Of a stretch of 64,000 bases of DNA, positions 1-64,000 are shown in pieces. The notes beneath the pieces are model-generated. The model did not search any database, was not told the origin of the DNA, and worked only from the letters and a program-made list of their open reading frames with translations. Made by a program: the position numbers and the translations under genes. Position 1 is the stretch's first letter. Every line of letters starts with the position of its first letter. Origin of the DNA: Colwellia sp. Arc7-635 (GTDB lineage: Bacteria > Pseudomonadota > Gammaproteobacteria > Enterobacterales > Alteromonadaceae); the NCBI RefSeq assembly GCF_003971255.1, contig NZ_CP034660.1:1488001-1552000 (forward strand). Direction: 5' to 3'.

Positions 1-142
1 GTTTATCGACTTTTATTTTGATCTCATGATCAATTTTTAAATTCAAATTAATGGTGATTGGTTCTTTAGCGCTAACTTCAATTTTATGTGTACAGCCACT
101 TATTATAAAAATAGCTAACACTGCGGTTAGTATTTTGCTCAT
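1..142 (-). CDS. ynbE: YnbE family lipoprotein, 3' end outside the window
   Basis: Reading the minus strand from the ATG at 142 gives a short lipoprotein: a hydrophobic signal ending in a lipobox ISGC (Cys at residue 17), then the motif KEPITINLNLKIDHEIKIKV, which I recognise as the YnbE family. The frame is open to the window edge after 47 codons; the family is about 60 residues long, so only the last few codons are missing. It starts 9 bases after the ydbH stop, so the two are co-transcribed. In E. coli YnbE is an outer-membrane lipoprotein that partners YdbH in carrying phospholipid between membranes, with YdbL as the third gene. A ydbL gene would be expected just beyond base 1, which cannot be seen here. 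Confidence 0.85.
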   Translation of the reverse strand, partial: MSKILTAVLAIFIISGCTHKIEVSAKEPITINLNLKIDHEIKIKVDK

Positions 143-151
143 ACTTACTCC

Positions 152-3091
152 TTAATGTTTTTGTAAACCTTTGATAATACTTTTTTCAAATCGTTCGGTA
201 ATTGACATTGATTCTAGCAAGCCTAATAAGTCATAGCTTAAGTTCAAATTCAGATTCACATCGTTGTCGATGTCAGGGTTACGGCCTTTAATCACCGTTT
301 CTAGTAACATATAACCGTCATCTGCCATAGATACATCAGATGACAGTTGATGATAGTGTAAGTTCTGCAGTGCATCAAACGCTAACTTTAATTGTGAGTT
401 ATTGGCTTTAAGTTCTTCAACCGCAGGATTATTCATTACTTGAATAAGTCCATCGCCAACATTATGCAACTCGCCTTGCTCCATAGTATATTTTTCGCCA
501 TCAAAACCAATAGGTAATTGTCCTGATATACTGCCTGTAACCACAATACCTTGTTTTTTGTCTAATGCTAACACTTGCTCTAAGTCTATATGAGTAAGCT
601 GAACGTTAACTGAATGTCCGTGGTCTAGTGGCCATAAAACTTTCGGGACAGAAAAACTACCACCTAAAATATCGCCACTAAGTTTTGTTGCTGAAATTTT
701 AAAATCTTTTTGATAGCTCCAGGCCGTGCTGATTGATAATTTAGATATTGGTGTAGGGGTATCAATGAGTGCCACGGTCAAATTAGCTTTCGATTTTTCA
801 GCTGTAGTGTTTTCGTCGTCGCTCTCTTTACGATCTCCTTGTGTGGTTAATTTTCCCGCTACATAAGTAAAGTTTTGCGTAAAATTAAGTTCTTGTATCC
901 AAATGCCATCAACGTCACCACTGAGAGAACTTATTGCTACGGATAGCGCTAACGGTGTATTTTGCACATTCGCTAGGTCGGTTACTTGACCTTTGACGCT
1001 ATAACTTAGCGCGCCATCAATAAGTGCAATTTCTGTTGGTAACTTGATATTTAGTGACAGTAAATCTGTCAACGACAACGCCTGCGCGCTTAGCTCAATA
1101 CTGGGTTTATCTACTGCGCCTTTGATGGTTAATCGACCCAAAGGAAAGGTATCAGCTGTAGCGAACGTATTTACTTCAATATCGTTCAAATCACCCATGA
1201 TAGTTGTCTTTAGGGCTAGTGTTTTTATGTCAATAATATTTGCAGCACGCAGGTTTTCCGCTTGGTTGTCTATTTTCAAATCTAGATTAATACTTTGCTG
1301 TTGAGTTGACTGTTGCTTGGCGTTTATCGATATATTAGCGTTGCTATCCATGTTATTAGTGCTATCAACAGCGTTCTGACTTTGCCCCTGGTTCTGACTT
1401 TGCGCGGCGATATAGTTTTGAATTTTTACCTTACCTTGCACCTGAGTTTTTAATGTTTTGATCGACAGTAATTTTTTGCTAGATTTTTTTTGCTTACTGC
1501 TGAGTGCTATATTGTTACTCGTAAAAGATGAGTTTTCATTAAGTTCTATTGTTGTTTGTGCTTGATGATGACTGATTGAGCCTTGCAGATTAATTACTAT
1601 CGGTTTATCAGTGAAATTATTAATTACTGAGAGCTTTAATGGACTATCAAGGGTGAAATCTAATTGAGCAAGCAGTGGCGTGTTTTTATCAATAGCCATT
1701 TCAATCGTTGTATTGTCTGCGGCATCAGAATTTGTCGGTTGCTCTAGGTATTCACTGAGGCTAAGGGCAATATTATCTAGCTTGAGTTGATGAGTTTGTT
1801 GAGCGTTTTTAGCCTTCACTTCAATATGTGACAGTGATAACTGCTTGCTATTTAAGTTATAAATCAGCTCTCCTTCAGGGTGAAGTGCTAATCGTGTGAC
1901 GGGGTTATCTTTCAATATCGTAACAAGTTCAGCAGATAGCGCTTGCTCACTGATAAGCGCCATAATGTGCGGATGACTAAATTGTAGTTGCAATGTATTG
2001 TTTGCTTTAAAGGTGATTTTAAGCGGATTACTTTTTGTCATCATTGATTTGTTTATGTCAGAATTTTCCTCTTCCTTTGCATTCACTGAGCTTTTTGGGG
2101 CTGAAAAGGCCTGGTTCGACATGTTTTTATTCAAGTTAAGCTGGCTATAAATATCAACATTACCATTTAATTGAAAAGGACCACTTTGCTCAATACCGCT
2201 AGAAGACGTTAGTACGAGGTTGCTCATTTTACTATTTAGTGTCAATTGACCTGCTTGATAGTTAAGTACGCTATGAAAGTCGCCATCAGTTTCTAAAGCA
2301 ATTAAAGCGTTTGTTATTGAGGCAGGTAAAGGTAGCTGATGTGCGAAAATAAAAGTATGTAATGACTTTAATTGTCCGTTTAATTCTAGGGAAAACTGTT
2401 CATGCGCAAGCGCTTTGTCAGTTGAAAAACTAGCAGAAAATAACTTGGTTTGCTTCTGATCTTCTAATGAAAATTCTATGATGTTACCTTCGGCTAAGAA
2501 ATGGCCTGAATAGACACTTGCTGTTGGTAAAATAGACTTATTTACTTGCGTTGTTTTCTTAGCTTCATGACTGCCATTATCACCACCATTACTATTGCCC
2601 CTGCTATTTTTATTATCAGCTACTTGTTGTAACTCGTTAAAATAAGGTGAATAACGTATTTCTTTGACATTAATATCGAGAGGTAAACTCACTTGCGCTA
2701 ACTGAGTTGCATATAACTGCAGTTGCTCTGTCAGTGTTTGGCTATTACTTTCTTGTTGTTGACTGTCGAATTTAGTCGATAGTTCTGCTGTACCGTCAAT
2801 ATTTACAGCAGCAACATCAATACGTTTAACCTTTCGCTCGCTCGCAAGTTGCAAGGTTATTGCGATGTTATCAATGTTGATATTTGCTTGTGGTGTTTGC
2901 AGACATAAATGCGTGATCGCTAAATCAAAATCTTTGGTGAGATAGAAGTCTAAGCAGGTAATTTTAGTTTCATACAGTGATAATTCTTCTTTAATAACGC
3001 TTTTTACAATAGCGATGCGGGCAAGATAAAGAAAAATGATTGTGATGATAATTGTGGTAAGTGCTATCAAGCTTTTTTTTGGAAATATCAT
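152..3091 (-). CDS. ydbH: YdbH family AsmA-like intermembrane lipid transport protein
   Basis: A 979-residue protein with one N-terminal membrane anchor (about residues 8-27) and a long, mostly beta-strand periplasmic body, followed immediately by ynbE. The C-terminal third carries the best conserved stretches (for example GSISGQLPIGFDGEKYTMEQ and the GDGLIQVMNNPAVEEL region). In E. coli YdbH is one of three partly redundant AsmA-like proteins (TamB, YdbH, YhdP) that carry phospholipid to the outer membrane; it forms a bridge with YnbE. At 979 residues it is longer than the E. coli protein (about 880); Gln/Asn/Ser-rich low-complexity inserts near residues 145-185, 325-350 and 560-600 look like the cause. 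Family assignment is firm from context; the transport role is by homology. Confidence 0.85.
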   Translation of the reverse strand: MIFPKKSLIALTTIIITIIFLYLARIAIVKSVIKEELSLYETKITCLDFYLTKDFDLAITHLCLQTPQANINIDNIAITLQLASERKVKRIDVAAVNIDGTAELSTKFDSQQQESNSQTLTEQLQLYATQLAQVSLPLDINVKEIRYSPYFNELQQVADNKNSRGNSNGGDNGSHEAKKTTQVNKSILPTASVYSGHFLAEGNIIEFSLEDQKQTKLFSASFSTDKALAHEQFSLELNGQLKSLHTFIFAHQLPLPASITNALIALETDGDFHSVLNYQAGQLTLNSKMSNLVLTSSSGIEQSGPFQLNGNVDIYSQLNLNKNMSNQAFSAPKSSVNAKEEENSDINKSMMTKSNPLKITFKANNTLQLQFSHPHIMALISEQALSAELVTILKDNPVTRLALHPEGELIYNLNSKQLSLSHIEVKAKNAQQTHQLKLDNIALSLSEYLEQPTNSDAADNTTIEMAIDKNTPLLAQLDFTLDSPLKLSVINNFTDKPIVINLQGSISHHQAQTTIELNENSSFTSNNIALSSKQKKSSKKLLSIKTLKTQVQGKVKIQNYIAAQSQNQGQSQNAVDSTNNMDSNANISINAKQQSTQQQSINLDLKIDNQAENLRAANIIDIKTLALKTTIMGDLNDIEVNTFATADTFPLGRLTIKGAVDKPSIELSAQALSLTDLLSLNIKLPTEIALIDGALSYSVKGQVTDLANVQNTPLALSVAISSLSGDVDGIWIQELNFTQNFTYVAGKLTTQGDRKESDDENTTAEKSKANLTVALIDTPTPISKLSISTAWSYQKDFKISATKLSGDILGGSFSVPKVLWPLDHGHSVNVQLTHIDLEQVLALDKKQGIVVTGSISGQLPIGFDGEKYTMEQGELHNVGDGLIQVMNNPAVEELKANNSQLKLAFDALQNLHYHQLSSDVSMADDGYMLLETVIKGRNPDIDNDVNLNLNLSYDLLGLLESMSITERFEKSIIKGLQKH

Positions 3092-3335
3092 ATCTATGCT
3101 TTTGCTGCTTCATCCATGGTTCTTGCCGCCTACTGTATTGCTCTTATGTCATAGGATCAATCAAAATCATTGTTTTGAATGTTTCCTAACCAATCCGTTA
3201 CTAATATTACTCAGTTGATTAACAAACATTAATATTATTAATTTCTCAAGACTCACTAATAGGTATATTTTAATTATCTTGCATAAACGTTATGATATCG
3301 GCATTTTTTACTGCCACTAATATAAAGAGAGAAGC

Positions 3336-4013
3336 ATGTCAGCTGTTCCACTAGAACGAATTACCATCGAGCCTAATTTACCTGCCACAGCTTGTGTTAT
3401 TTGGTTACATGGTTTAGGCGACTCAGGTGCTGGCTTTTCGCCAATCGTGCCAGAGTTAGGATTACCAAAAAATCATAGTGTCCGTTTTATTTTTCCACAT
3501 GCGCCTGAGCAACCAGTAACCCTTAATCAAGGTTATGTTATGCGTTCATGGTACGACATTAAAAGCATGGACTTACATAACCGTGCTGATATGAAAGGTG
3601 TGCTTGAATCTGAAATTCGAGTTAAAACATTGATCAAAGAGCAAAACGATAAAGGTATTCCAAGCAGTAATATTATTTTAGCCGGTTTTAGTCAAGGTGG
3701 CGTGGTTAGTATGTTTACCGGTTTGCGTTACCCTGAGAAGTTAGCCGGTATTATGGCGTTATCATGCTACTTGCCTAATGCCGATGCGCTACCCGAGCAA
3801 TTGAGTGCGGCGAATAGTGACACTAACATTTTGCAATTACATGGTGATAATGACGATGTTGTACCATTAAGTGCGGGCAAAATGGCGAATAAGTTACTGA
3901 ATGAGCAAAACTATCCTGTCATGTGGAAAACTTATCCTATGGCGCACAGTGTTCATCCAACAGAAATTCGTGACATTGCTTCGTGGTTAGTTGCACGTTT
4001 AAATATAGCCTAA
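3336..4013 (+). CDS. Alpha/beta hydrolase, carboxylesterase/lysophospholipase family
   Basis: A 225-residue cytoplasmic protein without signal peptide. It has the Abhydrolase_2 signature: WLHGLGDSGAGF near residue 23 (oxyanion loop), the nucleophile elbow GFSQGG (Ser about 129), Asp in HGDNDDVVP (about 175) and His in MAHSVHP (about 207), so a complete Ser-Asp-His triad is visible. This family (bacterial EstB / eukaryotic acyl-protein thioesterase type) cleaves short-chain carboxylesters or lysophospholipids; the true substrate cannot be read from sequence. The ATG at 3336 is preceded by an AGAGAGAAG ribosome binding site. A small ORF follows 44 bases downstream and may be co-transcribed. Confidence 0.9.
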   Translation: MSAVPLERITIEPNLPATACVIWLHGLGDSGAGFSPIVPELGLPKNHSVRFIFPHAPEQPVTLNQGYVMRSWYDIKSMDLHNRADMKGVLESEIRVKTLIKEQNDKGIPSSNIILAGFSQGGVVSMFTGLRYPEKLAGIMALSCYLPNADALPEQLSAANSDTNILQLHGDNDDVVPLSAGKMANKLLNEQNYPVMWKTYPMAHSVHPTEIRDIASWLVARLNIA

Positions 4014-4057
4014 GGTTTAAGTCGTCGTAAGGCTTAAGTCATTGTAAGGAAAGTCAA

Positions 4058-4231
4058 ATGCCAGAAGTTAACGTTAAACTTGTTTTTGAAAAAGAAAATA
4101 AAAACAGCATTCGTTTCAAGGAAGTACCTGAACCGGGGAAACCCGAAGTGTTAGGCAGTATCTATTTGCAAAAATGGCTTGCCGGCAGTGCGAAGTCGAT
4201 TGAAGTCTCGGTGAAAGTGCCGAGCGAGTAA
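4058..4231 (+). CDS. Small conserved-looking protein of 57 residues
   Basis: ATG at 4058 follows a good ribosome binding site (TAAGGAAAG, 4045-4053). The product is a compact, charged, soluble 57-residue protein with MPEVNVKLVFEKEN at the start and VLGSIYLQKWLAGS in the middle. Codon use resembles the neighbouring esterase gene, and the reading frame ends just before a stem-loop, so the ORF looks real although it is short. No domain is recognised and no function is assigned. The order esterase, 44-base gap, small protein, hairpin suggests a two-gene operon. Confidence 0.6.
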   Translation: MPEVNVKLVFEKENKNSIRFKEVPEPGKPEVLGSIYLQKWLAGSAKSIEVSVKVPSE

Positions 4232-4242
4232 GCATACTATTT

Positions 4243-4265
4243 TGCGCTAGTGGTTTGCTAGCGCA
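4243..4265. terminator. Hairpin between convergent genes
   Basis: Perfect 8-bp inverted repeat TGCGCTAG / CTAGCGCA with a 7-base loop, placed between the convergent small-protein gene (ends 4231) and the DUF938 gene (ends 4322). No strong T-run follows, so termination is likely but not certain. Confidence 0.4.
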
Positions 4266-4321
4266 TTCTCTGCGTCGACATTTGTTTTAACTATGATGTT
4301 AACTGCGATTTAACTGCGATG

Positions 4322-4915
4322 TTAGTTAACTTTATTAAATACCAACAGGCGATTATTCGCTGGCATAGCGTGATCATTTATTAATTGTAAGCCGGCACTT
4401 TTTGCTAAAGCTACTATCGCCTCAATATCACGAATGGCACTTTCGCTATCTCGCTCTTTCAACCAAAGATCAAAACCCGCGTTACTTTCACTTGTGTACT
4501 GGCCTTGATAATTAAATGGCCCATAAATACACAATTTTCCTTGTTGATTCAAATGTTGTGACACACCACTAAAAAACGCTTCGACTAGCTGCCAGCTAAC
4601 AATATGTAGCGTATTAGCTGTGTATATTCCATCAACAGGTTTTATGGGCCAGTCATGATTTAAATCAAGCGTTACCGGTGCTAGTAGGTTATCGGCAGGT
4701 TGTTCTTCGAGCCACAAATTAATGCCTTGATGATTAATCGCCATGTCACTGGTTTGCCATGTTAACCAGGGTAAGTTTGGTGCGAAATAGACCGCGTGCT
4801 GGCCGGTACCAGAGCCGACTTCTAGTAGCGTTTTACAATCTTTTAAGCTCTCGGTTAATAATGGCAGAATGGCAGTCTTGTTATTTTCACACGCTTGGGA
4901 AAAAGGTTTATTCAT
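4322..4915 (-). CDS. DUF938 family SAM-dependent methyltransferase-like protein
   Basis: A 197-residue cytoplasmic protein. It begins with FSQACENNKTAILPLL and then shows LLEVGSGTGQHAVYFA (about residues 30-45), a class I SAM-binding motif, followed by WQTSD and the NTLHIVSW block typical of DUF938. The fold is that of a Rossmann methyltransferase, but no substrate is known for the family as far as I am aware. It is followed on the same strand by nothing close; the upstream gene on this strand (4997-6124) ends 81 bases before its start, so the two could share a transcript. Confidence 0.85.
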   Translation of the reverse strand: MNKPFSQACENNKTAILPLLTESLKDCKTLLEVGSGTGQHAVYFAPNLPWLTWQTSDMAINHQGINLWLEEQPADNLLAPVTLDLNHDWPIKPVDGIYTANTLHIVSWQLVEAFFSGVSQHLNQQGKLCIYGPFNYQGQYTSESNAGFDLWLKERDSESAIRDIEAIVALAKSAGLQLINDHAMPANNRLLVFNKVN

Positions 4916-4996
4916 GAGTTTTCTCGTTCAGTTTAATTCAGTTCAATAGGGGTAGTTAGTAAATTTATTATTGTTAAATAAAGTTAAGGCTTTCAT

Positions 4997-6124
4997 CTAT
5001 TCGGGTAATTTAAACGGTAATAATTGTTGGCACTGCTGTTGATACGCTCGCATTTGCTGTTGCTCCTGTAAACAAAAGTCTTTAATGGCAGATTTAAATG
5101 CCTGATGCTTTATCCAATGATATGACGTGGTTAATTTGGGCTCAAAGCCCCGTGCTATTTTATGTTCGCCTTGTGTCCCTGGATGAAATAAAGCCAGTTT
5201 ATTGTCAATACAAAACTCTATGCCTTGGTAATAGCACAATTCAAAATGCAAGTTATTATACGACTGCGTACATCCCCAATAGCGACCATATAAGCTATCG
5301 TCATCAAAGAAAAACCAAGCACAAGCAATGTCTTCACCTTGGCAGCTGGCGATGATCAATAAAATATGTTCAGGTAACGCTTTCACTATCGTTTGAAAAA
5401 ATGCCAAGGTTAAATGCGGAGTATGCCCACGCCTTAGATACGTCAGCTGATAAGTTAAATAGAAGAAGGCTAACTCTGCAGCACTTATATCTTTGCCCAT
5501 AATACGTCTAACTGATATTCCTTGCTGAGCTATCGATAGTCGTTCTTTGCGGGTGTTTTTTCTTTTTCGTGCGGTAAAAGTCGATAAAAAGTCATCAAAG
5601 TCTCGATAACCATAATTAAGCCAATGAAATTGAACGGTATTGCGCTGATAAACATCATCACTTTGTTGAACTGTTATTTCAGCTTCGTCTTGGCTATAGA
5701 GTAAATGCCAACTGTTGAGTTGTTGATGTTGACAATGATGGCTTAAATACTCGAAAACGTCAGCCAATTTAAGGTTACTCGATAATAGCTTATTACTGGT
5801 GACTGGCGTAAAGGGTACCGTTGCAACCAACTTAGGGTAGTAGGGGATATTATGTTGTTGGTAGGCATCTGCCCACGCCCAATCAAAAACATATTCACCC
5901 CAGGAGTGCGATTTAATGTACGTGGGCAATATAGCGGAAACGTCATTGTTATTATCGCGCCATTGTAAATGGTGTGGTTGCCAACCCTGCTTTTGCCCGA
6001 TTGAGCCACTGGCTTCTAAGCAATGAAAAAATTGATAGTTTGAAAATAGTGATGGGTGGCTATTTAGTCGCTGCCAGTCTTGCTCGGCAATATCGGCAAT
6101 ATTATTTACAATCTCAATTTTCAA
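4997..6124 (-). CDS. COG3146/DUF482 GNAT-fold N-acyltransferase
   Basis: A 375-residue soluble protein of the DUF482/COG3146 family, related to FemAB-like GNAT peptidyltransferases. Diagnostic blocks are the N-terminal WQRLNSHPSLFSNYQFFHCLE, the central basic FTARKRKNTRKERL (about residue 180), AELAFFYLTYQLTYLRRGHTPHL and the C-terminal HPGTQGEHKIARGFEP, which are strongly conserved in the family. Database descriptions such as 'peptidoglycan biosynthesis' are by fold only; the reaction is not known. Length matches the family (about 380). Confidence 0.85.
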   Translation of the reverse strand: MKIEIVNNIADIAEQDWQRLNSHPSLFSNYQFFHCLEASGSIGQKQGWQPHHLQWRDNNNDVSAILPTYIKSHSWGEYVFDWAWADAYQQHNIPYYPKLVATVPFTPVTSNKLLSSNLKLADVFEYLSHHCQHQQLNSWHLLYSQDEAEITVQQSDDVYQRNTVQFHWLNYGYRDFDDFLSTFTARKRKNTRKERLSIAQQGISVRRIMGKDISAAELAFFYLTYQLTYLRRGHTPHLTLAFFQTIVKALPEHILLIIASCQGEDIACAWFFFDDDSLYGRYWGCTQSYNNLHFELCYYQGIEFCIDNKLALFHPGTQGEHKIARGFEPKLTTSYHWIKHQAFKSAIKDFCLQEQQQMRAYQQQCQQLLPFKLPE

Positions 6125-6350
6125 TTGGCTGGTCTGTTACTTGTATTGGAATACGCAGCAGCTTAACAGATGATTAATTTAATGGGTATAACCCCGTTCC
6201 TACTTGCACCAATCTGCACTTTGAAGTGGAGAGGGAATAGTCGTTAAAGTGAGTCATTAATTATAAAACAGGGTAATGAACAACAAATTAATACCTTTCA
6301 ATTAAATTCAATTGTTATAATGGGGAAAACGTAATTAAGGTAGCAACAAA

Positions 6351-6707
6351 ATGAGCACTGAAACGACATTAAAATCATTTTTAAATCAAATTAAAGAAAA
6401 CCAAATTATTTGGGCTTTACAAGATAAAGCTAGTGAAGACTGGGTTGTACTTGATTCAATTAATTTCGAAGATACTGATGTTATGCCACTTTGGTCAACT
6501 GAAGCGCTAGCAAAAAGTCATTGTATTGAAGAATGGGCAGAATATATTCCTGTAGCAATTACGGTTGCTGATTGGATGGAGTTCTGGGTTGAAGATCTAT
6601 TAGAAGACGGTGTTATCATTGGCTTAGATTGGCAAGAAAATGAAGATTGTTTTGAATTAGAATTAGCTGAATTCACTCAGTCGCTAGCGGCGGTAGAAAC
6701 GTTATAA
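6351..6707 (+). CDS. DUF2750 domain-containing protein
   Basis: A 118-residue acidic protein. The arrangement WALQDKASEDWVVLD, then DVMPLWSTEALAKSHC, EWAEYIPVAITVADWMEFW and the C-terminal GVIIGLDWQENEDCFELE matches DUF2750, a small family found next to unrelated genes in proteobacteria. No signal peptide or membrane segment is present. It stands alone: the flanking gaps are 226 and 751 bases. ATG at 6351 follows the weak site AAGGTAGC. Function unknown. Confidence 0.8.
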   Translation: MSTETTLKSFLNQIKENQIIWALQDKASEDWVVLDSINFEDTDVMPLWSTEALAKSHCIEEWAEYIPVAITVADWMEFWVEDLLEDGVIIGLDWQENEDCFELELAEFTQSLAAVETL

Positions 6708-6827
6708 ATTAAAGTAATGCTGCTTTAGTATCATTATTTTAGTATCGTTATCTTAGCAACATTAGTATCTAGCAGAAGTATCTAACAGCATTATCTAGCA
6801 TGAGTAGCGTACTGGTGAACTAAACAT

Positions 6828-6856
6828 CTTGAAGTAACAGTCGTTGTTATTTCAAG
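6828..6856. terminator. 12-bp stem-loop after the DUF2750 gene
   Basis: Arms CTTGAAGTAACA (6828-6839) and TGTTATTTCAAG (6845-6856) pair over 12 bp with one G-T wobble and a 5-base loop. There is no T-run after it on the + strand, so it may be a processing or weak termination signal rather than a classic terminator. Confidence 0.35.
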
Positions 6857-7344
6857 GTGTTGGGTTACGACGCTATTTCTTCTCCCTCTTTACTTCCAAT
6901 TCTCACACCTAAACCTATCTGTCATTGATTATTAATGTTTATTTTGTCGATTAAACAATCAATCAAACGCTTCAAAAAATGCATTTTTCTAAAAATACTA
7001 ATAAATAAACCATAATATTCCATCAAAAATTAATAAAAATTAAATTATTTTTCCTCAACTAATTGGCTATCTTCAATAGAAAAAGTACGAGTTAATCATT
7101 TTTTATTACTTCGCTTCAATAGCTAAAAAGTAAAGCAACCTTTTATTATTTACATCTTATTTCAATTGTTTACATTGAGTTACAGTTAAATACTGCTTTT
7201 TTACAAGCAAGTAAAAATAATTATTTTTTCTGCTGACCTGTAAATTAACATTTATATTTCAAAAAAAAATCGTCTCTATTTTTAGTCATATATTCAACAA
7301 AAATAATGAAATGGCAATACAACTTATCGGGTCAAATTAAGCAG

Positions 7345-7412
7345 TTACCCATACTGTCGTCGTAAATGTTGAAATAACTAATGATTGAACATTTTTATTA
7401 GGTAATGGGTAA
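7345..7412. promoter_or_regulatory. Nested inverted repeats upstream of the bufferin operon
   Basis: Outer arms TTACCCAT (7345-7352) and ATGGGTAA (7405-7412) enclose inner arms AAATGTT (7364-7370) and AACATTT (7388-7394), all perfect and nearly concentric. The block ends 46 bases before the DoxX start. It could be a composite operator or a leader RNA fold. Confidence 0.35.
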
Positions 7413-7458
7413 TTTAGACTAAAGTTAAAATCTATGCATAAGCAAATGGGAATAAAAC

Positions 7459-8061
7459 ATGGTTAAAGCAATATTGGAAAAAGGTTATGGGATTTTAAAT
7501 TCAACGAAAAAGTTGGATTTTCTTGCTCCACTATTAATGCGTTTGTATTTAGTACCCATTTTTTGGATGGCAGGCACACATAAAATAGACGGTTTTGACA
7601 ATATTGTGCAATGGTTTGGGAATGATGATTGGGGCTTGGGTTTACCGTTTCCTTTTATTCTTGCCATATTAGCCATAGGTGCTGAAGTTGTTGGTGCCCT
7701 TGCTTTATTGCTAGGTCTAGGTGTTCGTTTAATGGCTGTTCCTATGATGTTTACGATGGTCATCGCCATTACGTCTGTTCATGGACAATATGGTTGGCAA
7801 GCGATTGCAGATGCGAATGCGCCATTCGCTAATGAGCGAGTTGAAGCATCAGTAGAGAAAAAAGAAATTATCGTTTCAATCTTAAAAGAGCACGGTAATT
7901 ACGAATGGCTTACGAGTAGCGGCAACATTACTATTTTAAATAATGGTATCGAGTTTGCGGCGACTTATTTCATTATGTTATTGGCATTGTTTTTTATCGG
8001 TGGCGGACGTTATGTCAGTCTAGATTACTGGTTAAAACGAAAAATACTGCCAAAGGCATAA
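7459..8061 (+). CDS. DoxX family membrane protein of the bufferin operon
   Basis: A 200-residue inner-membrane protein of the DoxX family: four hydrophobic segments at about residues 22-40, 65-90, 92-108 and 168-188, with the typical FWMAGTHKIDGFDNIVQWF after the first and the AILAIGAEVVGALALLLGLGVR block. Compared with a minimal DoxX (about 140 residues) it has an extra soluble insertion near residues 110-165. DoxX proteins are frequent partners of DUF692/DUF2063 gene pairs, and here the precursor gene starts 44 bases downstream, so membership in that operon is likely. Its biochemical role in such operons is not established; a redox or membrane anchoring function is a guess. Confidence 0.85.
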   Translation: MVKAILEKGYGILNSTKKLDFLAPLLMRLYLVPIFWMAGTHKIDGFDNIVQWFGNDDWGLGLPFPFILAILAIGAEVVGALALLLGLGVRLMAVPMMFTMVIAITSVHGQYGWQAIADANAPFANERVEASVEKKEIIVSILKEHGNYEWLTSSGNITILNNGIEFAATYFIMLLALFFIGGGRYVSLDYWLKRKILPKA

Positions 8062-8105
8062 GTACTAATAACATAACAATACAACAGAAAAAATTGGAGA
8101 TTATA

Positions 8106-8576
8106 ATGAATCAAAATACTAAAACTAAATTTCAAGGTGCAGCAGTTGCATTAGCGGTTGCAGGTTTAATGGGGTGTTCAGCGGTTTCTGCTGACTCATC
8201 TAGCAAAACAGCAGCAGTAAGCGGTAATACAGCTGAATTAGCTCATTGTTACGGTGTGAACAAATGTAATGGTCATAACGATTGTAAAACTGCTGAAAAT
8301 GCCTGTAAAGGTCAAGCAGTTTGTAAAGGTCACGGTTTTGTTGCTATGGCAGTAGAAACTTGTGGCGATATTGGCGGCACGGTTAAAGATGATTGGCGTG
8401 GTAAAGTAAATACAGCTGAACTAACGCATTGTTACGACGTTAACGTTTGTAAAGGCCATAACGATTGTAAAACTGCTGAAAATGCCTGTAAAGGTCAAGC
8501 AGTATGTAAAGGTCACGGTTTTGTAGCGCTTTCTGCACAAACATGTGAAGATGTTGGAGGTACGGTTGGCGAATAA
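8106..8576 (+). CDS. Bufferin-like Cys-rich RiPP precursor with duplicated domain
   Basis: A 156-residue protein with an N-terminal hydrophobic signal (residues 10-30; GLMGCSAVSA could be either a signal peptidase I site or a weak lipobox) and then two tandem Cys-rich domains. Each has six Cys in the order HCY, C(N/K)GHNDC, ENAC, AVC and TC, with GHNDCKTAENACKGQAVCKG shared exactly. Such secreted Cys-rich peptides next to DUF692 enzymes are bufferin/MNIO-type precursors, whose cysteines are modified to metal-binding groups; copper buffering has been shown for the Caulobacter type. The ATG at 8106 has GGAGA 5 bases upstream; an in-frame TTG at 8094 lies ahead of this site and is unlikely. DoxX precedes it and the maturase gene overlaps its end. 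The metal and the modification here are inferred. Confidence 0.8.
   Translation: MNQNTKTKFQGAAVALAVAGLMGCSAVSADSSSKTAAVSGNTAELAHCYGVNKCNGHNDCKTAENACKGQAVCKGHGFVAMAVETCGDIGGTVKDDWRGKVNTAELTHCYDVNVCKGHNDCKTAENACKGQAVCKGHGFVALSAQTCEDVGGTVGE
8274..8527 (+). repeat. Direct repeat within the bufferin precursor gene
   Basis: About 72 bases starting at 8271 recur starting at 8454 (offset 183 bases, 61 codons) with only three differences visible. The identity covers the GHNDC to GHGFVA part of each domain, including synonymous positions, which indicates a recent duplication or gene conversion. Confidence 0.9.
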
Positions 8577-9462
8577 TCAACCTACTGGCAACATGACGGG
8601 AGAGCATTCGCTCTCTTCGTCTACCACCCCAGTACCAGAACATTTCCTTGGCTTTGGTCTAGGCCTGAGAACCGATCATTTTCAAGATGTACTTAATGAA
8701 AAACCGAATATTGACTGGTTTGAAGTCGTCTCTGAAAATTTTATGGTTGATGGCGGTAAGCCAAAACATTATTTACACAGCATTCGTGAACTATACCCTA
8801 TGGTAATGCACGGTGTATCTTTGTCGATAGGATCAACTGACCCATTAAATTTTGACTATTTACGTAAGCTCAAAGTGTTAACCAATGAACTGCAACCCGA
8901 ATGGATTTCAGATCATTTGTGTTGGACCGGAGCGAATGAAAAAAACAGCCATGATTTACTACCGCTGCCTTATAATGACGAAGCACTCATTCATGTATGT
9001 CAGCGAATTGAACAAGTACAAGACTTTCTGGGGCGGCCGATATTACTTGAAAATGTATCAAGCTATATAACGTACGAAAATTCAGAAATGACCGAGTGGC
9101 AGTTTTTTAATGAAGTTGCGCGACGTTCGGGCTGTGAGATATTACTCGATATTAATAATATTTATGTTAGTGCGCGTAACCATGCTTTTAATCCACAAGA
9201 CTATCTAAATGGTATTTCAAAAGATAAAGTGAAACAATTTCATTTAGCCGGACATAGTGATTACGGCGATTATGTCATTGATACTCATGATCACCCCGTA
9301 GCCGATCCTGTTTGGCAACTTTACCAGCAAGCTTTAAAGCGTTTTGGTTGGATCAGCACCATGATCGAGCGTGACGATAATATTCCACCATTAGCTGAGT
9401 TATTAGCCGAAGTAGATACCGCACGAACTATTGCCACGAAAACATTAGGCCCGTTGAGCTAA
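8566..9462 (+). CDS. bufB: DUF692 / MNIO family bufferin maturase (BufB)
   Basis: A TIM-barrel multinuclear non-heme iron oxidase (DUF692). Family blocks in order: GFGLGLRTDHF near the start, EVVSENFM (about 55), MHGVSLSIGS (about 82), SDHLCW (about 116), LLENVSSY (about 161), LLDINNIYV (about 193), FHLAGH (about 225) and DTHDHPV (about 239), which supply the His, Asp and Glu ligands of the iron cluster. Enzymes of this family modify Cys residues of the adjacent peptide. Start choice: TTG at 8566 has a strong GGAGG (8556-8560) five bases upstream and overlaps the precursor stop, implying translational coupling; a GTG at 8545 and an ATG at 8593 are also in frame but lack a ribosome binding site. 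With the TTG start the protein is 298 residues. Confidence 0.9.
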   Translation: MANNQPTGNMTGEHSLSSSTTPVPEHFLGFGLGLRTDHFQDVLNEKPNIDWFEVVSENFMVDGGKPKHYLHSIRELYPMVMHGVSLSIGSTDPLNFDYLRKLKVLTNELQPEWISDHLCWTGANEKNSHDLLPLPYNDEALIHVCQRIEQVQDFLGRPILLENVSSYITYENSEMTEWQFFNEVARRSGCEILLDINNIYVSARNHAFNPQDYLNGISKDKVKQFHLAGHSDYGDYVIDTHDHPVADPVWQLYQQALKRFGWISTMIERDDNIPPLAELLAEVDTARTIATKTLGPLS

Positions 9463-9659
9463 TAGAATTTTAACGCTATTATTAGCTTTATATTTAAACT
9501 ATGTTAATGATTTATCTTCACAAATTATTACAGTAGCTTATATTTAGCTGAATAAATATTGCAGCTATAATGCTAGTTATCTTCTTCTTTTTTATAACCA
9601 AATAGAGCATAGCTTGTTGATTAGGGCGTAACATATTAAATGAATAAGAGTAAAATAGC

Positions 9660-10436
9660 GTGAGCGAAATTTCACTACGTACCCTGCAAAAACAGATGAT
9701 GAACTACTTAACTGATGACAAGCCGGCTATTGCTGAGCATGTTGTCGAACATGGTGGTATTAGTCGCGACGTCCGCTTACATATATATAAAAATGCTTAC
9801 CAAATGCGTTTTAAAGAAACCATTGAGAGCGACCATCAAATTTTAGGCACATATTTGGGGGATGACTTATTTGATCAAATGGTTAGTGGTTATATTAAAG
9901 CTTTCCCATCAATTAATACTTCGTTGCGCAACTTTGCTGATTTATTGCCAAAATTTTTAGCTGAAAATTTACCTTTTAAAAACTACCCATTGATCAGTGA
10001 ACTGGCTTATTTTGAACGCTTACTGATGGTGGCATTTGACGCTAAAGATACTGAACGCTTTACCCGTGAGAGTTTATTAAAAATTCCTCATGAACAATGG
10101 CCCGAACTCGTCTTTCGCTTTCATCCTAGTGTGCAAATTGCTTCTTTTGATTTCAATACCGTTGAAACCTGGCAAGCACTTAAACAAGAGCAAGCACCTG
10201 ACCCCGCATTTAAGACCGTAAATGTGTGGCTACTTTGGCGAAATAACGATCGTTTAACGCAATTTAGGTCAATATCGCCGCAAGAACATCATTTAATTAA
10301 TATGATGCTTAGCGGTAATGACTTTGCAAATTTATGTGACCACCTGCTTGAACAAAGCCCTGATGAAGATGTTAGCCAGTTAGCGCTGAATTATTTGTTG
10401 TCATGGATAGATGACGGCATACTCGCAAGCCGATAG
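9660..10436 (+). CDS. bufC: DUF2063 family partner protein (BufC)
   Basis: A 258-residue protein with the DUF2063 N-terminal helical domain: LRTLQKQMMNYL at the start, HIYKNAYQMRFKETIESD (about 40-58), LGDDLFDQMVSGYI and the PLISELAYFERLL block (about 112-124), followed by a less conserved C-terminal domain. In bufferin-type operons this protein sits after the DUF692 enzyme and is thought to bind the precursor or assist the maturase. The GTG at 9660 overlaps the stop of a seven-codon ORF that starts at ATG 9640, so coupling to a mini-ORF is possible. The 197-base AT-rich gap after bufB is unusually long for this pair; it contains no obvious terminator. Confidence 0.85.
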   Translation: MSEISLRTLQKQMMNYLTDDKPAIAEHVVEHGGISRDVRLHIYKNAYQMRFKETIESDHQILGTYLGDDLFDQMVSGYIKAFPSINTSLRNFADLLPKFLAENLPFKNYPLISELAYFERLLMVAFDAKDTERFTRESLLKIPHEQWPELVFRFHPSVQIASFDFNTVETWQALKQEQAPDPAFKTVNVWLLWRNNDRLTQFRSISPQEHHLINMMLSGNDFANLCDHLLEQSPDEDVSQLALNYLLSWIDDGILASR

Positions 10437-10814
10437 CTTGCTTCTTGTTTATTCGCTGATTGCTTTTTGCTTGTTCATTTGATTAAGTTCATTTGATTTA
10501 GCTCTGATTATTTAGCTCTGATTATTTTGCTGATAAAGCTACACTTCTTTGCCAGCACTGCCGTATTAAAACGATCACACTAACTGATTTGTTTAGCTAT
10601 TTCTCCATCTGTTTATTTAACTTTCTCCTCAACTATCTTACACTTTCACAACAAAGTAGTTATTGCTACTGATCTCAAATAAGACTACTTTTACTGACAA
10701 TGAAAGTAGATAATAATATTGCCACTCTTAGTGATACTAACGACATCAACTATTATTAGTTTGAAAGCTAAGCCGCAATAATAAGAAGACTGTTATGGAA
10801 GTAAAATAATTCAA
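10437..10814. other. Intergenic region with short tandem duplications
   Basis: No gene seen. TTCATTTGATT occurs at 10474 and 10488, and TAGCTCTGATTATT is perfectly duplicated at 10499-10512 and 10513-10526. The rest is AT-rich and should hold the promoter of the lipoprotein operon that follows. Confidence 0.7.
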
Positions 10815-12248
10815 ATGATCAACTACTTTTCTAAACGAATTACCATCATCGTCGTTGCTATTGTGCTAACAGGTTGTGCTTCATTTCAGTTTACTGATAT
10901 TTTTCAAGGCTATAGCAGCCAAATGAAAGCGGTGAAAGCAGCACAACGCCAAGGTGAGTTTGTAAAGGCACAAGGGTTACTCAATGAACGTAGCGAAAGT
11001 AATAACAGCTATGTGCTAAGTTTGCTTGAAAAAGGGCGTTTACAGTTTTTAGCTACCGACTGGCAAGCCAGTAAAAACAGCTTTGCTCAAGCCTATACCC
11101 AACTGGAAGAGCAACGAAATAAAGCGAAAATACAAATTAGTAAAGGTATAGAAAAACTTGGCGCCGTAGTAAGTAACGACAATGCTTTATCTTATCAAGT
11201 GCCATATTATGAACAAAGTATGCTGCATAGTTATCAGGCACTAAATTATGTTTTTCAACAGGATTTATCCGGTGCATTAGTTGAAATACGTCGAGCTAAT
11301 TTAGTACAAGAAAACGCACTTAAAGCTTATGCAAATCAAATCAACAGTGCGCAAAATGAGCTTTATAATTCAGGCATGAGCACTGAAAGTTTACAAGGCG
11401 CTTATCCAAGTATGACAAGTGCTATTGGTAAAGTGAAAAACGGTTTTCAAAATGCTTATACTTTTTATCTTTCGGGCATTTTGTATGAGGCCAGTGGTGA
11501 ATTTAATGATGCTTATATCGATTACAAACGTGCGATAGAAATATATCCAGACAATACTTATTTGCAGCAAGATATTTTACGCCTAGCATCAAAATTGGGC
11601 ATGCAAGATGATTTAGCGAACTTTCAACAGCGCTTTGGAAAATATCAAGCAGCACCATTAAACACCAAGGGACAAGCTCAAGGACAAGTGGTTATTGTTA
11701 TTGAGCAAGATATTGTCAATAGTAAACAAGATGTTGGACTTAACTTACCGGTAGGTCGAAGTAATAATGGTTTGAAATTTTTCAGTTTCTCTTTACCTGT
11801 TTATGAAGGGGGATTGGCAAAGCACAGTAAGCTCAATGTTAGTCATGATGGTCAAAGCTATCAATCAAATGAGATTGTTCGCATTCAATCATTAGCCGCG
11901 AAAGATTTACAAGAACAACTGCCAGCGCTTTTGACGCGTCAAGTTGTGCGCGTTGTTGCAAAAGAGCAAATGAGACAAAAGCTGAGCCGAGAAGCGGGTG
12001 ACGTGGGTAATATTTTAGCCAGTATTTATAACATCGCCTCAGAGCGGGCAGACACTCGAAGTTGGTCAACACTGCCTGATCAAGTTGATATCGTTCGAAT
12101 GCAGATACCGTCAGGTAAGCAAGTATTGCAAGTGCAAATGAATGGCCAACAACGAAATATTAATCTTGATGTGCAGCCAAATAGGATCACGTTAATCCAT
12201 TATTCAGCTGTTGGTAACTATAATGGTTATCAAGTCGTTAATTTATAA
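10815..12248 (+). CDS. COG3014 family lipoprotein
   Basis: A 477-residue predicted lipoprotein: hydrophobic signal with lipobox LTGC (Cys about 21), then an alpha-helical repeat region with TPR-like helices (AFTYL-type spacing; best seen at SGEFNDAYIDYKRAIEIYPDN, about 232-252) and a C-terminal beta-rich part from about 290. The family (COG3014) is widespread in marine gammaproteobacteria and is usually followed by YcfL and LpoB genes, as here (41-base gap). This neighbourhood suggests work at the outer membrane linked to peptidoglycan synthesis, but no biochemical role is known to me. Confidence 0.75.
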   Translation: MINYFSKRITIIVVAIVLTGCASFQFTDIFQGYSSQMKAVKAAQRQGEFVKAQGLLNERSESNNSYVLSLLEKGRLQFLATDWQASKNSFAQAYTQLEEQRNKAKIQISKGIEKLGAVVSNDNALSYQVPYYEQSMLHSYQALNYVFQQDLSGALVEIRRANLVQENALKAYANQINSAQNELYNSGMSTESLQGAYPSMTSAIGKVKNGFQNAYTFYLSGILYEASGEFNDAYIDYKRAIEIYPDNTYLQQDILRLASKLGMQDDLANFQQRFGKYQAAPLNTKGQAQGQVVIVIEQDIVNSKQDVGLNLPVGRSNNGLKFFSFSLPVYEGGLAKHSKLNVSHDGQSYQSNEIVRIQSLAAKDLQEQLPALLTRQVVRVVAKEQMRQKLSREAGDVGNILASIYNIASERADTRSWSTLPDQVDIVRMQIPSGKQVLQVQMNGQQRNINLDVQPNRITLIHYSAVGNYNGYQVVNL

Positions 12249-12288
12249 ATAGCGATTAATGCTGTGTAAGTAAAAGTTAGGAGGAAAT

Positions 12289-12756
12289 ATGTTGAATAGT
12301 AAAAATGTATCGAGAAAATTCACTGGTGGTTTAGCGTTGGTATTGCTAAGTACATTAGCGATTGCTGGATGTGCAAATAAAACGCCACCGGTTACGTCTG
12401 GCGCAGGTACAAGTGTCATGACTCAAGGTGATGACTTTAGTAAGCATCTTGAAGTACACAATGCTGATTTAGCTAAACGATTGTTTATTAGTGACGTAAA
12501 GTCACGTAAAAATAATGGCTTATTGGAAGTTAACCTGCAGCTGACCAGCAAATATAAAAGATCACAAAAATTACAATACCACTTCAATTGGTATGACGTT
12601 GATGGGTTTGTTATTGAATCAAGAAAAACACCATGGCAAGCGATAGAGCTACATGGCCAACAATCAACCACTTTACGAGGTTTAGCACCGAACATTAATG
12701 TCAGCACATTCAGTGTTTACGTTCGTGATATTCCTGAAAAAGCATACGAATATTAA
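12289..12756 (+). CDS. ycfL: YcfL family lipoprotein
   Basis: A 155-residue lipoprotein with signal peptide and lipobox IAGC (Cys about 27). The mature part contains LAKRLFISDVKSRKNNGLLE, LQYHFNWYDVDGFVIE and a WQAIELHGQQSTTLRGLAPN stretch, which match YcfL (DUF1425). In E. coli ycfL lies next to lpoB (ycfM) and the same order is found here, with an 18-base gap to lpoB. A Gly/Ser/Thr linker near residues 33-50 precedes the domain. GGAGG ribosome binding site at 12280-12285. Function unknown beyond the association with LpoB. Confidence 0.85.
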   Translation: MLNSKNVSRKFTGGLALVLLSTLAIAGCANKTPPVTSGAGTSVMTQGDDFSKHLEVHNADLAKRLFISDVKSRKNNGLLEVNLQLTSKYKRSQKLQYHFNWYDVDGFVIESRKTPWQAIELHGQQSTTLRGLAPNINVSTFSVYVRDIPEKAYEY

Positions 12757-12774
12757 TAGTTAAGGAAATGTATT

Positions 12775-13377
12775 ATGAATAAATTAGCACTAGTAACAAC
12801 ACTCGGCTTAACCCTTGTTCTCGCAGCAGGTTGTGCTAATAAATCAGTCGTTCGTTATGGTGATGCCACAGCGGTAGAAACCACTGATATTAATTTTGGC
12901 TCAACCGACTTGCAAAAAGTCGCTGCTGAAATGACGGACTCATTATTATTGTCGCCAGTCGTTGGCACATTAACGCAAAATACACGCCCTGTGATGTTTG
13001 TTGAACGATTGAAAAACAAAACCAGTGAGCATATTGATACTGAGTCAATCACCGATTCTATTTCGACCAAGCTGTTACGTTCTGGTAAGTTTCGTTTTGT
13101 TGACATGGGACGAGTAGAAGCGGCCCGTGAACAATTAAAATTTCAACATGATGGTGGCATGGTCGACCCAAGTAAAGCATTACAGTTTGGTCGCCAAGTT
13201 GGTGCGCAATACATGCTGTATGGTAACTTGTCGAGCATTGTGAAGAGTAACCAAGATAAATCTGATGTTTACTATAAATTTACCTTACGTTTAATGGATC
13301 TAGAAAGTGGTCTAGTTGAATGGGCCGATGAAACCGAAATTCGCAAAACAAAAACCAAAGAATCAGTAGGTTGGTAA
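12775..13377 (+). CDS. lpoB: Penicillin-binding protein activator LpoB
   Basis: A 200-residue outer-membrane lipoprotein: lipobox LAAGC (Cys about 20), a short linker, then the LpoB domain with RPVMFVERLKNKTSEHIDTE (about 63-82), the conserved DSISTKLLRSGKFRFVDM and GAQYMLYGNLSSI. LpoB reaches through the periplasm to activate PBP1b, a bifunctional peptidoglycan synthase. The linker between lipid anchor and domain is much shorter than in E. coli LpoB, in line with LpoB of other marine gammaproteobacteria. It ends TKESVGW, a very typical end for the family. Confidence 0.88.
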   Translation: MNKLALVTTLGLTLVLAAGCANKSVVRYGDATAVETTDINFGSTDLQKVAAEMTDSLLLSPVVGTLTQNTRPVMFVERLKNKTSEHIDTESITDSISTKLLRSGKFRFVDMGRVEAAREQLKFQHDGGMVDPSKALQFGRQVGAQYMLYGNLSSIVKSNQDKSDVYYKFTLRLMDLESGLVEWADETEIRKTKTKESVGW

Positions 13378-13430
13378 GTTTAAAATTAAACCGATTATTC
13401 AAAGTTAGTTAGTTTTAAGAGGTGAATAAA

Positions 13431-13898
13431 ATGAAAACAATCTATTTATCGTTAATTTTGTGGCTGGCGCTAATACCGTTTGCTCAAGCTGACTACGAGC
13501 GCAATAAAGCAGTGCCAGTTGAAAAAGTTTTATTTGGTCAAGTTTTATCGGTACGAAATATTACTGAACAGGAACTGATCCAAGATAAAAATCAAGGCTG
13601 GAAAACCTTTGGTGGTGCTTTAGTTGGTGGCGCGATTGGCAATCAATTTGGTAGCGGTAGTGGTCGAGGAATAGCAACCATATTAGGTGCTATTATTGGT
13701 GGCTCAATTGCCCATGATAGAAACCCTGAGTATCAAGAAAAAACACTGCTTTTAGTTGAGCTTATGATCAAAGTTGATAGCGGTGACGAATATATGGTGA
13801 TACAAGACTTAGATCACCGTATGTTATTTCAGCGAAAAGACCCGGTTCGTATGATTTATCTTGGTAATGGTACCGTACGCATTGATAAGCAAATGTAG
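13431..13898 (+). CDS. Glycine-zipper 2TM domain periplasmic/outer-membrane protein
   Basis: A 155-residue protein with a signal peptide cleaved after AQA (about residue 21). Residues 60-90 are a glycine-zipper segment (FGGALVGGAIGNQFGSGSGR followed by GIATILGAIIGGSIA), the Rick_17kDa/2TM pattern found in SlyB- and Pcp-like proteins. The mature protein is not lipidated: no lipobox Cys is present. ATG at 13431 is preferred because AAGAGG lies 8 bases upstream; an in-frame GTG at 13422 overlaps that site. It closes the four-gene envelope operon. Confidence 0.8.
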   Translation: MKTIYLSLILWLALIPFAQADYERNKAVPVEKVLFGQVLSVRNITEQELIQDKNQGWKTFGGALVGGAIGNQFGSGSGRGIATILGAIIGGSIAHDRNPEYQEKTLLLVELMIKVDSGDEYMVIQDLDHRMLFQRKDPVRMIYLGNGTVRIDKQM

Positions 13899-14004
13899 CT
13901 TTGCCAATTAAGAGCTTCGCTAATCAATATCTTCGCAGGATATGCTACTTAACTGTACGGTAGCATTTCAATGATGTTGTTACAGAGTCATAGTGAATGG
14001 AAAA

Positions 14005-14026
14005 GGCTTAGCGGCAATGCTAAGCC
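14005..14026. terminator. Stem-loop between convergent operons
   Basis: Perfect 8-bp repeat GGCTTAGC / GCTAAGCC with a 6-base loop between the glycine-zipper gene (ends 13898) and the convergent regulator gene (ends 14175). T-rich DNA follows on the + side only weakly. Confidence 0.4.
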
Positions 14027-14174
14027 CTTAATTTAAGCTTTTAATGTAAGGCTTTAAACCTAACCTAAATATTGACATGAGATTATTGTAGGTAAGAGAC
14101 CATAATAATCCTGAACGATGAAGTTAAAGCTTTTGATTGTGTTTAAATCTAGCTAATTCATTCCTCTTCCTATC

Positions 14175-16214
14175 TTAAAAAGTGTATTGATAAATATCCC
14201 CTTCAATAGGTTTAAAACGTACCCAAAAAATATGTTTCTGATCTGGTGACACAGTATATTGATGAACCCAGTTATCAGGTTTTTCCATTAATAATTGCTC
14301 AATGCTAGTGTCGATATCAAATTGCCAGATCCCTGTATTTTCACGGTAAAAGTAAAGTTTGTTATCAATAACATGCCAGTTAAGCCAATTTATACGACTA
14401 AAATCTTTAATAATTAACTCTTCATTTGCCTCGGTAAGCTTTTTACGCCATAAACCGTCGACGGTAAACTTTGAGTAATAAAGATATTCTCCTATTATTC
14501 TTCCGCTATAACCACCAAGGTCAGTCAGTTGCTGATGTTGATTAGTTGCGCGTTGGTATAGCCATAATTGCCACTGCCCTGAATGATTACTACTATAAAT
14601 AACATCATATTCATTACGTGAGTCATAATTGGCAACGTAACTGTTTTTCGGTTCTTCAAAGAGCTTTTTATAAGACGATTTATCAATATCTAACTCAAAT
14701 ACAGCATCATGCTTAGTAAACAATAACCGTTTGCCATCGACGGAAAGTTCATAACGAACAAATTCTAGATCAAAAGGAAAATTAACATCAATTAACTTAG
14801 CGTCATCACCATCAACTTGCCACCAGTGATGGCTCTTATAACGAGTTGATAATACTAACTGTCGGTCAGCTTGCATACGCGGTAACAACTCTGTGCGTGC
14901 ACTTTCTTGCCAAACAGAATTACTATGTTCAGCAATATCATATTTTACAATTTCGCTCATTACATTTGAGCTGCTAACCAATAACGTGGCGCCCGTCTTA
15001 CTTGGCAAAATCGTTAATGAACTAATCCTTAATGTTAGCTGTTTTAACAGTTCAAGTTGTCCGTCAGCAGCTAAAGTGTACAAACTGTTATTATCTGCAA
15101 TAACTAAAGCGTTTTCATTTGGCTGCCAAACTAGGTTTTTAACGGATAAGTCTACGGTGTGCTCTACAAGTTGTTCATCTTCTTTAAGAATAATAACTTT
15201 TGACTTTTTCTCATTAATATAACGAATAACGGCTAGTTGGTGACTCTGTTGATCATAAGCAAAGTTAAAATCACCTTTGGTGTTATTGCTACTGCTGGGC
15301 TTGGTTATTTGTCTTAATCTGCTGGTTTTTACGTTATAGCTGAACACTTGATATGGATGAGACTTACTGAAACGTTTATTGAAATAAAAAGTATCTTTTG
15401 GGCCCCAAATTAATGAGCTAGGCGGCTCTTCGCATGAAAATAGTGCTTGTTTTTTCTTTGTTGAAACATCATATAAAGCGATTGAGCACTCATCATTAAT
15501 ACTCGTTGTATAAACGATACGTTCCCCATCAGCATTTATGACCGCTAGTGCGTTGGTTAACAGCTTTTGCTTATGGTGAGTTTTTATATCGTATAAATAG
15601 ACCGATTGTTGCTTTGTGGCATCTAGATGGTGAAATAATATTTTTTGGCCTGATTGCGTAGCTGATGGTTTATATTCCCAACCTTTTAAGCCAATCAATG
15701 GCCCACTAACTAACGATAACTCATTTTTTTTAGTGTCGGTTGTCGTTTGTGAAAAGTAAGTAAAAAGTGATAGTAAGATTATTAACACTAACGCTAGTAC
15801 GACAATAATATGAGATGTTTTGAGGTACTTTGAGCTTGCGTTTGAATTTGTGTTTACTGGCTGTGCATCAGTGACAATTATTTCATTTGTTACTGACCGC
15901 TGTTCTAAAACTTCAGTTACCGTGGCAATTAATTTGTAGCCTTGAGTTGGTACAGTTTCAACAATATTTTCATCTGTTAATGCTGAAAAATGTGCACGTA
16001 ACAATGACACGGTTCTATTAATTGCCCCTTCACCAACAATACGGTTTTTCCAAACACTCACGATTAACTGATCACGAGTAACAATTTGACCGTCCGCGCT
16101 TAACAGTTCAGTTAATAAGCTAAATGCTTTAGGCTCAAGGTTTCGACTTTGCCCGCCTTTTATTAATATTCGCTGCTTTGCATCAAAGGTAACTCCGGCG
16201 ATCTGAACAGTCAT
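14175..16214 (-). CDS. CadC-like membrane-spanning transcriptional regulator
   Basis: A 679-residue one-component regulator. Residues 1-100 are an OmpR-type winged helix (EPKAFSLLTELLSADGQIVT, then WKNRIVGEGAINRTVSLLR and VETVPTQGYKLIA). A linker leads to a single membrane segment (about 135-154). The periplasmic part (about 160-679) is a beta-propeller-like array of WD40/TolB-type repeats (for example YDIKTHHKQKLL, FSYNVKTSRLRQIT, YSKFTVDGLWRKK). It therefore reads an extracytoplasmic signal and binds DNA without a separate kinase. It is divergent from the hydrolase gene at 16340 with a 125-base gap, so that gene is the likely target. The inducer is unknown. Confidence 0.85.
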   Translation of the reverse strand: MTVQIAGVTFDAKQRILIKGGQSRNLEPKAFSLLTELLSADGQIVTRDQLIVSVWKNRIVGEGAINRTVSLLRAHFSALTDENIVETVPTQGYKLIATVTEVLEQRSVTNEIIVTDAQPVNTNSNASSKYLKTSHIIVVLALVLIILLSLFTYFSQTTTDTKKNELSLVSGPLIGLKGWEYKPSATQSGQKILFHHLDATKQQSVYLYDIKTHHKQKLLTNALAVINADGERIVYTTSINDECSIALYDVSTKKKQALFSCEEPPSSLIWGPKDTFYFNKRFSKSHPYQVFSYNVKTSRLRQITKPSSSNNTKGDFNFAYDQQSHQLAVIRYINEKKSKVIILKEDEQLVEHTVDLSVKNLVWQPNENALVIADNNSLYTLAADGQLELLKQLTLRISSLTILPSKTGATLLVSSSNVMSEIVKYDIAEHSNSVWQESARTELLPRMQADRQLVLSTRYKSHHWWQVDGDDAKLIDVNFPFDLEFVRYELSVDGKRLLFTKHDAVFELDIDKSSYKKLFEEPKNSYVANYDSRNEYDVIYSSNHSGQWQLWLYQRATNQHQQLTDLGGYSGRIIGEYLYYSKFTVDGLWRKKLTEANEELIIKDFSRINWLNWHVIDNKLYFYRENTGIWQFDIDTSIEQLLMEKPDNWVHQYTVSPDQKHIFWVRFKPIEGDIYQYTF

Positions 16215-16339
16215 AAAAATCTCTATGGTATTGAAATAACTTTATATTTTTTTTCGTAATGTAAACATAACATAAAGATAATGAAAACATAAGCTCGAAC
16301 TATGGTCGTTGTCAGTAATACATGGTTTGCTGAAGTCCC

Positions 16340-18166
16340 ATGTTAAAAAAGAGCAAAAAAATGCCTAGATATACATATTTTTTATTAAACCTAGTGATTG
16401 CAATAGGTCTTTTATCCGGTTGTAACAGTACCGATAAAGACTCAGCGTCAATCAATGAAGAAGCTGCATTAGGAAGAGTAGCCGAACGAAGTTATTTAGT
16501 CGCTACACCCAGTAAAAATTTTGATGAAAACAAGTCTTATAAGCTCTTAATTGCCTTTCATGGCTCAGGGCAAATTGCAAAAGATTTTCGGGATATGGTG
16601 TCAATTGAATCGTCATCGGATAACTATATTGTGGTATATCCACAGTCAAAGGTTGAAGAATGGAATGAAGGTTGTAATTGCAATAAACCTCACCGTTTAG
16701 GTATCGATGACCTAGGCTTTATTGAGGATGTGATTGCCGATGTAAGAAGCAGTTACAACATTATTGACAATGAGCTTTATGCTGTGGGGTTTTCTCAAGG
16801 CGGACTGTTCGCACAAAATGTGATGTGTAACAGTAAATTGCAATTTAAAGCTATTGCCTCGGTTGCATCTCCGATGTCAGTGCGTTTATCTGAAGCTTGT
16901 AATATTAAAAATAATACGAATTATATGATGGTGCATGGCAAAGCCGACCAAGCATTACCCTATAGAGGACTGAATGATAAAAACTTTGGCCTTATTTCGA
17001 GTGAATCTGCAATTGAGTTAATTGCTAAAAAAAATGATATTTATGCTGATGTTGAATTGGAAACTGTTGGTAATATTTCTAAATACATCTATAAAAATGA
17101 TAGTCATATTAATCAATTGATTGGCATTGCGGGTGGTGGGCATCGTTGGACATTTGACAGCTTTGATACCACGAATGAAATTCTTAGTTTTTTTGATTCG
17201 AACAGTAAGAATCAAATGGACAGCTACTCAAAAATGTATCGTGTTGATCAAGAAAATAATAAAGATGTAAACGTGAGAAGTATGGGCCTTGAGCACTCGG
17301 GACCGGCGATTATTTTGTTATCAGGCTTTAATCAAAATTATCATAGTGATAGTGCATGGTTTTCATTATTACAGCCATTAATTGCTAAAACGCATCGTGT
17401 ACATGCCATCGAGCGATTTGGAAATGGCTCTAGTAGCATGGTGGCAGAACCTTCTTATGCATCGTTCGCCCCCGTACTAGACAAAACCCTTGGCATGCTC
17501 AATGAGGAAGAGTTCATTATTGTCAGCTTTTCTAGTGCAAACATCTTGGCGCATTTATGGCAAAACTTACCTAGTTCAGAAGTTGAAGGTCATCTTAAAG
17601 GTATGGTTTGGGTTGACCCTGATATCTTACTACCACACTCTATTAGTCTTTATCAAGACTGGCCTGTCTCCTGGTATCGCGAGAAAGGTGATGTGTTATT
17701 AGAACATATACAGCAGGGCAATTGGACAGAAAAAACACGTGATAAAGTAACAAATGAACGCATTGCTGTCAGTGAACTGATCAGTGATAACAATAAAGAA
17801 ACTATGGATTGGCAATATTTTGATTTAATTAGTCAAAGCCGCAGTGATATTGACAAACAAGTGAATAGAGCAAAAGAAATTATCAACTACTATGATGACT
17901 TAGCCATTGTTGAAGGCAATGGCATTTCAACTGACGCACCTATCACCGTCATAGATACTGATTTTGAGTCTTTTGATATCGCCAATGCCGACGAAGCCGA
18001 TGTTGACAGCTTATTGTTATGGCAACAAGAAGGCAGCCAATGGAGCCAATTTATCAGTGAAAACTCGGGTGGGCAGTATGTTCCGTTATTGAATAGTGAC
18101 CATATGGCGGTATTTCAGCACCCTGAAGAAGTTATCAAAGCTATATCCTATTTGAGTAATCAATAG
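16340..18166 (+). CDS. Lipoprotein with two alpha/beta hydrolase domains
   Basis: A 608-residue lipoprotein (lipobox LLSGC, Cys 28). The N-terminal domain (about 45-290) resembles LpqC/polyhydroxybutyrate depolymerases: LLIAFHGSG, the nucleophile motif GFSQGG (Ser about 152), HGKADQALPY and GGGHRWTF (His about 267). The second domain (about 315-608) is another alpha/beta hydrolase: IILLSGFNQNYHSDSAWF, a degenerate nucleophile elbow VSFSSAN (about 395) and NSDHMAVFQHPEEV near the end (His about 586). Two hydrolases in tandem on one outer-membrane-anchored chain is unusual. ATG 16361 (MPRYTYF) is an alternative start, with AAGAG 7 bases upstream; it would not change the lipobox. Substrate unknown. 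Confidence 0.75.
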   Translation: MLKKSKKMPRYTYFLLNLVIAIGLLSGCNSTDKDSASINEEAALGRVAERSYLVATPSKNFDENKSYKLLIAFHGSGQIAKDFRDMVSIESSSDNYIVVYPQSKVEEWNEGCNCNKPHRLGIDDLGFIEDVIADVRSSYNIIDNELYAVGFSQGGLFAQNVMCNSKLQFKAIASVASPMSVRLSEACNIKNNTNYMMVHGKADQALPYRGLNDKNFGLISSESAIELIAKKNDIYADVELETVGNISKYIYKNDSHINQLIGIAGGGHRWTFDSFDTTNEILSFFDSNSKNQMDSYSKMYRVDQENNKDVNVRSMGLEHSGPAIILLSGFNQNYHSDSAWFSLLQPLIAKTHRVHAIERFGNGSSSMVAEPSYASFAPVLDKTLGMLNEEEFIIVSFSSANILAHLWQNLPSSEVEGHLKGMVWVDPDILLPHSISLYQDWPVSWYREKGDVLLEHIQQGNWTEKTRDKVTNERIAVSELISDNNKETMDWQYFDLISQSRSDIDKQVNRAKEIINYYDDLAIVEGNGISTDAPITVIDTDFESFDIANADEADVDSLLLWQQEGSQWSQFISENSGGQYVPLLNSDHMAVFQHPEEVIKAISYLSNQ

Positions 18167-18210
18167 CTTGTCTTAGTTATATACCCGTTCCACTACCTGG
18201 TTAAATATTT

Positions 18211-18245
18211 TTAAACGGCCTTCGAGTTTATTGAAGGCCGTTTAA
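18211..18245. terminator. Strong bidirectional terminator
   Basis: Perfect 13-bp stem TTAAACGGCCTTC / GAAGGCCGTTTAA with a 9-base loop, flanked by T-rich DNA on the left and A-rich DNA on the right, between two convergent genes. It can stop transcription from both sides. Confidence 0.85.
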
Positions 18246-18345
18246 AAAACTAATAAAAATCACTTAAACCAGCCATAGTGACCTCGATGTTAGTGATTAA
18301 CTTGAGGCTTAAAGGCGTGTTAAGTTTAGTTAAGTTTAAATATCA

Positions 18346-18939
18346 CTAACTATCCTGCAGCCAACCCTTTGCTACAGCAATGTCTATTTGCTGACAAACA
18401 TAAACCCATAACTGAGGCGCTAAACCTTCAAGAAATTTATTACGCTTAATAACTTGTGACTTTGTTACCGAGTGTCTAGCCCAACTTCCGCCCTCATTTC
18501 TCATGTTTTGCAGTAACGGTAAAACGCTGTCCATTGCTTTTGCGAATCTTGCATCGATAGTTTCAGCATCTTCAAACTCTAACCATAAGGCTTTATATGT
18601 TTGAAATTGCTGTTCAGGTAATAAGCCAAAAATGCGTGTTACCGCTGCTATTTCTTTCTCTCTTTGCTCTTCAAGTGCGGCTTTATCTGAAAAGGCAAAC
18701 ATATCGCCAGCGTCTATTTCGACAATATCATGGATAAGTAGCATGCTCATAACACGAGTAATATTAACTTTCTCTACCGCATATTCATGAAGTATTTGCG
18801 CCGTTAAGGTAATGTGCCAGCTATGCTCAGCACTGTTTTCAAATCTATTGCTGTCCGACTTCACCAGGGCTTGTCGGTAAACACCTTTAAGTCGATCTAA
18901 CTCAATAATAAAATCTAATTGCTTATCTAATGCTTCCAT
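18346..18939 (-). CDS. HD domain phosphohydrolase (HDDC2/YfbR-like)
   Basis: A 197-residue cytoplasmic HD-superfamily metal-dependent phosphohydrolase. Metal ligands are visible: NSAEHSWH (His about 40), LLIHDIVEIDAGD (HD about 69-70) and DSVLPLLQNM with the conserved Asp near 136. The arrangement is that of HDDC2/YfbR-like proteins, some of which are 5'-deoxynucleotidases; the substrate here is not proven. No operon partner: flanked by a terminator and a 613-base gap. Confidence 0.85.
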   Translation of the reverse strand: MEALDKQLDFIIELDRLKGVYRQALVKSDSNRFENSAEHSWHITLTAQILHEYAVEKVNITRVMSMLLIHDIVEIDAGDMFAFSDKAALEEQREKEIAAVTRIFGLLPEQQFQTYKALWLEFEDAETIDARFAKAMDSVLPLLQNMRNEGGSWARHSVTKSQVIKRNKFLEGLAPQLWVYVCQQIDIAVAKGWLQDS

Positions 18940-19552
18940 TGTTTTTCCAAAATGAGAATGAAACGAAAATAACTATTTATTAGCTTTAAAGCCAAATAGT
19001 ACGATGAGTGTTTGTGAATTTTGTAATGACATTTAACCCATTATTTAAGCTGAATCTTGATAGATATCGAAATGATAGGGAAACTCCTCATAGCTTAATT
19101 AACATTATAGTTGGGCAGAAAACGATATTTATCAACCTCTTTAAATACGGCTACCGTAACTTTATTTGTTATCCGTAACTGTTCTTTACTTGGCTTTAAA
19201 ATAAAACAGTATTTCTTAAGCGGCTATTAACTTTATATTATTAACCTTATATATGGGTAACTTCAAATTTCCCAATGGGCAGCAAGGTTATTCGCTTGTT
19301 ATTCAAGTACATTAACCAAAACTGTTTTAGCCGTGCTATCACTATTTTATTCCAACATGCACAGTTCAGGAGAGTTATGCATTGAACTGGCGTGACTTGT
19401 TAAATCTTGGCTTGCTGACTAAATCCTTATTTAAAAGTACATTAAAGCTACTTTAAAGTAACGTTAATGAAACCAAAACGCTATAAAGTACGTATAGTCA
19501 TTGCAAGCAGCGAAAAAATTCAGCTAAACAAATTAACAAAAAAGAGTAATGT
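18940..19552. other. 613-base intergenic region without recognisable gene
   Basis: Only short, broken frames on both strands. The last 60 bases lead into the DUF6435 gene, which has AAAGAG as ribosome binding site at 19541-19546. No repeat or strong hairpin seen. Confidence 0.6.
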
Positions 19553-19732
19553 ATGTTTTCGATATTCAAAAAAGACCCAATAAAAAAACTCAACAAAGCC
19601 TACGAAGCAAAACTTGAAAAAGCTATGCTCGCACAAAGAAATGGTGATATTAAAGGTTATGCCATGATAACAGCAGAAGCAGAGAAAATAGCGGCAGAAA
19701 TACAGCTGTTAGAAAGCTCAGCGAAAGCTTAA
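19553..19732 (+). CDS. DUF6435 family small protein
   Basis: A 59-residue protein beginning MFSIFKKDPIKKLNKAYEAK and continuing with AMLAQRNGDIKGYAMITAEAEK. This short, highly helical, Lys/Ala/Glu-rich peptide matches DUF6435, a small family seen in gammaproteobacteria. The charged helix could form a coiled coil; there is no membrane segment. It is too short for many ORF callers but has a ribosome binding site (AAAGAG) 7 bases before its ATG. Stands alone. Function unknown. Confidence 0.75.
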   Translation: MFSIFKKDPIKKLNKAYEAKLEKAMLAQRNGDIKGYAMITAEAEKIAAEIQLLESSAKA

Positions 19733-19734
19733 TT

Positions 19735-19801
19735 AATACCAATCTTATTAATTAAGTGCTCATTTTAAGACGGCCTAACTATTACTCAGTCAAGCGCCTT
19801 G
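19735..19801 (-). repeat. Truncated MITE-like element
   Basis: Starts with AATACCAATCTTATTAATTA and contains CTATTACTCAGTCAAGCGCC, which match, in opposite orientation, the terminus and interior of the longer element at 38512-38672. The intervening segment is deleted here. It lies directly at the stop of the DUF6435 gene. Confidence 0.65.
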
Positions 19802-19815
19802 CTACTGAACACTCC

Positions 19816-21063
19816 CTAAATAGCAGGGTTAATTTTTTGCTTGATAACGTTAAACTCGTGGCTGTTTTGCTCTTCTTTATTACAAACACTTAATAAGTCG
19901 GCAATAAAGTGAAAAAGTGCTCGACGCTCAATTTGCTGAATACATTCTTGCTGCTCGCTAGTTAACATGTGGTACATAGTAGCGGCACCGAAATCACCAA
20001 AAATTATATTAGCGTGCTCATCAAACAAGGTATTGTGCGCATATAAATCACCATGACAAACCTGATTTGCATGCAAGTGCTGAAATACATCGCTCATCTG
20101 GCTAATCATTTTATCAATGTGCTTAATGCTCAGGGTAAAGTCAGTAGGGAAGGTATCCCGAGTACAACTTTTAAGACTTGGTGGTAACCCTAAATTTTTA
20201 AAATTATCAGGTATCAAGTTCATAACTAACGCTAAACAATCTTCATCATTAACTTGTGCTAAAGAGCGAACGAGATTTTGATGATCGCCAGCTTTTAAAC
20301 AAGCTTGCAATTCATCTTCTGGATAGCCATCACTAGTCACTTTGCCTTTAAAAATCTTTATCGCTACTTCTTCAGGAAAAACTGATGTGTTATCGACCCA
20401 AGTTGCTCTTGAGATAACACCTGAAGCCCCTTGTCCCAACACATTATGCAAAGTAAAACTTGCTGCTGACACTGATGGCACAAAAGCTGTGTCGACATTA
20501 GCACAACTAAAAGGGTTACCTGAAAAGGCAAACCATGCCAGTTTAGGCAACTTTAATAACTGCTCAGGACACTCAGTTAAGTCATTCGCTGAAATACGTA
20601 CTAACTCAAGATTAAGCGACTGAGCTAAAGTTAACGGTAAGGTTGTCAACTTATTACCCGCCAAGGCCAGTTTCTGTAATCTTGGGCGTTCACCCAAGCT
20701 GTCAGGCAACGTTTCAATACAGTTATCGGTTAGTATCAACCAACGTAATTTCGCGGGTAAAGCATCAGCAGGTACGTGCTTAATTTGGTTAGACTTAAAG
20801 CCGACCATCTCTAAATTTTCACAACCACCTAGAACTTCTGGCAGGGTGGTAAAAAGGTTATTTGATGCGAAAATTATTTTCAGCTTTTTTAGCTGACTTA
20901 ACTCGCTTGGTAACGAGGTTAATTGATTATCAGATAAGTCTAAAATTTCTAAACTATCAGCTAATGACAAAATCTCTAATGGAAATGACGTTAACTTATC
21001 CGATATTTTTAAGCGCTGAATACCCGTGAGTTCACCTGATTTTAATTGAGATAGCGTATGCAT
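19816..21063 (-). CDS. Leucine-rich repeat protein with protein kinase domain
   Basis: A 415-residue cytoplasmic protein. Residues 15-185 hold about seven bacterial-type LRRs with the pattern LxxLPxxLxxLxxLxxLxLxxNxL. From about 205 a eukaryotic-like kinase domain follows: glycine loop LGQGASGVISRA, VAIKIFKG (catalytic Lys), HGDLYAHN (about 335, HRD changed to HGD, as in many bacterial kinases) and GDFGAAT (about 352). Only about 60 residues follow the DFG motif, so the C-lobe is short, although the catalytic residues are all present. LRR-kinase fusions of this type occur in Colwellia, Pseudomonas and others; the target is unknown. No phosphatase partner lies beside it. Confidence 0.85.
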   Translation of the reverse strand: MHTLSQLKSGELTGIQRLKISDKLTSFPLEILSLADSLEILDLSDNQLTSLPSELSQLKKLKIIFASNNLFTTLPEVLGGCENLEMVGFKSNQIKHVPADALPAKLRWLILTDNCIETLPDSLGERPRLQKLALAGNKLTTLPLTLAQSLNLELVRISANDLTECPEQLLKLPKLAWFAFSGNPFSCANVDTAFVPSVSAASFTLHNVLGQGASGVISRATWVDNTSVFPEEVAIKIFKGKVTSDGYPEDELQACLKAGDHQNLVRSLAQVNDEDCLALVMNLIPDNFKNLGLPPSLKSCTRDTFPTDFTLSIKHIDKMISQMSDVFQHLHANQVCHGDLYAHNTLFDEHANIIFGDFGAATMYHMLTSEQQECIQQIERRALFHFIADLLSVCNKEEQNSHEFNVIKQKINPAI

Positions 21064-21751
21064 TTGATTAACCCATGGTTGTTTAATTTAAAGAGAGAAT
21101 GCTAGAAAATAAGATGACAGAGCCTTAGATATAAAAAATCCGATAAGCTTATTACTTAAAAGGAATTTAGGCTTTTTTAGGCTCTAGCAACCTAACATAG
21201 TGTATTATCAAGCTCGAATTCATGACCATTCGCCTATCTTACACAGCACTGAAAAAGCGAGAGTTATTGTACTTTTCTTTGCTATATATGAATAGCCCAA
21301 TTTATTAATACGGCAGATCCCCGTGAGATTCTGTTATTTATCTCAGCAAGTGGGCTATTTATTGTGGTGCTTAATAGCTTTAGAGTTTAATAAAAGGTTA
21401 AATACTGCTGAAATTAATTAGCATAGCTGTCTTGATTAACCCACTGACTCATTACCAATCACTGACCGTAATGACGCTTACCCATGTGGCAGCGGTAATA
21501 ATATAAGAAGTTTTTCTGACAGTGAACTGGAATACTTTATTAAACTGATATCGGGGAGACATTCAAGATATGTCTCAAGACATCAGTAACTAGCTTTATG
21601 ATGTTATTTCTCTTAATTGAACAAATCTAATTGGTAAATACCACTCATTAATAGCAGTATGGCTTCCTCATATAGCACTTGAAGCGCTGAACCTCGGTTT
21701 TAAGCTCATGATCTTCAAATTTTCCCAATAAGCGCGGAGCAACACGTAAAA
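21064..21751. other. 688-base intergenic region
   Basis: No convincing ORF. A repeat ATAGCCCA (about 21292) / TGGGCTAT (about 21351) could form a long-range hairpin about 65 bases across, possibly a terminator or the remains of a small mobile element. The rest shows nothing recognisable. Confidence 0.55.
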
Positions 21752-22303
21752 ATGAAAATATTTTTGCTTACCCATGAACGTGAAATACGTAGGGGCACCA
21801 ATACCGGTGCTATCGCTATAAAAGACGCTAATAATATTGTTGAACGTATACTCTGGGAAAGAATAAACCCTAATAAAGACCTGGTTCAATTAATAGAAAA
21901 CAATGAGGCGGTATTATTATATTCGAAGGAAGAACTGTCACCGACAGAAGCATCGGCTGAATTTTCGACTACACCGTTAATTGCATCATCAGCAGTATCA
22001 AAGGACGCTTCAAAGCTTAGGGCGAAGGTAATTTCAAAGGTAAGAATTGAAGCGTATGAAAACATCATTATTATTGATAGCACATGGCAAGAAGCCAATA
22101 AGATTTTTAACCAAAGCACTTATTTAAAAAATGCGCCGCAATTCACCCTGAAAACGACTAATGATTCTTTATATAAACTCAGGGCCAATCAACCTAAAGG
22201 TGGCTTATGCACTATCGAATGCATAATCGAAGTTTTAAAGCTAAAAGGTCAGGATAAACTGGCAGCAGAGTTATCATTAAAATTTGAAGAGTTTAATGGT
22301 TAA
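21752..22303 (+). CDS. DTW domain tRNA-uridine aminocarboxypropyltransferase
   Basis: A 183-residue protein of the DTW family. It shows LTHEREIRRGTNTG at the start, IIIDSTWQEANKIF (the DxTW signature, about 108-121) and the C-terminal LYKLRANQPKGGLCTIEC block that binds S-adenosylmethionine. Members (TapT/YfiP, human DTWD1/2) transfer the 3-amino-3-carboxypropyl group to uridine in tRNA. The N-terminal zinc-binding Cys cluster found in longer members is absent, so this is the short form. Stands alone upstream of the RiPP cluster. Confidence 0.85.
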   Translation: MKIFLLTHEREIRRGTNTGAIAIKDANNIVERILWERINPNKDLVQLIENNEAVLLYSKEELSPTEASAEFSTTPLIASSAVSKDASKLRAKVISKVRIEAYENIIIIDSTWQEANKIFNQSTYLKNAPQFTLKTTNDSLYKLRANQPKGGLCTIECIIEVLKLKGQDKLAAELSLKFEEFNG

Positions 22304-22329
22304 TTGCTTTGACAAAAAGAATGTTAAAC

Positions 22330-22398
22330 AGGCCACCCATGATAACTTTTTAAGGCTATCCAAAGTGTAATCGTACTGAAAATTATTATGGGTGGCCT
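22330..22398. repeat. Inverted repeat carrying the CCACCCATGATAA motif
   Basis: Arms AGGCCACCCATGATAA (22330-22345) and TTATTATGGGTGGCCT (22383-22398) match at 15 of 16 positions and enclose 37 bases. It may terminate the DTW gene, but the arm motif recurs near 37.65 and 38.15 kb, which suggests a repeat family. Confidence 0.6.
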
Positions 22399-22697
22399 GA
22401 CAAAAAGTGTGAATAGAGGCGTATTCTATGTCTCCTTGAAAAAAGTGAGCATAGGCTGAATTTATTCGATTTTGAATACTCATATTTCTGCTTAAGGCCT
22501 AAGTAACAGGCTAAATAATGGTTGGCTGTACATGCAATGATATTTACCATTATGCATACTAATTCACCAGCCAAATAATTACTTCACTAAAAGTATGGGT
22601 GCTTTTGGTTGACCAGAATACACTCTCGCGATATCTTTGTCAGAAAATAGTTCTAAACTCACTAAGAGTATGAATATTCAATGAGAATACTAAATTT

Positions 22698-23603
22698 ATG
22701 TCTACCTACAGAGCCTTTGGTTTAACGTTTGACAGCGATATTAAACTTCATCCTTTATTAACCTCAGATGAAGAGAATGCTGATGTGAAAATAGAGCTGT
22801 CTCAAGTATGTAAAACCGGGCTAGACAATCCGAGAACAGTAAAGCCTTATTGCCAAATAGCGAGCAATGAGCTTTGGCTTCAAATTCCGGACATTGCCAG
22901 GTTCTATGTTACAAATGGCAATAAAATCGTTGTTCAGCCCGAGGCGAATGCTGATATGCAAAGTGTCCGGTTATTTTTGCTTGGCTCTTGCATAGGAGCA
23001 ATTATGTATCAGCGTAACCGTCTGGTAATTCACGGTAATGCCATTCGTTTTGGTGATGGTTGTGTCATCTTCGCAGGAGCTTCAGGTAATGGTAAATCAA
23101 CACTGGCGGCGGCTTTTTATAAACGAGGTTATGAAATCCTAGCAGATGATTTATCTGTGATTGATGAATTTTGTCAAGTGCAACCCAGCTATCCACAAAT
23201 AAAACTTTGGCATGATACGGCCAAAAAACTGGATATTGATGTTTCACAGCTTAACCGTATTCGATTACAGGTTGATAAGTACGCTTACCCAATAAAAGAC
23301 GACTTCTGTGATATACCGCTTCCAGTTAAAGCTATTTATATACTCAATACACATAATAATAATGACTTTATTTTTGATCCTATCAAAGGTCTAGATAAAT
23401 TCAACCCCTTGAAAAATAATAGCTACCGAAGTAATTACATAGAAGGCTTGGGGCTTAAAGCTGCGCACCTTAAATTATGTGGCCTACTGGCAAATAATAT
23501 CGATATCATTCGAATTACGCGGCCCAATACTGGTTTTAAACTCGATGAGTTGGTTGAACTGATCGAAGCAGATATTAAACAGCGTGAGGAAAAGTCAGTA
23601 TGA
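22698..23603 (+). CDS. HPr kinase-like peptide kinase of the lasso cluster
   Basis: A 301-residue protein starting MSTYRAFGLTFDSDI, the usual opening of HprK-like kinases found in lasso-peptide clusters. It has a P-loop GASGNGKSTLAAAF (about 131-144) and YEILADDLSVI (about 149-159), equivalent to the HPr kinase active-site Asp pair; the HPr kinase N-terminal regulatory domain is absent. Studied relatives (PadeK, ThcoK, SyanK) phosphorylate the C-terminal Ser of lasso precursors. The precursor encoded at 26595-26771 ends in Ser, which fits. The gene overlaps the sulfotransferase start by 4 bases (ATGA), so the two are translationally coupled. Confidence 0.82.
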   Translation: MSTYRAFGLTFDSDIKLHPLLTSDEENADVKIELSQVCKTGLDNPRTVKPYCQIASNELWLQIPDIARFYVTNGNKIVVQPEANADMQSVRLFLLGSCIGAIMYQRNRLVIHGNAIRFGDGCVIFAGASGNGKSTLAAAFYKRGYEILADDLSVIDEFCQVQPSYPQIKLWHDTAKKLDIDVSQLNRIRLQVDKYAYPIKDDFCDIPLPVKAIYILNTHNNNDFIFDPIKGLDKFNPLKNNSYRSNYIEGLGLKAAHLKLCGLLANNIDIIRITRPNTGFKLDELVELIEADIKQREEKSV

Positions 23604-24499
23604 GTATTCAGCCAAATATTTACTGGCTCGCGTCTTACCCTAAGTCGGGAAATACCTGGACACGGGCGTTTATTGCCAACTTACTCAATGAAGAAACAGA
23701 GGCGGTCGATATCAATGCATTGGATACTGGTGCCATAGCTAGTGGCAGGGATTGGGTAGAAACTGCTCTCGATTTTGATATCAATGAGCTGTCTCACGAT
23801 GAGATTGATCGCTTGCGGCCAACGGCTTATCGCTGGCTTTCGCAGCAACTAGAGTCACCTGGTTACCATAAAATACATGATGCCTATACCTATTTGCCTA
23901 ATGGCGAAGCCTTGATCCCCATTGACACGAGCAAAGGGGTGTTATGCATTATTCGTAACCCGCTTGATGTGGCAATTTCCTTTGCGCACCATAATTCTTG
24001 TAGCATAGATAAAGCGATCGCCAATATGGCAAAGGCCGATTATGCTTTTTGTGCTCAGTCAAAACGTTATTATCCTCAATTGAGACAACGGCTACTTAGT
24101 TGGTCGGGGCATGTTCTTAGCTGGGCTAATGCGCCAGGCCTCAATAAACTGATCGTTCGTTATGAAGATATGAAGCAAAACTCAGTGGCGACGTTTTCTT
24201 GTATGGCGTCATTTTTAGAACTGCCCCATGACAAGAAGTCAGTTACAGAAGCTTTGGAACACTGCAAAATAGAAAAGCTTCAGGCTCAGGAAGCCGCATC
24301 GCCTTTTAAAGAGCGAGCAGCTAAATCAAAAAGTTTTTTTCGTAAAGGCCTAGTGGGTGACTGGAAAAATACTCTGACCGACAAACAGATAAACACCCTC
24401 ATCAATGATCATAGAAGCGTGATGCAGCGTTTTGGCTATTTAGATGCACAAGAGCAACCTTGTGAACATAGTAAAGAAGAAGAGGCCCTTAATGAGTAG
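23600..24499 (+). CDS. Sulfotransferase of the lasso cluster
   Basis: A 299-residue PAPS-dependent sulfotransferase. The 5'-phosphosulfate loop is YPKSGNTWTRAFIANLL (about 10-26), the 3'-phosphate site is CIIRNPLDVAISFAHH (about 116-131), and RKGLVGDWKNTL (about 248-259) is the conserved C-terminal RxGxxGDWK motif. It sits between the kinase and the cyclase with overlaps on both sides, so it belongs to the same operon. Tailoring of the peptide by O-sulfation is the simple inference; Ser, Thr or the phosphorylated tail could be acceptors. It could also act on a carbohydrate. Confidence 0.85.
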   Translation: MSIQPNIYWLASYPKSGNTWTRAFIANLLNEETEAVDINALDTGAIASGRDWVETALDFDINELSHDEIDRLRPTAYRWLSQQLESPGYHKIHDAYTYLPNGEALIPIDTSKGVLCIIRNPLDVAISFAHHNSCSIDKAIANMAKADYAFCAQSKRYYPQLRQRLLSWSGHVLSWANAPGLNKLIVRYEDMKQNSVATFSCMASFLELPHDKKSVTEALEHCKIEKLQAQEAASPFKERAAKSKSFFRKGLVGDWKNTLTDKQINTLINDHRSVMQRFGYLDAQEQPCEHSKEEEALNE

Positions 24500-26342
24500 C
24501 ATACATGCTTACATGGGCCAAAAAAATAGTGCTATTAATGATACATTACGCTCAATGCTTAAAGCCTCTGATTACTGGCAGCCATACAAGAAAACGAGCT
24601 GGATTTCAAACTTGCACACTCTTGGTCTAGCTAAAGCACAACTGTATAACACACTTAATTCCTTGAAAGATGGTGTGCATCATGATGCAGAGAACTGCTT
24701 GAGTATTACGGCTAATGCTCGAATAGATAATCGTAGTGAATTATTAATACAGCTAGAAATAAACCCTGACGAAGCCAGTATTCAAACAGACAGCCAATTA
24801 ATTTTACAAACCTATGTTAAATGGGGTAAAGAGTGCGTAAAACAGTTACGAGGTGACTTTGTCTTTATTATCTGGGATGAAGCACAACAAAAACTATTTT
24901 GCGCGCGTGATCACTTTGGTGTCAAAGTACTATTTTATTCACAGAATAAACAAAAAATTATGCTCAGTAATGAGCATAATGCTTTTTTTACTTCGGATTA
25001 TTGTGATCCGTCAAAAGTAGATGAAAAATGGCTGGTAGAAAATCTTTGGAATATAAGCCCTTTGGATTTTGACTCCCCAAATCCTGATATACATATTTTG
25101 CCGCCGGCCCATACACTTGAATTTGATGCCAACGGTATAAAACTGACCCGTTTCTGGCACCTTGAACGAAAAAACAGCTGGCAAAACCTTGACGATGAAG
25201 CGCTGATCGCAGAATTAAAAACACGTTTTAATAAGGCTGTGGTAGCGCGTTTAGACAGCCAATCTCCTTTGGGGGCAGAATTAAGTGAAGGTCTTGACTC
25301 AAACGGTATCGTTGGCGTTGCAGCACCGCACTTAAGACCTAACGTTATGCATACCTTTTCATATAAGTGTGAAGCGCTTAGCGAAAAAAATCAGCATATC
25401 TGGGGCGACACCTATAAAGACATTGAAGATATGCTCGCTATGCATGAAAACCTTCAAGCAACCTGGCAAGTGAGTGATCAAAAGCAACAAGAAAAACAAA
25501 CAGAGTTTGATTATCAAGTATTTTATCAAAATTTTGGCGCTGTTATCCCCATACAAGGTCCATTTTTAACGGCCCAACTGGCGCAAAAAAAGGGAGTGCA
25601 GGCTCTATTATCAGGCTGGGGCGGTGATCATTGTGTCACTTGCCCAGGCGATGAGTATGCAAATGAGCTATTTCGTCATGGTCGAGGCATTATGCTTTAT
25701 CGATTGCTGAAAGGTAAATATGAGCGAGGGCGAGGGCCACACCCTGTTCGTAGTATGGTCACCACAGCACTTAGCCAATTAGCACCCAAGCTGAACTTTT
25801 TTCTAAAAACTCGTCGGCCTTGTCTAGAAAAAGCTATGCAACAGCGTGGCCAAACACATTTTTTACATGAAAAATGGCAAAAACATTTTAAATTAGATCA
25901 AAACCTTGAGCGGTTTATTCGGCAATATCAGCGTTCAAGTGTTCAACAATATGAACTACGTGAATTATTTGAAATAGGTCTGACCAATCGTTTGACTCAC
26001 ACCGAGCTTATTGCTCGACAGTATCGTATTGAATACCGTTTCCCCATGCTTGATGTTGACCTAGTCGAGTTCGCTCATAGTTTACCTAGCGCCTTGAAAA
26101 TTCATAATGGCATTGAGCGTTATCCGTTTAGGCGATTGCTTGAAGGTATCACTACACCACGTATACAATGGCGACGAAAGAGCGACGTGAGTTATCCTAA
26201 TATTGATAGGGGGGCGCAGATATTAAGCCAAAACATTGCGCTTTTAGTTAAACTTAAAGATAACCCGCTCACTCTAAAGTACAGTAGTGATGAAAAGATA
26301 AAAAAACATATCGAAACTAACAGAAGGGGCTTGAAAATTTAA
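24492..26342 (+). CDS. Asparagine synthetase-like lasso cyclase (C protein)
   Basis: A 616-residue class B asparagine synthetase homolog with an N-terminal glutaminase-like domain (about 1-200; FVFIIWDEAQQKLFCARDHF and LLSGWGGDHC later in the synthetase domain) and a C-terminal AMP-forming domain. The start at ATG 24492 follows AGAAGAAGAGG and gives MSSIHAYMGQ: there is no Cys at position 2, so the glutaminase is inactive, as in lasso C proteins that adenylate an Asp/Glu side chain of the peptide. The ATP pyrophosphatase loop reads SEGLDS (about 266) where SGGLDS is usual. It overlaps the sulfotransferase gene by 8 bases. Late YRFPMLDVDLVEF and IQWRRKSDVSYPN match known cyclases. Ring closure is inferred from context. 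Confidence 0.82.
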   Translation: MSSIHAYMGQKNSAINDTLRSMLKASDYWQPYKKTSWISNLHTLGLAKAQLYNTLNSLKDGVHHDAENCLSITANARIDNRSELLIQLEINPDEASIQTDSQLILQTYVKWGKECVKQLRGDFVFIIWDEAQQKLFCARDHFGVKVLFYSQNKQKIMLSNEHNAFFTSDYCDPSKVDEKWLVENLWNISPLDFDSPNPDIHILPPAHTLEFDANGIKLTRFWHLERKNSWQNLDDEALIAELKTRFNKAVVARLDSQSPLGAELSEGLDSNGIVGVAAPHLRPNVMHTFSYKCEALSEKNQHIWGDTYKDIEDMLAMHENLQATWQVSDQKQQEKQTEFDYQVFYQNFGAVIPIQGPFLTAQLAQKKGVQALLSGWGGDHCVTCPGDEYANELFRHGRGIMLYRLLKGKYERGRGPHPVRSMVTTALSQLAPKLNFFLKTRRPCLEKAMQQRGQTHFLHEKWQKHFKLDQNLERFIRQYQRSSVQQYELRELFEIGLTNRLTHTELIARQYRIEYRFPMLDVDLVEFAHSLPSALKIHNGIERYPFRRLLEGITTPRIQWRRKSDVSYPNIDRGAQILSQNIALLVKLKDNPLTLKYSSDEKIKKHIETNRRGLKI

Positions 26343-26594
26343 GGTTTATGGTTGATTTTAGCTTTTATCATACGAAAATGTCTGATAAATAGAGTGCTGG
26401 GTGCAATGGCAGTGAATTAAGGTGAATGGCGTTTTTACTTTTAACGGGGTACTTATTCTTTTAACAATCCAATACCCCCGGATATTTCGTTCCCTTCTAC
26501 CTGACAACACACATTTCTTAGCTGACTTTTGATTTTGTTATATTCAGCGTGTATCGGGGAGTGTTTCTTGTTAATGAAGCAAGCAGCTGTATTT

Positions 26595-26771
26595 TTAACT
26601 TGGTCCACTAGTCCCGAATCCAGTTTCGGCTGGGGTATTAAAGGGTTTACCTTCTGCTCCACTCATATTTTTTTGTGCTAAATTATGTATTTTCGGTGAG
26701 CTCCAAACTTTTTTAGATGCTTTTACTGCGCTTCCAGATATGTCAGAGTTTTCATTATCATTTTTATTCAT
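26595..26771 (-). CDS. Candidate lasso-peptide precursor (A)
   Basis: A 58-residue peptide in the cluster, convergent with the cyclase gene. The leader contains KKVWSSPKIHNL, similar to the YxxPxL motif recognised by B1 proteins (Trp for Tyr, Ile for Leu). A possible core is GKPFNTPAETGFGTSGPS: an amide between Gly1 and Glu9 would give a nine-residue ring and a nine-residue tail ending in Ser, the residue phosphorylated by HprK-like kinases. Against this, position -2 would be Ala instead of the usual Thr. ATG at 26771 is chosen over TTG 26783; GAG lies 7 bases upstream. It is followed on its own strand by nothing, and lies 329 bases from the next gene, so it probably has its own promoter. Confidence 0.7.
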   Translation of the reverse strand: MNKNDNENSDISGSAVKASKKVWSSPKIHNLAQKNMSGAEGKPFNTPAETGFGTSGPS

Positions 26772-26783
26772 GTAATTACTCAA

Positions 26784-27099
26784 TTAAATTATTTTTTATG
26801 TGGAACGTAGATAATATACAAAAATTATATATTGTTTTTTCAACTATATGTTAACCTTAAATAATACACAAGTATTGAATATGAAATTGACGTGATTTTG
26901 ATGATAAAAAATTAAAACCCAAGCAATTATGCAAAAACATGTTGCTTTAGTTCCAGATAAGCCTTAAATAACAATGGGGGCTTGTTGGGATGCGAAATGA
27001 AACATGTTGAAGATTTAATTGAAGACTATAAGCTCAAAATTCGCTTGGCAGGATAATAGTCGCCGCTAAGGCCATACAATAGAGCGTTTGACCAACCTT
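26784..27099. other. Intergenic region upstream of the precursor gene
   Basis: Very AT-rich from 26784 to 26920; it should contain the precursor promoter (minus strand). A 19-codon frame at 27000-27059 (MKHVEDLIEDYKLKIRLAG) is present on the + strand but has no support as a gene. Confidence 0.5.
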
Positions 27100-30000
27100 T
27101 TAATCTGCCTGAGCACCCATCTTAGCGGTTCGCTTGATCAAATAACTTGTATTGGCAAAGAGCTCTCGCTTGAGTGTTGTACGTGATCCATCGGGCCAGT
27201 CAATATCAATATGTTGAACCCTGTCGTGATGGCCTAAGCCGAACCAAATGATAGGGGCATCGAAAGACAAATAACCGCCCCCCACTTTAAGTTCTTTTAT
27301 TTGCGCAAGCCCTTTTCCGTAGTGAATGGTTATTTTTGTTGCAATACCTGAATGATTGCCAAGCTGATCTTCTATCTGAAAAGCAATCGCTCGCGACTTA
27401 CTTCGGTTTGACTGTAGATCATTCTTATATAGCAGTAGATTATTGCTTATTGGTACTGCTATTAAATCTAAGTCGCCATCGTTATCCATATCCAAAAATG
27501 TACTGGCCGTTGTTGGCGAAAAATAAGTCAGTCCATAGTCTTCTGTTTTGTCGATAAACTGTCCAGTCGCATTATTTTCAAACAGCAAGTTAGAGCTGGT
27601 GAAGCTCTGAGTATTAACTCCCGTAACAGTATAGAGATCTTGCCATCCATCATTATTAACGTCGTTAAAGCGGGCGTTCCAGGTCCAACCTGTCGTTACT
27701 AAGCCAGTTGGTTTAGCAATTTCTTTATAAGACTGTGAAAATGGTTCAAGCGAATAAAGTATGTTTCTTTGAGTTTTTTGTTTGGGTTTGCCATTAGTTG
27801 TTTCTACTTTGGTAAATTCCCCCGTCTGCATACTCTCGCAAGTCTCTGCCATGCTAATCCACGGTGAAGGTAATTCGGTACATTTTTGTAGTTTAGATAG
27901 TGGAGTATGAGGGGTATATATTTTCCGATACACTGAATAAGCAATACAATCACCCTGATCTAAAGGGGAAGCAAGCGAAAGGCATGCACTTTCTCCTACT
28001 AGGCCGCTTAATTGACTCACTTGTCTCATTTCCTGTATATTATGGCAATTTTGTTTGTCTTGTTCATCTATTAGTCTTTCACAGGATCTTTCCGGCGCTA
28101 ATTTAACTAAGCCGCTCGACATTGAATTGCCACTAATTTGTGCCCACAGTAGGTCAAAGGTTAAGTCATTGTTGATATCGGCACTGTCAATACTCATGGT
28201 TGTTAGTGTTGTATAGGGAAATAGGTCCTCTGCTAAATAAAAATGAAATTCATTATTATCAAAGCGACCTAAAAGTACTGTATCAGGGACAGCGAAGTCA
28301 TTGCCAATAATTAGATCTAGCAAGCCATCTTGATTAATATCCGACAAAAGGGTGCTTAACGTTTCGCCTGGTATCCCAGGAAGAGCTATGGGTTTAAATA
28401 CGGGATCTGTGCCGCCATTATTTAGCCATAGATAATTCGTCGACTGGGATGTAGAGATGGAATTTACGCCATGAGAATAACTTCCCTGTATTATATCCAG
28501 ATCACCATCTCGGTCAACATCACCAAAGGCTAAAGCTGATGCGTAAAAGTCAGTCGTTGTTGGTAAAGGCCGTTCAAAGTCCACCGTAAAGTTACCTTGG
28601 TCACTATAATGAATTTTAAGCCCCTGCTTAAATGTTGATGTGACGATATCTAACCAGCCATCATTATTTAAGTCAGCTAGGGCAGCATTAAATAAGGTAG
28701 ATTGATCTTCACCTAAATGATCAATTTTTTGTTGTGAGAATCTTTGCCCAGCGATATTGATATAAAGACTAAGGTAACCATTCTGAGTCACTAAGATATC
28801 TGGCCAGCCATCATTATTAATATCTCCAGCTGCAACACTGCCCAGTTGAGAATATGGAAGCATATTTACTTTCAGGTAGTTTGCTAGAGGAGAGGGGGGG
28901 GGCAAACCAGCTTTGGCTGCATTTACCTGATGAAAAAGGGGCGTTTTATTGGCCAATGTTTGTGGCTGTTTTTTTGAAAAAGGCCGTGAATATATTTCCA
29001 AATTTGTTGACGTAGCTTCACTCAAAGAAACTTTTTTGGTAGGCTGCCATTGAAGTTCTTTACCTTTGGTGAGTGTTCTAATTTCATCAATACTTACTCC
29101 TTCATTATAATTGGGGAGAATTCGTTTTAGCTGTCCTAATTCTTCAATCTGTGAGAATGCTTGCTGATTTTTTACCTGAATAGTATATGTTTCCCAAAGG
29201 TGAGCAGTAATACCCGCGCTTACCCCTAAAATAACAACAATCGCGTATAATATTAACGCGGCTTTTCGGCCCATTGTTTGCCAAATAATTGAAAAAGAAT
29301 AAATGCTAAAAATGCCCAGAGTAAAGAGTAATATCATGGCGAATTTAACCGGCATCCCCAAAGCCGTCAACGTTGCTACAATAATTAGGTCGAAAGCAAT
29401 AGGCACGGGTAGAAACACACCAAATACGGCTAGCCCTAACATTGCTGCTACCAAACTAAAATAACCTGACGGTTTCAGAAAAGTAACAACGGTTTCCCAA
29501 GGTACTAGCGTAATTAAGGTCGCGCCAAGCAAACCCGCTAATAGCATTAATGGCACCGTTTTAACTACAATAAATCTGAGTTGTTTAAAATAAGTACCAA
29601 CAAACCATGTAGTTGCTGCAAACCAGCTTATGTTCAGATAAGGAGGAGAGGTGATTTTAGAGCTTACCCTAGAAGAAACGTGACAATCCACAGTATTAAT
29701 ACCCGAAAATGCAGTAACAGACTGCTCGGGTAGCACATAACGAACAAACAAAGGCACAACGATTAATATTAACAATAGGGTAAAGGCGATTTTAGTCAGT
29801 GCTATATAGAAGGGAAATAATGTAAATAGCATAGATAAAACAATCACGTTTAAAGTAGGAGAACTTAACATCGTTGCTAGCGTAGTTTCATTGCGCATCC
29901 CTGTTGTGTGTAGGGCTTTTGCTATTGGCGCCGCGCAATTTACACAGACCCCCAAAGGGGCTCCCAGAAACACTCCGAACAAAGTATTCGACATGCGCCC

Positions 30001-30312
30001 CTTAAACTCTCGACGCTGAACTAATGAAAATAAAGTCATCAGACCCGCAGCGAGTAATAATCCAAAAAACATTCCTTTTTGGTTAGTTGATACCCAATTT
30101 AGGGTGGTATAAAAAATGGTTTGAACCAAAGAAAAGGTAGATTCAAGGGTAAATGCTGCTTCAAACCCAAGTGGATCTTCAAGGGTCATGTCACCGCCCA
30201 TAACGGCTTTATCATTGAGTGATGGGTAGCGAGAGCCGTTCCAAAATGTTATAGAGACAATCAATAAGAACAATAGAGAAATCAGAATTCGACGATCTTT
30301 AATTAACAGCAT
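27100..30312 (-). CDS. Permease fused to FG-GAP propeller and UnbV/ASPIC domain
   Basis: A 1070-residue fusion. The first 375 residues are a DUF318/ArsP-like permease with about nine membrane segments; CVNCAAPIAKALHTTGMR (about 118-135) and SPTLNVIVLSMLF are its core motifs. The rest is a predicted extracytoplasmic module: seven calcium-loop repeats of the FG-GAP/VCBS type (DINNDGWPDI about 497, then DLNNDGWLDI, DVDRDGDLDI, DINQDGLLDL, DINNDLTFDL, DVNNDGWQDL about 886, DMDNDGDLDL about 944), which suits a seven-bladed propeller, and a C-terminal ASPIC/UnbV domain (about 970-1055, with WFGLGHHDRVQHIDIDWPDG). It lies between the precursor and the ATP-grasp gene. I know of no described protein of this layout in lasso clusters. 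Confidence 0.8.
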   Translation of the reverse strand: MLLIKDRRILISLLFLLIVSITFWNGSRYPSLNDKAVMGGDMTLEDPLGFEAAFTLESTFSLVQTIFYTTLNWVSTNQKGMFFGLLLAAGLMTLFSLVQRREFKGRMSNTLFGVFLGAPLGVCVNCAAPIAKALHTTGMRNETTLATMLSSPTLNVIVLSMLFTLFPFYIALTKIAFTLLLILIVVPLFVRYVLPEQSVTAFSGINTVDCHVSSRVSSKITSPPYLNISWFAATTWFVGTYFKQLRFIVVKTVPLMLLAGLLGATLITLVPWETVVTFLKPSGYFSLVAAMLGLAVFGVFLPVPIAFDLIIVATLTALGMPVKFAMILLFTLGIFSIYSFSIIWQTMGRKAALILYAIVVILGVSAGITAHLWETYTIQVKNQQAFSQIEELGQLKRILPNYNEGVSIDEIRTLTKGKELQWQPTKKVSLSEATSTNLEIYSRPFSKKQPQTLANKTPLFHQVNAAKAGLPPPSPLANYLKVNMLPYSQLGSVAAGDINNDGWPDILVTQNGYLSLYINIAGQRFSQQKIDHLGEDQSTLFNAALADLNNDGWLDIVTSTFKQGLKIHYSDQGNFTVDFERPLPTTTDFYASALAFGDVDRDGDLDIIQGSYSHGVNSISTSQSTNYLWLNNGGTDPVFKPIALPGIPGETLSTLLSDINQDGLLDLIIGNDFAVPDTVLLGRFDNNEFHFYLAEDLFPYTTLTTMSIDSADINNDLTFDLLWAQISGNSMSSGLVKLAPERSCERLIDEQDKQNCHNIQEMRQVSQLSGLVGESACLSLASPLDQGDCIAYSVYRKIYTPHTPLSKLQKCTELPSPWISMAETCESMQTGEFTKVETTNGKPKQKTQRNILYSLEPFSQSYKEIAKPTGLVTTGWTWNARFNDVNNDGWQDLYTVTGVNTQSFTSSNLLFENNATGQFIDKTEDYGLTYFSPTTASTFLDMDNDGDLDLIAVPISNNLLLYKNDLQSNRSKSRAIAFQIEDQLGNHSGIATKITIHYGKGLAQIKELKVGGGYLSFDAPIIWFGLGHHDRVQHIDIDWPDGSRTTLKRELFANTSYLIKRTAKMGAQAD

Positions 30313-30358
30313 TTAATTTTAATAAACCTAATCGCGATGTAATTATTTATTGATAAAG

Positions 30359-30386
30359 AACCCTATCTTTAGGTAAAAATAGGGTT
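30359..30386. terminator. Hairpin between ATP-grasp and permease-fusion genes
   Basis: Arms AACCCTAT (30359-30366) and ATAGGGTT (30379-30386), 12-base loop. On the minus strand only a weak T-rich tail follows, so it may act as an attenuator that separates the biosynthetic genes from the fusion gene. Confidence 0.4.
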
Positions 30387-30426
30387 GTTGGGCCGTACTA
30401 ACTAAAAACTATTTGAGAGTTTAATC

Positions 30427-31647
30427 TTAATTTATCGACAGCGGAATATACCCAATAAGCTGATGTGGCGCAACCCCCCAGTTTATATTACCTTCGATGA
30501 GTTTAACGCCTAAAGGGGTGATCGCCAGATCCCAACCAATGCTATTAATATCAGTAAAGTGACAGTGTGCTTTTTCTGCGATACTGACAACATCAGGCCA
30601 TAAAGGTAAATTAAAGTTAGCTAGTGATTTAATAAGCTGTTGTGCATTTTTGTCTAAATAAAGGTATTGTTCGGGCATATCCAATAAGGTGCCTTTTTCT
30701 AGTTCTATGCCAATTGGTATGGTTCGATTGAAGGATGCCATAACAGGTACTTCTAATAATGCAGAAACTAATTTTGGCTTACCTTCATTAAGCTTGGTAA
30801 TTAAACGAAGGGTGACTAATTCATCGCATTGACAGCGATCTGTTATTAAAGAATGGTTTTCCAGCAAGGGTTGGATTAAATAATGTTGCTTTGACGCTAC
30901 CTGCCCTATAATCGCTTGAATTTGTACTTGGGTTAGTCCTTCACCAACGTTGTTTCCATACAAATGATATTGTTCTGTTTCTGCATGATAGCTTAAGGCA
31001 TAACAGCCTTCTTTTCGGCTGCCACATTCCGGTTTGAGAAATAAAGACTGCCGATTGAATAGTTGCTGTTCAGTAATCCTGCCTCTTTTAACATCTATTA
31101 CACTTGGAATAGTGGGTAAACCGAGCCGTTTCATTTCAAGCGAAAAATCATGCTTGTGTGACATTAAGTGTTGGCTTCGTGCACAGATATTGGGCGACAT
31201 CATATGATGCCAATGAGGAAGTTCGTGAGTATAAATGAAGTTGAGCCACTCACGTTCAGAGAAACGATGTAGTTGATATTGATAATAAAAATGTGGTGGT
31301 ATGCTATGCAACAGGGCGAGGGCAGCTAAACTTTTCAACTGCTGCCAAGGAGAGATGCCTTGTTCATTAAAAAGCACCTTGCTTCGGTTTTTCCAAGTAA
31401 GATAAACCTGTCGCCAAGCGTAATAAAGGTACCATGTTGTATAGCTATACAGGGCTATCAGACACCAGAGTATTCTTGGATAATCTGCCCACGCACTTAA
31501 GAATGTTTTACGATGCAAGTGCACCATACGATTTTGCTTAGGGAGTAAATAGCGCCAACTTAAAATAGCGTGAGGCACCTGTCGTTTGATTATTCGCTGA
31601 TGAATTTTTTGCCAATTTCCTATCATGCGTTTTAGCTTGCCTTTCAA
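30427..31647 (-). CDS. Sugar-transfer-associated ATP-grasp family protein
   Basis: A 406-residue protein. The N-terminal 130 residues are basic with one hydrophobic segment (about 55-75, ILWCLIALYSYTTWYLYYAW). From about 185 an ATP-grasp domain of the ATPgrasp_ST type follows: FLKPECGSRKEGCYALSY (ATP-binding loop), HYLIQPLLENH, DELVTLRLITKL and near the end FTDINSIGWDLAITPLGVKL then EGNINWG (metal-binding Glu/Asn). Members are linked with polysaccharide and peptide biosynthesis loci; ligation of a carboxyl to an amine or hydroxyl is the family chemistry. The gene overlaps the ABC transporter stop by 4 bases, so it belongs to the lasso operon. Confidence 0.78.
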   Translation of the reverse strand: MKGKLKRMIGNWQKIHQRIIKRQVPHAILSWRYLLPKQNRMVHLHRKTFLSAWADYPRILWCLIALYSYTTWYLYYAWRQVYLTWKNRSKVLFNEQGISPWQQLKSLAALALLHSIPPHFYYQYQLHRFSEREWLNFIYTHELPHWHHMMSPNICARSQHLMSHKHDFSLEMKRLGLPTIPSVIDVKRGRITEQQLFNRQSLFLKPECGSRKEGCYALSYHAETEQYHLYGNNVGEGLTQVQIQAIIGQVASKQHYLIQPLLENHSLITDRCQCDELVTLRLITKLNEGKPKLVSALLEVPVMASFNRTIPIGIELEKGTLLDMPEQYLYLDKNAQQLIKSLANFNLPLWPDVVSIAEKAHCHFTDINSIGWDLAITPLGVKLIEGNINWGVAPHQLIGYIPLSIN

Positions 31648-33419
31648 TATTGTTGCAACTTTATTTTGTCGCTAGTAACTTCAAGCGGGGCGCTGCTATT
31701 ATTGGCTTTTTCTAAGTATATACGCTTATCGGCATGGGCTATGGTAGTTTCGCGGTGGGCAATAATGAGAATGGTTAATGTTCCCTGAAGTTGCTCCAAA
31801 GACTGTTGTATTTTTTTCTCAGTTTGGTGATCTAAGGCGCTTGTTGCTTCATCAAGTATCAATAGTTGAGGCTCCGTCAGTAGTGCGCGAGCCAAAGCTA
31901 ACCGTTGCCTTTCTCCTCCAGAGAGCTTAATGCCTCTATCACCAATAAGCGTGTCTAAGCCCTGAGGCAAGCAGCTTACAAAATCATCAGCTGCCGCGAG
32001 TTGAAGTACGCGCCATAAATCAGCATCTGTGAGTTGCTTCGGTGTGACCCAGCTGAGATTAGCCCTTATCGAGTCATGAAATAAGTACACTTCTTGTGTG
32101 ACGTAAGCGATACTTTTGCGCCAGGCAATTCTATTTTTTCCTTCAAGTGGTAAATCATCACTCAAAATTTGGCCTTTGCTTGGTTCTATCAAGCCAGCGA
32201 TTAAATCTGCTAATGTTGACTTACCTGCACCAGAATGACCAACTAGGGCGACGGTTTCGTTTTTTTTAATTTTTACTGACAGGTTATCAATTACATAAAC
32301 GTCTTTTTGAGGGTAGTGAAAACTCACGCTTTTTAGCTGTATATTATGCTGCATCTTCGGGATTTCGATATTACTTGCGACAGGCTCTTCTGCATTTTTA
32401 CAGGCAGTTTTCATTTCGTTAATATCATTAAAGGCCGGCACTTTATATAGCAGTTGTTGATAAGTCTTTTGTAAGCTCGATAGTTGTGGCAATAGCCGTG
32501 AAAAAATGATCAACAGCAGCAGAATCGTTGCCAAGGGCATTGCTAGCAGGTTTTTTGCTACGTAAAAAAACACACTGAAAGCGATTACCGAGCCTACCAT
32601 ATAGAGCCACTGTGTCATTGCATTCATACGAGAGAATTTTAATTGCTGTGCTTCTAGTGTTTGGCTGACTTGCTGCATTTGTTTAGCATGATAGCTTTCA
32701 CTGCCATAGACTTTGATCATTTTAAGGCTGGCTAACTGTTCAGTTAGCATTTTAAATATTGATTTAAAATTCAGTAATTCTTTTTGCCCTGTACCATAAA
32801 TAAGTCGATTAAAAGGGAGTAGTAACGAGAATAACATCGTCGCGAACACGGCAGCTAATAGTGTCATTTTCCATGATAACAATAGTACTAGCCCGACCAT
32901 AACAATAGTTAGTATCATTTGGCTTAGTAGTGTTAGCATCAAATTAGAAGCATGAGCAATCGAATGTACTTGACTTGATAAGCAATGAATGAAGTTTGAC
33001 ATTTTATTTTCAACTATAAACTGCCAACGACTGTGTAATAGACCTCGATAGAGACTATCTCTCAAGTGGGCAATATAGCGCTGTTGTACTTGTGTAGTCA
33101 TGACGCTCAATTGGTAACGGAGTGTGGCAATCACAGCGATGATGATGATATAGCTCAATAATATATTCGTGAGATTCGCTGTAAGCCCTATGAGATTAAA
33201 TACCTGATAAGCGGTATCAGAAATACTTGTACTACTTACTACGCCCATATCAATACCGACAATTTGCAGTAAAGGAATAATAAACAGCAGACCAATGCCC
33301 GCAGTAACTCCCTGAATAAGCATTAAGCTTAATATGAGTGATTGTTTTTGCGGGGAAAAAAGATAAAAGGCCTTAAACTCTCGCCATAGGCTAAATGTTT
33401 GATTTTTATTCATGATCAT
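31644..33419 (-). CDS. ABC transporter (D protein), lasso peptide exporter
   Basis: A 591-residue half-transporter with fused permease and ATPase. Six membrane segments lie in residues 25-320. The nucleotide-binding domain has Walker A GHSGAGKSTLADLIAG (about 388-403), Q-loop YVTQEVYLFHD, signature LSGGERQRLALARAL (about 496) and Walker B LLILDEATSALD (about 518). There is no N-terminal C39 peptidase domain, as expected when a separate B2 protein removes the leader. It overlaps the B2 gene by 14 bases and the ATP-grasp gene by 4 bases. In lasso systems D exports the mature peptide and gives self-immunity. Confidence 0.87.
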   Translation of the reverse strand: MIMNKNQTFSLWREFKAFYLFSPQKQSLILSLMLIQGVTAGIGLLFIIPLLQIVGIDMGVVSSTSISDTAYQVFNLIGLTANLTNILLSYIIIIAVIATLRYQLSVMTTQVQQRYIAHLRDSLYRGLLHSRWQFIVENKMSNFIHCLSSQVHSIAHASNLMLTLLSQMILTIVMVGLVLLLSWKMTLLAAVFATMLFSLLLPFNRLIYGTGQKELLNFKSIFKMLTEQLASLKMIKVYGSESYHAKQMQQVSQTLEAQQLKFSRMNAMTQWLYMVGSVIAFSVFFYVAKNLLAMPLATILLLLIIFSRLLPQLSSLQKTYQQLLYKVPAFNDINEMKTACKNAEEPVASNIEIPKMQHNIQLKSVSFHYPQKDVYVIDNLSVKIKKNETVALVGHSGAGKSTLADLIAGLIEPSKGQILSDDLPLEGKNRIAWRKSIAYVTQEVYLFHDSIRANLSWVTPKQLTDADLWRVLQLAAADDFVSCLPQGLDTLIGDRGIKLSGGERQRLALARALLTEPQLLILDEATSALDHQTEKKIQQSLEQLQGTLTILIIAHRETTIAHADKRIYLEKANNSSAPLEVTSDKIKLQQY

Positions 33420-33894
33420 TTAATAACGATGGTGAAACAAAAGAGCTGACAATACCAAACGCTTGGAGACCACCACCACCGATGATCACCCAGGAGCCAA
33501 CTTTAACCCAAGCGTGTGCTTTTAAAGGTTCTCCTTCTTCATGGGTCATTCGTGCACCAATATGTAATACGTAAGGTATTTTGTAATACCCAAGCAGGGT
33601 TCTTGCCATAGCTGCTTGAACCAAGCATTTCGCTTCCCACGGTGTAGCACGTGTTGCTAGTTCCACGATACGTCCAATACGCCAAGCGAGCATACGTTGT
33701 TGTTCCGTTACGACTGTAGATAGCGTGCGGTTTTGGTAGTATCCTCCTAAACATTTTGACAGTATTCGGAAAGGAAAAATATACATAGATGCTCGAATAA
33801 TACCACTATAAGGATACAAGAAAAGTAACCACATTTTTTCTTTTAGTGGTAAACGCCACGCGCTACCCATCTTCCTAATAAATTGATAAGTCAC
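33406..33894 (-). CDS. Lasso peptide leader peptidase B2 (transglutaminase-like)
   Basis: A 162-residue transglutaminase-fold cysteine protease of the lasso B2 family. The catalytic Cys is in WEAKCLVQAAMARTLL (about 89) and the His in KAHAWVKVG (about 127), with ILGYYKIPYVLHIGA between. The N-terminal third has a short hydrophobic stretch (about 20-38) often seen in B2 proteins. It lies 6 bases after the PqqD-like gene and overlaps the ABC transporter gene. Proteobacterial lasso systems more often have B1 and B2 fused as a single protein; here they are split. Confidence 0.88.
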   Translation of the reverse strand: MTYQFIRKMGSAWRLPLKEKMWLLFLYPYSGIIRASMYIFPFRILSKCLGGYYQNRTLSTVVTEQQRMLAWRIGRIVELATRATPWEAKCLVQAAMARTLLGYYKIPYVLHIGARMTHEEGEPLKAHAWVKVGSWVIIGGGGLQAFGIVSSFVSPSLLNDHE

Positions 33895-33900
33895 TATTAA

Positions 33901-34179
33901 TCAGTTTACTATATCAATGACTTTTTGTTCGTCCATAGAGTTTAAAAACGTAAAGATATCTTCTAAGCATTGTTCTTTTGTTACGTCAAATTCTTCTAGT
34001 AATTGCTCACAAATTGCTTTGATCGTCTGAGGTTTTTCAATTAATTCCCAAACTCGACTAGCGACCGTATCTAGACCATAATAGGCGCCATTTTCGATAC
34101 TCATCATCACTAACTCACCATCTATTACTACTTCAACAATACCTTCAGTTCTTTTTATGGTCTTATTTATATTTAACAC
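33901..34179 (-). CDS. PqqD-like leader recognition protein B1
   Basis: A 92-residue PqqD-family RiPP recognition element: EVVIDGELVMMSIENGAYYG forms the beta strands (about 16-35), followed by LDTVASRVWELIEKPQTI and a helical end with EEFDVTKEQCLEDIFTFL. These proteins bind the leader peptide and deliver the precursor to the B2 protease. The 6-base gap to B2 and the order B1-B2-D are those of kinase-containing lasso clusters. The 188-base gap to the upstream Wzz-like gene may hold a promoter. Confidence 0.9.
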   Translation of the reverse strand: MLNINKTIKRTEGIVEVVIDGELVMMSIENGAYYGLDTVASRVWELIEKPQTIKAICEQLLEEFDVTKEQCLEDIFTFLNSMDEQKVIDIVN

Positions 34180-34367
34180 TTATTTAATCCTAAAATTTCG
34201 ATTACTATGCTAATCAACATATTACTATTAATAGCATATCATATGCTTATAATCTCTCAAGTTTTTAGACTAACTACCTCGATACCTAAACCAACAATCA
34301 TCGTTTGCTTGAAGTCTTTAAGGTAACTTAATCTCTGAATAAATAAGTTCACGATTATTTCTCGGTA

Positions 34368-35240
34368 TTAAATAATATTGGAGGCAGTATTTTCAAGTTT
34401 TTTGTTTGGCTTCTTACTTACTACTATAAATAAAAACACAAGAAACACAGAAAGTAGAAGCACTAAAACAATCAAAAAAGGACTGAGTTTAAAAATAGGC
34501 TCTTCAGCTATATAAGCTAGAGATAATACTTTAAATTGTCGAGCCGAAGGACCTGATTCACTATTCATTGATGTCAGCATTGACTCGTACTGCGCAATTA
34601 AATCTTGTTGTATAGATACATAACGAATTTCGTTATTCAATCGTTGTAATCTGTTCAGTTCATCTAGCTTTATACGCTCAAGTTCATCGGCAATATAGTT
34701 ATCAGCAAAGTTAATATAATCATTTACTATCTGTGCTGCAATAACAGGGCTTTTCCAAGTAAACTTAATCGTAATTACATTATTATTTTTGTCATAATTT
34801 ATTTTAAAACGTTGATTCAGACTTTTAACCGCCTTCGCCAAAGATGGCTCACCTTTATTATTAGTATCTCGCCAACGTAAATTTTCACTATCCCATTTAT
34901 CTTCAAATAACAACTTTTTAAGGTCGTATTTTATAATAAACTGCTTAGTTAGTTGCACACTTTGTAGTTGAGCTAATTTTTCATGAGTAGTTGTTATTCT
35001 CTTTTTCTGTTTTTGTTGATTCATTGACCAGATTAAACGGCGAGCGCTTCTTTCCATTTTTCTTAAAGCAGATCTATCTAAATTACCTACACTTTCGACT
35101 ATCGGGTAGATAGTGGCAGTTGTTTCATATTTAGGTGTTAAATTTATTAGAAAGACAACCAATATGCATAAAAGTAGAGGTATTACTATCAACTTAAGCC
35201 AATCTTTATAAGTAAATTTAAAACCTAACGTTATTTTCAT
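34368..35240 (-). CDS. Wzz-like chain length determinant family protein
   Basis: A 290-residue inner-membrane protein with two membrane segments (about 16-33 and 258-277) and a periplasmic helical domain between them, the Wzz/polysaccharide co-polymerase layout. TPKYETTATIYPIVE after the first segment and NRLQRLNNEIRYVSIQQDLIA in the coiled-coil part support this. There is no cytoplasmic tyrosine kinase domain. It is encoded 2 bases after the nucleotidyltransferase gene. In a RiPP cluster this is unexpected; it may point to a surface polysaccharide link or may be an unrelated passenger. Confidence 0.65.
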   Translation of the reverse strand: MKITLGFKFTYKDWLKLIVIPLLLCILVVFLINLTPKYETTATIYPIVESVGNLDRSALRKMERSARRLIWSMNQQKQKKRITTTHEKLAQLQSVQLTKQFIIKYDLKKLLFEDKWDSENLRWRDTNNKGEPSLAKAVKSLNQRFKINYDKNNNVITIKFTWKSPVIAAQIVNDYINFADNYIADELERIKLDELNRLQRLNNEIRYVSIQQDLIAQYESMLTSMNSESGPSARQFKVLSLAYIAEEPIFKLSPFLIVLVLLLSVFLVFLFIVVSKKPNKKLENTASNII

Positions 35241-35242
35241 AC

Positions 35243-36382
35243 TTAGAGAAATTTCCGTTTAAAGGCTAAAAATGGACGAAGAGGATAGATTATGAACAAC
35301 CATTGAGGCGATAAACGATTAACACTGGAATAATCTAAAATAGTAGGTTGCAGCTTACATAACAACATATCTCTTTTGTATTTAGAGCTTTTAAACAAAA
35401 AAATTTCAAATAGGTGGCGTTTAATGGCAAAGCTTCCTGAATTAACATAAGCAGGATTGTCCATCCCCTGTAAACAGGTTTTAATCATCGCTCGACACAG
35501 CCAATCTTTTTTATAAAAAGTGGTCGCTTTATCCGGTAGCGGAGTTTGGTAGATAGTTGCCAATAAATATAAACTGCAAACAATAATACGAGCTCTGTCC
35601 TCAGAAAATAAACTGCTATCATCAAAAGTATTTTCAAGCTGTTCATTATAAAGCTTAATATCGATTAACCATTTTAAACGATGAAATAAAGTATGTGAAC
35701 CGTGCCAGCAAAGATAGAAGAACTCATCACTAGCTAGCTCTGTTTGGAAAAGCGTATCTCTATTTTTTAGCTCTTTTTGATAAATACTCATCTCATGAAC
35801 TATAGGGATAGATAGTTCTAGATGAAGTTCTATTAAAAGTCCTTCTTGATTGGTATAGCCTATATCTTTGTGTACTTTGAAATACACATTTCGCCATTCA
35901 TCATCTAAAGCGTCAAACTCATGAGCATAAAACCCCATACTGTTTAGTATGTGATTGGCTTGTTCTAAGTCCGACTTGGATATTAATACATCGATGTCAT
36001 TATTATTTCTTAGTGCAATATCACAGTATAGTAACTTAGATAGAGAAAGCCCTTTAAAAAAATGAATTGGAATATTTCCAGCCTGAAATAACTGATTTAA
36101 CTTAGCGCAAATAACAAGTTGCTTAGTGTTTCTCGTCATATTTTTAATATATTTATTTTTTAGATAAAGTAAAAACGAGGAAGGCACTTGCTTAATAAAA
36201 TGTTGACGGATATTGTGATATACGCAAGGGTGAGTACGATGCTGTGTTATTAATGTTTGTAAACGCTCAAAATCTGCTTTTTTTAATAAGGATGAAGTGG
36301 CATTCACTTCAGCAATAGATAATTGAGGCAGGCTTAGCAAAGCTACTGCCTGTAATTCAACGCTGATATTATTGTATTCCAC
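35243..36382 (-). CDS. Nucleotidyltransferase family protein (lasso N-type)
   Basis: A 379-residue NTP_transf_5-type nucleotidyltransferase. The core is IPIHFFKGLSLSKLLYCD then RNNNDIDVLISKSDLEQANHIL (about 105-145; Asp-x-Asp metal-binding pair in NDIDVLI), and HKDIGYTNQEGLLIELHLEL gives the third acidic position. A helical C-terminal domain follows. Homologs occur in kinase-containing lasso clusters, such as PsmN of the pseudomycoidin locus, where the protein is linked to further modification of the phosphorylated tail. It is the most upstream gene of the minus-strand series. Confidence 0.8.
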   Translation of the reverse strand: MEYNNISVELQAVALLSLPQLSIAEVNATSSLLKKADFERLQTLITQHRTHPCVYHNIRQHFIKQVPSSFLLYLKNKYIKNMTRNTKQLVICAKLNQLFQAGNIPIHFFKGLSLSKLLYCDIALRNNNDIDVLISKSDLEQANHILNSMGFYAHEFDALDDEWRNVYFKVHKDIGYTNQEGLLIELHLELSIPIVHEMSIYQKELKNRDTLFQTELASDEFFYLCWHGSHTLFHRLKWLIDIKLYNEQLENTFDDSSLFSEDRARIIVCSLYLLATIYQTPLPDKATTFYKKDWLCRAMIKTCLQGMDNPAYVNSGSFAIKRHLFEIFLFKSSKYKRDMLLCKLQPTILDYSSVNRLSPQWLFIIYPLRPFLAFKRKFL

Positions 36383-37059
36383 TTATTATACTACTCTGAA
36401 AAGTAACTACTGTTGCTATGTTTAGTTAACAGCAGCTAGCATACCACTATAGCTTTAAATAGATGATTATTTTTTACTAGAAAAGTAAAATTACAATCGA
36501 TGAAACAAAAGTTTTTTTGAAGGATAAAATATTTAAAGAAGCAGACGGAGATGTTCAGCCGAAGATCATTGGAGAGCAACTGGATAATTTACCTTTGATT
36601 GGATTGCTCCGCGTACTGATTTAGTAAAAAATATAATTCGCTAATGCTAAGTAATTATACGTAGTACTCAAATAAAGAATTTGAAAGCATAGAGTTAGCT
36701 AAATTACGTGATTGGCTAATACCTATATAAATGAACGGACAAGTAACTGTTAAAGGCGAATAAAAAATATAACATCAACCAATACGGTTAGATGAACAAT
36801 CAGGCGTTTTTATTTTCAATCTACCTAAACTAATAGGTTGTCTTTTTAAAAGTATAGCGACCTATAGGCCTTTACATTGCTGCTAATCCAATTCATTAAT
36901 GTTTACTGTTGGCCTATAAGGAACAGCTTGTTAGGATAAATTATTGGTTGATTTATATACAAGGACGTTAAATGGCAGAGCTGTATCCATCAAAGTAGTT
37001 TTGTAGAAATGTATACAATGTATTTTTGATTCAATACTTTGAAAAAATAATATTAATTT
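36383..37059. other. Decayed intergenic DNA upstream of the lasso operon
   Basis: Short broken frames only, apart from the hsdS tail at 36671-36763. A frame at about 36495-36620 (with FLKDKIFKEADGDVQPKIIG) looks once-coding but is interrupted. The promoter of the minus-strand operon should lie just above 36382. Confidence 0.5.
36671..36763 (+). pseudogene. Remnant of a type I restriction specificity subunit (hsdS) 3' end
   Basis: The translated stretch reads ELAKLRDWLIPI, a stop, then MNGQVTVKGE and a second stop. This is the characteristic C-terminus of HsdS proteins (consensus LRDWLLPMLMNGQV). A single base change (TTA to TAA) explains the internal stop, and nothing else of the gene is left in frame upstream. 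It marks an old type I restriction-modification locus. Confidence 0.7.
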
Positions 37060-37641
37060 TCCTTTAGATCTTCATGCGATAAAAGAAAAACAAGTTGATG
37101 TTATATTTTAAGCTTTTTTAACTTTAGATGATGATACTAGCCATAAAATTCAATCAGACTTTCAAAAAATTCATGCTTTATCCACGGATGCAGGCATTAT
37201 TTCATTAATTGAAGAAGCTAAAGAGTTTGAAAATCATCAGTTTATTGATAGTTTCAAGGGATTTCTGGTTTACATGGTAAAGCAATGTGGGCGTTTCTTG
37301 ATAGCTATGAATATTGGCAAGGTGCGTCAATGTTATATCAAACTAGGATCATTCCTTCGTAATTTTGGACAAAAATAAATCAACCACCAGAATTAGATCA
37401 TCCTTTTACAGGTAGCGATATTGAATTGTTACCTCAAGCGATAGATGAATACTTTTTTAAAAACGAAGGTTGTGGTAAATAATGTAAAATTGATCACTAT
37501 AAGCGTGGGGAAAATGATTACTTTTTTGCTTTCATTGAAGATTTTACGAAAACAGCCGTTGAGTGGGTTGATAATGACTTTTATCTCTTTTCAAACCGAC
37601 AGGCGAGCCTCATTTTCCTTCAACTACAGACCTACACTTAA
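37060..37641 (+). pseudogene. Decayed gene of unknown family
   Basis: Coding-like text runs along the + strand but is broken. From 37060 LDLHAIKEKQVDVIF is followed by a stop; then TLDDDTSHKIQSDFQKIHAL runs to about 37262, where the frame shifts. In the new frame HGKAMWAFLDSYEYWQGASM, a stop, INQPPELDHPFTGSDIELL, a second stop, and HYKRGENDYFFAFIEDFTK then AVEWVDNDFYLF follow to 37641. In all, three in-frame stops and one frameshift. The family is not recognised. Confidence 0.65.
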
Positions 37642-38174
37642 AATTTAAACATACGACCCATGATAACTCGTGACAAATTTCTACCAAATTGCACTTTCGA
37701 TTAAAACATTTATAATTCATGCACTTTTGATTCAAGCTGTTGTAATTCATCCATTATGAAAAATATCTTTATTGCTATTTTATTAATTTTAGCCGGAATT
37801 TTTGGCTACAACTATTTCACTTCTAATTCAACAAAAGCGGAAGTTGTAGCAGATAACACAACAGAAACTTCAGTACAGAAACCTGCTAACAATTGGGATG
37901 ATATCGAACTCCCAGAAGATATTAGAAATTATTCAAGTATCGAAGCTTGTGACACAACAGAAGCGCGAGTTTGTTTTGGCTCAGGAGGTAGGTTTTATAA
38001 AGAAACCGACGATGTGACCGTAGCTAATTTGATCTCAACAGCTGAAGCATCGCGTTATGGTGTTCAGGTGAAAAAAACAGGTGAACTTTTTATACTTTCT
38101 ATAGAGAATGAAGTTTCTAACTAAAATTTAAACCAATTTAGACAAGCCAATTTAAACAAGCCACCCATGCTAAG
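37642..38174. repeat. Pair of direct repeats flanking a small gene
   Basis: AATTTAAACATACGACCCATG... begins at 37642 and AATTTAAACAAGCCACCCAT... at 38149. They share about 22 of 27 bases with one another and with the left arm of the inverted repeat at 22330. The span given covers both copies; the gene at 37756-38124 lies between them. Confidence 0.5.
37756..38124 (+). CDS. Small membrane-anchored or secreted protein, unknown
   Basis: A 122-residue protein with an N-terminal hydrophobic segment (about 4-20, IFIAILLILAGIFGYNYF) acting as anchor or uncleaved signal. The rest is soluble and acidic, with PANNWDDIELPEDIRNYSS and a Cys pair (ACDTTEARVCFG, about 74-83) that could form a disulfide in the periplasm. 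The end is YGVQVKKTGELFILSIENE. No known domain is recognised. It sits in decayed DNA between two short direct repeats, with no neighbours on its strand, so it may be a recently acquired or orphan gene. Confidence 0.5.
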   Translation: MKNIFIAILLILAGIFGYNYFTSNSTKAEVVADNTTETSVQKPANNWDDIELPEDIRNYSSIEACDTTEARVCFGSGGRFYKETDDVTVANLISTAEASRYGVQVKKTGELFILSIENEVSN

Positions 38175-38400
38175 ACGCTTTCGAACTCCCCAGAATCTAA
38201 CCACACGGAACTTATCACGTACGCCCTGATAAGTTTATTATTCATCGGATGACAAATGTCATTAAACAGGTAATAAAGTGGCATACCTAGTCGATAGATG
38301 TGATCTGTCCCATATTTACGTAGAGTTTGTTCTGAGTGGGACTTATGGTAACCAACCCCAAAGTTTTATAGCCGTTTAGTTTGGCTTGTTTAACTTCTTA
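38150..38400 (-). pseudogene. Coding-like remnant on the minus strand
   Basis: The reverse frame reads VGYHKSHSEQTLRKYGTDHI, then YRLGMPLYYLFNDICHPMNN and LDSGEFESVLAWVACL up to a stop near 38150. No start codon is available because the frame is closed by a stop about 38360. It resembles the 3' end of a lost gene. The WVACL ending is shared with the frame that crosses 22330, because both contain the repeat motif. Confidence 0.35.
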
Positions 38401-38511
38401 ATTGGTTAATAGTTTTGTTAACTTTGTCATTTTGGAGTACCGCAATTTGACCGGTTTATCTGGTACTACTTGCTGTACTACTAAAAAGCGTAGATTTCAA
38501 AGAATGGGTAT

Positions 38512-38672
38512 ATACCAAATGTAATAAGTGATTGATCAATTTTAAGCGCGGATAAATTGTTCAAGAACAAGGCGCTTGATTGAGTAATAGCGAGCTATTG
38601 GGATTGAAAGCAACGCAGTTATTGACGATTTAAACCGCCTTAAAAAGATCGATTGCTTATTTCAATTGGTAT
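38512..38672. mobile_element. MITE-like element with 26-bp terminal inverted repeats
   Basis: The left end ATACCAAATGTAATAAGTGA... and the right end (reverse complement ATACCAATTGAAATAAGCAA...) match at 21 of 26 positions, over a 161-base element with no ORF. A shortened copy is at 19735-19801 and a more distant relative at 49881-50035. This looks like a non-autonomous element family; no transposase is in the window. Confidence 0.65.
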
Positions 38673-38698
38673 TAAATAGCTAGGGTATTTTTAGGCAT

Positions 38699-38739
38699 AA
38701 AAAAACCCGAGAAGCTTAATAGTACAGGCTTTTCGGGTT
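38699..38739 (-). terminator. Terminator of the tRNA-Val gene
   Basis: Stem AACCCGAGAAGC (38704-38715) / GCTTTTCGGGTT (38728-38739), one mismatch. Read on the minus strand it is followed by a TTTTT run, so it ends the tRNA transcript. Confidence 0.8.
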
Positions 38740-38767
38740 CTTTCTGGGTTTGCAATAAACCCTAATA

Positions 38768-38844
38768 TGGTGCTCGCTACTGGACTCGAACCAGTGACAC
38801 CTTGCATGTCATGCAAGTACTCTAACCAACTGAGCTAAGCGAGC
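38768..38844 (-). tRNA. tRNA-Val (anticodon GAC)
   Basis: A 77-base cloverleaf on the minus strand, from GCTCGCT at 38844 to the encoded CCA at 38768. The acceptor stem GCTCGCT pairs with AGCGAGC, the anticodon arm is CTTGC-ATGACAT-GCAAG with GAC at positions 34-36, and the T-arm contains GGTTCGAGTCC. A terminator follows at 38699-38739. Confidence 0.93.
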
Positions 38845-39030
38845 TTTTGTTTTAAATAAAACATGTTGAGTGACTCAACGAGGCGCTATGTTAGCGATCT
38901 GTTTTATTAAGTGCAAGTAGTTTTATGCAAAACCTGACGCGACTGCTGATTAAATCAGCAGTTCGCATTATGTTTAGGCATTCTAGCGAAATATAGGGCA
39001 ATTAAGGCCAATAAACTTAATGGTTAAAGA

Positions 39031-40404
39031 CTAACTTTCTAGCGCAACTTGTTGCTCAAGACGATTTTGTACTACTTTTAAACGCCAAGCCAGTAACACT
39101 GCTGCAACGGTTAAACCTACGATAAAACCAATCCAAAAACCATAAGGGCCGGTTGCTGGTACTATCCAATCTGTTAGTCCTAAGATTAACCCCAAAGATA
39201 AACCAACAATCCAATAAGAGAAGAAGGTGATATATAAAATCGATTTGGTGTCTTTATAACCACGTAATGCACCGGCTGAAATAACTTGTATGGCATCTGA
39301 AAATTGAAATAAAGCCGCTAAAAACATCAAGCTAGCCGCTAGGTCTAGTACTTCTTTGTCGATAGTATAAATGGCGGCAATTTCTTTACTAAACAAGAGT
39401 GTCAATGCTGCTGTAGCGACTGCAATAATAAGACCTAAAATAACTGAATAGCGACAAAGTTCTTTAGCTTTTTCTAAATTTTTATTACCTACTTCAAAGC
39501 CTACTTTTATGGTAACCGCCATCGCTAAACTCAGTGGCACCATAAAAACTAGGCCGGAGAAGTTAATCGCTATTTGGTGGCTAGCAACAACATTTGCACC
39601 AAAAGGCACTAAAATTATGGCGACGGCAGCAAATAGGCTCACTTCAAACAGTAATGAAAAGGCAATAGGCATGCCCAGTGCAAGTATGGTTTTAATTTCT
39701 TGCCAATCAGGCCAATAGAATTTTGTAAATAGTGGCGCTTGCTTTAAGTGCTTTGAAAAATAAGCATAAGCTAACATGCCGGCAAACATAACCCAGTAAA
39801 CTATAGCGGTTGCAATACCACAACCTGCGCCGCCAAGAGCTGGCATGCCGAACTCACCATAGATAAAAATATAGTTGGCAGGAATATTAATCAACAAGCC
39901 GATGATGCTGATGATCATGGTTGGGCGTGTAAAAGACAAACCTTCAGAATAATTACGTAATACCAGATATAAACAGTAACCTGGGCCGCCCCAAACGATA
40001 TAACCCAAGTAATCAAACATGAGCTGCTTTAATTCGGGTTCAAGGCTAATGGAGTCAATCAATAGTGGCGTAGCTATATAATAAAGCGCAATGATAATGA
40101 TTGAAAAGAATACCGCTATCCAAGCCGTTTGATAGCTAGCTTTTGCGACATCGTCAAACTTTTTACCACCAGATAATTGCGAGATAATACTCGCCAATGC
40201 CATTACAAGGCCTGAAATGGTTAAGATCAGTGGTAACCAGACACTACTGGCAACAGCAACGGCTGCCATATCAGTAGCACTGACTCGACCGGCCATAACG
40301 GTATCAGCAAAACCCATTAAGTTTTGAATTAATTGAGCGATTAAAATTGGATAAGCCAATTTCATCAGGTTTTTACTATTGGAAAAAAAGCGATTAATGT
40401 TCAT
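39031..40404 (-). CDS. norM: MATE family multidrug/Na+ efflux transporter
   Basis: A 457-residue inner-membrane protein with 12 membrane segments, of the NorM/MdtK branch of the MATE family. Early AYPILIAQLIQNLMGFADTV and MAGRVSATDMAAVAVASSVW are the family hallmark; ANYIFIYGEFGMPALGGAGC marks the interdomain region. It exports cationic drugs in exchange for Na+ or H+. It is divergent from riboflavin synthase (69-base gap), the same arrangement as ribE/mdtK in E. coli and Vibrio, which supports orthology. Confidence 0.88.
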   Translation of the reverse strand: MNINRFFSNSKNLMKLAYPILIAQLIQNLMGFADTVMAGRVSATDMAAVAVASSVWLPLILTISGLVMALASIISQLSGGKKFDDVAKASYQTAWIAVFFSIIIIALYYIATPLLIDSISLEPELKQLMFDYLGYIVWGGPGYCLYLVLRNYSEGLSFTRPTMIISIIGLLINIPANYIFIYGEFGMPALGGAGCGIATAIVYWVMFAGMLAYAYFSKHLKQAPLFTKFYWPDWQEIKTILALGMPIAFSLLFEVSLFAAVAIILVPFGANVVASHQIAINFSGLVFMVPLSLAMAVTIKVGFEVGNKNLEKAKELCRYSVILGLIIAVATAALTLLFSKEIAAIYTIDKEVLDLAASLMFLAALFQFSDAIQVISAGALRGYKDTKSILYITFFSYWIVGLSLGLILGLTDWIVPATGPYGFWIGFIVGLTVAAVLLAWRLKVVQNRLEQQVALES

Positions 40405-40473
40405 TACGGCAATTATATCGTTAAGTGTTTTTTGCTAAGATAGCAAAATATAAAGTATTTATCTGGATGATAT

Positions 40474-41097
40474 ATGTTTACAGGTATAGTGCAATCACAA
40501 GCTGAAGTAATTGCGATAATTAGTAAAAATAATGCGATAAGGTTGAAGATTTCTCTGGAAAATTCAATGATCGATAACCTCGCTATTGGTGCAAGTGTTG
40601 CCATAAATGGTGTGTGTTTAACGGCCGTTGAATTTGGCAGTTTAACGAGTAATAACAGCTATATAAGTTTTGATGTTATTGATGAAACATTACGTGTTTC
40701 TAACTTGGCTGATATTAGCGTGGGCTCTGTGGTAAATGTTGAGCGCTCGTTAAAAGTGGGAGATGAGATTGGTGGCCATATGCTCAGTGGTCATGTTCAT
40801 ACCCAGGCCGTTGTTGCTAACCGTATTGACAGTAAAGATAATTGCACGTTAAGTTTTACTTTATCGCCTGAATATAAAAAGTATATTTTCGCGAAAGGCT
40901 TTATCAGCATCAATGGCATTAGCTTAACGCTTGGCGCGGAAGTTAGTGATTTGTTTTCGGTGCATTTGATCCCAGAAACTTTGTCTCGTACTAATCTACA
41001 AAATATAGTGATAGGCGATAAAGTGAACATTGAACTTGATCAGCAAACAATGACGATTGTCGATACCATTGAAAGAATGAAGTTGAGTCTAACGTAA
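40474..41097 (+). CDS. ribE: Riboflavin synthase, alpha subunit
   Basis: A 207-residue protein of two homologous lumazine-binding domains. It begins MFTGIVQSQAEVIAI; the first domain has GASVAINGVCLTAVEFG and the second SINGISLTLGAEVSD, each with the conserved substrate loop, and EIGGHMLSGHVHTQA marks the hinge. It converts two molecules of 6,7-dimethyl-8-ribityllumazine into riboflavin. Some organisms name it ribC. No FMN riboswitch is visible in the 69-base gap upstream, so control probably differs from that of ribB. Confidence 0.93.
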   Translation: MFTGIVQSQAEVIAIISKNNAIRLKISLENSMIDNLAIGASVAINGVCLTAVEFGSLTSNNSYISFDVIDETLRVSNLADISVGSVVNVERSLKVGDEIGGHMLSGHVHTQAVVANRIDSKDNCTLSFTLSPEYKKYIFAKGFISINGISLTLGAEVSDLFSVHLIPETLSRTNLQNIVIGDKVNIELDQQTMTIVDTIERMKLSLT

Positions 41098-41420
41098 GCG
41101 TGCTATAGCGTTGTTATTCTTGATGAAGTACTGATGTTTAAAGTGCTAATGCTCAAAGTACTAGTGTTTAAAGCACTGATACATAGCAAGTTAATGTTAT
41201 GGCGATTAAAATAACTGAACGCATATTTTAATCGCTTACGTTAAGCTAGCCTAACTACCTAACAGCTATCTTTTTTTAAATTCCAATACTTCTAATACCA
41301 ATATTTTTAATCCCAATACTTTAATCTCAATAGCCTACCATTACTTAAGCAAGCACTTTGCTCTTGACTATTTATGCTCAATTTTAATAGCGCTTGTACT
41401 TAATTCAATTGGTATGGTGG
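41098..41420. other. Intergenic region with degenerate short repeats
   Basis: No gene. From 41125 to 41180 variants of GTTTAAAGTGCTAATG recur in tandem (TGTTTAAAGTGCTAATGCTC, CAAAGTACTAGTG, TTTAAAGCACTGAT), and from 41280 to 41335 variants of AATNCCAATACTT recur. They look like decayed tandem duplications. Confidence 0.6.
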
Positions 41421-41627
41421 TTAAAAGATTTGTTCATCATCGCTTGCAACGGCAAGTTGAATTTTTTGCCGGTATTCGTCAACGTGTAAATTTAAGTGCA
41501 TTTCCATGCAACAAGCGGGGCATTCATCGTAGTAGTCTTGGTCGCCTTCACTGGCATCTAAATCAACACGAATATGATGACCACAATGTGGGCATTCAAT
41601 GGGTTGTACTTTAATTTTATGAGGCAT
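41421..41627 (-). CDS. CPXCG-motif cysteine-rich protein
   Basis: A 68-residue protein with CPHCG (about 14-18) and CPACC (about 37-41), the two Cys-x-x-Cys knuckles of the CPXCG family, followed by MEMHLNLHVDEYRQKIQLAV. A zinc-binding fold is likely. Length and layout are normal for the family. Stands alone between riboflavin synthase and ferredoxin genes. Function unknown. Confidence 0.85.
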   Translation of the reverse strand: MPHKIKVQPIECPHCGHHIRVDLDASEGDQDYYDECPACCMEMHLNLHVDEYRQKIQLAVASDDEQIF

Positions 41628-41857
41628 ACTGTCCCCTAGATTTAACCTTGAAGAACTGTAGTTTTAGTATGGACGGTTTCAGGTAAAGTGCGAATTTAAG
41701 CGGGTAAAATTAATGCTAATACTAACGGTTGTTTTTGCTGGTAAATTTTTTGTCAAACGAGCCGTTAATTCAGCTGGTGCTTATTTATGACTGTATTTAT
41801 GATGAAGAAAGTTAGCGTTAAGTTATATGGTTAGGTTATGTATACGTTGTGTGTATG

Positions 41858-42181
41858 TTATGTGATCAAGTGATCGATTTTATTTGGTACACCATCCCAT
41901 TTTTCAGCGTCAGCAGGGGCAGGAATGACTTCGGTGATCACCGGCCAAATTTTTGCTAATTCAGCGTTTAGTTCAATAAAGTCTTTTTGACTTTCAGGCA
42001 CATCACTTTCTTGAAAAATTGCATCAGCAGGGCATTCAACAGGGCACAAGTCGCAATCAATACATGAATCAGGGTTAATGACTAAAAAATTAGGTCCTTG
42101 ATGAAATGCATCGGCTGGGCAAACTGCGACACAATCAGTGTATTTGCATTGAATACAGTTATCAGTAACTACAAAGGCCAT
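41858..42181 (-). CDS. fdxA: 7Fe ferredoxin FdxA
   Basis: A 107-residue ferredoxin. The cluster ligands are in [18 protein letters not shown] (about 9-26) and [16 protein letters not shown] (about 40-55): the first motif lacks the third regular CxxC Cys, as in 7Fe [3Fe-4S][4Fe-4S] ferredoxins of the FdxA type, and the C-terminal extension [17 protein letters not shown] is also typical. It acts as a low-potential electron carrier in the cytoplasm. Divergent from the FAD enzyme at 42365. Confidence 0.92.
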
Positions 42182-42364
42182 TTTATTCTGCTCATTTTAT
42201 CTGTTTGAATTATTAAATTGACTAGCATTGTTGCCATCAAAGTGCGGATCATACCTAGCTTACAAACAAATTCAATTATTGTTTTAGCTTTGTGTTTGGT
42301 ATCGCCCGTACTATCAGGTAAAATGACGCCAATTTTTACCCTAGTCTCGCTTTGGATACACTAT

Positions 42365-44011
42365 ATGTTGCGTTTAACTAACGTCAAATTACCACTAGAT
42401 CATCAACCTGAAGACTTAGAGCAAGTGATTCTTGCAACATTAAAAATCACCGCTGAGCAATTAATAAGTTTTTCAGTCTTTAAACGTGGCTACGATGCGC
42501 GTAAAAAGAGCAATATTATTTTGATGTATACCTTAGATGTCGACACGACAAAAAATGAACAGCTTATTGCTGAGCATGCAAAGGATCAAAATATTAAAGT
42601 TAGCCCAGACACTAGCTATAAATTTGTTGGCCAAGCACCTGAAAACCTAACCGAGCGCCCAGTGGTTATAGGTATGGGACCATGTGGTTTGTTCGCTGGG
42701 TTATTGCTGGCGCAAATGGGTTTTAAACCGATTATTTTAGAGCGTGGTAAAGAAGTACGTCAACGAACGAAAGATACCTTTGGTTTTTGGCGTAAGAAAA
42801 TTCTTAATACTGAATCGAACGTTCAGTTTGGTGAAGGTGGGGCGGGTACGTTTTCTGATGGCAAGCTCTACAGCCAAGTTAAAGATCCAAAACATTACAG
42901 CCGTAAAGTGCTGCATGAATTTGTTGATGCTGGCGCACCAAGTGAAATACTTTTTGTTAGTAAGCCCCACATAGGTACCTTTAAATTGGTCACTATGGTT
43001 GAGCAAATGCGTGCTGAAATACATCGTTTGGGTGGTGAAGTACGTTTTGAACAGCGTGTTGATGATATTCATTTTGAAAAAACAGATGACGATAGTAACA
43101 ACATGCAAGTCACGGGCTTAACCTTAGCCACAGGTGAAGTACTAAAAACTAGACATATTGCGCTTGCGATTGGTCACAGTGCACGTGATACTTTTACTAT
43201 GCTGCATGAAAAAGGCGTGTTTATTAAAGCTAAGCCATTTTCAGTCGGTTTTAGAATTGAGCATGAGCAATCAGTGATTGATGATGCTCGTTTTGGCAAA
43301 AATGCCGGTAACCCTATTTTAGGTGCTGCTGATTATAAACTTGTTCATCATTGTAAAAATGGCCGTTCAGTTTACAGCTTTTGTATGTGTCCTGGTGGCA
43401 CAGTAGTCGCTGCAGCGTCAGAAGAAGGGCGCTTGGTGACTAATGGCATGAGTCAATATTCACGTCATGAACGAAATGCGAACAGTGCTATTGTCGTTGG
43501 TATTTCGCCAGAAGATTATGATGAAAACGGCAGTAAAGATAACGTGCTAGCAGGCATTGAATTTCAGCGTCGCCTTGAAGAAACCGCCTTTAAACTTGGC
43601 GGTGAAAACTACGATGCGCCTGTTCAGTTAGTTGGAGACTTTCTGGCCGGACGTAAAAGTGGTGAACACGGTGTTGTAGAGCCTTCATATAAGCCAGGTG
43701 TAAAATACTGTGATTTAAGCGAAACTTTACCAGCTTATGCTATTGAAGCTATTCGTGAAGCATTGCCAGCGTTTGAGCGAAAAATTAAAGGCTTTTCAAT
43801 GGCAGATGCAACCTTAACGGCTGTTGAAACGCGTACGTCTTCACCCATTAATATTACCCGTGATAAAGACAGCTTTGAAAGTGTTAATAGCAAAGGTTTA
43901 TATCCTGCCGGCGAAGGCGCAGGGTATGCCGGTGGCATATTATCTGCAGGTATTGACGGTATTAAAGTGGCGGAAGCGATGGCGCTTTCGATGCTTAAGA
44001 GTCATCAATAA
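42365..44011 (+). CDS. FAD-dependent oxidoreductase (COG2509 family)
   Basis: A 548-residue protein starting MLRLTNVKLPLDHQPEDLEQ, with an N-terminal domain (about 1-95) and an FAD-binding region: VVIGMGPCGLFAGLLLAQMG (about 101-120) is a dinucleotide-binding motif, and NVQFGEGGAGTFSDGKLYSQ, GFRIEHEQSVID and SFCMCPGGTVVAA are conserved family blocks; GEGAGYAGGILSAGIDG near the end closes the FAD site. The open frame reaches back to 42218, but the ATG at 42365 gives the usual family N-terminus and is chosen. The family is described as FAD-dependent dehydrogenases; the substrate is not known. Confidence 0.88.
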   Translation: MLRLTNVKLPLDHQPEDLEQVILATLKITAEQLISFSVFKRGYDARKKSNIILMYTLDVDTTKNEQLIAEHAKDQNIKVSPDTSYKFVGQAPENLTERPVVIGMGPCGLFAGLLLAQMGFKPIILERGKEVRQRTKDTFGFWRKKILNTESNVQFGEGGAGTFSDGKLYSQVKDPKHYSRKVLHEFVDAGAPSEILFVSKPHIGTFKLVTMVEQMRAEIHRLGGEVRFEQRVDDIHFEKTDDDSNNMQVTGLTLATGEVLKTRHIALAIGHSARDTFTMLHEKGVFIKAKPFSVGFRIEHEQSVIDDARFGKNAGNPILGAADYKLVHHCKNGRSVYSFCMCPGGTVVAAASEEGRLVTNGMSQYSRHERNANSAIVVGISPEDYDENGSKDNVLAGIEFQRRLEETAFKLGGENYDAPVQLVGDFLAGRKSGEHGVVEPSYKPGVKYCDLSETLPAYAIEAIREALPAFERKIKGFSMADATLTAVETRTSSPINITRDKDSFESVNSKGLYPAGEGAGYAGGILSAGIDGIKVAEAMALSMLKSHQ

Positions 44012-44079
44012 GTATTACTTTATTAACTCCATGAACTAGCACTCTCATACTTTTATAAAACTACCGTTTGAGAGTGTTT

Positions 44080-44119
44080 AATATAGTGAAGCTTATATAG
44101 CTAGAAGCTTCACCATATT
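44080..44119. terminator. Bidirectional hairpin between convergent genes
   Basis: Arms AATATAGTGAAGCTT (44080-44094) and AAGCTTCACCATATT (44105-44119) pair over 14 of 15 positions. A second hairpin, CACTCTCA / TGAGAGTG, lies just left of it (44040-44077). Both are between the FAD enzyme gene and the convergent START-domain gene. Confidence 0.6.
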
Positions 44120-44139
44120 AACGTAAGTTATCAACAGCG

Positions 44140-44895
44140 CTATTTTTTCACTACTTCCTGAATATTCTTTTTAACTTGCTGCTGCCATGCACTTTTAGGT
44201 AATTGCTCTCGCATATTATTGAGGGTTGCCCAAATACCGTTGAGTGTCACCGGTTTGGTTAGCCATTGAGGAATGTTACCTTTAGGGTCAACTGTAAACT
44301 GGTAGGTTATATCTATTTGGTTTACTTTTGTGGGGACTATTTTCCAGTGAGCACTTAATACCTGCATGCGAATTGCGTTCTGTGTTTCTATTGTATTATC
44401 TATAAACAAATCATCTATAAACAGATCATCTATAACCAAACCATTTACAGCTGTACTATCCTCAGCATCAGTAACTTTGATTTCAAGTGAAAGGTCTTCG
44501 TTTTGCCAGTAACGTGAATGAACGACCATTTCACGGGCTGAAATAGGCCATAAGCCTTCAAAGCGTATAACAAAGATATTTTCATTAGCTGAAATTTGCT
44601 TAATAATTTTTGCTGACTCTGCATTATCTAACCAAGCGGGAGTTTGTGGTAAGTCTTCTAAAAAATAAATAAAGCCAGCTAGGCTTGATGTTAATGTCGC
44701 TTCTGCCTTTATTTCAATTAAATCGTTATATCCACTGATTCGATAACTGACGCTTAAGTCATCGTCAGTGCGCCAAACTTGCCATGGCTTTTCTTTGTTT
44801 TTATTTACGACTTCAGATGGACTTATTGCCGCTAAGCTCGCGGTTGAAGAGAAAATCATTAAAGCGCTTAAAATGAGTGTTATTTTTATTGTCAT
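44140..44895 (-). CDS. START domain-containing periplasmic protein
   Basis: A 251-residue protein with a signal peptide (cleavage after SLA, about residue 22). The rest is a START/SRPBCC lipid-binding fold: WQVWRTDDDLSVSYRI (about 38), LAGFIYFLEDLPQTPAWLDN (about 73-92), FEGLWPISAREMVVHSRYW and the C-terminal helix LNNMREQLPKSAW. Such proteins are common in Shewanella, Colwellia and Vibrio; ligand unknown. An in-frame 15-base tandem repeat adds IDDLF-type repeats at about residues 151-166, absent, I expect, from homologs. Confidence 0.8.
   Translation of the reverse strand: MTIKITLILSALMIFSSTASLAAISPSEVVNKNKEKPWQVWRTDDDLSVSYRISGYNDLIEIKAEATLTSSLAGFIYFLEDLPQTPAWLDNAESAKIIKQISANENIFVIRFEGLWPISAREMVVHSRYWQNEDLSLEIKVTDAEDSTAVNGLVIDDLFIDDLFIDNTIETQNAIRMQVLSAHWKIVPTKVNQIDITYQFTVDPKGNIPQWLTKPVTLNGIWATLNNMREQLPKSAWQQQVKKNIQEVVKK
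44399..44443 (-). repeat. Three 15-base tandem repeats in the START gene
   Basis: TCTATAAACAAATCA, TCTATAAACAGATCA and TCTATAACCAAACCA follow one another without gap. Read on the minus strand they encode repeated GLVID / DLFID / DLFID units. Confidence 0.9.
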
Positions 44896-45161
44896 AAAAT
44901 TTTTAGCTTACTGGTTCAATATACCGGTTCTGTCCATTGCAAATTATAGAGAATTACCCTATATTCCCGTGCTCGGTTTAACACAATTTTATTTATCTCA
45001 TGCGATTTACATATAAATGTGTCAATAACCACTCGATGTAATATCGAATTTAGCATTATATAGCGCCATTAATTGCTTAATAATCAATAATGTTGCTATA
45101 AAAATTATTATAATACTCAAGCGGCACTTAGTGTGTGTCGCCACTGAACAAAGGAAAGAAC

Positions 45162-47072
45162 ATGCCTGTAATTACGCTTCCCGACGGTAGTCAACGCACT
45201 TTTGAACAAGCAGTATCTGTAATGGACGTTGCCTTAGATATCGGCCCTGGATTGGCAAAAGCCACCATCGCTGGACGTATCAACGGCGAATTAGTCGATG
45301 CTTGTGAATTAATTAAAGAAGATGCGGCGCTACAACTTATTACCAGTAAAGATAGCGAAGGTCTTGAGATCATTCGTCATTCTTGTGCGCATCTATTAGG
45401 CCATGCTATTAAGCAATTATGGCCAAACACCAAGATGGCTATTGGTCCTACAATCGAAAACGGTTTTTATTATGATGTTGACCTAGAAGAGTCAATTACC
45501 GAAGACGATTTAGTTAAGCTTGAAAAGCGTATGACAGAATTAGCCCGTACCGGCTATGAAGTTGTTAAGAAAACGGGCACGTGGCAAGACGCTTATGATG
45601 CGTTCACTGAGCGTGGCGAAAGCTATAAATTACAAATTCTTGATGAAAACATTGATAAGTCAGATACACCTGCGCTTTATCATCATCAAGAATATATTGA
45701 TATGTGTCGTGGTCCTCATGTACCTAGCATGCGTCATTGTCATCATTTTAAATTAATGAAAGTTGCTGGCGCTTATTGGCGTGGCAATTCAGATAATAAA
45801 ATGTTGCAGCGTGTTTACGGCACAGCATGGGCAGATAAAAAACAATTAAAAGCTTATATAGTACGTTTAGCGGAAGCTGAAAAACGTGATCACCGTAAAA
45901 TTGGTAAAACCTTAGATCTTTTCCATTGGCAAGAAGAAGCGCCAGGCATGGTGTTTTGGCATAACGATGGTTGGACTATTTATACTGAGTTAGAAAAATT
46001 CATTCGTGAAAAATTACACGAATATGATTATGACGAAGTTAAAGCGCCAATGATGATGGACAGAAGTCTTTGGGAAAAATCAGGTCACTGGGACAAATAT
46101 GCTGATGGCATGTTTACGACAACATCTGAAAAGCGTGAATACGCGATAAAACCAATGAACTGTCCTGGTCATGTACAGATATTCAACCAAGGGTTGAAAT
46201 CTTACCGTGATTTACCACTACGTATTGCTGAATTTGGCTGTTGTCACCGTAATGAACCTTCGGGCTCTTTACATGGCTTAATGCGCGTTCGTGGTTTTAC
46301 ACAAGATGATGCTCATATTTTCTGTATGGAATCACAAGTGCAAGCCGAAGTAACCAAATGTATTGAAATGGTTTACGACGTTTATGGCTCGTTTGGTTTT
46401 GAAGACGTTATTGTTAAACTTTCTACACGCCCAGAAAATCGTATCGGCAGTGATGAAATTTGGGATAAAGCTGAAGCTGGTTTAGCCAAAGCATTAACCG
46501 ATAGCGACATCGCTTTTGAATATTTACCTGGTGAAGGTGCTTTTTACGGTCCTAAAATTGAATTTACTTTAATGGATTGTTTGGGACGTGCTTGGCAATG
46601 TGGTACTGTGCAACTCGATTTTGCACTTCCAGAGCGTTTAGGTGCAACTTATGTTGGTGAAGACAACGAAAGATACATTCCAGTCATGATTCATCGAGCC
46701 ATTTTAGGTTCACTTGAACGTTTTATTGGTATTTTGATCGAAGAGTACACTGGCAAATTTCCGACTTGGTTATCGCCAATTCAAGCAACTGTGATGAATA
46801 TTACCGACAAACAGGGTCAATATTGTGAAAAAGTTGTAAAAAAACTAAAAGAAAGTGGATTTAGAGCAAAACTAGACTTGAGAAATGAGAAGATAGGCTT
46901 TAAAATCCGCGAACATACTTTAAAGCGTGTTCCGTATTTGTTAGTCGTCGGTGATAAAGAAATGGAAACTGGCGAAATTGCAGTACGAACTCGAAGTGGT
47001 GAAGATTTAGGAACAATGTCGGTTGACGACTTTATTGCTAAATTATCGGACGAAGTTAAAACTCGTCGATAA
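45162..47072 (+). CDS. thrS: Threonyl-tRNA synthetase
   Basis: A 636-residue class II aminoacyl-tRNA synthetase. Order: TGS domain (1-60), the SAD editing domain with [15 protein letters not shown] (about 73) and CRGPHVPS, the catalytic core with [10 protein letters not shown] (zinc-binding Cys about 334), [20 protein letters not shown] (motif 2) and [11 protein letters not shown] (motif 3), and the anticodon-binding domain (about 535-636). It charges tRNA-Thr and edits Ser. ATG 45162 has AAGGAAAG upstream; an in-frame GTG at 45135 precedes this site and is rejected. First gene of the thrS-infC-rpmI-rplT series. Confidence 0.96.
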
Positions 47073-47111
47073 GCACTTTATAGAAATAAACACGCAATAT
47101 TATTATTTAAC

Positions 47112-47143
47112 CCAAGTAAGCTAAAAAATTAGAGCTTACTTGG
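47112..47143 (+). promoter_or_regulatory. 11-bp hairpin between thrS and infC
   Basis: CCAAGTAAGCT (47112-47122) and AGCTTACTTGG (47133-47143) pair perfectly with a 10-base loop. No T-run follows, so it is more likely an RNA processing, stability or attenuation element than a terminator. Confidence 0.5.
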
Positions 47144-47165
47144 TCACAACGTTCTTTGGAGGAAC

Positions 47166-47720
47166 ATGGCTATTAAAGGTGGACAACGTGGTGGGCAAAA
47201 AGAGCCTGCACATCGTTTAAATGAGTTAATCACAGGTATCGTAGGCAATGAAGTTCGTTTGATTAAATTTGACGGAGAGCCTGGTGGTATCGTCACATTA
47301 GATGAAGCAATGAATCAAGCTGAAGATGCAGGTGTAGATCTTGTAGAAATCAGCCCAACAGCAAAACCTCCTGTTCTTCGCGTCATGGATTACGGCAAGT
47401 TTATCTATGAAAAAGCGAAAGAACAGAAAGAGCAGCGTAAAAACCAGAAACAAATACAGGTTAAGGAAATTAAATTCCGTCCTGGTACAGATGAAGGCGA
47501 TTATCAGGTCAAGCTACGCAACCTGAAACGCTTTTTAGAAGGCGGCGACAAGGTCAAGGTAACATTACGTTTCCGTGGCCGTGAAATGGCCCACCAAGAA
47601 CTTGGTCTTGAAATTCTAACTCGCGTTAAAAACGATTTAGAAGAATTGACCGTAGTTGAGTTCTTCCCTCGTAGAGCGGAAGGGCGTCAAATGGTGATGG
47701 TCCTAGCCCCTAAAAAATAG
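47166..47720 (+). CDS. infC: Translation initiation factor IF-3
   Basis: A 184-residue protein with IF-3 N-domain ([40 protein letters not shown]), the Lys-rich linker helix [20 protein letters not shown], and C-domain ([41 protein letters not shown]). It binds the 30S subunit and controls start-codon choice. The start is ambiguous: ATG at 47166 is only 3 bases from GGAGG, while an ATT at 47172, in frame and equivalent to the rare AUU start of E. coli infC (followed by the same KGG), is 9 bases away. If the ATT is used the gene keeps the known self-regulation. Confidence 0.95.
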
Positions 47721-47741
47721 ATAATACCCGGTTTTAAAAGT

Positions 47742-47769
47742 AGCTAAATATTTTTCGAAGTATTTAGCT
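47742..47769 (+). promoter_or_regulatory. Stem-loop in the infC-rpmI leader
   Basis: AGCTAAATA (47742-47750) / TATTTAGCT (47761-47769), 10-base loop, in the 179-base gap before rpmI. In E. coli this interval binds ribosomal protein L20 to repress rpmI-rplT; whether this fold plays that part is inference. Confidence 0.4.
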
Positions 47770-47899
47770 CACCGCTATTATCTTTAAGCTGGTAAACAAG
47801 GCCTACAAGCAGAGTTCGACATCTTAGCTTAACCGCTGAGCGCTGAGAAACTCTCGCCTAGTTTACTTATATTTGGCATCACAATGCGGAGTTATTAAC

Positions 47900-48094
47900 A
47901 TGCCTAAAATGAAAACGAACAAAGGTGCTGCAAAGCGCTTTAAAGCGACAGCCACAGGCTACAAATTTAAACAAGCCGGTCTTCGTCATATTTTGACTAA
48001 ACGCCGTACTAAAGTTAAACGTCATCTTCGTGCTAAGTGCATGATTTCGGCTGCTGATATCAAGTCAGTTAAAAAACTTTTACGTCACGGTTAA
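47900..48094 (+). CDS. rpmI: Ribosomal protein bL35
   Basis: A 64-residue, Lys/Arg-rich protein starting [20 protein letters not shown] and containing [15 protein letters not shown], a standard bL35 of the large subunit. The ATG at 47900 follows GCGGAG; the in-frame upstream extension to 47873 has no ribosome binding site and is not used. The gene ends 15 bases before rplT and the two form one unit under L20 control in E. coli. Confidence 0.95.
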
Positions 48095-48097
48095 TAG

Positions 48098-48466
<369 letters not shown>

Positions 48467-48490
48467 TTTGAGATATTAGCTCTGAGATAA

Positions 48491-48519
48491 GGACGCCTAT
48501 GGCGTCCTTTTCTTTTTTT
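48491..48519 (+). terminator. Rho-independent terminator of the infC-rplT operon
   Basis: Stem GGACGCC / GGCGTCC with a TAT loop, followed by TTTTCTTTTTTT. Confidence 0.92.
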
Positions 48520-48661
48520 AGCTATTGAAAAATTGACTAAAAAGTCAAGAAATACGAATATCCTCAAGTAAACCGTTAACTAAGTCGATTGCTGAATTTA
48601 CAATAATATCCAGTCTATTTATTTAAAAGTTTAATCTAATTATAGGAAGTGAAGGTTTATT

Positions 48662-49765
48662 ATGAGTCTTGCTGATCAAATTCTAGCGGTAAATAATGAT
48701 TTGCCTATCCGTACTGATGTCGCTGTTCATAGTGGCAAGGTACGTTCTGTTTATTGGTTAACACCAGCAGATAGCCAAAGATTAATTAAAGAAAAAAACT
48801 ATGATGTTGCCGAAGATACGCCTTTAGCGATTATGGTGATCAGTGACCGTATTTCCGCTTTTGATTGTATTTGGCGTGGCGAAGGCGGTATGAAAGGCGT
48901 GCCAGGTAAAGGTGCCGCTCTTAATGCTATCTCTAATCATTGGTTTAAGTTATTTCAAGAACAAGGTTTAGCTGACAGTCATATTCTCGATATCCCTCAT
49001 CCTTTTGTCTGGATTGTACAAAAAGCTAAACCTGTGATGATTGAAGCTATCTGTCGTCAATATATTACCGGTTCAATGTGGCGTTCTTATGAGAAAGGTG
49101 AGCGTGAGTTCTGTGGTATCAAACTCGCTGATGATCTTAAAAAAGACAGTAAGTTAACGCAATTACTGCAAACGCCGTCAACGAAAGGTATTTTACAGAA
49201 CATTCCTGGTGTGCCTGCCGTGGATGATGTCAATATTACGCGTAAGAATATTGAAGATAACTTTGCCGCTTTTAATTTCAAATCAGCTGATGATATTGGT
49301 TTATATGAAAAACTCTTAACCGAAGGTTTTGATGTTATCTCAACGGCATTAGCGAAACTTGACCAAATTTTTGTCGATACTAAATTTGAGTTTGGTTATG
49401 TAAAAGACCGAAATGGTAATGATAAACTGATTTATATGGACGAAGTAGGTACGCCTGATTCGTCACGTATTTGGGACGCAGAGCAATATCGTGCGGGCAA
49501 GATTGTTGAAAACTCTAAAGAAGACTTTCGCCAGTTACTGTTAAATCATTTCCCAGATCCCGATATCTTGTTAAATAAAGACCGTATGGTTGAACGTGAA
49601 GCACTCGCTCGTGATAATGAGCTACCGGCAGCTGTTTTAATGGCTGTATCGGCAACCTATATTGCGATTGCTGAAAAAATTACCGGTAAAGAAATTGTTT
49701 TATCGCAAAACCCTAAACAAGAAATTATCGATATTTTACGTAATGAATATCAATTAATTGACTAG
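48662..49765 (+). CDS. purC: SAICAR synthetase (long form)
   Basis: A 367-residue phosphoribosylaminoimidazolesuccinocarboxamide synthase of the long, Vibrio/Shewanella type rather than the 237-residue E. coli form. [36 protein letters not shown] (about 57-76), [20 protein letters not shown] and [20 protein letters not shown] (ATP and metal site) are visible. It joins CAIR and aspartate in purine synthesis, using ATP. Single gene with its own terminator. A PurR site was not found. Confidence 0.94.
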
Positions 49766-49790
49766 GCTTACGTCTTAATCCATTTAATCA

Positions 49791-49814
49791 GCCTTGCATA
49801 AGCAGGGCTTTTTT
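49791..49814 (+). terminator. purC terminator
   Basis: Stem GCCTTGC / GCAGGGC (one G-T wobble), loop ATAA-type, followed by six T. Confidence 0.8.
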
Positions 49815-49880
49815 ATGCCTGGTGTTAACGAGTATGCTAAAGCGTGTTGGCTATTCAGCAACAGTAAATTTTAAGGGCTC

Positions 49881-50035
49881 ATACCAAACGGAATCATTTA
49901 GGGCTCACCTTAAGCCTACCTAGCCAACCTCTGCGTTGCGCTACTGAATTACTTCCATGTAAGAATCGATTGCACACCTTGAATCGTTATCTTCATCGAA
50001 TGAAGCTCAAACATTTAATCCAATGGCATTAGCAT
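49881..50035. repeat. Degenerate MITE-like element
   Basis: The left end ATACCAAACGGAATCATTTA and the right end (reverse complement ATGCCATTGGATTAAATG) are imperfect inverted repeats, about 65 percent identical, around an ORF-free interior that shares CTGCGTTGC with the 38512 element. Lies between the purC terminator and the P-II gene. Confidence 0.4.
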
Positions 50036-50086
50036 CAGCTTATAAGCAAAAATCAACTGCCCACTTGTGAAGCAATATTTTTTATT

Positions 50087-50135
50087 TGCACCAATGTAGC
50101 CCTGAATTAATGTGGTCGTGCACCAATGTAGTGCT
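50087..50135 (+). promoter_or_regulatory. Possible NtrC-like sites upstream of glnK
   Basis: TGCACCAATGTAG occurs twice, at 50087-50099 and 50119-50131, 32 bases apart (about three helical turns). The second continues to TGCT, so TGCACCAATGTAGTGCT resembles the NtrC consensus TGCACC-N5-GGTGCA in most conserved positions. A sigma-54 core could not be placed with correct spacing. Confidence 0.35.
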
Positions 50136-50218
50136 TGGTGGTGTGCGCTTTTACGCTATTTATTATCTAAGTGTCTGTATTAAATTACTTTTAAATTATG
50201 GGTATAAATGGTGCTTAG

Positions 50219-50617
<399 letters not shown>

Positions 50618-50691
50618 GTGCAGCCTTGTAATCGAACACAATTAACTAACGGTAAGTCATAGATCAAAAAGAATTAAATAGTGGATGTAAA

Positions 50692-51984
50692 ATGAATAAA
50701 ATAATAATCACACTTTTCGCGTTAACTTTTTCTCTACCAAGTTTTGCGGTAGAGCCAACACTCAATGGTGCTAATACTGCGTGGGTATTAACCGCAACAG
50801 GGTTGGTGCTGTTAATGACTTTACCCGGACTGGCCTTATTTTACGGTGGCTTGGTACGTCGAAAAAATATTCTGTCAATTTTAATGCAATGTTTTGCTAT
50901 TGCCGGTGTTTCATCCATTTTGTGGTTTATTGTCGGTTACAGTATCGCTTTTGGCGAAGGTAATGCATGGGTAGGTGATTTCAGTAAAGTACTGATGATG
51001 GGAATGACTAAAGAAACGCTTTCAGGCGATATTCCTGAAAGTTTATTTATGTTGTTTCAAATGACCTTTGCCGTGATAACGCCTGCGTTAATTATTGGCG
51101 CATATGCTGAACGAATGAAGTTCTCTGCGGTATTATTGTTTTCAGGGCTATGGCTGCTCGTAGTGTATGCTCCGGTAACACATTGGGTTTGGGGCGGCGG
51201 TTGGCTTGCCCAAATGGGCGTATATGATTTTGCTGGTGGCATTGTTGTGCACATTACCGCAGGTGTTGCTGCGCTTGTTGCTGCGGTTGTACTTGGACCT
51301 CGACACGGCTTTCCAAAAACACCGATGCTACCGCATAATTTAACCATGACCGTTACCGGTGCGGGCATGTTATGGGTAGGGTGGTTTGGCTTTAATGGCG
51401 GTAGTGCTTTAGCAGCAAATGGTGATGCGGCTATGGCGATGCTAGTTACCCATCTTTCAGCTTCTGCAGGTGCACTGACTTGGGCAGCAATTGAATGGAA
51501 GAAGTTTGGTAAAGCGAGTGTATTAGGTGCAGTAACGGGTATGGTTGCTGGTTTAGGGACTATAACACCGGCGTCAGGCTTTGTAGGGCCTGGTGGTGCA
51601 TTAATTATTGGTGTTTCGGCCGGTATCGTTTGTTTCTACTCAACCGTTTATATTAAGCACAAACTTAAAATTGATGACTCATTAGATGTATTCCCTGTAC
51701 ATGGTATTGGCGGTATTTTAGGTACATTGCTGGCCGGCATTTTTTCCTCAACAGAACTTGGCGCGTTTAGTGGTTTTGGCTATGCAGAAGGGATCAGCAC
51801 GATGATAGGGCAAGTTACCGTGCAATTAATTGGTATCGGTTCAACTATTTTATATACCGCGATTGTTTCTTATTTATTGTTTAAATTAGTGTCGTTAATG
51901 ACGAAAGGTTTACGAGTGTCAAAAGAGCAAGAAACGACCGGATTAGATTTAACCGAGCATGATGAAGTTGGTTATAATTTATAG
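50692..51984 (+). CDS. amtB: Ammonium transporter AmtB
   Basis: A 430-residue inner-membrane ammonium channel with a cleavable signal peptide (cut after SFA, about residue 19) and 11 membrane segments. LALFYGGLVRRKNILSILMQ (about 48-67), FAGGIVVHITAGVAALVAA (conserved His pore) and DVFPVHGIGGILGTLLAGIF (second His) are visible. The C-terminal tail (EQETTGLDLTEHDEVGYNL) is the GlnK-interaction segment. Paired with glnK upstream, terminator downstream. Confidence 0.94.
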   Translation: MNKIIITLFALTFSLPSFAVEPTLNGANTAWVLTATGLVLLMTLPGLALFYGGLVRRKNILSILMQCFAIAGVSSILWFIVGYSIAFGEGNAWVGDFSKVLMMGMTKETLSGDIPESLFMLFQMTFAVITPALIIGAYAERMKFSAVLLFSGLWLLVVYAPVTHWVWGGGWLAQMGVYDFAGGIVVHITAGVAALVAAVVLGPRHGFPKTPMLPHNLTMTVTGAGMLWVGWFGFNGGSALAANGDAAMAMLVTHLSASAGALTWAAIEWKKFGKASVLGAVTGMVAGLGTITPASGFVGPGGALIIGVSAGIVCFYSTVYIKHKLKIDDSLDVFPVHGIGGILGTLLAGIFSSTELGAFSGFGYAEGISTMIGQVTVQLIGIGSTILYTAIVSYLLFKLVSLMTKGLRVSKEQETTGLDLTEHDEVGYNL

Positions 51985-52026
51985 GCGTTAACACTGTATT
52001 TTACAGTGGCATCTTGCACAGAGAAG

Positions 52027-52051
52027 GGCTTCGATAATCGAAGCCTTTTTT
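52027..52051 (+). terminator. amtB terminator
   Basis: Stem GGCTTCGA / TCGAAGCC, 3-base loop, followed by TTTTTT. Confidence 0.92.
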
Positions 52052-52137
52052 ATGTGTGATGCTATCTGCTTTTATGGTTTTGTTAAGGTTCAAGTCCCCT
52101 AAACCCCAAAAATAACCTAGTTTTATAAAAGTAAAAG

Positions 52138-52198
52138 TTGCTGACATTAACTTTTTGTTGAAAAACGTAGATTTACCCTACTTTATCAGCAATTTTTT
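52138..52198 (+). promoter_or_regulatory. Possible attenuator before pheS
   Basis: TTGCTGA (52138-52144) pairs with TCAGCAA (52186-52192), which is followed by six T, 127 bases before pheS. The position suits transcription attenuation, but no Phe-rich leader peptide could be found. Confidence 0.3.
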
Positions 52199-52288
52199 GT
52201 GTAAAATCATTCACCATTTTATTAATCGAAAAAGTCTAGCTAAAGGCCAAATTAGGCCGATGTTAATGCCCTATATTTAAATACTTAA

Positions 52289-53305
<1,017 letters not shown>

Positions 53306-53317
53306 GAAAGCCATATA

Positions 53318-55729
53318 ATGAAATTTAGTGAATCTTGGTTACGTGAGTGGGTTAATCCTGCTATATCTTCAGATGAATTAGCACATCAAATTACCATGGC
53401 TGGTCTTGAAGTAGACGCCGTTGAGCCTGTTGCAGGCGAATTTAGTGGTGTATTAATTGGTGAAGTTGTTGAATGTGGTCCGCATCCTGATGCCGACAAA
53501 TTGCAAGTAACAAAAATTAATTTAGGAGCAGATTTTAATGACGGCGAATTAGTCGACATTGTTTGTGGTGCTAAAAACTGTCGTCTAGGCTTAAAAGTTG
53601 CGGTTGCCACTGTTGGCGCTGTATTACCGGGCGACTTTAAAATTAAAAAAGCAAAACTGCGCGGTGTACCATCACACGGTATGTTGTGTAGTGAGTCAGA
53701 AATCGGTTTAGCTGATAATTCTGATGGCATCATGGAATTAGCCAGCGATGCACCTATTGGCAAGTGTGTAAGAGAATACCTTGATCTTAATGATGTCACC
53801 ATCGACGTTGATTTAACCGCTAACCGTGGTGATTGCTTAGGCCTTAAAGGCCTTGCTCGTGAAGTCGGTGTACTAAACAGCTTAAGTGTTACAGAGCCAG
53901 CTATCACGGCTGTTACACCAACCATTGATGATTCAGTAGCGATTACTTTATCTGCTGAAAAAGCCTGTCCGCGTTACTTAGGTCGTGTGATTAAAAATAT
54001 CAACATTAATGCACAAACACCGTTATGGATGGCAGAAAAACTACGTCGTTGTGGTACTCGCTCAATTGACCCTGTGGTTGATGTGACAAACTACGTGTTA
54101 TTAGAGCAAGGTCATCCAATGCATGCATTTGATCTTGCTGCAATTGATGGCGGTATCAATGTTCGTTACGCTAACGAAGCCGAAAAACTAACATTGCTAG
54201 ATGGCAATGAAGTAACGTTATCAACCCAAACGCTTGTTATTGCTGATGATGCAAAAGCATTGGCCATGGCCGGTATTTTTGGTGGTTTAGCCTCAGGTGT
54301 AACTAGCGAGTCTAAAGACATATTTTTAGAGAGTGCTTTTTTCGCTCCTTTAGCTATTTTAGGTAAAGCTCGTCAGTACGGTTTACATACTGATGCATCG
54401 CACCGATACGAGCGTGGTATTGATCCACAGCTTCAACGTGATGCAATGGAACGTGCGACAGAATTATTACTTGAAATTATTGGTGGTGAAGCCGGTCCTA
54501 TTATTGAAGCGGTTGCACAAGAACATATTCCAGCTGAAAAAACAGTGACATTACGTCGTTCAAAACTTGATGGTCGTATTGGCCATCATATTGATGATGT
54601 TAAAGTTAATGAAATCTTAACTCGTTTAGGTTTTGCTGTTACAGAAGCGGGTTCTGGTGAAGAAAAAGTTTGGACGGTTGTTGTACCTGCGTATCGTTTC
54701 GATATCAGCATTGAAGTTGATTTAATTGAAGAAGTCGCGCGTATTTTTGGTTATAACAATATTCCAAATGTTTCACCAAAAGCAACATTGGCCATGCGTG
54801 AGCAAAAAGAAGCGCAGTTACCGGTAAGTAAGTTACGTAACGTTTTAGTTAATCGTGGTTATCAAGAAGCGATTACCTATAGTTTTGTTGACCCGAAAGT
54901 GCAAGCGCAGCTTCACCCAGGGCAAAAAACTATGACGTTGCCACATCCAATTTCGTCAGAAATGTCAGAGATGCGTGTTAGTTTATGGACCGGCTTATTA
55001 CAATCGGTAATTTACAACCAAAATCGTCAACAGGGTAGAGTACGCTTGTTTGAAACAGGTTTACGTTTCATTCCTGATGACAGTGTTGAAAATGGTGTTC
55101 GTCAAGACAACATGATCGCAGGTGTTCTTAGTGGTCAACGTAGTGAAGAACATTGGGACATCGAGAAAGCAGCAACAGACTTTTATGATATTAAATCTGA
55201 TGTTGAAGCCTTACTTGGTTTAACCAGTAATGAAAGTGCTTTTGAGTTTTCAAAAGCTGAAGTTGACGCTTTACATCCAGGGCAAACAGCTGCCATTCAT
55301 AAAGATGGTGTGCTAGTTGGTTACGTTGGAGCGTTACATCCTGAATTAGAACGAAAATTAGGCCTTAATGGTCGTACATTAGTTTTTGAACTATTATTGG
55401 CTGAAATTTGTACACAAAATATCCCGCAAGCACGCGACATATCTCGCTTTCCGGCGAATAGACGTGACATAGCCGTTGTGATTGAAGAGCAAGTTAGCGC
55501 AAATAAAGTACTACAACTTATTGAAAAGGTTGGCGGAAATTATTTAGTTGATCTAAACTTGTTCGATGTATACCGAGGTAATGGTATTGAATCTGGTTTT
55601 AAGAGTCTAGCAATCGCATTAATATTGCAAGATAACGATAAAACCTTAGAAGAAAAGGATATCACTGACGTAGTTGACCGTGTGGTCGATACATTAAAAA
55701 CTGAACTAAATGCATCTCTGAGGGATTAA
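53318..55729 (+). CDS. pheT: Phenylalanyl-tRNA synthetase, beta subunit
   Basis: An 803-residue subunit: EMAP/tRNA-binding domain (about 40-150, [19 protein letters not shown]), B3/B4 editing domain (about 210-390, [20 protein letters not shown]), B5 domain, the catalytic-like core ([16 protein letters not shown]) and the C-terminal anticodon-binding FDX-ACB domain ([15 protein letters not shown]). All domains are intact. Partner of PheS; ihfA begins only 3 bases after its stop. Confidence 0.96.
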
Positions 55730-55732
55730 ATA

Positions 55733-56026
55733 ATGGCGCTAACAAAAGCAGAAGTAGCAGAACATTTATTTGAAAAAGTTGGGCTGAGCAAGCGTGACGC
55801 AAAAGATATGGTTGAAGTGTTTTTCGAAGAAGTTCGTGAAACATTAGAAGCCGGTGAGCAAGTTAAATTATCAGGTTTTGGTAATTTTGATCTTCGAGTT
55901 AAAAGTGAGCGTCCAGGACGTAATCCTAAAACGGGTGAAGATATTCCAATCTCAGCACGTAAAGTGGTGACATTCCGCCCAGGTCAAAAACTTAAAAGTC
56001 GCGTTGAAGACGGTAACGGCGAATAA
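55733..56026 (+). CDS. ihfA: Integration host factor, alpha subunit
   Basis: A 97-residue nucleoid protein of the HU/IHF family: [20 protein letters not shown], the arm [20 protein letters not shown] then [20 protein letters not shown]. The conserved Pro (in KSERPGRNP, arm tip) that inserts between base pairs is present. IHF-alpha pairs with IHF-beta to bend DNA sharply. The pheT-ihfA junction is as in E. coli, where ihfA shares the pheST transcript; terminator at 56065. Confidence 0.96.
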
Positions 56027-56064
56027 GTTAGCAAGTCAGTTTTGCATTGATATCATATAAAAAA

Positions 56065-56087
56065 GGTTGCTTCGGCAACCTTTTTTT
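56065..56087 (+). terminator. pheST-ihfA terminator
   Basis: Stem GGTTGC / GCAACC with a TTCG tetraloop, preceded by A-rich DNA and followed by seven T. Confidence 0.93.
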
Positions 56088-56347
56088 ATATTTGTTTTAA
56101 CCTGTGCTCAATAAGGCGGGTGTGGCTGTTTATGATGATAGATATTGCTAATCACAAAATGAAGTTGAGCATAAATGATCACTTTTTCCACCAAGCCGAC
56201 CTAGTTTAGACGTGAATTTATCACTATAAATAGTCAAATTTTCCACCATAGCGGTCATTAGAACTGACATCACGGTCACGGTGGTTACAACAAAGCAGTC
56301 TTTAAAATTAATAAGTATTTAAACAAAAGTAACTTGTTATAGTTTCC
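56088..56347. other. Intergenic region after ihfA
   Basis: No gene. CACTTTTTCCACCAAGCCGACC (about 56180) and CAAATTTTCCACCATAGCGGTC (about 56235) are imperfect direct repeats about 50 bases apart; their nature is unknown. Confidence 0.5.
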
Positions 56348-56590
56348 TTAATTGAGCTGAGCAATGAGACAAAAAATGAGAACATAAAATGAAACACCTA
56401 CGATATAAGGCATAAGGTAGTCATTCTTAGATCTACCTTTTAACTTTTTATATTCGCCATAACTGTGTAATTGGTATTTAAAAAAACCAAGAGAAATTAC
56501 TCGTAATACACTTGCCCCAGTTATATACAGAATAAAATCAAAGGCCAAAGCTGCAAAAATATTAGGTATGAATTCTAAAAATATACTCAT
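56348..56590 (-). CDS. Small inner-membrane protein, unknown
   Basis: An 80-residue protein with two or three hydrophobic segments (about 9-24 and 62-77, with a weaker one near 27-36) separated by a basic, hydrophilic loop (YGEYKKLKGRSKNDY). The positive loop would lie in the cytoplasm. No known domain is recognised. It stands alone, 80 bases beyond the PepSY gene end on the same strand, and could be the last gene of that transcript. Confidence 0.5.
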   Translation of the reverse strand: MSIFLEFIPNIFAALAFDFILYITGASVLRVISLGFFKYQLHSYGEYKKLKGRSKNDYLMPYIVGVSFYVLIFCLIAQLN

Positions 56591-56669
56591 TAAACTTTCC
56601 TATATGCATAAATATAGCGCTTTACTAATAAAACGATGATGTGGACCTCGATCTTTACCTCTCACAAGC

Positions 56670-57860
56670 TTAAATAAACTTTAATAGCCAATATACAAAA
56701 GCAATTAAGGATAAAATAAACACAGGCAGTGTAATTTTTTGAGTGCGAGTTAAAGCTGATGATTTTGTGCGTGTCCATGTCATTTTTACTCCAGTATAAG
56801 ACATTGCTGTTAGGGCTATACCAAATACAAACCAAACAATTTTTAGCCAAAATCCGCCGAAATCACCAAAATGCAAAGGATCAGCATATTCATTGATATA
56901 AGCATGTGTACTAATAGTCTTAGGTGACCATGCACCAATGATGTTATGAGTCTGAGGGTCTACAAATACTCTATGCGCTCTGTTGCGTATTACAGGGTTA
57001 CTATTACTAACACCTCTAAATTGCATAGTTTGGTCTGCGGAGAATGAATTGTAAAATGCAGTAATCTCCCAATCATTGTGAGTGTTTTGCGCTGATGTGA
57101 CAATAGTTCTAAATTCATCAACGCTTAACATGCCTGTGATATCAGCGTTTTTTTCTTGAACAACAGGTGGATTAGATTCAAATCGAACACCAACAACAGC
57201 ATTTCCGAATTCGTATAAATACCAAGCACCAGTAATTGCCATCAAGGCGGTAAACCATAGTCCCCATAAGCCCAAAAACTTATGTAGATCGCTTAATAGG
57301 ATTCGTTTACCTTGCTTTACTCGCACGCGCCATAGAGCCTTACGCCAGTTTTTTGTAGTTTTAATTCCAGTGTATAGAGAAATAAAAAGTAATATAGATA
57401 GAGGGCCGACTATGAGTAATCCAGGAAATGCAGGCATAAATAAATATCGATGAAAATCTCGAAAAAATCGTTGCACTGTTAAGCGAGGAATATTGCCTTT
57501 AACTTCATATGTCCAAGGGTCAACTTGAACAAATCGGTTGTGAAGTGAGTCATCCTTCACTACCACTCTAAATGTCAGGTATTCAGAGTCAAGCTTAGTC
57601 ATTGATGTAATTGGACTATTTGGATAAGCTGTGCTGATTGATTGGTAAATCCCCACCCAATCGTCAACTTGCATTGCATCAGCTGCTTTTTCAGGCTTTT
57701 GACTAGATCTTAGTTCTGGAAAAATAAGCCAATCTATTTCGTTAGACAAAGTGGCAATAGTGCCTGTTGCCAACACAATAAACATAATGAAAGCTAGCTG
57801 AAAGCCTACCCAAGCATGTAGATTATAAAGCTTTTTTAAACCACGTTTTTTATGTGTCAT
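56670..57860 (-). CDS. PepSY-associated TM protein (PiuB-like)
   Basis: A 396-residue inner-membrane protein of the PepSY_TM family. Four main membrane segments are visible (about 18-40, 143-163, 196-216 and 345-395 with two helices). The opening KLYNLHAWVGFQLAFIMFIV with its His, DLHKFLGLWGLWFTALMAIT (about 190-209) and the late DPLHFGDFGGFWLKIVWFVF are conserved and carry His residues that can bind haem or iron. The family accompanies siderophore receptors and takes part in periplasmic iron reduction or release. It follows the TonB-dependent receptor gene by 171 bases. Confidence 0.85.
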   Translation of the reverse strand: MTHKKRGLKKLYNLHAWVGFQLAFIMFIVLATGTIATLSNEIDWLIFPELRSSQKPEKAADAMQVDDWVGIYQSISTAYPNSPITSMTKLDSEYLTFRVVVKDDSLHNRFVQVDPWTYEVKGNIPRLTVQRFFRDFHRYLFMPAFPGLLIVGPLSILLFISLYTGIKTTKNWRKALWRVRVKQGKRILLSDLHKFLGLWGLWFTALMAITGAWYLYEFGNAVVGVRFESNPPVVQEKNADITGMLSVDEFRTIVTSAQNTHNDWEITAFYNSFSADQTMQFRGVSNSNPVIRNRAHRVFVDPQTHNIIGAWSPKTISTHAYINEYADPLHFGDFGGFWLKIVWFVFGIALTAMSYTGVKMTWTRTKSSALTRTQKITLPVFILSLIAFVYWLLKFI

Positions 57861-58031
57861 TACATTTTTCTCGTCATATCATACTAAAAGTATATTTTCG
57901 ATTTTAGGCAGGGTTTATAATATATGTTGATAACATTACTAAATATGCCGCTAATTGAATATTTATAAAGAAAAATGCCAACCTAGAAAAATTTTCTAAG
58001 CTAGCATTTTATCATGTTCCACTATTTCAAA

Positions 58032-60278
58032 TCAAAAATCGAAAGAGACCGAGCCGAAGACTGTTCGAGGTGATCCAATGCTAATACGTAAGTCACCGCC
58101 ACTGGCAGAATAATACTCTTCATCAAATACATTCTTAAGCGCTAATTGAAAACGTAACGTGTCGTTAGCGCCTAAGTTTTTCACATTCAATGTGTACCAA
58201 ACAGATAAATCAACGACTGTGTAAGCATCTAATTCATATGTATTGCTGTCATTTCCATAACGGTCACCAACATAAAATGCTCCAGCACCTAGTCCTAACC
58301 CTTCAAGTTTTCCGCTTTGTACTTCGTAGGATGTCCATAAATTAAATGTATTCTCAGCAACATTTCTTGGTCGATTACTACTATTATTTCCTGTACCTAT
58401 TTCAGCATTAACATAAGCATAACCTGCAATAATGTTCATTCCTTCTGTAGGTTGTCCTGATATTGAGATCTCGCCACCTTGAGAGCTTTGACCATCAATT
58501 AGAATAGGTAAGTCATTTTCATCGGAACTTAATATATTGCTTTTTTGAATGTCATAAATAGCCACGCTTGCTTGCAAATTACCATCGAAAAATTCTGCTT
58601 TAAAACCCAGTTCATATTGGGTTGAATCTTCTGGTTCAAAAGCTTCATTTTCGCCTGTAAGTGTATTTGTTGCTGTATTTGGCTCAAAAGCGGTAGAGTA
58701 ACTAGCAAACATAGACATTGTTTCTGTTAAGTTATAATTTGCAGCTAGTTGAGGAGAAAATTGATCCGTATCATTTACTGGTGAATCTCCTTCTAATTCA
58801 AATGAGTCATAGCGCAAGCCAGCTAAAATATTAAATTTATCTGTAATTTCTATATAATCGTTTATAAATACGCCTGTATTTTTTTCAATTACAGTAATTA
58901 GTGGAACATTTTCTGTACTTAAGCTATCAACTAAATTTCTGTAGATAGGATTATTCACATTAAATAGTGCGCCGTCTCCACCTATCGCTTCAGATACGCC
59001 ATTAGTATAAGGCGTAGAAACGAAATATCGTGTTGTATCACTATTTCGATAATCGCTACCAATTGCTAAACGATGATTTGTATTACCCAGCTCTACTTCA
59101 CCTGTGAGTAATGCATTAGCATAAAAAACCTCTATGTCTTGATCTTGGCTACCATCTGTACGTCTAAGAAGAAAAGCTTGATCAGTAGGGTCATCAAATA
59201 TTGCACCCCTTGTAGCGGTTCCTAATATTGGTGCAATTTCACTAGGGTCTTGGAAAATAATAAAACCATCTTCAGTAATTGGACCATCGGCGTCAAAAAT
59301 AGCAAGACCTACAGGTCTTGCTTGTAGATCATTGGCTGAGCTACTTTCAATTGCACCACTTAGCTTAAGTGTCCAATTGTCATTAATGGCATAGCTTAAA
59401 GTAGCTTCTGCGAAATTAAATTCGCTTTTGAATACTTCATATTCTTCACCGAAACGACGAGAATTAGGAATATCAAGTAACTCATTGATGATTTCTCGAC
59501 CATTTGCTGTAGGTACTGTGATAGTTCCTCGGTCTAATGGACGGCTCTCATCTCGATATTCGTAGGACAAGTCTAATGATGTTGACTCTGTAAAGTCGAT
59601 CACACTTGATATTGAAATGGTATCTCTAGAAATATCTGTGAAGTCACGAAATGATTCGGCGTCTTGGGTTGAGGCAACTATTCGAACACCAACACGCTCA
59701 GAAATTGATTGAGATACATCTAATAATAGGAATTTATCATTAAATGAACCGAGCCTGGCTTCCCCTGAAATTCGTGACTCAAATAGAGGTTTCTTAGTAA
59801 CTACATCAACTAAACCACCTGGTTCTACTTGTCCATAAGTGATTGATGCAGGACCACGTACTACTTGAGTATATTCAACATTGGATAAATTGGTTTTAAA
59901 GTTAGTTGCCCTTCTAAATCCGTTTCTGTAAACCGTATTACGTCTGAAACCACGAATAAGAAAATCATCATTGGTACCACCGAACCCGTCACCCAAAGAT
60001 ATACCAGGGCTATTACGTAAGGCTTCACTTAGATCTGTGATTTTTTGATCTAAAACGACTTGTTCAGGAATAATATTTACGACTCTAGGTAAGTCTAAAA
60101 AATCAACTGGGAAGCCAGTTAAGCTCTCTGTACTTTCAACAGTGTACCTTTTTTGATTTGTACCAATTACGGTAATTACTTCTATATCGGATACTTCTTT
60201 TTCTCGTACGCTGTTTGTTTCTTGTGCATTGCTTGAAAGTGCTACTAGTGTGGCGAGATAACCTAATCGAAACTTCAT
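58032..60278 (-). CDS. TonB-dependent siderophore receptor
   Basis: A 748-residue outer-membrane receptor with a signal peptide (cleavage after SNA, about 18). A likely TonB box, DIEVITVIG, lies near 31; the plug follows (about 60-165; DLPRVVNIIPEQVVLDQKIT, ALRNSPGISLGDGFGGTNDD, FLIRGFRRNTVYRNGFR), then a 22-strand barrel ending in the usual aromatic residue (VFGSVSFDF). The pattern is that of FhuE/FoxA-like receptors for ferric siderophores. A Fur-like box lies about 45 bases upstream and a PepSY gene follows, which supports iron uptake. The siderophore is unknown; no biosynthesis genes are here. Confidence 0.9.
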   Translation of the reverse strand: MKFRLGYLATLVALSSNAQETNSVREKEVSDIEVITVIGTNQKRYTVESTESLTGFPVDFLDLPRVVNIIPEQVVLDQKITDLSEALRNSPGISLGDGFGGTNDDFLIRGFRRNTVYRNGFRRATNFKTNLSNVEYTQVVRGPASITYGQVEPGGLVDVVTKKPLFESRISGEARLGSFNDKFLLLDVSQSISERVGVRIVASTQDAESFRDFTDISRDTISISSVIDFTESTSLDLSYEYRDESRPLDRGTITVPTANGREIINELLDIPNSRRFGEEYEVFKSEFNFAEATLSYAINDNWTLKLSGAIESSSANDLQARPVGLAIFDADGPITEDGFIIFQDPSEIAPILGTATRGAIFDDPTDQAFLLRRTDGSQDQDIEVFYANALLTGEVELGNTNHRLAIGSDYRNSDTTRYFVSTPYTNGVSEAIGGDGALFNVNNPIYRNLVDSLSTENVPLITVIEKNTGVFINDYIEITDKFNILAGLRYDSFELEGDSPVNDTDQFSPQLAANYNLTETMSMFASYSTAFEPNTATNTLTGENEAFEPEDSTQYELGFKAEFFDGNLQASVAIYDIQKSNILSSDENDLPILIDGQSSQGGEISISGQPTEGMNIIAGYAYVNAEIGTGNNSSNRPRNVAENTFNLWTSYEVQSGKLEGLGLGAGAFYVGDRYGNDSNTYELDAYTVVDLSVWYTLNVKNLGANDTLRFQLALKNVFDEEYYSASGGDLRISIGSPRTVFGSVSFDF

Positions 60279-60321
60279 TCTTTATCCTAAACGTTGAGGC
60301 ACTTTTTATATCACAAGCGCC

Positions 60322-60350
60322 AATGCTAATGCTAATTGTTATCATTAGTA
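60322..60350 (-). promoter_or_regulatory. Fur-like box upstream of the TonB receptor
   Basis: On the minus strand the sequence reads AATGATAACAATTAGCATTA, close to the classic Fur box GATAATGATAATCATTATC with its A/T-rich dyad. It lies 44 bases before the receptor start, where repression by iron-loaded Fur would be expected. Confidence 0.7.
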
Positions 60351-60397
60351 TACCGTTTTTTAAAGCTAATGTAATATGTAACATTGATATTTATTAG

Positions 60398-61190
60398 TGG
60401 ATGCTGTGGCTGAAATTACCATCAAATATAGTATTTTCAAGACTATGATTTATTTAACTATCACAGTATATAATCAAAGGTATCATTCAAATTTGACTGC
60501 TAAGGCTGATTATTTTCATGTTTTACGTATAGATTTAACATATTGATTAAAGATATTTTTATTTTATTCGAAGGGGTGAAGTTCTGACTTGTTTAAGCTA
60601 AAAGCGCTTATACTTAATTAACAAATAATGGCTATATATCTGTATGGACATAAATTTATGAAGCATTACCAACGGCAGGTTCAAGCTCTAAGTTGTCATT
60701 TATAAATTAAATCTCAACGTTTGCAATGAAATTTAAACCGACATTAGGATTAACTAGATGCTAACTTCCGTTAAGCGCACAAAGTGAACCTAAATATTAC
60801 TGATTGAGCCTTAAGTATTATGACTTGAAAGTCGCTTTAAAAATCGACTTTGGCTGTATACCTTCAAAAGAAATCAACCGTAAATGATACGAATATCAAC
60901 TACTATGCTTAGTTACTGGCTACATACCCAGTAACAAAGTGGCGAATGTTCCGATATCACCACTAATCGTACTCAAAGCTTACTTCCTCGCTTTTAAATT
61001 AACAATGTAGATAAAGTTGAACGAGTTCGTTGTTATAAGTCTTAGCTGACATGGGGATAGTCAACTCTTTGAATGGCAATGACTAAATTGATTAAAGCAC
61101 TTAAGGTTAAGTGAATTACATCTATAGCGAAAGGCATTACTTATCATTCAGATCTGCTTTCGACAGGATTAAATGAGCTATAACTGCCAA
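60398..61190. other. 793-base intergenic region without recognisable gene
   Basis: No frame longer than about 60 codons with coding character, no RNA gene, and no clear repeat seen. The left part is shared by the receptor promoter region. Confidence 0.6.
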
Positions 61191-61520
61191 TTAAAGTGTG
61201 TCTAATTTCTTCTTTTTAAATGGATATTTAACAAGATAAACTGTTAACTCTTTCAAAATTAGCGCGCCAATAGCGAGTGTACCACCGGTAGCAATGGCAT
61301 TTAACTCTAGCGGTATTGCCATCGAAAAGTGCTCTGCAGTGCCGCTGGCAATTTGTTGATCTAAATGCCAGATAAATTGATAAACACTGTGCAGGTAATC
61401 TGCTTGAGTAATTTGCGCTAAATGACTGGATAGGTAATCAACACGCAATGACAAATGCTCGATCAGTTCGCCAGTGCTAATGATAGATGGCTCATTATTG
61501 TCTTTATAACTGGTGATCAT
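61191..61520 (-). CDS. Small membrane-associated protein, unknown
   Basis: A 109-residue protein: an acidic and amphipathic first part (SIISTGELIEHLSLRVDYLS, helical), then a hydrophobic segment (about 75-98, NAIATGGTLAIGALILKELT) and a basic end (KYPFKKKKLDTL). One membrane pass with a cytoplasmic C-terminus is likely. No family is recognised. It is divergent from the TrmB gene with a 213-base gap. Base and codon use match the surroundings, and ATG 61520 is a reasonable start. Confidence 0.5.
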   Translation of the reverse strand: MITSYKDNNEPSIISTGELIEHLSLRVDYLSSHLAQITQADYLHSVYQFIWHLDQQIASGTAEHFSMAIPLELNAIATGGTLAIGALILKELTVYLVKYPFKKKKLDTL

Positions 61521-61692
61521 AGCGACTAAGCTACCATCAAAATGCAGCTAAAAAGTAATCATGCCGATCCTGATAACTTGCCTAACTCGGTAAAGTTAAA
61601 CTCATCAATAAAAATTCATATAGCCTTAACTTCTATCAATATCATAACTTTCATATTCGCTTTAAACTTTTATTGCTAATTCATTGCTATTG

Positions 61693-61721
61693 TATAATAG
61701 TAGTACCACTAAATACTACTA
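61693..61721 (+). promoter_or_regulatory. Promoter and palindromic operator of the TrmB-family gene
   Basis: A -10 box TATAAT (61693-61698) is overlapped by the dyad TAGTAGTA (61698-61705) / TACTACTA (61714-61721), with an 8-base spacer, 13 bases before the ATG at 61734. Binding here would block RNA polymerase, so autorepression is likely. Confidence 0.65.
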
Positions 61722-61733
61722 AGTTAATTCACT

Positions 61734-62597
61734 ATGCTTACAGAACAAAAACCTGATGAAATTTTAATGCAAGTTGGATTTACCCAACTTGAAAGTGAAG
61801 TGTACCTTTATTTATTAACAGAAGGAGCGCACACAGGATACGCAGTGGCAAAAGCGATAGGTAAAGCTATTGCCAATGTTTATAAAGCAATAGAGAGGTT
61901 GGCGCAAAAAGGTGCCCTTGAGCAATCAAGTGGTAACAGTAAGCAGTGTGTAGCAGTGCCATGGCGACAACTAATTACCAGTGAAACTAAAAAGTTCAAC
62001 TCGAATATGGAAGCCTTAACATCAGCGTTAACGCGTTTACCGGACCATCAGGATGATGAACAGGTTTATCAAATAAAAAATGTCTCCCACGTAAAAGAAC
62101 AAGCGATTCGCATGATAGATAATGCAGAAAATGTCCTCCTTGCCAATGTCGAACCAAAAGCAATGAAATGGGTAGCTGAGCCTTTAATAGCTGCTGCCGC
62201 TCGTGGGGTTGAAGTACGCATTAAAGTCTATGAAGAGATTCAACTGCCTGGTGTTATCGTTGTGCTTAGGAAAGAAGGTACGCAAGTCTATGCCAAAACT
62301 AGTGATGTTCAGCTGAATATTTGTTCTGATGGTAAAGAAATGTTAAATGCGCTTTTAACATTAGACACTAATAGCGTTATTCAAGCGTTTCGCAGTAAAA
62401 GTGCATTGATGACATTGATGTTATACAACCAATTACTTTATGAATTAGTGCTTACTGAGTTAAAAGAAGCTATTCCATTAGGCGATATTGAAAAAGCTCA
62501 GGCCATACTAAGAGACACGGAACATCTTCATGTATTTGGTAGTGAAAACACTGTTTTTGACAGTTTTAATCAAAAATACAAAAACTTAAGGGAATAA
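61734..62597 (+). CDS. TrmB family transcriptional regulator
   Basis: A 287-residue regulator. Residues 1-100 are a winged helix of the TrmB type (LMQVGFTQLESEVYLYLLTE, then AVAKAIGKAIANVYKAIERL with the recognition helix). The C-terminal part (about 110-287) resembles the TrmB PLD-like effector domain (MIDNAENVLLANVEPKAMKW, GVEVRIKVYEEI). TrmB proteins are best known as sugar sensors in archaea; bacterial members are less studied. It lies 15 bases upstream of the serine hydrolase gene and has a dyad in its own promoter, so control of both genes is expected. The effector is unknown. Confidence 0.82.
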   Translation: MLTEQKPDEILMQVGFTQLESEVYLYLLTEGAHTGYAVAKAIGKAIANVYKAIERLAQKGALEQSSGNSKQCVAVPWRQLITSETKKFNSNMEALTSALTRLPDHQDDEQVYQIKNVSHVKEQAIRMIDNAENVLLANVEPKAMKWVAEPLIAAAARGVEVRIKVYEEIQLPGVIVVLRKEGTQVYAKTSDVQLNICSDGKEMLNALLTLDTNSVIQAFRSKSALMTLMLYNQLLYELVLTELKEAIPLGDIEKAQAILRDTEHLHVFGSENTVFDSFNQKYKNLRE

Positions 62598-62612
62598 AAA
62601 TAAAGGAATATT

Positions 62613-64000
62613 ATGAAAATAAATTTTAAATTAATGACATTGTTAATACCAATCGCTTTTTTTACTCATGTCGCTTTAGCCACTGAAGATTTCTCTGCTA
62701 TTGATAGGTATGTAAAATCTGCTAAAGAAGAAGTTGGACTTCCCACGGGAACAGCAATCGCTATTGTGAAAAATGGTAAAATTATCTATGAAGGTTATTT
62801 CGGTTACGCTGATATTAAGGCCAATAAAAAGGTTAACAAAAACACCGCGTTTTATATCGCTTCTATCACCAAGCCAATGTTTGCCTTATCAACATTATTA
62901 ATGGAAGAAAAAGGTGATATTAAAGATACAAGTTCAATGGCTGATATGTTTCCAGATCAAAATTTTCCTTATATAAATGCTGAAAAAATTCAGTTAAAAC
63001 ATTTAATGTCTTGCTCTGCAGGAATAGTAAACTACCCATTATTAGCTACTCTCGCTTATACGGGTAACCATGATGTAGAGCAAAGGTATGACCTTTTAGC
63101 GAATTCAACCAACAATGAAAAATATCAATTAGGTAAGTTTAAGTATACCAACTTAGGTTTTAATATTGCCAGTGTGTGGGCTGAAAATTATTACAAACAA
63201 GATTGGCAGCAAACTATCGCTGAATTGATTTATAAACCACTAGGCATGTCCCATACATCATCCTATATGACCGATGCGGCTAAACAAGGTTTTGAGGTTG
63301 CAAGACCTTATTCACTCTTTAGTAATAACCCAAGGGAGATTTACGCGTTTGAGAAAAGTAATTTGAACATGCATGCCGCTGGAGGAACGATTTCAACAGC
63401 AGCAGATTTGGCTCGTTTTTTAATCGCGCAACTTAATGAAGGAAAAGTTGACGGTAAACAAATATTTCCCGCTAAAGTCATTAAAAAGTCTCATCAGCAA
63501 TTAGCGGTGAATGATGTTATGTTCGATGACTTTATGCGAGAGGGTTATGCTTGGGGTTGGAATATGGGGCCTTATAAAGGTCAGGAGATGTATCATCATT
63601 TTGGCGGTGTTCTTGGTGCAAACACGCATAGCTCTTATATGCTAAAGCATAATATTGGTTTAATCATTTTAAACAATCAAGCTGAAATAAGTGATGTACT
63701 GTCAAATGGAATAGCTGATATAGCTTATAGTATTTTGCTAAATCAAGGTGATGCAGATGAAATAGCGGACACGCGTATTACTCAGATGCAGAAAGAATCA
63801 ACTGAACTAAAAACACGTATTCAAAAGTCAAACCAACGTACAGCAAAAATAAATGCTAGTCGTGTCATGATGCTTAGTGAAGCTAAATCTAAATACCAAG
63901 GCTTGTTTCATAATTCATTATGGGGTGATTTACTTATTGAACTATTACCGACAGGTGAGTTTAACTTTACATTAGGTGAACTATCCACAGTAGCCTCCGC
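62613..64000 (+). CDS. Class C beta-lactamase-like serine hydrolase, 3' end outside the window
   Basis: ATG at 62613 follows AAAGGAATATT. A signal peptide (residues 1-19, cut after ALA) precedes a serine beta-lactamase/PBP-type fold: SITK (Ser about 87, SxxK), the YTN motif in KYTNLGFN (about 178) and HHFGG (about 329) in place of KTG. The frame is open to base 64000 (462 codons seen), beyond the 350-residue core, so the C-terminal extension is cut. Such proteins are esterases or D-aminopeptidases more often than true beta-lactamases. It is in an operon with the TrmB regulator, so its expression is probably tied to that signal. Confidence 0.8.
   Translation, partial: MKINFKLMTLLIPIAFFTHVALATEDFSAIDRYVKSAKEEVGLPTGTAIAIVKNGKIIYEGYFGYADIKANKKVNKNTAFYIASITKPMFALSTLLMEEKGDIKDTSSMADMFPDQNFPYINAEKIQLKHLMSCSAGIVNYPLLATLAYTGNHDVEQRYDLLANSTNNEKYQLGKFKYTNLGFNIASVWAENYYKQDWQQTIAELIYKPLGMSHTSSYMTDAAKQGFEVARPYSLFSNNPREIYAFEKSNLNMHAAGGTISTAADLARFLIAQLNEGKVDGKQIFPAKVIKKSHQQLAVNDVMFDDFMREGYAWGWNMGPYKGQEMYHHFGGVLGANTHSSYMLKHNIGLIILNNQAEISDVLSNGIADIAYSILLNQGDADEIADTRITQMQKESTELKTRIQKSNQRTAKINASRVMMLSEAKSKYQGLFHNSLWGDLLIELLPTGEFNFTLGELSTVAS

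Follow-up and report, generated by a model that had tools for sequence, protein, structure and literature searches.

A predicted lasso peptide gene cluster with adjoining kinase and sulfotransferase genes on a chromosomal insertion in Colwellia sp. Arc7-635

As far as the available text of their descriptions goes, the paeninodin-type clusters (Paenibacillus, PadeK/ThcoK; SyanK of Sphingobium) share with the locus described here a split B protein, the C and D proteins, an HPrK-like kinase of the same motif and a precursor that ends in Ser, whilst the pseudomycoidin cluster of Bacillus pseudomycoides likewise places a kinase and a nucleotidyltransferase within a lasso cluster. The occurrence of HPr kinases or sulfotransferases in lasso clusters has been noted, within the portions available, in a study of 2014 (PMC4289311) and a review of 2021 (PMC8498205).

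The window, a stretch of 64,000 nucleotides of the Colwellia sp. Arc7-635 chromosome, holds at positions 22,698-36,382 what a preliminary description had called a split-B lasso peptide cluster; the gene set was confirmed, with B1 and B2 scoring above curated cut-offs, and all cluster ORFs are intact in the ORF list of the window. The cluster lies within an inserted stretch (21109..38688, no strand), 17.6 kb in length, which is missing at the same site in four of the five congeners examined by flank alignment, its flanks aligning 20-47 bases apart in G001, G003, G008 and G009. This stretch was probably acquired horizontally. A strong match to C was found in one of 17 genomes of the genus, namely that of the window; no relatives of this C were found in viral contigs, and plasmids searched with it as the query at E 1e-40 returned no match. 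The gene set with its families and conserved residues, the conservation of the precursor, the pairing of the kinase with the sulfotransferase and the insertion itself are read directly from the sequence, and we consider it likely on this basis that the insertion carries a lasso cluster whose precursor would be phosphorylated at its C-terminal Ser and then sulfated at the end of the tail. The product is envisaged as probably being a lasso peptide with both phosphate and sulfate.

The putative lasso macrolactam synthetase C (24492..26342, + strand) scored 281.5 bits against NF033535, which is under the cut-off, and was assigned by trees and an alignment. Two trees were inferred, one with three asparagine synthetases and the other with ten plus L021, a protein first labelled as an asparagine synthetase. 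The 29 lasso-type C rows split from the 10 asparagine synthetases with a support of 100/100, and L021, which starts MSAIL, fell on the lasso side. In the alignment the C of the window, which begins MSSIH, lacks the glutaminase Cys (Cys2 of AsnB). An ordinary asparagine synthetase was ruled out because the trees separate C from these enzymes and the N-terminal Cys is missing; the preliminary description had tied its lasso assignment to such a separation, and the assignment stands. A polysaccharide amidotransferase of the XrtA/PEP-CTERM kind was also rejected (131 bits, cut-off 817). B1, a PqqD-like leader-binding protein (RRE; 33901..34179, - strand), matched NF033536 with 84.0 bits (cut-off 80), as well as two chains of known structure, namely TbiB1 (5v1u) and a lasso PqqD family chaperone (9x90). 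The transglutaminase-like leader peptidase B2 (33406..33894, - strand) matched NF033537 with 76.2 bits (cut-off 33), its Cys90 and His127 being invariant in all eight aligned sequences, and D (31644..33419, - strand) was identified as an ABC exporter by profile matches.

Lasso rings join the N-terminal amine of the core to an Asp or Glu at position 7-9. The precursor gene (26595..26783, - strand) has a TTG start, with an alternative ATG at 26771, and its predicted core GKPFNTPAETGFGTSGPS (26598-26651, - strand; GKPFNTPAE-TGFGTSGPS) provides Gly1 and Glu9 for a ring and ends in Ser (...TSGPS), the C-terminal residue mostly targeted by known lasso kinases. The leader (26652-26783, - strand) carries the motif WSSPKI (WxxPxI), in agreement with the consensus [Y/W]xxPx[L/V/I/A/F/Y] given in the available part of PMC13381572. 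Matching precursors were found in relatives among the Cellvibrionaceae, Rheinheimera and Mariprofundus, including ...KSE/AKDFPNPDE-GTFSSGPS (L032), ...NTE/GKPFSFVE-SFGSGPS (L030) and ...GTE/GKTFVDPTE-...YGPS (L029), such that precursor-like ORFs do accompany homologous gene sets in other genomes, a condition that the preliminary description had set for its lasso assignment.

The leader of the window differs from those of L029, L030 and L032 in having its Trp at -18 and not at -15, leaving three more residues before the core, and its residue at -2 is Ala and not the usual Thr if the core is taken to start at Gly45. According to the available text of PMC10368454, Thr at -2 is conserved, with Ile or Val as rare exceptions (BsfA has Ile). 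These two features, along with the confinement of the strong C match to a single genome of the genus, would suit a decaying cluster or a mis-cut product, in which Ala(-2) and the longer spacer shift the B2 cut from the predicted site. However, the intact ORFs, the retained Cys and His of B2 and the Ser at -2 of L032, likewise not Thr, make this quite improbable. A cut after Ser41 would place the Trp at -15 as in the relatives, but leaves no Asp or Glu at core positions 7-9 and was rejected. The Ala of the window and the Ser of L032 represent further substitutions useful for work on B2 specificity.

The HPr-kinase-like tailoring kinase (22698..23603, + strand) gave weak matches to HprK_rel_A and Hpr_kinase_C, below their cut-offs, and displays the motif H-x14-G-x2-G-x-GKS-x15-DD with exactly the spacing published for lasso kinases. 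H112, G127, S129, G132, K133, S134 and D150 are invariant in 15 aligned kinases, and the exact motif occurs in 12 of the 15 sulfotransferase-adjacent kinases, being missing in L030, L031 and L069. Structure comparison (VIA-align) suggested a PEPCK-type fold, the 50 matches listed being either phosphoenolpyruvate carboxykinases or a complex that contains one, with no HPr kinase among them. Its predicted target is the C-terminal Ser of the precursor, whereas BsfK, a characterised lasso kinase, acts on core Ser3 and not the C-terminus according to the available text of PMC10368454.

A scan of GTDB with the C of the window matched at least 591 stretches, of which at least 521 were confirmed, and the best 80, ranked by likeness to C, were kept. 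Among these best 80 of at least 521, a kinase match was present in 76 loci (two of them weak) and a nucleotidyltransferase in 42. The hosts of the kinase loci include Cyanobacteriota, Pseudomonadota, Bacteroidota, Acidobacteriota and Chloroflexota, among others. Kinase-bearing lasso clusters, previously presumed to be known mainly from the Bacillota, are therefore common outside that phylum.

The sulfotransferase gene (23600..24499, + strand; PF00685, 104.8 bits, cut-off 22) overlaps that of the kinase by 4 bp. K15, S16, T19, H93, R119, S127 and R248 are invariant in all 19 sulfotransferases aligned; by the residue roles of SULT enzymology we take the first three to be the 5'-PSB loop, R119, S127 and R248 the 3'-PB, and H93 the catalytic residue. 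Wherever both genes were visible, the kinase lay immediately upstream (15 of 15 loci, three phyla); L026, whose contig starts inside the sulfotransferase so that no kinase is visible, was counted as sulfotransferase-bearing, and L028, near-identical to L027, was excluded from counts. The same arrangement was seen in 4/4 plasmid records, taking the best place per record. Across 398 genomes of the phylum, 26 sulfotransferase places were detected, 16 of them with an adjoining kinase: the kinase was upstream in all 13 best-scoring places (four of which had fed the profile) and adjacent in three of the weaker 13, whilst the remaining 10 of the 26 had no kinase within 1.5 kb. All 16 paired places had a C, B1 or B2 match in the 1.5-kb flank (one by a weak C match alone), and in one of them, L150, the kinase was downstream. 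The reverse does not hold, as 61 of the 76 kinase loci among the best 80 of at least 521 were without a sulfotransferase match, and because of this the sulfotransferase of lasso clusters seems, on these gene neighbourhoods, to need the kinase. Regarded earlier as a peculiar addition, the sulfotransferase is instead a conserved partner downstream of the kinase; the lasso interpretation of the preliminary description holds, but its Bacillota framing and its view of this gene do not.

It is conceivable that the lasso peptide is phosphorylated, and perhaps phosphoglycosylated, only, in the manner of pseudomycoidin, and that the sulfotransferase serves something other than the peptide, for instance a surface polysaccharide. 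The nucleotidyltransferase, the Wzz-like protein and the ATP-grasp protein, of a kind associated with sugar transfer, would accord with such a role, and L030 is surrounded by what appear, by eye, to be polysaccharide genes. Nevertheless, we consider this unlikely in view of the placement of the kinase right before the sulfotransferase in all 15 loci where both are visible, and of sulfotransferase distances that track those of C, B1 and the kinase; for the latter, pairwise distances correlated with r = 0.94 over 15 loci, in part due to host relatedness.

Returning to sulfation of the peptide itself, all 10 precursors that a pattern blind to the final residue picked up in nine sulfotransferase-bearing loci have Ser or Thr at the C-terminus. 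This count leaves aside the precursors of L032, L051, L069 and L074, the third one in L029 and four out of five in L043, for which the search patterns took the final residue into account, as well as the L033 precursor, recognised by its likeness to that of the window; no precursor was found in L026 or L027. By the same pattern, with candidates picked by eye, 4 of 15 precursors from kinase loci without a sulfotransferase end in another residue. Tyr sulfation was rejected as the general task of the sulfotransferase, as the cores of the window, L030, L032 and L063 are without Tyr, and it is excluded for the window for this reason. APS kinase makes PAPS; its gene directly follows C in L026, and the genome of the window encodes an APS kinase elsewhere than in the cluster.

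A nucleotidyltransferase accompanies 13 of the 16 sulfotransferase loci (best 80 of at least 521). That of the window (35243..36382, - strand; PF14907, 163.5 bits, cut-off 31.2) is taken to be of the PsmN type, PsmN presumably being a member of this Pfam family. The adjacent Wzz-like membrane protein (34368..35240, - strand) was recognised by a weak TIGR03007 match below cut-off, and a homologue with 24% identity sits beside the nucleotidyltransferase in L032. The ATP-grasp protein (30427..31647, - strand; profile match to PF14397), present in 6 of the 80 loci including the window (best 80 of at least 521), is possibly a further tailoring enzyme. A permease of the ArsP type, to which FG-GAP repeats and an UnbV/ASPIC domain are fused (27100..30312, - strand; profile matches), has homologues in eight other genomes of 274; C, B1 and B2 were sought at five of these places (four spanning 17-20 kb and a fifth of 4.8 kb) and none was found. 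A lasso-specific role is thus unsupported and the fusion is probably, from this distribution, incidental to the cluster. The lasso cluster of the relative L029 has an FG-GAP fusion of a different build.

The reactions, and with them the ring, the sites of cleavage and sulfation and the placing of phosphorylation ahead of sulfation, are those we infer from these genes. B1 would bind the WSSPKI motif and the kinase would phosphorylate the C-terminal Ser before folding; B2 would cut before Gly45, and C would join the amine of this residue (core residue 1) to the Glu9 side chain, forming the ring around the tail. The nucleotidyltransferase may attach a sugar to the phosphate, the sulfotransferase would add sulfate at the phosphorylated tail end, and D would export the product. 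As sulfate acceptor we favour a sugar added to the phosphate by the nucleotidyltransferase, with a Ser or Thr of the tail as second choice. More tentatively, and with rather more doubt than confidence, the kinase and sulfotransferase may constitute an obligate two-step writer in at least three phyla, in which a C-terminal Ser/Thr phosphate, bare or sugar-bearing, accepts sulfate. If true, the tails of such lasso peptides would be capped by a mixture of phosphate, sugar and sulfate, a modification absent from the lasso literature searched; a search of that literature for a sulfated lasso peptide likewise found none. As lasso clusters combine the sulfotransferase with a kinase gene that precedes it, while many of their kinases occur alone, the order and site of the reactions become testable, and since the short core of the window has one Lys and only five hydroxyls (T6, T10, T14, S15 and S18), mass spectrometry can place the groups. 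The monoisotopic masses calculated for the predicted products are 1732.8056 for the lasso, 1812.7720 with phosphate, 1812.7625 with sulfate, 1892.7288 with both, 1974.8248 with phosphate and hexose and 2054.7816 with phosphate, hexose and sulfate, the phospho and sulfo forms lying 9.5 mDa apart.

The linear polyphosphorylated peptide (LPP) clusters of the Bacillota, as described in the available part of PMC13381572, resemble the window in having an RRE, an HPrK-like kinase, an NTP transferase and an MsbA-like exporter, and two Tistrella plasmids carry a kinase-sulfotransferase pair with no lasso B2 on the same sequence record. A linear phospho-peptide system is nonetheless very improbable here, as the window encodes a B2 peptidase, C and a Gly-x7-Glu core, whereas LPP clusters are described there as lacking a macrolactam cyclase and having a protease that resembles signal peptidases. 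The bsf cluster of Bradymonas sediminis, in the available text of PMC10368454, is like the window in its same-motif kinase, nucleotidyltransferase, non-Thr residue at -2 and nearby FG-GAP repeat protein, but differs in the core Ser3 target of BsfK, in a BsfA that ends in Asp, in Ile and not Ala at -2 and in the lack of a sulfotransferase among its listed genes. Pseudomycoidin is phosphoglycosylated, with no sulfotransferase named in the text available, whereas the window has one. Unlike the paeninodin-type clusters, as far as these are described in the sources available, the window has a sulfotransferase right after the kinase, an ATP-grasp protein and other genes; its phylum differs from that of Paenibacillus, and in the trees its C is far from that of a Priestia locus annotated as belonging to the paeninodin family. 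The available text of PMC4289311 and PMC8498205 mentions kinases or sulfotransferases in passing, mainly for Gram-positive bacteria or Firmicutes, stating no pairing and giving no product, whereas the window belongs to the Pseudomonadota and shares its kinase-sulfotransferase pairing with loci across three phyla.

The cluster at 22,698-36,382 proved to be a real lasso-peptide cluster, as the preliminary description had proposed: the ten genes listed there and the small precursor ORF were all found where they had been placed in the window, which spans bases 1,488,001-1,552,000 of this single-contig genome of 4.74 Mb, and both B1 (the PqqD-like RRE protein) and B2 (the leader peptidase) scored above curated lasso-family cut-offs. 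The solved chains 9x90 and TbiB1 were retrieved as matches of B1, Cys and His are retained in B2, D is an ABC exporter, and the nucleotidyltransferase matched PF14907 with 163.5 bits. An FG-GAP/ASPIC C-terminus is carried on an ArsP-type permease at 27100-30312, and on an NQR2/RnfD-type membrane part in the related locus L029 (13055-15931); a window-like FG-GAP fusion in another locus (L165, 8251-11469) is surrounded by genes that, by eye, resemble NRPS genes, and adjoins a sulfotransferase-profile match.

The top NCBIfam match of C (24492..26342, plus strand) was a lasso cyclase model, at a score under its cut-off. Its separation from true asparagine synthetases, on which the earlier assignment had depended, was borne out by a tree of 39 rows, comprising 29 lasso-type sequences (28 from lasso-type loci, one of which, on a Priestia plasmid, lies next to a precursor annotated as paeninodin-family, plus locus L021) and ten asparagine synthetases, two of them from the same genome. 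The 29 rows, including the window C, split from the ten with support of 100/100; a Cellvibrionaceae MAG was the sister of the window C (100/98), and both fell within a six-member Pseudomonadota clade (100/100). An earlier tree with three asparagine synthetase references had the same outcome. The N-terminus of C reads MSSIH and is without Cys2, the residue of AsnB needed for glutamine hydrolysis, and the two asparagine synthetases of the genome begin MCGI and MCSI. Judged from its sequence, C is a lasso cyclase.

The precursor ORF occupies 26,595-26,783 on the minus strand, and its leader motif, WSSPKI, agrees with the consensus [Y/W]xxPx[L/V/I/A/F/Y] (PMC13381572). Since a loose precursor pattern occurred 1.65 times per shuffled window, the ORF alone is little evidence; a stricter pattern, written after the window was known, had no occurrence in 60 shuffles. 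The predicted core, GKPFNTPAE-TGFGTSGPS, would form a 9-residue ring, and its frame is backed by relatives with matching cores, namely AKDFPNPDE-GTFSSGPS (L032, the Cellvibrionaceae MAG), GKPFSFVE-SFGSGPS (L030) and, in L029, GKPYVDATE, GKTFVDPTE and GKFFKTATE, each with a long YGPS-terminated tail. Counted back from the predicted core start, the window precursor has an unusual Ala at -2, and its Trp is at -18, as opposed to -15 in these three relatives. Elsewhere, a zetaproteobacterial cluster (L034) with kinase, nucleotidyltransferase and ATP-grasp genes and no sulfotransferase match encodes three precursors with strongly basic cores (11759-12439; GKKRVRRKE-RNKRVGS and kin). In three Bacteroidales precursors (L031, L035 and L036), Asn follows Thr(-2)-x, and the ring would start either with Asn1, giving nine residues, or with the following Gly, giving eight.

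At E 1e-60, C was matched in its own genome only among 369 genomes sampled from the class, and at E 1e-35 in 13 of 398 genomes of the phylum sample, its own included. A GTDB-wide scan confirmed at least 521 relatives of C, the best 80 of which were kept and, minus one near-duplicate and plus the window, formed a set of 80 loci. Among these best relatives a kinase match was found in 76, a nucleotidyltransferase in 42, a sulfotransferase in 16 and an ATP-grasp gene in 6. The kinase-bearing composition had been thought to be known mainly from Bacillota, a view that could not be upheld: judging by record titles, cyanobacteria account for 30 of the 80 kept loci and Mesorhizobium for 20, thus such clusters are ordinary outside Bacillota. 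The L032 (4002-5668) and Pleionea (L033, 5240-6833) clusters each have three tail-collar-like genes (a single one confirmed by test as PF07484, the rest assigned by eye) and a GNAT gene (that of Pleionea tested), and the L032 cluster, the closest relative, also has two 2OG-Fe(II) oxygenases, an Asp/Asn hydroxylase and a second sulfotransferase (6713-7324, 11883-14805).

Comparison with five congeners indicated that the cluster lies within an insert (21109-38688; compared with L111, L112, L113, L114 and L118) whose site has an LRR protein-kinase gene on one side and a MATE gene on the other. Flanking alignments stop near 21,108 (21,069 in G009; 21,151 in G008) and restart at 38,689 (38,697 in G008), and in four congeners (G001, G003, G008 and G009) they are only 20-47 bases apart, the site being empty. 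The fifth, G005, has approximately 10.5 kb between the flanks, including an integrase-like ORF and others that, on inspection by eye, resemble phage genes, hence the site is a possible integration hot spot. No alignment to the congener stretches was obtained left of ~19.8 kb (matches over 150 bases), and the left anchor is therefore one gene. A strong C match was present in its own genome only; weak local matches in 2 of 16 congeners (L002, L003) grouped with asparagine synthetases in the tree. GC content within the cluster is mosaic (sulfotransferase 0.442, Wzz-like 0.309). A DTW-domain gene (21752-22303) within the insert seems to have moved with it or been displaced, because its top match is distant from the MATE gene in G003, G005 and G009. 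An alpha/beta-hydrolase-domain protein of 608 aa (16340-18166) lies outside the insertion.

A kinase was immediately upstream of the sulfotransferase, on the same strand, in all 15 loci where both were visible (22698..23603 and 23600..24499 in the window), with gaps of -127 to +108 bp (the former probably an effect of start-codon choice) and overlaps of 4-8 bp in ten. Distances among sulfotransferases correlated with those among kinases (r = 0.94) and among C proteins (r = 0.915; 15 loci, 5000 permutations, p 0.0002). The PAPS-binding and catalytic residues were invariant in 19 of 19 sulfotransferases. A profile built from 19 sulfotransferases identified 26 places in 22 of the 398 genomes of the phylum. 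Sixteen of these, the 13 best-scoring (four of which, in the own genome, G438, G488 and G615, were represented in the profile, either themselves or by near-copies) and three of the 13 weaker, had an adjacent kinase (15 upstream, one downstream in L150) together with a match to C, B1 or B2 within the flank; the other ten, with no kinase in the flanks examined, are probably other sulfotransferases. Against 72,556 plasmids, the window sulfotransferase matched five places in four records, with a kinase immediately upstream at the top place of each and a lasso B2 on two. Two Tistrella mobilis plasmids carry kinase-sulfotransferase pairs (L121, 7949-9873; L124, 7000-8837) with WxxPxL peptides ending in Ser close by and no lasso B2 anywhere on either record; their products may be linear phospho/sulfo peptides, or the lasso genes may lie elsewhere in the genome. 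In a Porticoccaceae contig (L026), an APS kinase (2804-3412; PF01583, 240 bits) immediately follows C and may supply PAPS next to the lasso genes.

The published target of lasso kinases is the precursor's C-terminal Ser, which is phosphorylated ahead of folding (PMC9266682, PMC8498205); for the bsf system Ser3 is given instead (PMC10368454). A C-terminal Ser/Thr, the sole hydroxyl position clearly common to sulfotransferase-associated precursors, was present in 10 of 10, found with a pattern blind to the last residue; 11 of 15 putative precursors, picked by eye among the matches from kinase loci without a sulfotransferase, also end so. Given this common residue, the absence of Tyr from the window core, and a one-sided dependence, in that the sulfotransferase is found with the kinase and the kinase often alone, the sulfate would go on or close to the phosphorylated end. 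Nucleotidyltransferases were found in 13 of 16 sulfotransferase loci versus 29 of 64 without (Fisher p 0.012, kinship uncorrected; the best relatives of at least 521), and that of pseudomycoidin is reported to place a hexose on the phosphate (PMC8498205); a sulfated sugar is on this basis a natural guess, no more.

No sulfated lasso peptide appears in the passages of PMC9484694 examined, a 2022 review on lasso modifications has no word starting 'sulf', the term 'sulfotransferase' is absent from a 2026 review, and none of the listed papers on the host genera mentions lasso peptides, in a search that reached few subscription papers. The cluster is a real lasso cluster of the kinase-tailored kind, and its kinase-sulfotransferase pair is conserved and so far uncharacterised. 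Such enzymes have been noted in known systems: a 2014 survey of anaerobes placed HPr kinase and sulfotransferase among the enzymes of some lasso clusters (PMC4289311), and a 2021 review cited a putative sulfotransferase gene for those of Firmicutes (PMC8498205).
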